A stretch of DNA of 34,495 nt, from contig JADLBV010000053.1 of the NCBI GenBank assembly GCA_020847545.1, positions 1 to 34,495 on the forward strand, in the 5' to 3' direction. Under the pieces are notes generated by a model. The model saw only the letters and a list, made by a program, of their open reading frames with translations. It did no database searches and was not told where the DNA came from. Origin of the DNA: Phycisphaerales bacterium (GTDB lineage Bacteria > Planctomycetota > Phycisphaerae > Tepidisphaerales > Tepidisphaeraceae). The number at the start of each line of letters is the position of its first letter. Position 1 is the stretch's first letter. Positions 1-34,495 of this stretch are shown here, piece by piece. The translations under genes were made by a program, and so were the position numbers.

Positions 1-253
1 CGATTTGAACCGGCAGGTTGGCCGTGTGACCCTCCCGACAGGCGATGCGGGTGATGGCTTCAAAGGTTCGGTCATCCTGCGCATAAAATTCACCGGTTGT
101 TCCGCCGGTGTAGATGCCGTGAACTCCGGTGTCACCATAGGAGCGGCATTCCTTGATGAAGCGGGCCTCATCCAGTTCATTTCTCTCGGTCCAGGGGACG
201 ATCAGGGCGGCCCATACGCCGCGAAGTGTTTGTCGAGTCAGTATTTGCTTCAT
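1..253 (-). CDS. Dihydrodipicolinate synthase/N-acetylneuraminate lyase family protein (N-terminal part, cut by window edge)
   Basis: This is the first 84 codons of a gene that runs off the left edge. The start is an ATG at 253-251, preceded by AAGGA at good spacing. The protein begins MKQILTRQTLRGVWAALIVP and carries GIYTGGTTGEFYAQ at about residues 46-59. The GGTTGE stretch is the substrate carboxylate-binding loop of class I pyruvate-type aldolases (DapA, NanA, KDG aldolase). The Schiff-base lysine lies outside the window. The gene starts 48 bp after the stop of the large secreted glycosidase-like gene on the same strand, so it is probably the next operon member. In a sugar-degrading locus a 2-keto-3-deoxy-sugar-acid or sialic-acid-type aldolase is more likely than lysine synthesis (inference). 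The exact substrate cannot be read. Confidence 0.85.
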   Translation of the reverse strand, partial: MKQILTRQTLRGVWAALIVPWTERNELDEARFIKECRSYGDTGVHGIYTGGTTGEFYAQDDRTFEAITRIACREGHTANLPVQI

Positions 254-301
254 GAGATTTCCTTGGCCCATCACAGGCCTATAAGGTTTTGGGATCGGTT
301 C

Positions 302-3300
302 CTAATTGCTGACGATCACCGTGACAAAATGGATGTCGCCCGGTTTGGCCGCATTTTTGAACTCGCTGACGGGAGCAAGCGATACAGTGTGACTTGATGA
401 AGTCGGGAACACCAAATTGATTCCAAATCGGCTTCCGGGTTTCAGGATGAGTGGCGCCAGCACCTCCTGCGGGATGGAGAAGATCATCATTTGTCCTTTG
501 GCGTCGGCGGAGACTTTGACAGCGATGTGTTTTTGAACCTGTCCGGCCACAAGGTATTTATTGCCGGAACCACCCTGTGTCCCCTGCACATTATGGCACA
601 TCGCCTCAATGCCCTTGTCCGTCTTAATGAATTCAAAGGCGGCTACGTCCTGATTCACAAGTTTCGGCGCTGTCCATTGATCGAGCGCGCCGAAGGGGTC
701 ACAATAAAGACCTGTACCCGCGAATGGTTTGCCATCCGCATTGTTATGGTCCTTGGTTTCGATCGCCACCATGACGTTCGTGCCTGACAGGGCGAATCTC
801 AGGGACAAACCACCATCAAGACTGACGGCCGGAATTTCCCGCCAGGCCGCAAGGGTGGAATCGACGGTCAACTTCGGATGGCCGTTGTTTTTCAGCAGCA
901 TGTATGGATTGGAAATATGCATTGAAATGCCTCCATCCAATGAGATGTCGGCGTTGAACGGCAGCAGTTTGCCGTGGAGACCGGCGGGAAGCGGGATCCT
1001 TTTTTCCATCCGCTCCAGTGGTTTAAGCTGAAGTGACAGGTGGCTCTCGGCCTGATTCAGGACGATTTTCGCATCGCCCGTGAATTCATTCGAGACTTTA
1101 TTCGCAAAAACGATGGTGGCCTTGCCGTCGGCGTCCGGATAGGCGGAGATATCCACCGTCGAAACGCTGTTGTTGGACGCGGCCGCGTGGGCAATTGCGT
1201 CGAGCAACTGTTTTTCGGTACCGGGCGCTCCTTCGATGAAGATGGGAAACGGGGAGGCGGGAATCATGGTGCGGCCGGCGGCATCCTTTGGAAACGTGAC
1301 TTCGTTCTCCATCAGGTTCACGAACTTCAGATCCTGCCGGCCAAAATCGAAGGCATAGAGGGGCGCTTCCTCCTTCCAGCGATCAACACCCTCCTTGTAT
1401 CCCCACAATGCGGCGACGGGGGCTTTGGTATTGTCATCGATGAAGATGTAGCATCGGGCGTCGGGGGCGAAGCGGACATCTTTGTAGAATGAGGCGTTGC
1501 CAAGAATCCGGCCCAGCGTGTTGGGGATTTTTTCGTACGGACGCGAGGTGAAATCGTAATCCACCGTTCGGTTCGGCGTGTCAAAATCCTGCATGCACGC
1601 GACGCGGCTGGCGTATTTCAGCCCGATCAGCCAGTTGCGCGCGCTGAATGCGGCCGTGATCCGCTCGGCTCGACCATAGTCATATGACAGCGGGCCGATG
1701 TACCACGAATTGCCCGAATGCATGATGTAGGGTGAAATGCCCTCCTGCGGGATGTTGAAAGGGACATAATTGCCCCCCTCGTTGATGTACAGCGGCCAGT
1801 CCTTGCATCCGTTGCGGTCGAGCATCGCCAGGAAGGCCGCGATGTCGGAATCGAGGTCGGGGTTTTCGGGGAAGTTGCGGTAGTGATGCGCCGCCGCGCC
1901 GTCGAACTTGACGGTTGGATCGATCCGGCGCGTGTCCTGGATATAGCGTTCGACCCATTTGGCGCCATACTGCGGATCGATCGTCCACGGTCCACCTTCG
2001 ATCAACACCTTCGCATTGGGGTTGCCACGCTTGATGCCGCGACAGGTGGCCAGCAGGAATTTTGCGAAGGCATCATGATGGCTTTCCAGCGGCATGGCGC
2101 CCGGGTTGCTTTCGCCGGTGAACCACCAGATTTTGTTCCACGGGCGATTCTTCGCCTTGAGAGCGCAGATCTCCTCGAACTTGGCCAGTTCGGCATCAGT
2201 GGGATTGATGAGATTCTTGATCCCCTGCATCACGACCTTGCCATTTTGTTCGGAAATTTCTCCATCCACGCCGTCGTGCAATTTCAACACAGGACGGCCC
2301 ATGAAGTCAAAGCCATAACGCTCGGCAAGCTCGACCCGCTCCCTGTCCAGGTTGTAATCGAGGTCGTTGGCGAACGCGATGAAGTCGTAGCAGATCGACC
2401 CGAAGCCGATGGCGCGCTCCCTGGCCAGCGAGCGCTCATAGTGTGGCCCGCCGGCCTGGTGGCTGTAGACGTAGGTGAGGTTGAACATGTTTTTGTTCTT
2501 CTGCTTGTTTTCAAGGAAATTCATGACCGAGAAGCGGAAGAAATCCTTGTATGGGCGCTCGACGCCGTCGATGTTGAAGACGGCGGCGACGACCGGCACG
2601 CCGCGAAGTTTCTTGTTCAGAACGAGGGCGCTCAAGTCGTCCAGCGCCACCGTGCCATTGTTTCGCGCATCGGTCTTGAACGGGTAGGTCTTCTCGAAAA
2701 TCGTGTTGAAAAAGTAGTCTTCAACCGTGATCGAGACGTTCCCCGTGGCGTTCGGGGCCGATGAGTGGATATTGAGCTTGAAATCGGGCTTTTGACCGAA
2801 TTCCAGAAAATTCCCTCGTGCCGCGCTGACCAGCTCCGCCGACACCGGCGGCGCCTTGAAATCGGTCATGTCACCCTTCTCAAGCTGCACATCGTCCACC
2901 CATACATGGCCGTCTTCGGTTCCATCGGTTGATTTGGCGTCGATGAAGATCGAGCTGAATCGCTCCTTGGCAACGAACGGGATCGAGTAGCGTTTCCACT
3001 CTCGGCCGACCTCGAATGTGAGTACGTTTTCGGGGAACAACTGCGACACCATCCCCCGCCCCCACACATGCAGCACCTGCCCCTTGTCGGATGATCCCTT
3101 GGCGTAAAAGCTGTAGGTGTATTTTTCTCCCGGGATGAACGGAATCGCGAATGGGCCGAGTGAGGATGGCGCGCGGAGCGGTATCGTTTTGATCCGAAGC
3201 GAGCGCGAACCGCTGTGTGCCACGGTGTCATCCAGTTCAAAAAGATCCCTGTACTTAAGCGGGATGGCGCTGCCGACGTAGATCGGAAAACCCCAGTATC

Positions 3301-4141
3301 TAAAACCCGCCTCGAAGGAGGGGTTCACGATGAGGTTGGCGCTGGCGCCATAGTCAGGCAGGCGAAGCCGATCGATGCTCCAGAAGTCGATGCCGTTGGG
3401 GGACAGATTCGCAGCTCCGCGCGGGCCGGTCTCCTTGGAGCGAAGGTCCATCAGGAGGCTCAGCACGTTCTTATTGTCGGCGCGGAACGTGATTCGGCTG
3501 CCGTTGATGGTGATCTCCGCGCAGGAGATGGGCTGGATCGAGAAGGACCGGTCGGCATTGTCCGGGAAGAAACTCAGCGTCGCGCCATTGAGATCCTCGT
3601 TGCTGAAAGTGACTGCGGACTTTGCGTCGAAGTTGATGGTCTTGTCCCCCTTGACGTACCGACCTGTCAGCTTCAGGTAAGGGGGCAGGTCGATCACGGC
3701 ATAGCGGTTGGTCTGTACCGCCGGATTATTCAGCGCGCAGATGGCCTCGATCTTCACAAGGCCATCCTCGCGCAGGCTCAGGTCCAGCGAGTAATTCCCA
3801 AGTATGACGTTGCTGGCCGTGGAATCACGCGCCTCCGCGGTATAGGTTGAATGATTTCCAGTGGTCGTGGTCTTCGGGTTCAGGAAGAAGACAGAGTGCA
3901 GCTCACCCTTGCCGAAATTGAACATTTCGTACATCGAGCCGATCGCGTCGTTGTCGATGCACAGGATCAAGCTGCCGTAATCGGGTTTTTGCCAGATGCT
4001 CTTGGTGCCGCAGGTGATCCGTCCGTTGGGCGTGAACACCGGCATCTCGGCCCCGTCAGCGGCCGTCGCGGCGGATACAGGAGTGCAGATCATTGTGGAA
4101 ATCAACAACACGCACAGCGACAGCAACAATTTCTTGATCAT
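302..4141 (-). CDS. Large secreted multidomain glycoside-hydrolase-like protein with carbohydrate-binding modules
   Basis: A 1279-residue protein. I place the start at the ATG at 4141, where MIKKLLLSLCVLLISTMICT forms a clear signal peptide and AAAGGACC lies about 12 bases upstream; a TTG 33 bases earlier is in frame but less likely. Domains by eye: beta-rich N-terminal region; a CBM4/9-like jelly roll at about 269-427 (NLIVNPSFEAG, HSGSRSLRIK, VDDVQLEKGD); a TIM-barrel-like core at about 555-880; a C-terminal CBM9-like domain at about 1090-1279. In the core, WFTGESNPG (Glu about 677) and LYINEGGNY (Glu about 788) sit where clan GH-A enzymes carry acid/base and nucleophile glutamates. The overall fold suggests a retaining GH-A enzyme near GH39 or GH5, but I cannot assign a family. 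It would act outside the cytoplasm on a polysaccharide. It lies between a PEP-CTERM gene and a DapA-type aldolase gene on the same strand. Confidence 0.85.
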   Translation of the reverse strand: MIKKLLLSLCVLLISTMICTPVSAATAADGAEMPVFTPNGRITCGTKSIWQKPDYGSLILCIDNDAIGSMYEMFNFGKGELHSVFFLNPKTTTTGNHSTYTAEARDSTASNVILGNYSLDLSLREDGLVKIEAICALNNPAVQTNRYAVIDLPPYLKLTGRYVKGDKTINFDAKSAVTFSNEDLNGATLSFFPDNADRSFSIQPISCAEITINGSRITFRADNKNVLSLLMDLRSKETGPRGAANLSPNGIDFWSIDRLRLPDYGASANLIVNPSFEAGFRYWGFPIYVGSAIPLKYRDLFELDDTVAHSGSRSLRIKTIPLRAPSSLGPFAIPFIPGEKYTYSFYAKGSSDKGQVLHVWGRGMVSQLFPENVLTFEVGREWKRYSIPFVAKERFSSIFIDAKSTDGTEDGHVWVDDVQLEKGDMTDFKAPPVSAELVSAARGNFLEFGQKPDFKLNIHSSAPNATGNVSITVEDYFFNTIFEKTYPFKTDARNNGTVALDDLSALVLNKKLRGVPVVAAVFNIDGVERPYKDFFRFSVMNFLENKQKNKNMFNLTYVYSHQAGGPHYERSLARERAIGFGSICYDFIAFANDLDYNLDRERVELAERYGFDFMGRPVLKLHDGVDGEISEQNGKVVMQGIKNLINPTDAELAKFEEICALKAKNRPWNKIWWFTGESNPGAMPLESHHDAFAKFLLATCRGIKRGNPNAKVLIEGGPWTIDPQYGAKWVERYIQDTRRIDPTVKFDGAAAHHYRNFPENPDLDSDIAAFLAMLDRNGCKDWPLYINEGGNYVPFNIPQEGISPYIMHSGNSWYIGPLSYDYGRAERITAAFSARNWLIGLKYASRVACMQDFDTPNRTVDYDFTSRPYEKIPNTLGRILGNASFYKDVRFAPDARCYIFIDDNTKAPVAALWGYKEGVDRWKEEAPLYAFDFGRQDLKFVNLMENEVTFPKDAAGRTMIPASPFPIFIEGAPGTEKQLLDAIAHAAASNNSVSTVDISAYPDADGKATIVFANKVSNEFTGDAKIVLNQAESHLSLQLKPLERMEKRIPLPAGLHGKLLPFNADISLDGGISMHISNPYMLLKNNGHPKLTVDSTLAAWREIPAVSLDGGLSLRFALSGTNVMVAIETKDHNNADGKPFAGTGLYCDPFGALDQWTAPKLVNQDVAAFEFIKTDKGIEAMCHNVQGTQGGSGNKYLVAGQVQKHIAVKVSADAKGQMMIFSIPQEVLAPLILKPGSRFGINLVFPTSSSHTVSLAPVSEFKNAAKPGDIHFVTVIVSN

Positions 4142-4297
4142 TATCAATGAGGTCCTTTTAACCTGACAACGCAATCTTGCCAGTTACATGGGCTTGTCGG
4201 CGGCCTGGGGCTGCTTCACTGGGTCCATCGGTCGGGTGGAATATTGCGGCCCGCGAACACTACGTTTGCAAAGGCGTGAAAACGCACGGAGGAGGGA

Positions 4298-4338
4298 GTT
4301 GCGCGGATCGGAGAATGACATCATTCGATCCGCGCAAC
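4298..4338. other. Strong intergenic hairpin between the PEP-CTERM gene and the large glycosidase gene
   Basis: GTTGCGCGGATCG (4298-4310) is the exact reverse complement of CGATCCGCGCAAC (4326-4338). The inner bases GAATGA and TCATTC can pair as well, so nearly the whole element folds. It begins 32 bp past the stop of the PEP-CTERM gene and lies about 157 bp before the next start on that strand. Neither side ends in a U-run, so it is not a canonical intrinsic terminator. It may mark an mRNA 3' end or limit read-through between a highly expressed structural gene and the enzyme behind it (inference). Confidence 0.6.
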
Positions 4339-4369
4339 ATTCCCGCCCTCGTGCGCAATATGCAGGCAG

Positions 4370-5065
4370 TTAAATCGAGGATCGACGGCGACGCAGCGTC
4401 AGCAGGCCGCCCACCAGCAGCAGACCCATTGAAGCCGGTTCGGGAACCGCCGATGAGACGACGACGTTATCGACCCAGTAATAGTTGCTGTCACTATTCC
4501 CAATGCTTCGGGTGCGGACCTGAACGTAATATCCGTTGACCGAAACATTGGCGGGGGAGCTGACGCCCTGGGCCATCGCGATGAGCGTCGGTGCAACACT
4601 GTACGATGGTCCTGACTGGGTGCCCGCGGTGAGTGAGGCGGTGGCCAGAACCACCGAACTGCCCGTACCATCCGCGTTCTGTGTCGCCACCACATCCACA
4701 TACACGTTGCTTCCACCATCGGGACCAGTGGCATCCTTAACAGATTCAGCGTCGGCGTTGACGGTGAAAACATCGCCCGTCGACACCGTCACGCCGGTGT
4801 TGTTGTACGCCTCTGTGGTCCAGTAGATCATCGGGGTTGCGGTTACGTTGAACGGGTTCGATACGGTGGTCTGGTTGCTGGTCCAATTCAGCGGGTTTTG
4901 GGCGGCACCCGCGCCCCAACCACCGTTGGTGATCGGGTTGCTATTCTGATCCAGCTCAAAGTCACCATTGAGGGTGTTGGCATCGACAATGACCGCGGCG
5001 GGGGCCAGCGAAGCGCCAAGCAACACCATCCCAAACGTGGCGAAAACCATTTTCGCTTTCGACAT
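4370..5065 (-). CDS. PEP-CTERM sorting domain-containing secreted protein
   Basis: A 231-residue protein. The start is the ATG at 5065, preceded by CTGGAGGATTGTC, a good ribosome binding site; the frame is open further upstream but shows no signal there. MSKAKMVFATFGMVLLGASL is a signal peptide cut near APAAV. The middle is Thr/Ser/Asn/Val-rich and resembles a beta-sandwich starting NGDFELDQN, as in carbohydrate-binding modules. The C-terminus holds VPEPASMGLLLVGGLLTL followed by RRRRSSI, the PEP-CTERM tripartite signal read by an exosortase. No exosortase gene is in the window. The protein is probably exported and anchored or released at the cell envelope. It follows the prepilin-like gene by 77 bp on the same strand. 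Its ligand is unknown. Confidence 0.9.
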   Translation of the reverse strand: MSKAKMVFATFGMVLLGASLAPAAVIVDANTLNGDFELDQNSNPITNGGWGAGAAQNPLNWTSNQTTVSNPFNVTATPMIYWTTEAYNNTGVTVSTGDVFTVNADAESVKDATGPDGGSNVYVDVVATQNADGTGSSVVLATASLTAGTQSGPSYSVAPTLIAMAQGVSSPANVSVNGYYVQVRTRSIGNSDSNYYWVDNVVVSSAVPEPASMGLLLVGGLLTLRRRRSSI

Positions 5066-5142
5066 GACAATCCTCCAGAGAAAGTAGTTGAAGTTGGGAA
5101 ATACAACGCTGCATTTCACATCTTCAGGTTCTGTTTGTTTCT

Positions 5143-6018
5143 TTATTCGCGATCCCAATAACTGTTGGGCATCGAATAGTCCGTCAAGGCGCCCTGGCTA
5201 TAAAGACTCGCGGGATCGTCCCTGACCGGCGATGCTTGATTGCTCGCATGCCCATCCGCCCATAGGACATTGCACGAGGCGCTCAGATGTCGGGGCGCCA
5301 GTTGTCCCACATAAGCGACCGCATTCGCATATGGATGGATGTAAAACTGCCCGTTCTTATAGACCGGATCATACGCGTCAGCGGCGACAATCGTCTCCGC
5401 GGGTTTGCGCAGATCCGTCACCTTTGCGACATCAAACGGCCAACCCGGCTGCTTATAGTCATATGTCAGGCCGACCGACATGCCGTACGAGATATATCCG
5501 CGGGTGCGCACATATTCATCCCAACCCACACCCGCGGCCGGCGGGTCCAGCGCGAACGGAATATGTGGGTCTGATGGGCAGTTAAAGACCTGGTAGGTCT
5601 GGACATAACTGTGCGTATTTCCCGGCCATGCGCCTTGGTTGTCCACCAGGTAGTGATACCAGGCGCCCATGACCAGGGGCAACAGGTACGGCATGTACTG
5701 ACCCTTGTTGTCGTTCGTGTACATCGACAAGCCCAGGCCGATCTGCCGAAGGTTGCTCATGCAGGCCACGCTCTGCGAAGCCTGCCTGGCCCGTTGAAGG
5801 CTTGGGAGCAGAATGGAAATAAGAAGCGCTATGATGCCGATAACCACAAGCAGCTCAACCAGAGTAAAAGCGGCAAGATTGTTCTTTTTCTGATTGAGAG
5901 AAACTCGGGGAGGGTTCATCGGAATGTGCGTGGATGCCTGATCATTTTCAGGATCAAAAATAGGGGTGAGGTGATCCAATCCCTTTGATCCAAAACAAGG
6001 CCTTGATTGCAAGATCAT
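5143..6018 (-). CDS. Prepilin-type N-terminal cleavage/methylation domain protein (DUF1559-like, planctomycete type II pseudopilin)
   Basis: A 291-residue protein. I chose the ATG at 6018 because GAGGAG sits 6 bases upstream; a later in-frame ATG at 5919 has no such site. The type IV prepilin motif is [11 protein letters not shown] at about residues 49-59, with the conserved Glu at position +5 of the mature form. A single hydrophobic helix follows, then [25 protein letters not shown], the usual helix continuation in planctomycete pseudopilins. The leader is unusually long, about 50 residues. Near the C-terminus, [15 protein letters not shown] resembles the H-X9-DG domain, with ten residues here between His and Asp. 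It is probably a minor pseudopilin of a secretion or uptake machine. Such genes often stand next to secreted carbohydrate-active proteins in this phylum. It is first in the minus-strand group that continues to the aldolase at the left edge. Confidence 0.9.
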
Positions 6019-6083
6019 GACAGCTCCTCTTTGCAGGATGCGTCTGCGATCAATGGATCGCGCGAACCAATGAAGCGATGTAC

Positions 6084-6111
6084 ACCTTACCCGAAAATCC
6101 GCGAAAGTCAA
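6084..6111 (-). promoter_or_regulatory. Candidate sigma-70-type promoter for the prepilin gene
   Basis: On the minus strand TTGACT (6111-6106) is followed after 16 bases by TAAGGT (6089-6084). The -35 box matches five of six consensus bases; the -10 box is weak (three of six). Transcription would start near 6077 and give a leader of about 60 bases ending in the GAGGAG ribosome binding site. Confidence 0.35.
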
Positions 6112-6363
6112 GTACTGGCGCGCGCAAGAACAGTTTATTTTGATTCTTCCGCCTCCGCAATTCCCTTCCTGTGTCGTTTCTCCGCCTCGTCGATTTGCGG
6201 AGAACTCCCATAAATATTTATCTTGTAAGGCATTATGATTTATTCGGCCGGATTTTTTTGCTCCCATGGATGGACTTGTTCCATGCGGGAAAGTGTACCT
6301 CGATGAATGTGCCGACAAGTCATTATATGCTTGTTCTGGCGCAAGCAAGTAATATTCAATCCT

Positions 6364-6392
6364 TTGACAATCAGTGGAAATTGACGTAAGTT
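6364..6392 (+). promoter_or_regulatory. Candidate promoter for the first rhamnosidase gene
   Basis: A perfect TTGACA -35 box (6364-6369) is followed after 17 bases by TAAGTT (6387-6392). Transcription would start near 6399, leaving a leader of about 90 bases that contains the inverted repeat at 6417-6430. Confidence 0.4.
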
Positions 6393-6416
6393 CTTATTGA
6401 GTTGCATGAGTGGATC

Positions 6417-6430
6417 GCTTCGCTTGAAGC
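6417..6430. promoter_or_regulatory. Small inverted repeat downstream of the rhamnosidase promoter, possible operator
   Basis: GCTTC (6417-6421) and GAAGC (6426-6430) are separated by four bases. The element would lie about 20 bases inside the transcript of the rhamnosidase gene, where a LacI-type repressor encoded by the next gene could block transcription. The arms are only 5 bp, so chance is possible. Confidence 0.25.
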
Positions 6431-6491
6431 TGGACGTCGATTCCACCTTGCATTCCCGACCATTTGACGCATTCTCCTGCCGAGTACGCTG

Positions 6492-8885
6492 ATGAGACCG
6501 ACGACAGGTAATTTAGTCTGGCCTGCCATCGCTCCATCGCGGTGGTTGGCCCGATGGATTGCCCCGGCCGGCGCAAAAAGACAGACGGGTGTCTATTTTC
6601 GCGTGCGTAAGCCGTTCGACCTCGCGCGCATCCCACAAATCGCCCGCATTCAGATCGCCGCCGAAAGCATCTATCACCTTTATGTAAATGGCACGAGGAT
6701 CGGCCAGGGTCCGGTGCGCGGCACGCATACCGTGAACTTCTTTGATACATATGATATTGCCGAATACCTGCGGGCCGGACAAAACTGGATCGCCGCGGCC
6801 GTGCATTGCCCGAATCGGATGACCTTCAAATACTCACCCGTTGAGCCGGGCGTGCTGATTCAGAGCGATGAACTTTCCCTTCAAAGTGATTCGACGTGGC
6901 AGGCGCAAATTGCGTGCGAGTATCATGACGATGCGCCGCTCTATACATACCAGATTGGCCGGATGGAATGGAAAGACCATCGCGACATGCCGATGGGGTG
7001 GGAAACGGGCGCGGATGCTTCTGGGTGGGAGTCGGCGGTTGTCCTGGCGAAGAATGAAAGATTGTCCGGCAAATTGCTGCGTGCCCGGGATATTCCGGAG
7101 TTGTGTACACAGCGGCATTCGCCGGTTGATGTGCCGCTGGTCGCTTTGACGCCGCCCATCGGGGATGTTTCTGACACGGCCGTCGCTTGTCGTATGACGG
7201 TTGAGCCGCATCGGCCGTCCAATGTTCCCATCAACATTACGCCGCTGCTTTCATCGGACGGCGCGCCCGTTGTGATTCATCCTTCGGCGGATGGATCGGG
7301 AACGGCGCTGATTTTCGATTTTGCGAGTGAAATTAATGGTTCTTTTGAACTCGACGTTGACGCGCCGGCCGGGACAGTCGTTGATATCGGCTATGAAGAG
7401 GTGCTTCGTGATGGCCGGCTGGTTCTGTCGACCAATGAATATCAGTTTGCCGACCGGTATATTTTGCGGGAAGGGCGTGATCGGGTCGGCACCGAATTCG
7501 CCGAGCGGGGATTCCGGTATGCCCAGGCCGTCTTTCGCAATTTCAACCGGCCGATTCATCTGCACCGCGTTGAGGCGTTGAATGTACTGTATCCCTATGT
7601 CGAGCGGGGGACATTCACCAGTTCCGACTCGATGTTGAACCAATTGTGGTCAACATGCGAACAGACCCTGCGGGCCTGCACCACCGACACATTCGTGGAT
7701 TGCCCATGGCGCGAAAACACTCTTTATCTGAATGACTTGATCGTCGAAAACATCACTTCGCTTCAGGCATTCGGGGATGCGCGAATTGTCGAGCGGAGCG
7801 TTCGCCTTGCCGCCTCGCAGGTGCGTCCCGATGCGCTTTTCCCGGCCGCCGTCCCCTGGGGTCATGTTCCCGGCATGACGCCGCAAGAGAGTTGCAACCG
7901 CATGACGCTCACGGCCGGCAATCTGACCTTCCCGCTCATCCTCGAGGAGTATCTGCTGTACACCGGTGATCGAAAGGGGATTGAAGAGATCGCCGAATTG
8001 ATGTTGCCGATGCTGGCGCGTTTTGAATCATGGGAGGATGAATCCGGCCTGGCCCGTCCCCCCAAGGAACTTTGGAATTTTATAGATTGGTCATATCCCC
8101 TTCATATTGAGAATCGCACCACGGCGACGCTGGAGTGGTTGAGGGTGCTTGCGATTGATTCGACCGCCAGGTTGTTGAAACGGCTGGATCCCGACCGCGA
8201 CACGCATGCGCTTGTCCGCAAAGCGGAGCATCTGGTGGCGGCGATCGATAAAAAATTCTGGAACCACCGGGAGCGGTGTTATATCGAAGGGGTGGATCGC
8301 CTTGAAGGGGTTCCACTGATCACGCAATTGGCGCAGGCGTGTGCCATTCTCAGCGGCCGCCTGTCGGCGGATCGGAGACGTGCCTTGGCGGTGTCGCTGG
8401 TTAGGGACGATCTTCTTGCACCTGAATTGTTCATGCACCACTTCGTGTTGCGCGCGATGGTGGCCACCGGCCAATCCCGCGCGGCGCTGGAGCGAATCCG
8501 ACGCCATTGGAAGCCGGTTCTGGACAGTGGTTCGCCGACGATCTGGGAACTGGGTGTGCATACCATCGGCAAGGCGGGCTTTGGAGGGGTGGGGAGCCTC
8601 TGCCACGGTTTCTCGACGACACCGATCGACTTCATACAGGGGGTGGTGTTGGGCATTCGCCCCATCTCGGCCGGATTCAGCAGGGCGATCTTCAATCCAA
8701 GCGATGTCGGGTTGGCTCATGCCCAGGGTCGGATTCCGACGCCCGCCGGCAATCTGCATGTGGCATGGCGCCGCGATGGAGGCGCTATCCATGCGGACTT
8801 GACCATACCCGCATGTGTCATCGTCGATCTGCCGGATGGAAAATCGCTTGGTGCCGGCCGACATGCCGTGACTCTGGCATCTTGA
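6492..8885 (+). CDS. GH78-like alpha-L-rhamnosidase family protein (six-hairpin glycosidase)
   Basis: A 797-residue protein without a signal peptide, so probably cytoplasmic. The N-terminal half holds beta-sandwich domains typical of bacterial alpha-L-rhamnosidases (IYHLYVNGTRIGQGPVRGTH at about 60-79; GFRYAQAVF at about 340-348). The (alpha/alpha)6 barrel starts near 375 (SSDSMLNQLWSTCEQTLRACTTDTFVDCP). The family signature DCPQRDERLGWTGD is replaced by DCPWRENTLYLND at about 403-415, so some usual acidic residues are missing. TIWELG (about 683-688) and SLCHGFSTTPIDFI (about 702-715) correspond to the conserved C-terminal barrel motifs, and a small beta domain closes the protein. It would release rhamnosyl or similar 6-deoxy-hexosyl units from oligosaccharides. 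The altered signature leaves linkage and substrate open. The ATG at 6492 has no clear ribosome binding site. A LacI-type regulator gene follows 7 bp later. Confidence 0.85.
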   Translation: MRPTTGNLVWPAIAPSRWLARWIAPAGAKRQTGVYFRVRKPFDLARIPQIARIQIAAESIYHLYVNGTRIGQGPVRGTHTVNFFDTYDIAEYLRAGQNWIAAAVHCPNRMTFKYSPVEPGVLIQSDELSLQSDSTWQAQIACEYHDDAPLYTYQIGRMEWKDHRDMPMGWETGADASGWESAVVLAKNERLSGKLLRARDIPELCTQRHSPVDVPLVALTPPIGDVSDTAVACRMTVEPHRPSNVPINITPLLSSDGAPVVIHPSADGSGTALIFDFASEINGSFELDVDAPAGTVVDIGYEEVLRDGRLVLSTNEYQFADRYILREGRDRVGTEFAERGFRYAQAVFRNFNRPIHLHRVEALNVLYPYVERGTFTSSDSMLNQLWSTCEQTLRACTTDTFVDCPWRENTLYLNDLIVENITSLQAFGDARIVERSVRLAASQVRPDALFPAAVPWGHVPGMTPQESCNRMTLTAGNLTFPLILEEYLLYTGDRKGIEEIAELMLPMLARFESWEDESGLARPPKELWNFIDWSYPLHIENRTTATLEWLRVLAIDSTARLLKRLDPDRDTHALVRKAEHLVAAIDKKFWNHRERCYIEGVDRLEGVPLITQLAQACAILSGRLSADRRRALAVSLVRDDLLAPELFMHHFVLRAMVATGQSRAALERIRRHWKPVLDSGSPTIWELGVHTIGKAGFGGVGSLCHGFSTTPIDFIQGVVLGIRPISAGFSRAIFNPSDVGLAHAQGRIPTPAGNLHVAWRRDGGAIHADLTIPACVIVDLPDGKSLGAGRHAVTLAS

Positions 8886-8892
8886 TTGGGGA

Positions 8893-9984
8893 ATGTCTAT
8901 CCTAATGAAGTACCCGCGATCCGAGATTGTTCAAGCTGGAACCATGCGACAGGAAAAGGTGACATCCATGCACGCGGTCGCAAAGCTCGCCGGGCTTTCG
9001 CGCACCACGGTATCGGATGTGGTCAACAACCGCTGGCGGGAAAAGGGGATCACCCGCCATACCTACGACCGCGTTCAGAAACTGATTGCGAAATACAACT
9101 ACCGACCCAACATGCTGGCGCGGAGCCTGGCGGCTGGTAAAACTTACACCATCGGCGTGCAGTTGCCATCGTCGATGTATGAGCACTGGAACGCCGTCCA
9201 TAAAAATCTCGACGCGGCTTTTCGCCGGCATGGATATCACCTGGCCCTGGCCAGCGCCAGTTGGTTCCACGATGCAGAAGAAGATGAGATTCGCCGGTTG
9301 TGCGACCGTCAGGTTGATGGGCTGATTCTCAGTCCGCAGAACGGCATGAGACTCCATTCGCTGTTCAAATGGATTCAGCAGCGGGGAATTCCGTTCGTCT
9401 TCATCGGCAGCGTCTCCCTGCCGCACTACTTTGCGGTCGTCGACGACAATAGCTCCAACGCTCGATTGGCGGTGGAACACTTGATTCGACTGGGGCATGA
9501 ACGGATCGCCTATCTGCACAGCACATCGCGCACGCTGGGCGAGCGCGAACGGCGGCGCGGTTATCTTCAAACCCTGCGGGACCACGGCCTGAGGGTTCAC
9601 AGGGAATATCTTGGCTGGGGGTACCATGATTTTGATCAGTCGCGCCAGGCCATGCTGCGGATGCTCGACCTTTCCGAGCCTCCGACCGCGATCTATTGCG
9701 GGGCGGACACCATGGCGTTGGGCGTCATTGACGCCATCCTCGCCAGGGGGATGCGCGTGCCCGATGACGTCGCGGTTGTCGGTCAGGCCGACGACATCGC
9801 GTTTATTTCGCAGTACCGCGTGCCGCTGACCACGATCCGCCAACCACGTCAGCAACTCGCGGAAAACGCCGTGCGGATGCTCCTCGACCTGATCGAAGGA
9901 CGCACGCCGGCCCAGTCCCTCATCCGCCTGCCCGGAGAACTGATCATCCGTGATTCATGCGGCGGGCTGAAACAGGCGCGGTAA
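8893..9984 (+). CDS. LacI family transcriptional regulator
   Basis: Up to 363 residues. The N-terminal helix-turn-helix is HAVAKLAGLSRTTVSDVVNN (about 27-46 from the first ATG), followed by the hinge YRPNMLARSLAAGKTYTIGV and a periplasmic-binding-protein-like sensor domain (FVFIGSV; VDDNSSNARLAVEHLIRLGH; AIYCGADTMALGVIDAILARG; TTIRQPRQQLAENAVRML). Normal LacI proteins begin only a few residues before the helix-turn-helix, so the ATG at 8944 (MRQEKVTSMHAV) is as likely a start as the one at 8893. None of the starts has a strong ribosome binding site. The gene follows the rhamnosidase gene by 7 bp and is probably cotranscribed with it as a local repressor or activator. It converges on the AraC-type gene, with 45 bp between their stops. 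Confidence 0.93.
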   Translation: MSILMKYPRSEIVQAGTMRQEKVTSMHAVAKLAGLSRTTVSDVVNNRWREKGITRHTYDRVQKLIAKYNYRPNMLARSLAAGKTYTIGVQLPSSMYEHWNAVHKNLDAAFRRHGYHLALASASWFHDAEEDEIRRLCDRQVDGLILSPQNGMRLHSLFKWIQQRGIPFVFIGSVSLPHYFAVVDDNSSNARLAVEHLIRLGHERIAYLHSTSRTLGERERRRGYLQTLRDHGLRVHREYLGWGYHDFDQSRQAMLRMLDLSEPPTAIYCGADTMALGVIDAILARGMRVPDDVAVVGQADDIAFISQYRVPLTTIRQPRQQLAENAVRMLLDLIEGRTPAQSLIRLPGELIIRDSCGGLKQAR

Positions 9985-10029
9985 GGTCCTCATTCCGGCC
10001 ACGTCCGCGCGACATTCTGAGGTCGCTTT

Positions 10030-10893
10030 TTAATGTCCACGCTGCCGATAATGCGCGGGTGGCTCACCGATGATCCGCGCAAAAGCGCGTGTGAAATGGT
10101 AGCGATTCTTAAATCCTGCCTGCGCCGACACTTGCTTTAAGCTGTCATCACCGAATGCGAGACGTTCGGCCGCGTAGGTTATACGGCGCTCGAGTGCATA
10201 CCGAGCCGGCGTTTGTCCAACATGTTTGCGAAACAGCCGGATAAAATGGTCCTCGCTCATGCCGCAGAGGTCGGCCAACTCGGTGTTGAGCGCGGGCTTC
10301 GCGAAATTATCATCGATTCGACGCAGCGCGGGGAGGACCGGAGTCAGGTCCGTCAGTTGACGGCGCAGCAGGCGCACATCAAACGCGCCACCTTTCGGCT
10401 GCTCCTCCTCCAGAATCTGAAAAAGTCTCGCAACCGAAAGATCGACCAGTGACTTGGCGGCGAAGGCCGTGACGATGTCATCGCTCCGGCCTGCATTGAG
10501 CAGACCCCGCACATGCCGGACATGCCTTCGGGTCAATGGATCATCCGACAGCGACACGGGGCGGTCAAACCATTGCCGCACCAATGGACCGGTCAGCCCG
10601 ACGATGTCGAAATGAAAACACAGGTGATGAACTTCCCGTTCATTGCGACTGTCATACTTCACCCACGCGGGGATCACAAACGCATGATGTGGCGGTATCG
10701 GATACTCAATGCCCGCCGACCAGACCACGGCACCGGGGCCCGCGTTGACATACAGCCGCCAATAACTGCCGCGCACATTATTGTAAATCCATGAATGTGG
10801 CGGCAACAGGACTGAGCCCATCGAAAGCAGACGCACATGGATTCGGTCATGGACGGTGATCGGGCTGGCGTGTGATCCGGGTGAAGGAGACAT
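10030..10893 (-). CDS. AraC/XylS family transcriptional regulator
   Basis: A 287-residue protein. The N-terminal region (about 15-165) looks like the cupin-type sugar-sensing domain of AraC proteins. The C-terminal domain (about 190-285) has both helix-turn-helix motifs: LNTELADLCGMSEDHFIRLF with KHVGQTPARYALERRI, then SLKQVSAQAGFKNRYHFTRA with FARIIGEPPAHYRQR. The gene is divergent from the nine-gene plus-strand operon, with 227 bp between the starts. Two 8-bp direct repeats 21 bp apart in that gap fit an AraC-type binding site, so it probably controls the operon. An imperfect palindrome ATATC-N7-GATAT (10892-10908) overlaps its start codon and could serve autoregulation. No clear ribosome binding site precedes the ATG at 10893. 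Confidence 0.93.
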   Translation of the reverse strand: MSPSPGSHASPITVHDRIHVRLLSMGSVLLPPHSWIYNNVRGSYWRLYVNAGPGAVVWSAGIEYPIPPHHAFVIPAWVKYDSRNEREVHHLCFHFDIVGLTGPLVRQWFDRPVSLSDDPLTRRHVRHVRGLLNAGRSDDIVTAFAAKSLVDLSVARLFQILEEEQPKGGAFDVRLLRRQLTDLTPVLPALRRIDDNFAKPALNTELADLCGMSEDHFIRLFRKHVGQTPARYALERRITYAAERLAFGDDSLKQVSAQAGFKNRYHFTRAFARIIGEPPAHYRQRGH

Positions 10894-10990
10894 ATCGGGA
10901 TCAGATATTATTAGGATAAAGCATTCTAACCGCGTGACAGCCGTTGTCCAGAGGTCTAATGGTGTGAAATGCCGTGTTTGGCCATCGACG

Positions 10991-11019
10991 TATGACGGAA
11001 ATCGATATCACTATGACGG
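10991..11019. promoter_or_regulatory. Direct-repeat AraC-type binding site candidate
   Basis: TATGACGG occurs at 10991-10998 and again at 11012-11019, in the same orientation and 21 bp start to start, which is two helical turns. AraC-family dimers classically bind direct-repeat half-sites with this spacing. The site lies in the gap between the divergent AraC-type gene and the operon starting at 11121, about 100 bp upstream of that start, a usual position for an activator. Confidence 0.5.
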
Positions 11020-11046
11020 TGGTCGGCATGGAACCGCCACCATGCG

Positions 11047-11061
11047 GTTGTATGTTACAAC
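11047..11061. promoter_or_regulatory. Perfect inverted repeat upstream of the nine-gene operon
   Basis: GTTGTA (11047-11052) and TACAAC (11056-11061) flank three bases. It lies 60 bp before the first gene of the operon and 28 bp after the direct repeats. It could be a second operator, for example for a LacI-type protein, or a leader-RNA hairpin. No matching copy was found elsewhere in the window. Confidence 0.35.
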
Positions 11062-11120
11062 TTATGCTGATTCTCCGCTTGGGAAAGTCGGATACCGCCG
11101 CCACCAACCAATGAAAGCCC

Positions 11121-12401
11121 ATGTTGCCCATCAGATTGCTCGAGCGTGCCAGAGAGATTGAAGATTGGGTCGAGGATCGATTCATCGACTCCAACGGCAT
11201 CTTCTATACCTACCTTGATACAAAGACGGGTGGTCCGTTGACGGATGCATCCTTCGCCGTCGGCCAGACGCCGATGCATCTGCCCGGCACCGAGGATTAC
11301 ACGCCGGCCGAATGGCACAATTACGAAAACTGCGGCATGACGACGGCCGCCTATACGCAGGCGCTGCTTTACCGCCACGCGGTGGAACGGGATTCGACCG
11401 CGTTGAAGAGGGCCCGCCGTTGCTTTGAGGCGATGAAGTACAATTACGAGTTGGGCAAACAACTCGAGGAGGGTTTTCTACCGAAGCTGTATGGCAATCG
11501 ATTCTCCGAACAAACGAGCACCGACCAGGTGCTGTATGTGATGCTGGCCCTCGATCATTTTCACAAGTTCGCCACCGAGAATGAGAAGCGTGAAATCGAT
11601 CGAATGATCGTGAATCTGATCGGATTCTGGGTGAAACGGGGGTATCGGTACAAGTATTTCTGGCACCAGGACATGCTCTGGCCGTTGGGGCGGTTCCCGA
11701 GTCTGTTGCTCATGGGTTGCAAGCATGGTGGGGATGCGATTTTCAAGACCGAGTATGACCGATTGCTCGCGATGGGGGTCAATGAAGGACCGATCGAACT
11801 TCGGTTGGAGCCGAAGCTCGCCGGCGACTATACGCCAAGCCCGTATGAGCTAAAGCACCAGGCGTGGCTCATTGGCGAGTTGGAAGGCTCGGTCTCCATG
11901 GACATGATGGAGCTTGATTACCTGCTTCGCAATGATCCGCACAATCGCTGGGCGCCGAACTGGAAGGCGTCGATGAAGAAGGTGTGGGATGAGGGCAAAC
12001 TGGCCTTGGCGCCCGATGGGACGATGTATGTGCATGTGTTGGTGGACATGAAAACGCACAAGCCGCGCCGGCCGGAGCCGGAGTTTTTCAGAAAATCTGA
12101 AGGGCCTCAGGATTGGATCGGTTTTTGTTATGCTTCCGGCGGCCGATCCGCCGACAGCACCTTTCACGCCCGCTCGGCCGTTCAGGCGGAGAAGCATCTG
12201 CATGATCCCCAGATGCGTGACGCCGCCCGGCACATCATCCAATCGATCGACCGAAAGGGACTGCGTTCGTATTACGACCCCGAACGATACCCTCCGGAAT
12301 TGAAGCATCGCACGGAGTTGTATTCCGGCGATGCCACGGCCAACTGGCTGTGGGCTTACTGGCAAGGCCGCCATGACGGCGTGTTTGGCGAAGATGAGTA
12401 G
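11121..12401 (+). CDS. Predicted alpha/alpha-barrel protein of unknown function, possible glycosidase or lyase
   Basis: A 426-residue protein with no signal peptide. The helical repeats and aromatic-rich motifs (YENCGMTTAAYTQALLYRHAVE; STDQVLYVMLALDHFHKF; RYKYFWHQDMLWPLGRFPS; TELYSGDATANWLWAYWQGR) suggest an (alpha/alpha)n toroid as in unsaturated glucuronyl hydrolases, epimerases or polysaccharide lyases. I do not recognise the family and no catalytic pair can be assigned with confidence; Asp, Glu and His residues in the PGTEDYTP and WHNYENCG region are candidates. It is first in the operon under the presumed AraC site and is followed after 25 bp by the MDR dehydrogenase gene. The ATG at 11121 lacks a strong ribosome binding site. 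Its place at the head of a catabolic operon suggests a role on the primary oligosaccharide. Confidence 0.7.
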   Translation: MLPIRLLERAREIEDWVEDRFIDSNGIFYTYLDTKTGGPLTDASFAVGQTPMHLPGTEDYTPAEWHNYENCGMTTAAYTQALLYRHAVERDSTALKRARRCFEAMKYNYELGKQLEEGFLPKLYGNRFSEQTSTDQVLYVMLALDHFHKFATENEKREIDRMIVNLIGFWVKRGYRYKYFWHQDMLWPLGRFPSLLLMGCKHGGDAIFKTEYDRLLAMGVNEGPIELRLEPKLAGDYTPSPYELKHQAWLIGELEGSVSMDMMELDYLLRNDPHNRWAPNWKASMKKVWDEGKLALAPDGTMYVHVLVDMKTHKPRRPEPEFFRKSEGPQDWIGFCYASGGRSADSTFHARSAVQAEKHLHDPQMRDAARHIIQSIDRKGLRSYYDPERYPPELKHRTELYSGDATANWLWAYWQGRHDGVFGEDE

Positions 12402-12426
12402 TGGGATTGCTCTTTTCGGAGATATT

Positions 12427-13509
12427 ATGAAAACCCAGGCCATTGTTTTTGATTCCCCGTCCCAGGTGAGTGTTCATCAGATTGAACTGCCTCCCATCAC
12501 CGAAAACGAGGTATTGGTTCAGACCCATTTCTCAACTGTCAGTCCCGGCACCGAGCTGCGTACGCTCGCCGGCAAGGAGCCATCCGCCGACCCGTTTCCG
12601 CTGGTCCCCGGCTATTCGACCGTCGGCGAAGTGGTGGACGTCGGCGCGAAGGTAAAGGGTTTGAAGATCGGCACCATGGCCTATGTGCGCGGATGCCGGT
12701 CGTTGAAACCGGGTCTCGGTTGTTCATGGGGTGGTCACGCGGGCCACCTGATCGCGCCGCAACAGGAAGTGTTTGTCCTGCCCGACAAGGCTGATCCGAA
12801 AAAGGGGACGCTCACCGCGCTGCTGGCGACGGCGCTGCACGGAACCGACCTGACCCATGCGCGTATTCGTGAGCAGGTGGCCGTGGTCGGGCTGGGGTTG
12901 GTGGGGCAGCTATGTTCCAGACTCCTACGGCTTGCCGGCGCCAATGTTGTCGCAACCGATTTGGTTCCCCTCCGTCGGCAGATCGCACAACAGGCCGGCG
13001 TCACGGTCGTCCATGACGAAAAGAATCTGCGAAAGGCATTTGATGCGCATTTCCCATATGGCGCTGAAGCGGTTGTTGACGCCGCCGGATCATCAAAGGC
13101 GCTCAAGGCCTCATTGAGCCTGCTCCGCCAGCGACCCCGGGAGGATCCGTGCGGCTCGCACGACTCCGCGGCGGACGGCGCGGAGATCGGCATTTTGTCG
13201 CGGCTGCGGAAGGAATCGCATCTGCACAACGGATGGAGTGGCCCTCGGCTTGTCGCGCAAGGCAGTTATGGCGATCCAATCCAGATTGATTACCACGACC
13301 TGTTCGACAGTGAAGTGAAGTTCATTGTTCCGCGCGTGCATGAGTTGAAGGATATTTTCCGCGCGCTGGAGTTGCTGGTCGAGCCATCGCTGAGCCTTGA
13401 TGGACTGATTTCCGAGACCCATCCCATTGCGGATGCGCCCCGTTGCTATCAGAAATTGAAGGAACATCCCGGTGAACTGATCACACTCTGCTTCGACTGG
13501 GGACGATGA
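12427..13509 (+). CDS. MDR-family (zinc-type alcohol dehydrogenase-like) oxidoreductase
   Basis: A 360-residue protein starting at the ATG at 12427, with GGAG eight bases upstream; earlier in-frame starts would overlap the previous gene. The GroES-like N-terminal domain includes FSTVSPGTELRTLAGK (about 36-50) and VPGYSTVGEVVDVG (about 60-73). The Rossmann fold shows VAVVGLGLVGQL (about 151-162). The catalytic zinc Cys usual at about position 38 is Ser in VSPGTE, and the four-Cys structural zinc loop is absent. This is typical of the 'SPGTE' subgroup seen in sugar and bacteriochlorophyll pathways. It probably oxidises a sugar or polyol using NAD(P). Residues 236-242 (RPREDPC) are odd: neighbouring-frame sequence reads like the expected GRI turn, so two compensating small indels are possible. 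It overlaps the next gene by 4 bp (ATGA). Confidence 0.88.
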   Translation: MKTQAIVFDSPSQVSVHQIELPPITENEVLVQTHFSTVSPGTELRTLAGKEPSADPFPLVPGYSTVGEVVDVGAKVKGLKIGTMAYVRGCRSLKPGLGCSWGGHAGHLIAPQQEVFVLPDKADPKKGTLTALLATALHGTDLTHARIREQVAVVGLGLVGQLCSRLLRLAGANVVATDLVPLRRQIAQQAGVTVVHDEKNLRKAFDAHFPYGAEAVVDAAGSSKALKASLSLLRQRPREDPCGSHDSAADGAEIGILSRLRKESHLHNGWSGPRLVAQGSYGDPIQIDYHDLFDSEVKFIVPRVHELKDIFRALELLVEPSLSLDGLISETHPIADAPRCYQKLKEHPGELITLCFDWGR

Positions 13510-14372
13510 TCAATGGACACCCAACCATGAATGATGTTGCGACAAATCCGCCGATGCCCGCATTCCAAGCTTTTGCGCCATTGGTTGCGCGCGGACTGGT
13601 GCTGCGGGAATTTCAGGCGACTTTGGGTGATCGAACTATTCCGGCGATCATTGCCTTGCCGCCCCAGGAGCGGCTTCATGCGAACCCGGTGCTCCTGCTG
13701 ACAATCGGCGGCGCCTTGACCCATTTCGTGCCGCCAAATCAGCAACCGGCCGAATACTTCTGGGCACAGGGTCATCCCGTCGTCAGTTTCAATACGCAAA
13801 CGATGCCCGGTGATTTGTCGGAGTTATGCCAAAACATCCTGAAAGCCGCCGATCCATTTGAAATCTTCATTCAGGAAGCCCGCGCGGTGCTCGACCACTG
13901 CATCGCGGAGGGGTGGACCAAGCCCGACCGCATCGTGGTTTCGGGGATATCCCGCTATGGCTATCTGGCGTTTCGCCTGATGGCCGCGGATCAGCGGCTC
14001 AAAATCGGCGCGGGCTTCTCTCTCGTCACGGATTGGCGGGATTTAAGTGAGTTTGCCAACCATCGTGACATGAAGCGGATCGCCGATCTGCGGCTTTCAC
14101 TCTTCGCCAATCAGTTGGTCGGCAAGCATATATATATGGCCATCGGCAGCCACGATGAGCGCGTCAGCACGTTGAGCGCCTGCCGGTTTTTCCTGGACCT
14201 GAACGAGGCCAATCAAAAACGCGGCTTGGGTCCGGAACTGATCGATTTTCATGTCACCCCCGACATCGGACACACCTGCGGCAATGAATGGTATCAACGC
14301 GGCATGGAGATTCTCCTGGACCGCGCCTTGCACGGGACAAATAACCAACCCTCCATCGGAACAACCTTATGA
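13506..14372 (+). CDS. Alpha/beta hydrolase fold protein
   Basis: A 288-residue protein, no signal peptide. The nucleophile elbow is GISRYG (Ser about 149), with a probable acid in GSHDERV (Asp about 217) and base in IGHTCGNEW (His about 256), in the right order for a Ser-Asp-His triad. An upstream strand-turn LLLTIGGALTHF could form the oxyanion hole. The ATG overlaps the stop of the dehydrogenase gene (ATGA) with GGGGACG just upstream, so translation is probably coupled. The gene overlaps the following sialidase-fold gene in the same way. In this operon it may remove acyl groups from sugars or open a lactone made by the dehydrogenase (inference). The family includes esterases, peptidases and lactonases, so the substrate is uncertain. 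Confidence 0.82.
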   Translation: MINGHPTMNDVATNPPMPAFQAFAPLVARGLVLREFQATLGDRTIPAIIALPPQERLHANPVLLLTIGGALTHFVPPNQQPAEYFWAQGHPVVSFNTQTMPGDLSELCQNILKAADPFEIFIQEARAVLDHCIAEGWTKPDRIVVSGISRYGYLAFRLMAADQRLKIGAGFSLVTDWRDLSEFANHRDMKRIADLRLSLFANQLVGKHIYMAIGSHDERVSTLSACRFFLDLNEANQKRGLGPELIDFHVTPDIGHTCGNEWYQRGMEILLDRALHGTNNQPSIGTTL

Positions 14373-15472
14373 GCTATAAGATCATCAAAGAAGGATTCAT
14401 CCATCAATGCCCGCCGGAGAATGCGGAGGAAATCGCCATCACCGGACGCTGCGCGGTCACGCAAGGTGGGCAGGTTCTTTGCAGCTACATGACGGAGTCG
14501 GGATTGAGCCGCAATGATTTTGTCCCCAATCTGGCCATCTCCTCCGATGCCGGCGAAAGCTGGCAGCTACGCGGTCAGATCTGGCCGCATTTGCGCGAAC
14601 GCTACTCCATCAACGTCTCCATCAGCCGATCGGCCGATGGCACCCTGTTCCTGTTCGGCTCGCGCACGCCGCGAAACAAGCCCGGTGAATCCTTCTGGTC
14701 CCAGGAAACATTGGGCATCCTGCAAAATGAACTGGTCTGGTCGCGTTCGGAGGATGATGGGCAAACCTGGAGCGACCCCCGGCCGATATCCATCCCTCTG
14801 CCCGGAGCGGCCGAAAGTCCGGCCCCATTGTGTCCCACCCTCACCGGCCGATGGGTCGCTCCATACTCGCCGCACAACACCTTCGACCCGAACCTGAAGG
14901 TCGATCTTCGACATGTCGTCCTGATGATCAGCGACGATCAGGGGAAAACATGGCGGCATACCTCCATGATTCGTGTGAAGGAGGAAGATGCTTACGTTGC
15001 TGAATCCTGGGTGACCCAGCTCTCCACCGGCGTGCTGCTGGGGACCACCTGGCATCTTCGGCGCGGCAAGGGGGATGATTTTCCCAACGCCTACGCCCTG
15101 TCCACCGACAACGGCCAAAGTTGGGGACCCACTCGGGCCACGCCGATCCTCGGCCAATCCGCCGCCCTGGCCCCCCTGGATGATGGCAAGGTGCTGTTCG
15201 TCTACAACCAGCGCCGTCACGGCACACCCGGTGTCTGGCTGGCCCTGGCCAAGCCGACCGATCGGGACTTTGGCGTCCAAGTCAATGAAGTCGTCTGGCG
15301 CGCCGCCGTCGCCACTCAGAATGCCTCATCAGGAAAGAGTACGAACTGGACCGATTTTGCTTTTGGCGAGCCGTCGGTCACCGTTCTGCCGGATCATACG
15401 GCGTTGGTTGCCTTTTGGTGCATCCAACCTGATGGCGCCGGCATTCGATATGTCAAACTACGGCTCTCTTGA
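14369..15472 (+). CDS. Sialidase-fold (BNR/Asp-box) protein, probably cytoplasmic
   Basis: A 367-residue six-bladed beta-propeller candidate without a signal peptide. Four Asp-boxes are plain: SSDAGESW (58-65), SEDDGQTW (127-134), SDDQGKTW (188-195) and STDNGQSW (245-252). The arginine triad, Asp and Tyr/Glu of true sialidases (GH33) cannot be placed with certainty; Arg27 in TGRCAV and Arg in YNQRRHG are candidates. Planctomycetes have many such proteins annotated as exo-alpha-sialidase without proof. It starts by a 4-bp ATGA overlap with the alpha/beta hydrolase gene, so the two are translationally coupled. A second, distinct member lies at 23269-24426. It may be a glycosidase or lyase for acidic or deoxy sugars; sialic acid use is not otherwise indicated here. 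Confidence 0.85.
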   Translation: MSYKIIKEGFIHQCPPENAEEIAITGRCAVTQGGQVLCSYMTESGLSRNDFVPNLAISSDAGESWQLRGQIWPHLRERYSINVSISRSADGTLFLFGSRTPRNKPGESFWSQETLGILQNELVWSRSEDDGQTWSDPRPISIPLPGAAESPAPLCPTLTGRWVAPYSPHNTFDPNLKVDLRHVVLMISDDQGKTWRHTSMIRVKEEDAYVAESWVTQLSTGVLLGTTWHLRRGKGDDFPNAYALSTDNGQSWGPTRATPILGQSAALAPLDDGKVLFVYNQRRHGTPGVWLALAKPTDRDFGVQVNEVVWRAAVATQNASSGKSTNWTDFAFGEPSVTVLPDHTALVAFWCIQPDGAGIRYVKLRLS

Positions 15473-15490
15473 TAGCCCCCCTGAAACATC

Positions 15491-16537
15491 ATGAAAATCA
15501 CCGATGTCAAAACCGACCTATTGACCATCCTGATCTCCCTCAAAGCGGAGGAGAAGCACCTTAGTCGGATTCGCCAGGCGTGCCCCAATGCGCGTCTTCG
15601 CACGGCGCCGTGGATCAACCAGGCCGATCAACGGATGGAAGCGGATCTGATGAAAGGGGTCGATGCGCTCTTGTGCGAGCTGCCGCCGGCCAATTTTGAT
15701 GATTTTGACCAGCTCAAGTGGATCCAGCTTTGCTCGGCCGGATACAGTCAGGTATTGAATCTCCCGATCCTCCAGCGTGGCATTCGTGTCACCAACGGGC
15801 TGGGCAACTTCGACGCTCCAATCGCGCAGTGGTGCATCATGATGATGCTCATGTGGCATCGCGAGATGCTTGAACAACTCAAAAACCAGAAGAATCATGT
15901 CTGGAATCCCGATGGAAAATTTCAAGGCGACCTATTCGGCGCCACGGTTGGATTTTGGGGCTACGGCGGAATCGCGCGCGAGACCGCGCGGCTCTGCAAA
16001 TCCCTGCATACGAACGTCTGGACGATGACGCGCGATGGTAAAACCAAGTCCCGCCCCTTGACCTACTGCGTGTCCGGCACCGGAGATCCCAACGGAAATC
16101 TCCCCGATCGCGTCTTCGCCCCCTCGCAGGTTCAGGAGTTTCTCAGCGGCCTGGATTACCTGTTCATCACCATGCCCCAGACGACCGCCACCATCGGCAT
16201 GATCGGCGAACGTGAATTGAAAATGCTCAAGCCATCCGCGGTCATCATCAATCCGGCCCGCGCCCCGATCATTCCGCAAGAGGTGTTTGTCCGGTGTCTG
16301 CGCGAGCGCTGGATTCGCGGGGCGTCGCTGGATGTGCATTACGCCTATCCCCTGCCGCCGGAGCATCCGTTGTGGGGCATGCCGAATTTGATCATGACGC
16401 CGCATATTTCAGGCTCCGCCGAAAGCCCGCGCTTTCTCGACCGGATTTACGACATATTTTCGCAGAATATTGAACGTCTTGTCGCCGCAAAGCCCCTGCT
16501 CAACGAGCTGACAACAGAACAATTACAGGGTCGATAA
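15491..16537 (+). CDS. D-isomer-specific 2-hydroxyacid dehydrogenase family protein with altered active site
   Basis: A 348-residue protein starting 18 bp after the sialidase-fold gene. The NAD-binding domain carries GATVGFWGYGGIARETARLC (about 150-169), a GxGxxG variant. The catalytic Arg is present in INPARAPII (Arg257) and the His in TPHISGS (His305). The catalytic Glu of the family, normally in DVFxxEPLP, is replaced: here DVHYAYPLPPEHPLW, with Tyr286 at that place. The Arg loop also reads RAP rather than RG. It may work on a bulky sugar acid with a different proton relay, or may have another role. An NAD(P)-dependent step on a sugar-derived 2-hydroxy or 2-keto acid fits the operon (inference). 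Confidence 0.88.
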   Translation: MKITDVKTDLLTILISLKAEEKHLSRIRQACPNARLRTAPWINQADQRMEADLMKGVDALLCELPPANFDDFDQLKWIQLCSAGYSQVLNLPILQRGIRVTNGLGNFDAPIAQWCIMMMLMWHREMLEQLKNQKNHVWNPDGKFQGDLFGATVGFWGYGGIARETARLCKSLHTNVWTMTRDGKTKSRPLTYCVSGTGDPNGNLPDRVFAPSQVQEFLSGLDYLFITMPQTTATIGMIGERELKMLKPSAVIINPARAPIIPQEVFVRCLRERWIRGASLDVHYAYPLPPEHPLWGMPNLIMTPHISGSAESPRFLDRIYDIFSQNIERLVAAKPLLNELTTEQLQGR

Positions 16538-16558
16538 ACACTCACGAGGAGAAACGCC

Positions 16559-17527
16559 ATGAGACGATACGCCGCCATTCTCGGGAATCTGGGCAACACC
16601 AAAGACCGCTTTTGTGCTGGGTACAAGGACAACCCCGACACCATGACCATGCTGCGCCAGGCCGCAGGCATCGCCAATGTCACGGGAATTGAATTGGTGG
16701 GGACATGGGACATTCGTCCCGACAATGTGAAGCAGATGGCGCAGGCGCTTGAGGATGTGGGGTTGCAGTGCGTCTCCATCATCCCCGATCTGTTCACGGA
16801 CAAGGTGTACTGGAAGGGGAGCTATTCGGCCCCGGATGTCGCCGTTCGCCGCAAAGCTATCGACTACACACGGGCGATGTGCGATATAGCGCGGGAGTTG
16901 GGGTGTGGGATTATCAACATCTGGCCGGGGCAGGATGGGTATGACTATCTGCTGTGCGCCGACTATGAGTCGGGACGCGGGTGGATGAGCGATGCCGTGG
17001 CGGAGCTGGCCGGGGCGTATCCCGATCTGAAGTTCGCGCTGGAATACAAGCCGATGGAGCCGCGGACGCATTCATACCTGGCTCGGATGGCCGACACGCT
17101 GCTGTTGGCGCTGGAGACGGGATGCGCCAATGTGGGGGTGACCATCGACACCGGGCACGCCTTCGCCGCCGGCGAGACGGTGGGGGAGGCGATCGTGTTG
17201 GCCAAACGGGCGGGAAATCGGCTTTTTCACATGCACTTCAATGACAACCACGGCCGATGGGATGATGACATGATTGTCGGGACGATCCACAGCACCTGCT
17301 ATGTCGAGATGCTGTACTGGCTGGACAGGATTGGATATTCGGGCTGGCTGTCGATGGACCAGTATCCCTATCGCGAAGAGGCGGCCGGCGCGATCGGCGA
17401 ATCGGTGGCCTGGCTCATCCAGTTCGACAAGATCGTCCAAAAACACAGCGGCCAAATCGATCAACTGGTCGCCGCCCAGGATGCCGTCGCCACATCACGG
17501 TTTTTGCGGGGTGTGCTGGCTCAATAG
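16559..17527 (+). CDS. Sugar phosphate isomerase/epimerase family TIM-barrel protein
   Basis: A 322-residue protein with a strong ribosome binding site (GAGGAG about 8 bases before the ATG). The AP-endonuclease-2/xylose-isomerase-like barrel is shown by GIELVGTWD (about 43-51), INIWPGQDGYDY (119-130), LEYKP (Glu162), TIDTGHAFAAGE (Asp197, His200), MHFNDNHGRWDDD (His226 and following acids) and LSMDQYPYREE (Asp267). These give the set of Glu, Asp, His and acidic metal ligands expected for a divalent-metal ketose epimerase or aldose-ketose isomerase. It resembles non-phosphorylated sugar enzymes such as tagatose 3-epimerase or rhamnose isomerase-like proteins. It would interconvert the monosaccharide freed by the operon's glycosidases. 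It lies between the dehydrogenase-like gene (21 bp) and the SGNH hydrolase gene (10 bp). Confidence 0.88.
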   Translation: MRRYAAILGNLGNTKDRFCAGYKDNPDTMTMLRQAAGIANVTGIELVGTWDIRPDNVKQMAQALEDVGLQCVSIIPDLFTDKVYWKGSYSAPDVAVRRKAIDYTRAMCDIARELGCGIINIWPGQDGYDYLLCADYESGRGWMSDAVAELAGAYPDLKFALEYKPMEPRTHSYLARMADTLLLALETGCANVGVTIDTGHAFAAGETVGEAIVLAKRAGNRLFHMHFNDNHGRWDDDMIVGTIHSTCYVEMLYWLDRIGYSGWLSMDQYPYREEAAGAIGESVAWLIQFDKIVQKHSGQIDQLVAAQDAVATSRFLRGVLAQ

Positions 17528-17537
17528 GGCATCTTCC

Positions 17538-18365
17538 ATGCACATGATGACACCCATCGCCGCTTCGACCGGAGGATCGAATTCTCCCCTGTCACGGTTT
17601 CATCGCCGCATTCAGGAAAAGACCGTCGACCGCTCCGTCCGCGCCCCCTTGATCGTGGCATTGGGGGACAGTGTCACCCAGGGTGTGGCGGCGGTCGATC
17701 AGTTCCTTCACGAAGAGGTCTATCACCGTCAATTCGCCCATCTTCTGGAACAGAAGCACCCCACCTGCATCTTCAATACGATCAACGCCGGCGTCGATGG
17801 CCAAACCACCCGTGACGCTCTGGTTCGACTGGATCGCGATGTCCTCCCGCATCGCCCCGATCTGCTGCTGGTGGCGTTCGGCCTAAACGACGCCGTGCAG
17901 GGTGGGCTGGAGAAACTGGACGATTATCAAGCCAACATCGAGGCCATTATTCACCGAACCCGGCGTGAAGCTGAATGTGATATCATTCTGCTGACGCCCA
18001 ACATGATGCTGAGCAGGGACAATGTGATGGTTGCGCCGCAACACCGCCACCTCGTTCATCAATTCCTTGAGATACAAAATGGAGGCGTGTTGGCGGCCTA
18101 TGCCCAGCGCCTGCGTCAAATCGGCCGCGATCAAAACATCCCCATCGCCGATCTCTACACCGCATGGGAAACCCTGGCCCAAAAGGGAACCGACACCACC
18201 GCGATGCTCTCCAACGGCCTGAATCACCCTACGGCCGAAGGTCACCGCATGGCGGCGCAAGTCCTGATGTCCGTGATGGATGAATTTCCATCACCCTGTG
18301 TAGATGTGGTTGGTGGAGCACAAACGCCGCTCTCACTCACTCTCCAAACTCACCAAAACCTATGA
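17538..18365 (+). CDS. SGNH/GDSL-type hydrolase
   Basis: A 275-residue protein. The start is taken as the ATG at 17538, just after the epimerase stop; the frame is open further back inside that gene, but the earlier part reads as a shadow of it. Block I is IVALGDSVTQG with Ser45; block II is NAGVDGQTTRD; block III is AFGLNDAVQGG with its Asn; block V is LSNGLNHPTAEGHRM, where the usual DGxHP is NGLNHP. This variant is frequent in planctomycete and Bacteroidetes members, and the His is kept. No signal peptide, so the substrate is inside the cell, probably acetyl or other acyl esters on sugars. The ribosome binding site is weak (TAGGG), and coupling to the epimerase gene is likely. Confidence 0.88.
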   Translation: MHMMTPIAASTGGSNSPLSRFHRRIQEKTVDRSVRAPLIVALGDSVTQGVAAVDQFLHEEVYHRQFAHLLEQKHPTCIFNTINAGVDGQTTRDALVRLDRDVLPHRPDLLLVAFGLNDAVQGGLEKLDDYQANIEAIIHRTRREAECDIILLTPNMMLSRDNVMVAPQHRHLVHQFLEIQNGGVLAAYAQRLRQIGRDQNIPIADLYTAWETLAQKGTDTTAMLSNGLNHPTAEGHRMAAQVLMSVMDEFPSPCVDVVGGAQTPLSLTLQTHQNL

Positions 18366-18392
18366 CAATAACTCGACAACAACGAGGCACTC

Positions 18393-19193
18393 ATGCAAAT
18401 CAGTGAAATTCAAGCCATTGATATTCACGGCCATTACGGCCGCAACGACCGCCCCGGCCGCCCACTGGCGATCCAATTTCAGTCCGCCGACCCGGCCGAG
18501 GTCGTCCGCCGTGCCCGCCAGTGCAATACCCGCTACACCGTCGTCTCTCCGCTGCTGGGTCTGATGCCGCGCGGCGGATCGGACCCCGTGGCGGGCAATG
18601 ACCAAGCCGCGCGGGTCGTCGCCGAATATGATGATCTGCTTCAATGGGTCATCGTCGATCCACTCCATCCGCGGACTTTTGAGCAGGCCGATGCGATGTT
18701 GAAGTCGCCCAAATGCGTCGGCATCAAGATTCATCCCGAAGAGCATTGTTATCCCATCCGCGAGCATGGCGACAAGCTCTTTGCCTTTTTTGCCCAGCGC
18801 CGCGCGCTGGTTCTCACACACAGTGGCGATCAAAACAGCATGCCCGGGGATTTTGTGCCATTCGCCGATGCCCATCCTGAAATGAAATTGATTCTGGCCC
18901 ATATCGGCAACGGATGGGACCGCGAATTGGGACACCAGGTGCGAGCCGTGGCCGCCTCCCGCCATGGCAATCTCTACGCCGACACCTCCAGCGCCAGCAG
19001 CATCGTGCCAAACCTGATCGAATGGGCGGTTCATGAGATTGGCGCGAATCGGGTGCTCTATGGAACCGACACACCGCTATATAGCGCCTCCATGCAGCGA
19101 ATCCGCATTGATCGCTCTGAACTTGGCGACAATGAAAAATATCAAATATTGCGAGGCAACGCGGCGAAATTGCTCAACTTGCCGGCGGATTAA
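18393..19193 (+). CDS. Amidohydrolase family protein (metal-dependent, amidohydrolase-2 type)
   Basis: A 266-residue TIM-barrel protein. Ligands appear in the standard order: IDIHGHYG (His12, His14), VGIKIHPEEH (Lys112 and His114), LTHSGDQ (His143), LAHIGNGW (His170) and YGTDTPLYS (Asp226). This group includes lactonases such as L-rhamnono- and L-fucono-lactonase, and also decarboxylases, so a sugar-lactone hydrolase role beside the MDR dehydrogenase is attractive but unproven. GAGG seven bases before the ATG supports the start. It is 27 bp after the SGNH hydrolase gene and 44 bp before the second GH78-like gene. Confidence 0.88.
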   Translation: MQISEIQAIDIHGHYGRNDRPGRPLAIQFQSADPAEVVRRARQCNTRYTVVSPLLGLMPRGGSDPVAGNDQAARVVAEYDDLLQWVIVDPLHPRTFEQADAMLKSPKCVGIKIHPEEHCYPIREHGDKLFAFFAQRRALVLTHSGDQNSMPGDFVPFADAHPEMKLILAHIGNGWDRELGHQVRAVAASRHGNLYADTSSASSIVPNLIEWAVHEIGANRVLYGTDTPLYSASMQRIRIDRSELGDNEKYQILRGNAAKLLNLPAD

Positions 19194-19237
19194 TTCGCAT
19201 CCGGTATGAGTCCCGCGCGGTATGTGGAGTGTGATGT

Positions 19238-21676
19238 ATGCGAACATTGATTGACTATCTGCCCTTTACCGAATGCGACATGGGCGCAGAATGGCCCTGC
19301 AAGGGGTTGTGGCCCTATCGCTGGATTCATGGCGGCGATCTTGGTGAAGCGCCGATCGTTGTCGCTTATCGACGCGAATTCTCATTGGACTGCGCACAGA
19401 CCATTCGCATGCACGTCAGCGGAGACGAGCGTTATGAGTTGTATCTGGATGGTGAACTTGTCGGACGAGGAAGTGAACGGGGGGACAAATGCAACTGGTA
19501 TTATGAAACATATGATATGGCGTTGTCTCCCGGTCACCATGTGCTGGCGGCAAAAGTCTGGTCGCTGGGCTTAATGGCGCCATTCGCCCAGATGAGCGTG
19601 CGGCATGGTTTCATTCTTGCGCCCGAAGGGGATCAGGGTCAACTCATCGGCACAGGAACATCCTCCTGGCAATACAAACGTGTGGGTGGATTCCAAATGA
19701 CCGATCCTCGCCCGGCATTTGGCACCGGCGCGAATGTGATCATCGACGGGCAAGCCTATCCGTGGGGCTTCGAGCGTGGCGAAGGGGATGGCTGGCAGGA
19801 TGTCATCGCACTCCATCAGGGAACCAATGGCATATTTCGCAATGAAATCGGCGATCAACACCTGATGCGCCCTGCGGTTCTCTCACCGATGCTGAATAAG
19901 GAGATTGACGAGGGGCGCGTGCGATTCGTTTCATCAATCAAATCAATGGCCGACTTGCGGAATATCCCCATCCATGATGCGGATCATCTCGCAAGCGAAG
20001 TCGAGCGGTGGAACATGATCGGCACCGGCGGGCGCGGGATCGCCATACCCCCACATACGAAACGTCGAGTCATCATCGACCTGGGCGATTATTACTGCGC
20101 GTATCCTCAAATCATCACATCGGGCGGCAAAGGGTCGAGAATTTCACTGGATTGGGCCGAGTCGTTGTTTCTGGAGCCTGATGCGCGGAACAAAGGCAAT
20201 CGCGATGAAATCGAGGGAAAATATTTCTTCGGTGTCGGCGACACGTTTCTCCCCGACGGCGGCGAGAGACGGACATTTAAGACGCTCTGGTGGCAGGCGG
20301 GCCGATATCTTCAGTTATGCGTCCAAACCGAGGATTCGCCACTGACGATCGGGCGTCTCACGCTGCATGAGACGCGATATCCGCTTGAAATGGAAAGCAC
20401 CGTTGCCTGCGACGACCCGCGCCTCAACGCCGTCGTTCCCATGGCGTTCCGCTCCCTTCAGCTTTGCGCCCATGAGACATTCCTCGACTGTCCCTATTAT
20501 GAACAGTTGATGTATTCCGGCGACACGCGCCTGCACAACCTCACTTCACTTGTGTCCTCGCGTGATGAGCGGCTGGTCAGAAAGTGCATCGAAGTATTCG
20601 ATTATTCGCGCACCGCATCGGGCCTGACACAGTCGCGCTATCCAAGCCGCATACGTCAAATTCTCGCCCCTTTTTCGCTGTTTTGGGTGGGGATGCTGCA
20701 TGACTACGCGCTATGGAGAGGTGATGCCGACTTTGTGAGGCAGCGAATGCGCGCCGCCCGCGGCATCCTCGACTGGTATCTCGGCAAGCTCAACCGCGAC
20801 GGGCTGATCGATTGCGATGAGGGATGGAATTTCATGGACTGGGTGCCGACATGGTATGACGGGGTCCACCCCGGCATGTCCGATGGGCCATCGGGAATCA
20901 TGAATCTCCAATTCATATACACCCTGCGGTTGGCCGCCGACATCGAACAATGGTTGGGGGAAACAGAGCTGATGAACAGATGGAGAAGACTGGCGGCCCA
21001 AGTGAGCGAAAAGGCCCGGGCGGCCTTCTGGGACCCTGAACGGGGCCTGTTTACCGATGATGTGCATCGGAAAAATTGTTCCGAACACGCGCAATGCTTC
21101 GCCATTCTGGGCGGAACGATCGACCCAATGGATCAGATGCGCATCCGCCATGGATTGGCCAATGACAAAAATCTTGCGCGAACGACGATCTCATTTAACC
21201 ACTATCTGTTTGAAACATATCGCCGACTGGGCTTGATGGACCTGTTTTATGATCGCATGAACCTTTGGTATGAGCTTCCCCGGCGGGGGCTTGTGACGAC
21301 GCCCGAACAACCCGAACCGACGAGGTCGGACTGCCATGGATGGGGCGCGCATCCGATCTATCATTTCTTCGCCACCGTGCTGGGCATTCGGCCGGCCGGG
21401 ATGGGTTTCAATCAAGTGGACATCACGCCCAACCTGGGTCCACTGCGTGAAGTATCTGGAAAACTCATCCATCCGCGCGGGTATATCGAGGTTGACCTTC
21501 GCACGGAGGGCCAATCACTCGACGGAATAATCACTCTGCCACCTGGTGTTACCGGTACATTCACGTATGGGGACAAGACAGCAACACTCGACTCTGGGGT
21601 GACAAACCGAATAGAGTTGCACGCTGCACATGTAACATCCGTCGCCGACGTCCTCGGTCTTCGTCATGATCAGTGA
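19238..21676 (+). CDS. Second GH78-like alpha-L-rhamnosidase family protein
   Basis: An 812-residue protein, last of the operon, no signal peptide. The beta-sandwich N-terminus (IRMHVSGDERYELYLDGELV, about 56-75) is followed by the barrel with HETFLDCPYYEQLMYSGDTR (about 412-431). Here the family's DCPQRDERLGWTGD becomes DCPYYEQLMYSGD, a known variant group with one Glu and one Asp kept (about 422 and 429). GWNFMDWVPTW (about 529-539) and DCHGWGAHPIYHFFATVLGI (about 698-717) are the conserved barrel motifs. A small C-terminal beta domain ends at 812. It differs strongly from the first GH78-like protein of the window, so the two are not recent duplicates. TGGAG about nine bases before the ATG supports the start. 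It probably cleaves a rhamnosyl or similar glycoside in the cytoplasm. Confidence 0.87.
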   Translation: MRTLIDYLPFTECDMGAEWPCKGLWPYRWIHGGDLGEAPIVVAYRREFSLDCAQTIRMHVSGDERYELYLDGELVGRGSERGDKCNWYYETYDMALSPGHHVLAAKVWSLGLMAPFAQMSVRHGFILAPEGDQGQLIGTGTSSWQYKRVGGFQMTDPRPAFGTGANVIIDGQAYPWGFERGEGDGWQDVIALHQGTNGIFRNEIGDQHLMRPAVLSPMLNKEIDEGRVRFVSSIKSMADLRNIPIHDADHLASEVERWNMIGTGGRGIAIPPHTKRRVIIDLGDYYCAYPQIITSGGKGSRISLDWAESLFLEPDARNKGNRDEIEGKYFFGVGDTFLPDGGERRTFKTLWWQAGRYLQLCVQTEDSPLTIGRLTLHETRYPLEMESTVACDDPRLNAVVPMAFRSLQLCAHETFLDCPYYEQLMYSGDTRLHNLTSLVSSRDERLVRKCIEVFDYSRTASGLTQSRYPSRIRQILAPFSLFWVGMLHDYALWRGDADFVRQRMRAARGILDWYLGKLNRDGLIDCDEGWNFMDWVPTWYDGVHPGMSDGPSGIMNLQFIYTLRLAADIEQWLGETELMNRWRRLAAQVSEKARAAFWDPERGLFTDDVHRKNCSEHAQCFAILGGTIDPMDQMRIRHGLANDKNLARTTISFNHYLFETYRRLGLMDLFYDRMNLWYELPRRGLVTTPEQPEPTRSDCHGWGAHPIYHFFATVLGIRPAGMGFNQVDITPNLGPLREVSGKLIHPRGYIEVDLRTEGQSLDGIITLPPGVTGTFTYGDKTATLDSGVTNRIELHAAHVTSVADVLGLRHDQ

Positions 21677-21706
21677 CATTAAGTTCGTGGCCATGTCTCG
21701 CCGAGC

Positions 21707-22115
21707 TCAGGAATTGATACCAACGGCGAACATCTGAGTGACCTTCCCCACAAATGGCGGACAGATGATGGTCCTGGGAGCCATGACGCGCACATCGGCG
21801 TCGTCGGCCAGTTCCTCGGCCCGCTTACGGGCGCGCTCGGAGAGAACCGTGGGGCCGTTGTGTTTTGCAACGGCTCGAAAAGTAGTGTGTACATGACGGT
21901 GTTCAGCCAGGCTGAACCCAAAACGACATCATCGTCCCACGAAAATCGAAAAAGTCTCGCCGCGCCTCAATGATGAGGCCGGAATACTCCGTGTTATCAC
22001 TTGAAAGAATCGCGTGTTGTCGAGGTCGCAGATTTTCGCATCCCCACGCCTCTGCTCAAATCGGTGTGACTCAGCGTCCACGGCGGACCATGCTTTTGCT
22101 GCAGTTATGAAACGA
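21707..22115 (-). pseudogene. Decayed coding remnant downstream of the UroD-family gene; no intact gene in 21677-22174
   Basis: No full gene lies in these 498 bases. On the minus strand I read coding-like pieces in different frames. One, at about 21903-22018, reads SSDNTEYSGLIIEARRDFFD, then a Phe/Arg/Gly/Thr-rich stretch and MSFWVQPG before a stop. A second, at 21707 to about 21930, includes HNGPTVLSERARKRAEELAD and MAPRTIICPPFVGKVTQMF, then a stop at 21707. They overlap near 21903-21930, so one frameshift would join them. A third piece, at about 22030-22110, is less clear. Codons end mostly in G or C, as in real genes here. I do not recognise the protein. The best reading is a gene of the minus-strand operon, last in order, that has lost its frame. 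Confidence 0.4.
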
Positions 22116-22174
22116 TCGGAAACAGTGTCACAAAACTGAGGATGATTCAGAGCGAGATGGACGTGTTGCGCGAA

Positions 22175-23236
22175 TCAAGCATAATTTGTGTCATGGATGG
22201 CTTGAATCATCGCCTCGAAATTTTCGGGTGGGATGGCGTCGCTGATTTCATGACTGGATCCACACATATATCCACCAGCCGGAGCGAGGCGACGCATGTG
22301 CTCAAGGACGTCGTCATGCACCTGCTCGGGAGTGCCCAGGGCGAGCACGCCGCCGATATCAATGTTTCCAGCCAGCGCGAGCCGGTTCTGAACCCGCTCC
22401 CGGACTTTGTAGATATCAAATACGCCATCACAAGGTTCAATGGGATGAAGGAACTGGAATCCCATCTGAACGAAATCATCGAGCAAGGCGGAATTGTCGC
22501 CATCAGAATGCAGCCCGACGGGAATGTTCCGCGACCGAGCGGCGTCGAGGTAGAGTTGAATCGTCGGGCGCCACAGCTCTCTGATCAATTTCGGATCGAA
22601 CATCGGACCGCTTTTTGAACAAAGCGCATCGCTGATCAGTAGAAAATCAATTCCGATCTTGGCGGCAGATTCTATGAGGGGGACATAGACGGCGATGGCG
22701 GCATCCAGCAACGAACGCACCAGGTCAAGATCGTCATAAAGCGCCAGACAAAAATGATCCAATCCCATCGCGAACTGTGCGATTGCCAGGGGTCCATAGA
22801 TTACAAATCCGGTCGCCAGATCATGACTTCGCGCCAGCCAGGCGGAAGTTGTCAGACGTTGCATCGCTTCCTCGATCGCCGCAGGGTCCACGCCACGAAT
22901 GTCCGCGCGTTCACGAAGCGATCCGCCGGCGTAAATGTCGTTGCCTTCCGGACCGGGTTCATAGATTCGTCCCAGCTCCCAGATGAATGCGGAGGTGATG
23001 AACCCGATTCCCAGGGTTTGTGAGACACGGATGGACCATTCCGGCGGGGTACGAATCAGTGGCGTTCGTCCGGTGGGCCATCCGGCGGCCACCTCGGTCG
23101 CTCCCAGCAGGCGCTCCAGGTGTCGTCGTCCGAACGAAGCCTCAAAGTATGGCACGCGTCCGGGGGGGCCGGATGCCAATGCATTCAAAAAATCCTTTTT
23201 TGCCTGCGTCGAACTGGGTAAACCGCGAATTCTCAC
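22175..23236 (-). CDS. Uroporphyrinogen decarboxylase (URO-D/MtaA/CmuA) family protein
   Basis: A 353-residue protein with a GTG start at 23236 and GCGGAG about ten bases upstream. The family barrel is shown by RVPYFEASFGRRHLERLL (about 26-43), GFVIYGPLAIAQFAMGLDHF, DFLLISDALCSKSGPMFDPK, VGLHSDGDNSALLDDFVQMG, FLHPIEPCDG and LALAGNIDIGGVLALGTPEQV. It lacks the RQAGR-type N-terminal signature of haem-pathway HemE, so it belongs with the catabolic members. These include corrinoid-protein methyltransferases (MtaA, CmuA) and many uncharacterised planctomycete proteins. In this cluster it might accept a methyl group from an O-methyl sugar or act on a carboxylate (inference). It follows the sialidase-fold gene by 32 bp. 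Confidence 0.85.
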   Translation of the reverse strand: MRIRGLPSSTQAKKDFLNALASGPPGRVPYFEASFGRRHLERLLGATEVAAGWPTGRTPLIRTPPEWSIRVSQTLGIGFITSAFIWELGRIYEPGPEGNDIYAGGSLRERADIRGVDPAAIEEAMQRLTTSAWLARSHDLATGFVIYGPLAIAQFAMGLDHFCLALYDDLDLVRSLLDAAIAVYVPLIESAAKIGIDFLLISDALCSKSGPMFDPKLIRELWRPTIQLYLDAARSRNIPVGLHSDGDNSALLDDFVQMGFQFLHPIEPCDGVFDIYKVRERVQNRLALAGNIDIGGVLALGTPEQVHDDVLEHMRRLAPAGGYMCGSSHEISDAIPPENFEAMIQAIHDTNYA

Positions 23237-23268
23237 GTGGGTGATCTCCGCAAATGGGTCATAAATAT

Positions 23269-24426
23269 TCAGGGGGTCCGCACGTTCAGGCGGACGAATC
23301 TCTGGTGCATGACGTGATCCAAGGCCGTGGCATAAAAGCTGATGAATACCGAACCATCCGATAACTCGATTGGGTGTGGAATGCCATAGTCAAAGATCGA
23401 GAACATCTCGGTTAGGGCGGTCCCCGTCCATTGGCGTGCTGAGCTTTCCACGCAGCGGGCCCCGGTCGCTTTTCGGGCTGCCTGATCCCAGAGAACGATC
23501 TCCTCATCTAACCGCCATGTATGGCCTTCATCCTCGCTGATGACGCACCGCACACCTTGCGGAATGCGCCGATGGTTGTAGACAACCAGTAGCCGACCAT
23601 CGGACAAGCAAAGTGGAACACTGAGAAAACCCCAAAACGGCAAAAGCCTCGGCTCTGACCATGATCGGCCATCATCAGATGAATAGATGATGCTCGCCTC
23701 CAACGACTGGTCGGTACGGGCATCATGTGTCCAGAGCAGACAGCACCATCGTCCGCTGGACAGGCGCGCCGGACGGGGGTCGAAATATAGGAGGTTTCCC
23801 GTTGGGTCTTTGGCCATCAGCGCGCGATCGCCCCAGGTGCGCCCGCCATCAGACGAGAAGATCATTTCGTCCTGGTGAATCTCGCTTTTCATGGGTCCGG
23901 TGAACATGGGTTCGATGACAACGCCGAGCCGTTGATGTCCCATGTCGAGCGGCGGGGTGGATACGACGAAGAAGCCGCCTTCATGTGATGGAACTTCAAT
24001 CGGTGCGACACAACTCCATGTTCGGCCGGAATCATTCGATCGAAATAATCGCGCATCAGAACCCGTCCAGCCACCATTCTCCGGCAGCCAGCCGGGCGTG
24101 CCGGGGAGAATCAACGTGCTGCGAACCGCGCCGGCGAGCAGAGCGCCGTCATTGGCATTGCACATCACCACGCGCGTGGCCGTCCATTCAGTCGTGAGAT
24201 TGTTTGTGGTCAATGGCTCCGGGATTGACCATGATTTTCCGAGATCGCCGCTGCGCGTGAGCAAACATTGGCTGTCCGGACTCATCCGCGCCTGACCGAC
24301 TTGCATCGCGTGCAGGATGTCTCCCTCGCGCGTTTGAACCGAATGCCCGCTGATGGCGATGCGCGCGTACGAGGAGGGATACGGGTTCTTCCAGATGATG
24401 CCTTCGTCGAGAATGGTTAACGCCAT
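23269..24426 (-). CDS. Second sialidase-fold (BNR/Asp-box) protein
   Basis: A 385-residue protein. I set the start at the ATG at 24426 (MALTILDEGIIW), which overlaps the acetamidase stop by 10 bp; the earlier in-frame start would lie deep inside that gene. Five Asp-boxes are visible: SGDLGKSW (59-66), SNDSGRTW (130-137), SSDGGRTW (191-198), SSDDGRSW (249-256) and SEDEGHTW (297-304). No signal peptide, hence probably cytoplasmic. It is related in fold but not close in sequence to the propeller at 14369-15472. The GH33 catalytic set cannot be assigned by eye. It may hydrolyse or otherwise process an acidic sugar; a plain binding or isomerase role is also possible. Confidence 0.85.
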   Translation of the reverse strand: MALTILDEGIIWKNPYPSSYARIAISGHSVQTREGDILHAMQVGQARMSPDSQCLLTRSGDLGKSWSIPEPLTTNNLTTEWTATRVVMCNANDGALLAGAVRSTLILPGTPGWLPENGGWTGSDARLFRSNDSGRTWSCVAPIEVPSHEGGFFVVSTPPLDMGHQRLGVVIEPMFTGPMKSEIHQDEMIFSSDGGRTWGDRALMAKDPTGNLLYFDPRPARLSSGRWCCLLWTHDARTDQSLEASIIYSSDDGRSWSEPRLLPFWGFLSVPLCLSDGRLLVVYNHRRIPQGVRCVISEDEGHTWRLDEEIVLWDQAARKATGARCVESSARQWTGTALTEMFSIFDYGIPHPIELSDGSVFISFYATALDHVMHQRFVRLNVRTP

Positions 24427-25328
24427 GGCAGAAGCTCGGGAACGAATTGTTTGGGAATCGAGACGCTGGCCACCGGTCCTTGATCGCCCCATCTGCCTGA
24501 ACGGGCGCAACGAATGCGGGCGGTCATGGTCAGTAAAATCATCGCATCGGCCATCGAGCGATTCTCTTTGGCTTGAATGAGACGGGATAGTTCAAAGACC
24601 GCCAGCCGAATGGCCTCTGACTCGGTGGGGGCCGCGGAAATGACGTGCCAGCCATCGGAATCCTCGACGACGGGCCAATTGGCCAATCGTTGTTTGGCAC
24701 AGGTCAGGCGTAACGCAACAGTCGCGCCGATTTCTGGCGCGCCGACGATTTCACCGTCGCCTTGCCGGGCATGAACGTCACCCACCGAAAAGAGTGCGCC
24801 GGGCACTTCGATCGGGAAGTAGACCTTGGCGCCGGTGCGTACAAGCGGGCAATCGAGATTGCCACCACAGGGGTTGGCGTAGCTTACGCGCGGCACGGCC
24901 GGTGCCGTTCCAAGCTGGCCGATCACCGGATCGGCGGGCAGATCCAATCCGTTGCTCAGACGAACGCGACCGTTGTGTGCATGGACCTGGTGGAGAGTCC
25001 AGTCGGTGATCTCATCCTGGATCATCGCGCGATGCGGGCCGATTAATTGAAAGCCGGTGGAATCCAGATCGATCTGATTGACGTCAACGATCAGCGTACC
25101 GCCGGGGACCGCCTGGTGAATGTATACCGGTCCGGTGATCGGATTGCTTCCGCCGTGCGGATTATTCCGGCGGTATCGATGAAAGTCCTCGATGCAGCGT
25201 ACCTCGCCCCAGCAGGCATCAAGTGTCTTGAACGAGACGGTTTGTCCGCTATCCATGCTCAGCGCCGGCGGAATCGATTTGTCGAACCACAGGTGGCAAT
25301 GCGAAGAGTCAATGGAATAATCGGTCAT
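24417..25328 (-). CDS. Acetamidase/formamidase family protein
   Basis: A 303-residue protein when started at the ATG at 25328 (MTDYSIDSSHCHLWFDKSIP), with AGAAGAA just upstream; an in-frame ATG at 25415 would add 29 residues that do not resemble the family. Family features are the N-terminal HLWFDKSIPPAL, GPVYIHQAVPGGTLIVDVNQ, the loop SYANPCGGNLDCPLV around the conserved Cys and Gly residues, and VGDVHARQGDGEIVGAPEIG, which carries the metal and substrate His, Asp and Glu residues. Members hydrolyse acetamide or formamide, and many in sugar clusters are uncharacterised. Here it may remove an N-formyl or N-acetyl group from an amino sugar (inference). The sialidase-fold gene begins inside its last codons, indicating coupling. 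The upstream PhyH gene ends 186 bp before this start. Confidence 0.9.
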   Translation of the reverse strand: MTDYSIDSSHCHLWFDKSIPPALSMDSGQTVSFKTLDACWGEVRCIEDFHRYRRNNPHGGSNPITGPVYIHQAVPGGTLIVDVNQIDLDSTGFQLIGPHRAMIQDEITDWTLHQVHAHNGRVRLSNGLDLPADPVIGQLGTAPAVPRVSYANPCGGNLDCPLVRTGAKVYFPIEVPGALFSVGDVHARQGDGEIVGAPEIGATVALRLTCAKQRLANWPVVEDSDGWHVISAAPTESEAIRLAVFELSRLIQAKENRSMADAMILLTMTARIRCARSGRWGDQGPVASVSIPKQFVPELLPWR

Positions 25329-25431
25329 ATTCTTCTGGAGATTCTGAATAACCCCTGGCGCCCACGCCTGTCCAACGAAGTTATTCAGAACTCTCTTCTG
25401 GTAATTCGCGCCCATCTGATGCCGGTATGAT

Positions 25432-25446
25432 CGGGATCCGATCCCG
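25432..25446. other. Perfect inverted repeat between the PhyH and acetamidase genes
   Basis: CGGGATC (25432-25438) and GATCCCG (25440-25446) are separated by one base. As DNA it is a 15-bp palindrome, a possible operator. As RNA its one-base loop is too tight for a full hairpin. It stands in the largest gap (186 bp) of the minus-strand group, so it may mark an internal promoter or processing point. No promoter boxes were found nearby. Confidence 0.35.
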
Positions 25447-25514
25447 AATACCAGACGTCAAGCAACTCGTGCCTGGGCGACGCCACGCCCTGGAACATTG
25501 CCGGCAACGTCCGC

Positions 25515-26255
25515 CTACTTATGCTTGGCGTGCAGCTCTTCAAGCATGCGCTTGTGACGGGCCGCAGCCTCCTGGTTCTTTCTCGCCAGCGACGAACGGT
25601 ACCCGATGGCGAGTTGCCGGCGGGAATCATCCGAACGATTCGGCTCGCTGCGGTGGATAACCGCAATATGAAGAATCGCGATGTCGCCGGGCTGTAGGCA
25701 CAGATGCTCTTCGGGAAACTGTTCGGTGTCGATCGGATCATCCAGCGTCATGCTGAATCCCATCACGCCTGAATAATGGTGGGGCAGGAGTTTGCGGTGC
25801 GACCCTTTGGCGCAGATCAGCGCGCCGTTGCGGGGTGTGGAGGGGTCGATGGAGATCGTCACCGTCAGCGCCAATGGCGGTTCCCAGTGCTGGAAGAAGT
25901 TATCCTGATGGGCTGGCGTCACCGATCCATCCCGTGCCGGTTTGCCGAAATATGAAACATTTTCCGGTATGGCCTGGCCGTCCGGCCATAGAGCACGAAG
26001 GAGGTTCAGAAGATTCGCATCAGAGCGCAGGTTGTTGAAAAATTCGCTGTGGCGGTTCAGGCCGTGCATGGCCTTGACCGGCCGCTGAGCCGAATCCTCG
26101 TAATACACTTCTCCCGCGTCCAGGGTCGGCGCGACGGTGGTGATGTACGATTGCAGCTCTCGCTCGATCTGGTTCACCTGCTCCTTTGTAAAAACGTCTC
26201 TGACGACAACAAAGCCATCCCGGTCAAAATCACGGGCAATTGATTGAAGGTTCAT
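25515..26255 (-). CDS. Phytanoyl-CoA dioxygenase (PhyH) family Fe(II)/2-oxoglutarate oxygenase
   Basis: A 246-residue double-stranded beta-helix oxygenase. The start at 26255 follows a perfect AAGGAGA site. The metal facial triad is visible as HQD (His116, Asp118) in TPAHQDNFFQHW and a distal His in LHIAVIHRSEPNRS (His201). The 2-oxoglutarate-binding Arg is probably Arg212 or Arg213 in SRRQLAIGYRSS. SIDPSTPRNGALICAKGSHR is the typical pre-core strand of PhyH enzymes. It needs Fe(II), O2 and 2-oxoglutarate, and hydroxylates or demethylates its substrate. Together with a UroD-family and an acetamidase-family gene in the same operon it may act on a decorated sugar (inference). It starts 39 bp after the ROK gene stop. 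Confidence 0.92.
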   Translation of the reverse strand: MNLQSIARDFDRDGFVVVRDVFTKEQVNQIERELQSYITTVAPTLDAGEVYYEDSAQRPVKAMHGLNRHSEFFNNLRSDANLLNLLRALWPDGQAIPENVSYFGKPARDGSVTPAHQDNFFQHWEPPLALTVTISIDPSTPRNGALICAKGSHRKLLPHHYSGVMGFSMTLDDPIDTEQFPEEHLCLQPGDIAILHIAVIHRSEPNRSDDSRRQLAIGYRSSLARKNQEAAARHKRMLEELHAKHK

Positions 26256-26294
26256 AACTTGTCTCCTTTTGTGGTATGGATTCCAATAATGAAG

Positions 26295-27506
26295 TTATCC
26301 CGCCAAGGCTCCATCTCGCGCCAGCCCATCGCTGACCAGCGTGGCCAGTGCCATCAGCCTGGCCTGATCCCCAAGCTGCGATGAAACCACCTGCGACAGC
26401 CCCCCGGCCGCCGGCCCGCCAACTTTTTCGGCGGCGGCGGCGATCAGACGCTCCAGCAATGCCGGACGATCGCGGAATACATATCCATCCACGACAATCC
26501 TATCCGGGGCGAAGCAGGCCGTCGCCATCGTCAATCCACGCGCCGCCAGGTCCACGACCTGGGCGCATAGTGCCTCGGCATATCGGTTCGAAGACTGCGC
26601 CAGTTGCGTCAATTTATTGATCGTGGCAATCGCGGCATTTTCGAGCGCCGGGCCTGAAAGCGAAGACGGCGGGCGGCATGAGGCCGGCAGCGTGCCCGCA
26701 TCTTCGATAATTCGCCGACAGATCGCCGGGCCGGAGATGATCGCCTCAAGGCATCCCCTTTGTCCGCATCCACAGGCAGGCCCGTTGGGGATGACGACGA
26801 CATGTCCAATCTGTCCGGTCTTGCCGCCGGCAGAGGTGGCGTATATTTGCCCATCGACAACCGGTCGGGCACTCACACCGTCGGCAACGTTAAAATACAA
26901 CATGCAGCGACTGTTCTTTCCGGCGCCATACCGCTGCTCGGCGACAGCGGCCTGATGGCGATCGGAAACAAACACCGGCATCGAAAGCAGTTTGCGCGCG
27001 ATCGCCGCCACCGGTTGATCGCGCCAGGGGAGCACGGTGGAGAACTTCAACAGGCCCGAGGCAGATATCTGGCCATTCACGACGATTCCCACTCCGCGCA
27101 TGTGTTTCCACGCCATCCGTCGCTGTGACATCAGCGATCGCAGGACCGCATCGCACTGGACCAGCAATTGTTCGGGAGACAGACGCCGCGCGTCAAACCC
27201 GATCAGCTTGGAGGCCAGGACATTGGCATGAAAATCGAGGATTCCAATCAGGGCATGCGCTCCGTCAATATCAATGCCGCCGACGCACCCATCCTGCGTG
27301 AGTCGCAGAATGGTGCCGGGCCGCCCGCGACGAAGACCCTTGCCCTCGTCACCAACGCTTTCCACGACTTTTCTGCGACGCAACCGGCCGAGAATTTCGG
27401 ACACAGTGGAACTGTTCTGTCCGGTCAGTCGGCACAACTCGGCTTGCGTTCGGCCTTGACCTGAACGCAGGAGTTCAATGACTCGCTTTTCCAGTAATGT
27501 CGCCAC
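26295..27506 (-). CDS. ROK family transcriptional regulator (NagC/XylR/Mlc type)
   Basis: A 403-residue protein with a GTG start at 27506. The winged helix is at about 1-60 (RTQAELCRLTGQNSSTVSEI). The ROK domain follows: GGIDIDGAHALIGI (about 76-89), the degenerate phosphate loop NVADGVSARPVVDG (about 206-219) in place of VGTGIGAG, and GPACGCGQRGCLEAIISGPA (about 242-261) with the Cys-x-Cys-x4-Cys zinc site and His235. The catalytic motif END is VSDRH (Asp182). It is therefore a regulator without sugar-kinase activity. A promoter with a palindrome in its spacer lies immediately upstream and its start site falls on the GTG, so the message may be leaderless; no Shine-Dalgarno sequence is seen. 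It probably senses the sugar handled by this arm and represses itself and the PhyH-to-UroD genes. Confidence 0.92.
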   Translation of the reverse strand: MATLLEKRVIELLRSGQGRTQAELCRLTGQNSSTVSEILGRLRRRKVVESVGDEGKGLRRGRPGTILRLTQDGCVGGIDIDGAHALIGILDFHANVLASKLIGFDARRLSPEQLLVQCDAVLRSLMSQRRMAWKHMRGVGIVVNGQISASGLLKFSTVLPWRDQPVAAIARKLLSMPVFVSDRHQAAVAEQRYGAGKNSRCMLYFNVADGVSARPVVDGQIYATSAGGKTGQIGHVVVIPNGPACGCGQRGCLEAIISGPAICRRIIEDAGTLPASCRPPSSLSGPALENAAIATINKLTQLAQSSNRYAEALCAQVVDLAARGLTMATACFAPDRIVVDGYVFRDRPALLERLIAAAAEKVGGPAAGGLSQVVSSQLGDQARLMALATLVSDGLARDGALAG

Positions 27507-27514
27507 GAAAGACT

Positions 27515-27542
27515 AATATACTCAAAAATTGAGATTAATCAA
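27515..27542 (-). promoter_or_regulatory. Promoter of the ROK regulator with palindromic operator in the spacer
   Basis: On the minus strand TTGATT (27542-27537) and TATATT (27520-27515) are 16 bases apart. The spacer holds CTCAAAAATTGAG (27521-27533), an inverted repeat of 5-bp arms around AAA. A repressor bound there would sit between the -35 and -10 boxes. The predicted transcription start is within a base or two of the GTG at 27506, giving a leaderless message. Autorepression by the ROK protein is a natural reading. Confidence 0.5.
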
Positions 27543-27594
27543 GAGGGAAGAAAATATTTTTGAATCATCGCTCCGGGGGCAGGTTTTGCCAGGT

Positions 27595-28398
27595 TCAGTA
27601 TGGGGCGGCGCCGGAGGTGCATCCGGTATTATTGGAATGCTGGTTCAGTGCGCCTCTCAGTTCAGCAAGCTTCGCCGCCGCCGAGACTCTGAGGAACATG
27701 ACATCTCCCCCGCCGATGAGAATCTGATAACCCATCTGGCGACAGAGGTGGAGGGAGGCGACATTGGCCGCGATTCCTCCGGCGAATTTGCCGAATTTGT
27801 TCGCCGCCGCGGCGGTATGGCGCATCGCCTCTTGCAAGCGGGCGTTATCCATCACCGTGGTGTCGATCGGCAGCCCCATGCGCACCTTCATGTCGTCGGG
27901 CCCAAAGAACAGTCCATCAATCCCATCGGTCGCGATGATCTGCTCGGCAGCCTCGACCGCCTCGAGTGTTTCAATCTGCGCAAGCACAAAAACCGGATTG
28001 TTGCGATAGTATTCGCGCCCATGGAGGTCGATAGGCCGTCGTCCGCCGTAGGAGCGATCTCCCAGCGGTGGAAAATGAACCGCCCGAACCGTACGCTGCG
28101 CATCCTGGACGCTGTTGACCATCGGAACCATCAGCCCCGACGGGGCTAGGTCGGCCATGATGCCCAGGATCGTGAATTCGTGGCTCGGTGGGCGCACGAT
28201 GGTTTCCAGCCCCATGTGATGAGCCGTCCGCACGCTTGCCAGGGTGGCGTCGTAAGACATCTGGCCGTGTTGGGTGTCAATCCAGATAAAGTCCCACCCC
28301 GGACACATCCCCTCAACGATACCGGCACCCGGGTACATGTGGTTCAAGCCGAGAAGGGTTTGCCCGCGGGCAAGGCGCTCACGAAGCGTACTGGGCAT
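27595..28398 (-). CDS. HpcH/HpaI family class II aldolase (2-keto-3-deoxy-sugar-acid aldolase type)
   Basis: A 267-residue protein starting at the ATG at 28398 (MPSTLRERLARGQTLLGL) with CGAGGA seven bases before it; an ATG 21 bases earlier is less well placed. Family residues are present in order: WIDTQHGQ (His44; the usual DxEH has Gln for Glu), VRPPSHE (Arg69), the loop GDRSYGGRRP, AQIETLEAVE (Glu143, metal ligand), FGPDDM (Asp168/169, metal ligand) and NKFGKFAGGIAAN. This matches 2-keto-3-deoxy-L-rhamnonate and 4-hydroxy-2-keto-heptanedioate aldolases, which release pyruvate in a retro-aldol step. Next to two GH78-like genes, 2-keto-3-deoxy-rhamnonate cleavage is plausible but not shown. 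It is the first gene of the minus-strand group, with its own promoter candidate upstream. Confidence 0.9.
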   Translation of the reverse strand: MPSTLRERLARGQTLLGLNHMYPGAGIVEGMCPGWDFIWIDTQHGQMSYDATLASVRTAHHMGLETIVRPPSHEFTILGIMADLAPSGLMVPMVNSVQDAQRTVRAVHFPPLGDRSYGGRRPIDLHGREYYRNNPVFVLAQIETLEAVEAAEQIIATDGIDGLFFGPDDMKVRMGLPIDTTVMDNARLQEAMRHTAAAANKFGKFAGGIAANVASLHLCRQMGYQILIGGGDVMFLRVSAAAKLAELRGALNQHSNNTGCTSGAAPY

Positions 28399-28453
28399 AA
28401 AATCCTCGATAAACAGCAATAAAATTAAATCTTATTCCGCTTGGCATACTCTT

Positions 28454-28483
28454 TTTATATCACAGATCACTTCGGAATTTGAA
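28454..28483 (-). promoter_or_regulatory. Candidate promoter for the aldolase gene
   Basis: On the minus strand TTCAAA (28483-28478) is followed after 18 bases by TATAAA (28459-28454). Transcription would begin near 28447, leaving a leader of about 50 bases that ends in CGAGGA before the ATG at 28398. Confidence 0.4.
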
Positions 28484-28535
28484 CCTGATCGAGACATCAC
28501 GAAGGTTCGGACCGGCCCCATTACGCGAATTAACC

Positions 28536-28616
28536 GTACAATTTTCAAAAGGGATATATTGGCGGCAAGCACAAGGTTGAATTCCAATTTAAATGCCGAA
28601 CATATGACGTACAAAT
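28536..28616. promoter_or_regulatory. Two GTACAA half-sites in helical phase, possible GntR/AraR-type operators
   Basis: GTACAATT at 28536-28543 and GTACAAAT at 28609-28616 share six bases and lie 73 bp apart, close to seven helical turns. The Bacillus AraR regulator, also a GntR/LacI fusion, recognises ATTTGTAC-GTACAAAT palindromes. Only right halves match here, so this is a weak lead for binding by the adjacent regulator. Confidence 0.2.
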
Positions 28617-28735
28617 TGCCCTTGCAGAGCCAGCTCGCATTTGGGACTATCACTCCTATTTCATGAGTTTTTACATAGAATTCCATAATTTCCAAGGTGG
28701 ACAATCCATTACTGCCAGAAGATGGAATTTTTCAC

Positions 28736-28764
28736 TTGAAACTTAGTCGCCTATGTTATATCAT
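28736..28764 (+). promoter_or_regulatory. Promoter of the GntR/LacI-type regulator gene
   Basis: TTGAAA (28736-28741) and TATCAT (28759-28764) are separated by exactly 17 bases. Transcription would start near 28771 and give a leader of about 28 bases to the ATG at 28799. It is among the best-matching promoter candidates in the window. Confidence 0.55.
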
Positions 28765-28798
28765 GGGGGTAGGTTAAAGTCAAACTCTCAGGTGTTCC

Positions 28799-29950
28799 AT
28801 GCAGGTGCCGAAATATACTGAATTGAAATCCGCCTTGCGCCAGAAGATTGTGCGTGGGGAGTTTGTCGGCGGGATGTTGCCTTCGGAAAGCGCTCTGCGG
28901 ATCGAATATGGCGTGGGCACCAAGACGATTGTTCGGGCGTTGGGGGATCTCCGTGCCGAAGGCTTGGTGCGCCGACATCAGGGCAAGGGGACGTTCGTAA
29001 ATACGGATCATTCGCCGGCCGGGCGAATCGGCATTTTGACCTATCTTGCACAGACCGGCGATGTGAAATCGGTCTATCCGCGAAACCTGCTTCAGGGGTT
29101 GCTGGGCCGCCTGCGCGAACTGGGAGAGGCTCCACACATCTACAGCTTCTTCGGCGAGGGGTTGGTTCCCGATTTTCTTGAGCATGGACAGAAAGTGTTG
29201 GAACACGCGGCCGGGGGGCGATTGCAATGCCTGGTCGTCACCGGAAGCTACGAGCCGGATGAAATCGAATCCGCATTGAGTAAATGGTGCGTGCCCGTCA
29301 TCGGCACACACCGTCAAAAGGCGTCGGGCAGGTATAACGTGACGTTGGATACTGAATCCCTGGCTTGCGACGGTATCCAATATCTGCTGGATCAGGGAAG
29401 CCGCAAGCTGGGTCTGATCATCGGCCGGCCGGTCCATGTGCCGGTGCATCCGGATGTCATGACGTACTGGCGGTTAATGGAACAGAGCCGGCTGTCGGTT
29501 CGTCCCGGATGGGTTCGCGGCGATCTTCCGCCCAGTGCGATTTCGGGCTATCGGGCGTTCCATGAGATTTGGGCGATGGATGACCGGCCCGATGCGATAT
29601 TGATTCTGGACGACATCATGGCCCAGGGGGCAATACGGGCCATGGTTGAGCTTGGCGTTTCCACCGAGCGTGATTTGACGGTCATGGTGCAGATCAACCG
29701 CAAGTCCGGGCTGGTCTTTCCGCTGCCGTTCGTGGCGTTGGAGTTTGACGTGTTGACCATCGGGGCGGCGTGCGCGGAGATGGCGGTTCAACTGGTGCGT
29801 GGCGATGCGGTTGAGCGGCCGCGGTTGCGGGTGAAATTGACGTCCCGAATATACCCATCGACCGGCCTGCCGGGAGTGGAGCCGGAGGAGATGATTCAAC
29901 CGGACGCAATGGTTGCGTCTCATTATAAGGAGGAAAAAAGCCTTTCATGA
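28799..29950 (+). CDS. GntR-type helix-turn-helix regulator with LacI-like sensor domain
   Basis: A 383-residue protein. The winged helix-turn-helix of the GntR family spans about 5-70 (YTELKSALRQKIVRGEFVGG; LPSESALRIEYGVGTKTIVR; GLVRRHQGKGTFV). Residues about 78-350 form a periplasmic-binding-protein-like domain (RIGILTYL; VVTGSYEPDEIESAL; DGIQYLLDQGSRKLGLIIGR; RPDAILILDDIMAQGAIRAM), as in AraR. A sugar is the expected effector. Codons 324-374 lie in a 152-bp repeat whose second copy is at 30869-31020. After the repeat this copy ends ASHYKEEKSLS, the other ENAS, so the C-terminus may have been exchanged. The AAGGAGG inside the last codons is a good ribosome binding site for whatever follows; the stop overlaps an ATG (ATGA) that opens a 17-codon frame. 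Expected targets are the divergent aldolase gene and the following secreted-protein genes. Confidence 0.92.
   Translation: MQVPKYTELKSALRQKIVRGEFVGGMLPSESALRIEYGVGTKTIVRALGDLRAEGLVRRHQGKGTFVNTDHSPAGRIGILTYLAQTGDVKSVYPRNLLQGLLGRLRELGEAPHIYSFFGEGLVPDFLEHGQKVLEHAAGGRLQCLVVTGSYEPDEIESALSKWCVPVIGTHRQKASGRYNVTLDTESLACDGIQYLLDQGSRKLGLIIGRPVHVPVHPDVMTYWRLMEQSRLSVRPGWVRGDLPPSAISGYRAFHEIWAMDDRPDAILILDDIMAQGAIRAMVELGVSTERDLTVMVQINRKSGLVFPLPFVALEFDVLTIGAACAEMAVQLVRGDAVERPRLRVKLTSRIYPSTGLPGVEPEEMIQPDAMVASHYKEEKSLS
29769..29920 (+). repeat. 152-bp direct repeat, copy A (within the GntR-type gene)
   Basis: This segment encodes the C-terminal part of the regulator. It matches 30869-31020 at 149 of 152 positions, in the same orientation and offset by exactly 1100 bp. 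Outside the segment the two sites share nothing obvious. Confidence 0.97.
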
Positions 29951-30000
29951 ATTCGTCCTTGCATGCCATGCAGTTTTATGGCGTTGTGTTTTTTTATTGA
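29947..30000 (+). CDS. Short translationally coupled frame of 17 codons, doubtful
   Basis: ATG at 29947 overlaps the regulator stop (ATGA) and is preceded by AAGGAGG with 13 bases between. The product would be MNSSLHAMQFYGVVFFY. The frame contains TGCATG-C-CATGCA (29960-29972), a small palindrome. It may be a leader peptide or simply what remains of a gene start displaced by the insertion that made the 1100-bp repeat unit. No similarity is recognised. Confidence 0.2.
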   Translation: MNSSLHAMQFYGVVFFY

Positions 30001-30044
30001 GTTCGAGTGTTTTATGTTCGGTTCTATTTCGAAAGGAGACTGAG

Positions 30045-30743
30045 ATGCGTACGAAAATGGTTATCGGAGGTTTGTGTGGTCTTCTGGCGATTGGCGGCGC
30101 GGCCAATGCCTCGGTGATCTGGGATACGGGAGACCCGACGAGTTATGGGTTTGTTGCGTCGGGTATTGGATCAGGAGATTTCACGATTGACAGCCCGTCG
30201 GCCGGACTGATGACGCAGAACACAACCGGTTCCAGCGCGGGAAAGTATACGCTTCCGGCTGGTCCGGGCGCGGGCAGCGCCGCTGACGAGCTTGTGAATG
30301 CCAACGGCTGGAACATGGAAGTGAGAGTTAACGTTACGACGCCGACATCGATCAGCGGCGGATACTACCAGGTGACTGTTTACGCCGGCGACACCTTGGG
30401 CGCATTTCAACTGGGACTGCTTCCCACCAAGGCGGTATATTATACGAGCGGCGGCCCTGTTGATCTCGCAACGTATACTGCGGGCTTCCACACCTTCAAA
30501 ATCACGCGAGTGGCCGGCAACACGACTTCATATGAGATGAGCGTTGACGGCGGCGCGTCCGTCACCACCTCGGATTGGGCTTCGGGCACTCCGATGGCTG
30601 TATTTGGCGACGGGAGCGGAGGCAGCGGCACGGGCGCGGCCCAATGGGATTACGTGAAAATCAACGCGGTCCCTGAGCCGGCGAGCTTGGCGCTGCTGGG
30701 GCTGGGAGGCGCGGCGCTGTTAATGCGTCGTCGTCGCGGTTGA
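30045..30743 (+). CDS. PEP-CTERM sorting domain-containing secreted protein
   Basis: A 232-residue protein starting at the ATG at 30045 with GAAAGGAG upstream. MRTKMVIGGLCGLLAIGGAA and NASV form the signal peptide. The body is a beta-rich domain of LamG/concanavalin type by pattern (YYQVTVYAGDTLGAFQLGL; FHTFKITRVAGNTTSYEMSV; AQWDYVKINAVPEP). The C-terminus has VPEPASLALLGLGGAALL and MRRRRG, an exosortase signal. It is distinct from the PEP-CTERM protein at 4370-5065. The gene lies wholly inside the 1100-bp interval between the two 152-bp repeats, so it could be gained or lost by recombination between them. It probably acts at the cell surface, binding or displaying a glycan. Confidence 0.92.
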   Translation: MRTKMVIGGLCGLLAIGGAANASVIWDTGDPTSYGFVASGIGSGDFTIDSPSAGLMTQNTTGSSAGKYTLPAGPGAGSAADELVNANGWNMEVRVNVTTPTSISGGYYQVTVYAGDTLGAFQLGLLPTKAVYYTSGGPVDLATYTAGFHTFKITRVAGNTTSYEMSVDGGASVTTSDWASGTPMAVFGDGSGGSGTGAAQWDYVKINAVPEPASLALLGLGGAALLMRRRRG

Positions 30744-31066
30744 ATGCCGACGAGGTGTAGTTGCTTCATAAGTTCCGGGCGAAATTTTGCCAAGCTGCAC
30801 CTTTGATGGCATCTGTGGTGACGCGGGCGGATGGGCGTGAGGATGGAACCGATCGCCCAGCGGCACGTCGTGCGCGGAGATGGCGGTTCAACTGGTGCGT
30901 GGCGATGCGGTTGAGCGGCCGCGGTTGCGGGTGAAATTGACGACCCGGATATACCCATCGACCGGCCTGCCGGGAGTGGAGCCGGAGGAGGTGATTCAAC
31001 CGGACGCAATGGTTGCGTCTGAAAATGCATCGTGAACGAGAGGTCCATTTTAATGGAGTGATGGTC
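30744..31066. other. Intergenic region holding a truncated regulator tail
   Basis: This 323-bp gap between the PEP-CTERM and LamG genes has no intact gene. Bases 30744-30868 show nothing recognisable. Bases 30869-31035 are the remnant described in the next entry. The last 30 bases carry the ribosome binding site of the LamG gene. Confidence 0.7.
30869..31035 (+). pseudogene. Truncated C-terminal fragment of a GntR/LacI-type regulator gene (contains repeat copy B, 30869-31020)
   Basis: In the frame of the intact regulator this segment reads CAEMAVQLVRGDAVERPRLR, continues through the tail of the protein, and ends ASENAS with a TGA at 31033-31035. It has no start and nothing of the upstream regulator. 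Compared with copy A it has three base changes: Ser to Thr, a silent Arg change, and Met to Val. The reading frame and a natural stop are kept, so this may be the original 3' end of the regulator gene or of a close paralogue. The LamG gene begins 31 bp after the stop. Confidence 0.9.
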
Positions 31067-31834
31067 ATGAAATCGCACATGGTCAAGTTTCATGGATTTT
31101 TCGCGGTTGTGGCGACGTTGGCGTTGGGCGGGTTTTGTATGGCGGAGACGCCGACATCGGCGCCGGCAACGGCCTCCGATGTCGGGTTGCTTTTTCATGC
31201 GAGTTTCGACAAGGGCCTGAAGGCAGACACCGCAGGCGGCAATCCCGATCCGAAGGTGAAGGGAAACGTGCAGTATGACACGGGTGTTCGCGGAAAGGCT
31301 GTGATCGGGGGCGATTCGTTCGTGACGAATCTTGAATATCAAAACAAGGGGAATTTCCAGATCGAAAAGGGGACGGTTTCGTTCTGGATCAAACCCATCG
31401 ACTGGCTGGGGGACAAGGGCAAAGCGCAGATTTTCAATTTGTTCATGCAGGGCAACGGCGACGCCAGGGGGTATTTCGGGATCGAGATGGCCCGGTTCGG
31501 CCAGCCGGAGCCAAACCTTCTGTTTTACAGTGTCAATTATCCCAACCGCGAGAAGGCCTTTATCAATGATGGAAACTCGGTGAACTGGACCAATGACCAG
31601 TGGCATCAAGTCGTCATGACGTGGGATGAACGACAGGTCAAGCTCTATGTAGACGGCGAGGTCTCAGGTACCGCGCAACTGACGGCGCCGTTCACGCCCG
31701 CGGACCTGCACTCAACAACGTTCGCGTTCCTGGCCGGCGGCGAAGAACACACCGCCCTGGATGAAGTCCGTATTTGGGATCACCCGCTCGAACCGGCAGA
31801 GATCCTGTCCCGTTACAAGGAGGAGAAACCATGA
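31067..31834 (+). CDS. Secreted LamG/concanavalin A-like lectin domain protein
   Basis: A 255-residue protein. I start it at the ATG at 31067 because GGAG lies eight bases upstream; another ATG two codons before is too close to that site. MKSHMVKFHGFFAVVATLAL forms the signal peptide. One LamG_3-type jelly roll fills the rest: GLLFHASFDKGLKADTAGG, GTVSFWIKPIDWLGD, NDQWHQVVMTWDERQVKLYV, then LDEVRIWDHPLEPAEILSRY. Such proteins bind glycans or modify them when fused to enzymes; here no catalytic domain is present. The last codons (YKEEKP) overlap an AAGGAGG ribosome binding site and an ATGA start, as in the regulator upstream. It is probably cotranscribed with the large secreted protein behind it. 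Confidence 0.88.
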   Translation: MKSHMVKFHGFFAVVATLALGGFCMAETPTSAPATASDVGLLFHASFDKGLKADTAGGNPDPKVKGNVQYDTGVRGKAVIGGDSFVTNLEYQNKGNFQIEKGTVSFWIKPIDWLGDKGKAQIFNLFMQGNGDARGYFGIEMARFGQPEPNLLFYSVNYPNREKAFINDGNSVNWTNDQWHQVVMTWDERQVKLYVDGEVSGTAQLTAPFTPADLHSTTFAFLAGGEEHTALDEVRIWDHPLEPAEILSRYKEEKP

Positions 31835-31863
31835 CACGAATTGTCGAAGCTGATCGGGATTGA
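31831..31863 (+). CDS. Ten-codon frame coupled to the LamG gene stop, doubtful
   Basis: ATG at 31831 overlaps the LamG stop (ATGA), with AAGGAGG nine bases before it. The product would be MTRIVEADRD. The ribosome binding site is among the strongest of the window yet serves almost no frame. The next real gene starts at 31935 with a poor site. It may be a leader peptide for that gene or a broken start. Confidence 0.2.
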   Translation: MTRIVEADRD

Positions 31864-31934
31864 GTGGATGTGCCGCCGCCCAAAAAACCGGGCGTGTTTA
31901 AAGTGGATCGACTCCGTTTCGTTTTGGATTAATT

Positions 31935-34495
31935 ATGACCATGATTGCGAAAATGTATGTGATGGGCCTAGCGGCGCTGGGCGCCATGACATCGCTGGCA
32001 GCTCTGGCGGCCGCACAACCGGCGGCACCGAAGATTATTGTTCCCAAATGCGATAAACCGCCCGTGATCGACGGCAGAATCGAGCCAGGGGAATGGCAAC
32101 ATGCGGCGGCGATGAGTGGATTCACCGACCTGTCCACCGGCCAGCTTGATGCCCGTCAGGTGGTGGCTTACATCACCTATGATGACGCCAAGTTGTACAT
32201 GGCATTCGACCTTCCGATTTATCCCAAGGGGGCGAAGCTTGTGGCCAATCGCACCACCCGCGACACAGGCGGCTGGAGCGGAGATGACGTGCTGGAACTG
32301 CTGCTGGATCCCTTCCGCGGCAAGTACAAGAACGAGGAGAGCTATTTTCAGTTCATGGGCAATTCCGCCAACGTTGTGCTGTTTGACCAGGCCGAGACGC
32401 CGGGGCTGGGTCTGTATAACCGCATGGAATGGAACGGCCGATGGGATTACAAGAACACGACCTCCGGGGATCACTGGTACAGCGAGCTGTCGGTTCCGTT
32501 GAAGGATCTGGGCATTGATCAGATCAAGGATGGGTCACAGTGGCTGGTCGATTTCTCCCGCACCTGGGGCATCAAGCCGGGATGGACCACGCTTTCCCCC
32601 GTAGCCCACGTATTGAACGTCTCCGGCGGCGGCGCGGAGTTGGTCTTTCAGTCCGATGCGCCGGCCGCACGTCTCTTGGGCGTGGAGCCGCTGTTGCAGG
32701 GACGTTTTGGCGCATCGGGAGAGCTGGTCAACGGCAGTGTCGCGCGTGAGGTAACGATTGTCGGACGGGTGGTCGGTTCCGATGGCAAGGAAATCGCCGT
32801 CAAACGGTTGAATTTTCATGCCGCGCCCGATCAGGTGATTCCATTTTCCTTCGATGAAGCCGCCAATCTCGCCGAAAAGAATGTGTTTCATCTCAGTATC
32901 GGTAGCGCCGATGGCAAGACGATCTGGCAGGAGATTGCCGTACCCTTTCTAAAGACGACAGCGCCTCCGATATTTCCGGAAGTGGTTCGCAAGAAATTCA
33001 TCCTGGATATCCGTTATCTTCCATCGTTACAGAAGCTCTGGATCGACAAACTCGACTTCGGCAATCTGCCTGACCGATCGTCGGTGAAGACCATTCGTCT
33101 GAGTGTCCTGAAAGACGGCAAATCACTGGCCAGCCAGATGGCGCCTTTCACTGGAACATCCGTCGATAATGTCGCCGTGCCGATTCCGAACGTCGTGACC
33201 ACCGAAGGCGATTATCGCATTAAGGCGGAGCTTCTTGATGGAGACGGCGGGGAGTTGGTGACCGAGCAAAAGACGTTCTGGTGGAAACCTTATCCGTTCG
33301 CGACTTCACTCGTCCCGAAACCGACGGGCATTCTCCCGCCGTTTACACCGATTCGGCAGGATGGCCATGCGATTTCAGTCATCGGGCGTACTTACACGCT
33401 CAATGATCTGGGGTTGTTCGATCAAATCACGGCCGGGCAATTGGAGCCGACCGTCGGCGGGGCGGTTGAGTCGATACTGGATCGACCGATGACGATACAC
33501 GCGCGGCAAAATGGCGGTCAGCCGACAGTGGTTGAGCCGGTGGGTGAGCTGGCGACGATTCACAGCGACACGATGCAAGTCGTCACGCAAGCACACGGCA
33601 GGCTGGACCAGGTCGCGCTGACGATCACCAATAAAATCGAGTACGACGGCCTGTCGTGGATCGAGTTGACACTGGATCCCGCCCGTCCGACGAAACTGGA
33701 TGGCTTGTATCTCGAAATTCCGATCCGCGAGGATCAGGCGACGTTGCTGCATGAAGTCACCGATTCCATCCGTCGGGTGTTTGCCGGTCATACTCCGGCG
33801 GGCAAGGGGACCGTCTGGGACAGCGGCAGGCTGCTGAATACATCGGGATTGATCGGCAATTTCAAACCGATGTACTGGCTGGGCAACGAAGATCGCGGCC
33901 TCTGCTGGTTTGGTGAATCGGATAAGGGCTGGTCGCTGGATGAGAAGCTGCCCGCCTTGCAAGTCATCCGGGATGGCGGCGAGGTGATGCTGCGGGTTAA
34001 TTTCGTCAACAAGGCATTCCTGCTGGACAAACCCCGCACGATCGCTTTCGGCATTCAGGCGACGCCCGTCAAGCCGATGCCCAGTGGCTGGCGAGGTTGG
34101 GTGGGGCCGTATTCCAAGGCCGAGCATAAAGACCTGACCTATTTCAATTTCTCTCCCGTCGCCGGACAGGTCCCCACATATGCCGCAACCCCCAACGCGC
34201 CCTATCCCGCCGAGTATGAAAAGGCGAAGGAGGCGATGGACAAGCTGCGCGATGATGGATGCATCCCTTTCCTGTACGAGGTCATGCTGGGCATGGGTGT
34301 AAGTTATCCCGAGGCCGAAGCCTACCGCGGCGAATGGATCCGTGCTTCCTATATCGGCGCGGGTAGCTATGTGAATTTCCGGGTCGAGACATTGCGGGAT
34401 TACCTCAAGCAATGCGGCCTGTTTACCTTTTACGAAGACAACTGCTACCTCATCCCGATCAAAGATCCCGCGTTGGGGTCTGGCTATGTGCGGGA
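31935..34495 (+). CDS. Large secreted glycoside-hydrolase-like protein with CBM9-like N-terminus (cut by window edge)
   Basis: At least 853 residues, open to the right edge. The N-terminus MTMIAKMYVMGLAALGAMTS with LAALAAAQPAAPK is a signal peptide. Residues about 35-215 form a CBM9/DOMON-like domain (PPVIDGRIEPGEWQHAAAMS; DDVLELLLDP; YSELSVPLKDLG). After beta-rich linkers, the region from about 450 onward (FKPMYWLGNEDRGLCWFGES; AFGIQATPVKPMPSGWRGW; LFTFYEDNCYL) matches the pattern of large planctomycete proteins of the DUF6067 type, which are distant glycosidase relatives near GH123. Catalytic residues cannot be named. The ATG at 31935 has only a weak ribosome binding site. It would act outside the cytoplasm with the LamG protein encoded just upstream. 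Confidence 0.85.
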   Translation, partial: MTMIAKMYVMGLAALGAMTSLAALAAAQPAAPKIIVPKCDKPPVIDGRIEPGEWQHAAAMSGFTDLSTGQLDARQVVAYITYDDAKLYMAFDLPIYPKGAKLVANRTTRDTGGWSGDDVLELLLDPFRGKYKNEESYFQFMGNSANVVLFDQAETPGLGLYNRMEWNGRWDYKNTTSGDHWYSELSVPLKDLGIDQIKDGSQWLVDFSRTWGIKPGWTTLSPVAHVLNVSGGGAELVFQSDAPAARLLGVEPLLQGRFGASGELVNGSVAREVTIVGRVVGSDGKEIAVKRLNFHAAPDQVIPFSFDEAANLAEKNVFHLSIGSADGKTIWQEIAVPFLKTTAPPIFPEVVRKKFILDIRYLPSLQKLWIDKLDFGNLPDRSSVKTIRLSVLKDGKSLASQMAPFTGTSVDNVAVPIPNVVTTEGDYRIKAELLDGDGGELVTEQKTFWWKPYPFATSLVPKPTGILPPFTPIRQDGHAISVIGRTYTLNDLGLFDQITAGQLEPTVGGAVESILDRPMTIHARQNGGQPTVVEPVGELATIHSDTMQVVTQAHGRLDQVALTITNKIEYDGLSWIELTLDPARPTKLDGLYLEIPIREDQATLLHEVTDSIRRVFAGHTPAGKGTVWDSGRLLNTSGLIGNFKPMYWLGNEDRGLCWFGESDKGWSLDEKLPALQVIRDGGEVMLRVNFVNKAFLLDKPRTIAFGIQATPVKPMPSGWRGWVGPYSKAEHKDLTYFNFSPVAGQVPTYAATPNAPYPAEYEKAKEAMDKLRDDGCIPFLYEVMLGMGVSYPEAEAYRGEWIRASYIGAGSYVNFRVETLRDYLKQCGLFTFYEDNCYLIPIKDPALGSGYVR

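Follow-up and report, generated by a model that had tools for sequence, protein, structure and literature searches.

A two-unit site shared with two relatives is predicted to let a divergent AraC-type regulator activate a nine-gene operon in a Phycisphaerales bacterium

Positions 10991-11029 of the window (the whole stretch of 34,495 nucleotides that was analyzed) are very probably the dimer site of an AraC-family protein encoded divergently from a nine-gene run, a site from which this protein would activate the run in the style of araI1-I2 of Escherichia coli. In the mechanism that we propose, the AraC protein from 10030-10893 would bind two direct 18-bp half-sites as a dimer, the half-sites lying two helical turns apart on one face of the DNA. 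Each half-site would present an A-box, TATGaCGG with the core CGG, and about one turn away a B-box, RRYAT; together, the two boxes are the expected targets of the two helix-turn-helix (HTH) motifs of one monomer. With the proximal half-site ending at the place of a -35 element, 21 bp before the TATGTT at 11051, bound AraC would touch RNA polymerase and turn the nine-gene operon on, as E. coli AraC does at araI1-I2. Through a further half-site over the araC start codon, AraC would limit its own synthesis. The features concerned are as follows.

8893-9984, plus strand: LacI-type regulator, named as a second regulator in the sequence-only reading, a link that found no support.
10030-10893, minus strand: AraC-family regulator of 287 amino acids with a C-terminal double HTH (PF12833, E = 2.5e-21).
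10891-10908, plus strand: single half-site CATATCGGGATCAGATAT over the araC start codon (10893), the fifth-ranked half-site of the window and not part of the training set.
10923-10950, minus strand: candidate araC promoter TGGACA-N16-TAGAAT, from a consensus scan (1 found versus 0.4 expected).
10991-11008, plus strand: distal putative AraC half-site (unit 1), TATGACGGAAATCGATAT, first-ranked half-site of the window under a matrix that includes it.
11012-11029, plus strand: proximal putative AraC half-site (unit 2), TATGACGGTGGTCGGCAT, second-ranked under a matrix that includes it.
11047-11061, no strand: 6-3-6 inverted repeat GTTGTA-TGT-TACAAC, probably incidental, covering the -10-like hexamer.
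11051-11056, plus strand: -10-like hexamer TATGTT of the candidate operon promoter, 21 bp after unit 2 and matching TATAAT at 4 of 6 positions.
11121-21676, plus strand: nine-gene run, a probable operon, with gaps of -4 to +44 bp.

The sequence-only reading had described perfect 8-bp direct repeats 21 bp apart between the AraC gene and the operon. They are present where it placed them: two copies of TATGACGG at 10991-10998 and 11012-11019, 21 bp from start to start with 13 bp between, in the 227-bp gap that separates araC from the first operon start at 11121 and that also holds the inverted repeat. The coordinates thus stand, but the extent does not. An alignment of four sites revealed TATGACGG to be the visible core of a longer bipartite unit. 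In full, the site has the 18-bp unit TATGaCGG-N5-RRYAT twice, with the starts 21 bp apart (10991-11008 and 11012-11029), followed by the -10-like hexamer at 11051-11056. Sites of the AraC/XylS family are asymmetric, either direct repeats or single, with units of 17-18 bp, and the architecture of two 18-bp direct units fits that form. The first six sites, which served as the training set before a seventh was added from G001 by a matrix scan, comprise 12 half-sites; C6, G7, A17, and T18 were present in all 12 and G8 in 10 of them. When the matrix was built from the five other sites only, 10991-11029 scored 35.7 bits and ranked first of 68,914 positions, the next scoring 13.5. Treated in the same way, each of the other five sites ranked first or second within its own locus; the two that came second were G018 site b, below G018 site a, and G001 site a, below the seventh site, so that both were outranked by members of the site set.

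Close orthologues of this AraC protein were found in only two of 61 genomes, G018 (78% identity) and G001 (56%), with the next match at 33%; apart from these two, the best AraC match across 397 genomes of the class had 40% identity. The site therefore rests on six training examples and one further G001 site. A BLAST search with 92 bp of the region in the window's genome (G000), G001, and G018 returned, besides the region itself, weak matches only (E of 0.4 or more), and a degenerate pattern was thus required. The bipartite site occurs three times in the G018 cluster (upstream of a unit with S9, xylose-isomerase-like, and GDSL genes, upstream of a DUF1559 unit, and upstream of a second rhamnosidase gene) and three times in the G001 cluster (upstream of a DUF1559 unit, upstream of a second rhamnosidase gene, and across the araC start). 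Five of these six relatives' sites face cluster genes other than araC, with a -10-like hexamer 21 to 22 bp downstream; the one across the G001 araC start codon is the seventh site, obtained from a matrix scan of 113 loci plus the window. In the same G001 locus (L049), a gene that by appearance encodes an acyltransferase-like protein (15195-15899) lies between araC and the DUF1559 target, the two sites there being 817 bp apart.

The window site most resembles G018 site a: the two units agree at 15 and 14 of their 18 positions, the spacer after them at 15 of 21, and the -10-like hexamer at 5 of 6, whereas the flanks agree at 20 of 60 positions upstream and at 12 of 30 downstream. Compared with the remaining four sites, the units kept 10 to 14 of 18 positions and the spacer 5 to 9 of 21. 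In the alignment of the regions upstream of araC, read on the minus strand, the window's CCGTCATA-N13-CCGTCATA pairs with CCGCTCTA-N13-CCGCTATA of G018 across a similar spacer. The literal 8-mer fared otherwise. The cluster loci fetched from G018 and G001 contain no TATGACGG pair, and their one single copy (L104, position 10055) falls within a reading frame at the far end; TATGACGG was found in 13 of 121 loci, and 21-bp pairs only in those containing the window site. We accordingly rejected the literal pair as the conserved unit. The check put forward with the sequence-only reading, a search for TATGACGG pairs beside orthologues of this AraC protein, hence gave a divided answer, with the literal pair missing from G018 and G001 but the bipartite two-unit site kept in both, and on this genome comparison the reading of the region as an AraC operator is well supported.

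Genome-wide pattern searches were less discriminating. The first degenerate pair pattern was written from the window site and one (the second) G018 site, so the zero-mismatch matches of these two are there by construction. At up to 3 mismatches it found three copies in G018, all within the cluster, and none elsewhere in the G018 genome or in G001. Across 150 relatives, matches at 3 mismatches appeared in 83, compared with about 35 for the backward control (counted from the table); among the matches listed there, only G000 and G018, the genomes from which the pattern was derived, had one with fewer than 2 mismatches. Such loose matches are weak proof and were set aside as evidence for the site, and the weight was placed instead on the leave-one-out ranks, the place of the sites within the cluster, and the spacing to the -10-like hexamer. 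With the bipartite pattern at up to one mismatch, we counted 12 matches in G000 (control, 2), 12 in G001 (control, 5), 5 in G018 (control, 2), and 6 in G031 (control, 1). One of these lay inside the cluster in G000, two in G001 (both with one mismatch), and three in G018. Zero-mismatch matches outside the cluster numbered one each in G000 (contig C103), G001 (C23), and G031 (C334); those in G001 and G000 are unaccounted for by this AraC regulator, and such matches slightly reduce our confidence in the main reading. The loci concerned (L080 and L077; C103, 14631-14664 in G000, and C23, 20323-20356 in G001) are nearly identical between the two genomes and possibly lie within a conserved gene.

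The regulator itself belongs to the AraC/XylS family by its DNA-binding part. PF12833 covers residues 206-285 at 76.2 bits (cut-off, 33.6), and the HTH stretches SEDHFIRLFRKHVG and KNRYHFTR are identical between the window and G018 proteins. At E values of 0.001 or below, Pfam recognized HTH families only, with no AraC-type ligand-binding domain and no match in the N-terminal half. The protein differs from AraC itself in that only the HTH part is shared: it scored 34.3 bits against the curated AraC equivalog NF007860, below the cut-off of 208.

Missing from the earlier inventory of AraC sites was the half-site at 10891-10908, which is among the best-conserved parts of the three-way alignment of the window, G018, and G001. 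Near-identical words overlap the start in L106 and L107, two loci of one genus with AraC homologues at 35-36% identity, and looser half-site words occur at varied distances from the estimated start in other distant homologues. A best half-site score of at least 7, a cut-off chosen after the scores were seen, lay within -80 to +40 of the start in 9 of 13 distant homologues versus 0 of 24 other AraC loci. The scores of the two groups differed (Mann-Whitney P = 0.0003, or 0.002 with one locus per genome), where the 24 control loci mostly aligned over the HTH only, had rough start estimates, and were unmatched to the homologues in base composition. This comparison left out L027 (cut by a contig end), L034 to L041 (weak, mostly HTH-only matches), and AraC matches without a locus. 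Strict overlap of the half-site with an ATG was seen in 4 of 16 loci versus 0 of 24; this count skips the codon that opens a match, where the start lies in L001 and L003. Full two-unit sites at distant araC starts are only suggestive. In a narrow interval at the nearest start codon, P was below 0.05 in 3 of 13 distant homologues versus 0 of 24 controls; a wider interval, set afterwards, gave 7 of 13 versus 4 of 24, and a third gave 5 of 13 versus 2 of 24, with the starts of the two groups set by different rules.

These data suggest that AraC probably limits its own synthesis through the half-site at 10891-10908. One could instead suppose that 10891-10908 is only the core promoter of an araC transcript that is leaderless or has a short leader, its likeness to an AraC site being fortuitous. 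We regard this as rather unlikely; in its favor, a G018 promoter, TTGACA-N17-TATATC, read by eye, overlaps the half-site. The window's candidate promoter TGGACA-N16-TAGAAT also ends 30 bp upstream of the araC start codon, and the per-locus chance values of the half-site, at or below 0.05 in 8 of 16 loci, were just 0.047 for the window and 0.063 for G018. Against a mere core promoter, conservation extends to a CCG on the araC strand that forms the core of the A-box and belongs to no promoter element; G001 has a complete two-unit site at this place; and the scores near the start separate distant homologues from controls, albeit at the cut-off set afterwards.

The layout of the putative operon promoter is what points to activation. 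TATAAT-like hexamers (4 or 5 of 6 matches) follow unit 2 at 21 bp in five of the six sites (TATGTT, TATGCT, TATAGT, TACAAT, and TACAAA) and at 22 bp in one (TATGTT, G018 site c); a 4-of-6 match is reached by 2.2% of window positions. A consensus scan recognized no -35 element for the operon promoter. Since unit 2 ends at the -35 place, 21 bp before the -10-like hexamer, we propose a contact between AraC and polymerase, and the direct units together with the promoter layout would speak for activation by such contact and not for repression. The inducer is perhaps a product of a rhamnose-containing glycan.

For comparison, we used the E. coli araI1-I2 stretch with unit borders of 17 bp; of 5,426 E. 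coli genomes, 5,345 contain this stretch at 90-100% identity. Like araBAD, the window promoter has two direct half-sites in a 21-bp register, with the proximal half-site next to or over the -35 position and a divergent neighbor as regulator. The proximal unit begins 39 bp before the -10 in the window and 37 bp before it in the E. coli stretch, and the window thus shows an araBAD-like class II layout. The box sequences, TATGaCGG and RRYAT, are unlike those of the E. coli AraC sites. With RhaS and other AraC/XylS-family activators of sugar operons, the window regulator shares the C-terminal double HTH and catabolic targets of a sugar type, although only its HTH resembles RhaS (32.9 bits versus a cut-off of 288). 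RhaS sites consist of inverted 17-bp half-sites, whereas those of the window are direct. In PMC7408454, araI1 and araI2 are given as direct-repeat half-sites of 8 bp each, centered at -52.5 and partly over the -35 element, and araO2 as 211 bp away; the extra half-site of the window, over the araC start, is at 100 bp.

The same E. coli system furnishes another reading, in which the AraC-bound site is mainly a repressor site, or a looping partner of the start-codon half-site, and the operon is turned on by release. The off state of araBAD is described in PMC6018408 as looping between araI1 and araO2. In the window, the conserved single half-site at 10891-10908 stands at a distance of 100 bp from unit 1, and in G018 this distance is 103 bp. 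A loop of 100 bp is short, however, and the G001 site at the araC start lies 817 bp from the DUF1559 site. Moreover, the distance from unit 2 to the -10-like hexamer matches the geometry of activation in 6 of 6 sites. We therefore consider repression or looping as the main role unlikely and retain activation by the bound dimer.

The sequence-only reading had also assigned the perfect 6+6 inverted repeat at 11047-11061 to a second regulator, perhaps the LacI-type protein. The repeat exists, but the assignment found no support. The -10-like hexamer falls within the repeat, and the G018 promoter most similar to this one, site a, does not preserve the right arm. Nor does the repeat exceed chance: among 20,000 Markov sequences that matched the araC-operon gap in composition, 6% contained a 6-3-6 repeat and 42% a 6+6 repeat with any gap of 0 to 10, frequencies that leave the repeat without interest. 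That the LacI-type protein (8893-9984) binds 11047-11061 and represses by covering the -10 element is thus very improbable, even though a perfect repeat does lie over the hexamer and, of the three genomes compared, only the window's own has the repeat and the LacI gene. LacI-family operators are even-length palindromes with a central CG, whereas this repeat is of odd length with the center TGT and no central CG. Two divergent promoter regions were checked, and this is the only perfect 6-3-6 repeat in either; none occurs ahead of the rhamnosidase-lacI unit (5920-6480), where a self-regulating LacI protein would be expected to bind. Even-length near-palindromes were found in 5920-6480 and not in the araC-operon gap; one of them, GGATCGCGCGAACC at 6055-6068, has a central CG and by appearance is a possible LacI-type operator. 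As the closest matches to the LacI protein reach 33% identity in G018 and 30% in G001, neither being an orthologue, conservation neither confirms nor rules out a LacI role specific to the window's genome.

Other candidate elements were tried as well. Both the 6-3-6 repeat, at chance level, and the AACCGC/GCGGTT pair (11032-11049) were rejected as operator or hairpin, their arms not being kept in G018 site a. The pattern TTGTA-N3-TACAA at up to 2 mismatches had 7 matches in the window versus 4.1 expected. An AraR-type GntR operator was set aside because the spacing differs; the GntR/LacI-type chimera at 28799-29950 joins a GntR HTH to a LacI-type sensor domain and is divergent from a cluster with aldolase and ROK genes.

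The direct repeat was gauged against the same simulated gaps. An exact 8-mer repeat with a start spacing of 21 occurred in 0.3% of them, one with a spacing of 20 to 22 in 1.1%, and one with any spacing from 9 to 120 in 25%, so that by itself the repeat is notable only for its AraC-type 21-bp spacing. Over the whole window, TATGACGG was observed 4 times versus 0.92 expected, a count reached by 3 of 100 shuffles. That the repeat is a mere chance match is nonetheless scarcely credible: the frequency of repeats at spacings of 9 to 120 favors it, but the leave-one-out ranking of the window site, the confinement of conservation to the two units, and the fixed distance from site to -10-like hexamer all go against it.

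As to the genes served, the sequence-only reading had spoken of a nine-gene operon. There are indeed nine genes on one strand, encoding in order a 426-amino-acid protein, a zinc dehydrogenase, an S9-type hydrolase, a BNR protein, a 2-hydroxyacid dehydrogenase, a xylose-isomerase-like protein, a GDSL esterase, an amidohydrolase, and a rhamnosidase-like protein. Terminator and promoter scans over the run gave chance-level counts only, and the single transcript is thus inferred from strand and gaps. The first gene (11121-12401) is about 80% identical in both relatives and has no Pfam or NCBIfam match. The rhamnosidase-like, GDSL esterase, xylose-isomerase-like, dehydrogenase, and amidohydrolase genes together suggest the use of a rhamnose-bearing glycan.

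The regulon is arranged differently in the relatives. Within the fetched stretches, orthologues of the operon genes are present in the araC cluster for 8 of 9 genes in G018 and 4 of 9 in G001, in a different order. In G018 the genes stand in several units, the BNR and amidohydrolase genes in one on the opposite strand for which no AraC site was found. The site nearest to araC on its upstream side faces a DUF1559 unit in both relatives, and not the 426-amino-acid gene; in G018, the gene facing araC is the DUF1559 gene itself. AraC sites serve three units in G018 and two in G001, besides the one at araC, whereas the window has one before nine genes. The window's own unit of DUF1559, PEP-CTERM-like, and 1290-amino-acid genes (302-5919, minus strand) has no AraC site, the best score in 5920-6491 being 0.8; its orthologues have one in both relatives. 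The 1290-amino-acid protein lacks a Pfam match and is 53% identical to its orthologues, compared with 64-90% for the operon genes that have an orthologue. The likeness of the window promoter to G018 site a, which stands before the S9-hydrolase unit, extends through the spacer and the -10, and together with the siteless DUF1559 unit it suggests that genes may have been gathered behind one promoter.

A limited literature search found no description of an AraC regulon, of this site, or of this regulator for this bacterial group. In kind, the promoter layout is already known and the switch that we predict is of an ordinary type. What is concrete is the predicted binding code: TATGaCGG-N5-RRYAT, twice, in a 21-bp register, and 21 bp further on a -10-like hexamer. 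This code suggests that promoters laid out like araBAD reach into these bacteria with other box sequences. A predicted regulon spread over several promoters in one relative here corresponds to a single gene run in another. More tentatively, and short of calling it probable, we envisage an AraC subfamily, in Phycisphaerae with distant members in other phyla, that uses for autoregulation a long-conserved half-site over or next to the start codon of its own gene. In the window's lineage, on this view, genes that are distributed in G018 over separate units, three of which have an AraC-controlled promoter to themselves, stand behind one promoter, most like that of the G018 S9-hydrolase unit, the DUF1559/1290-amino-acid unit having left the regulon.
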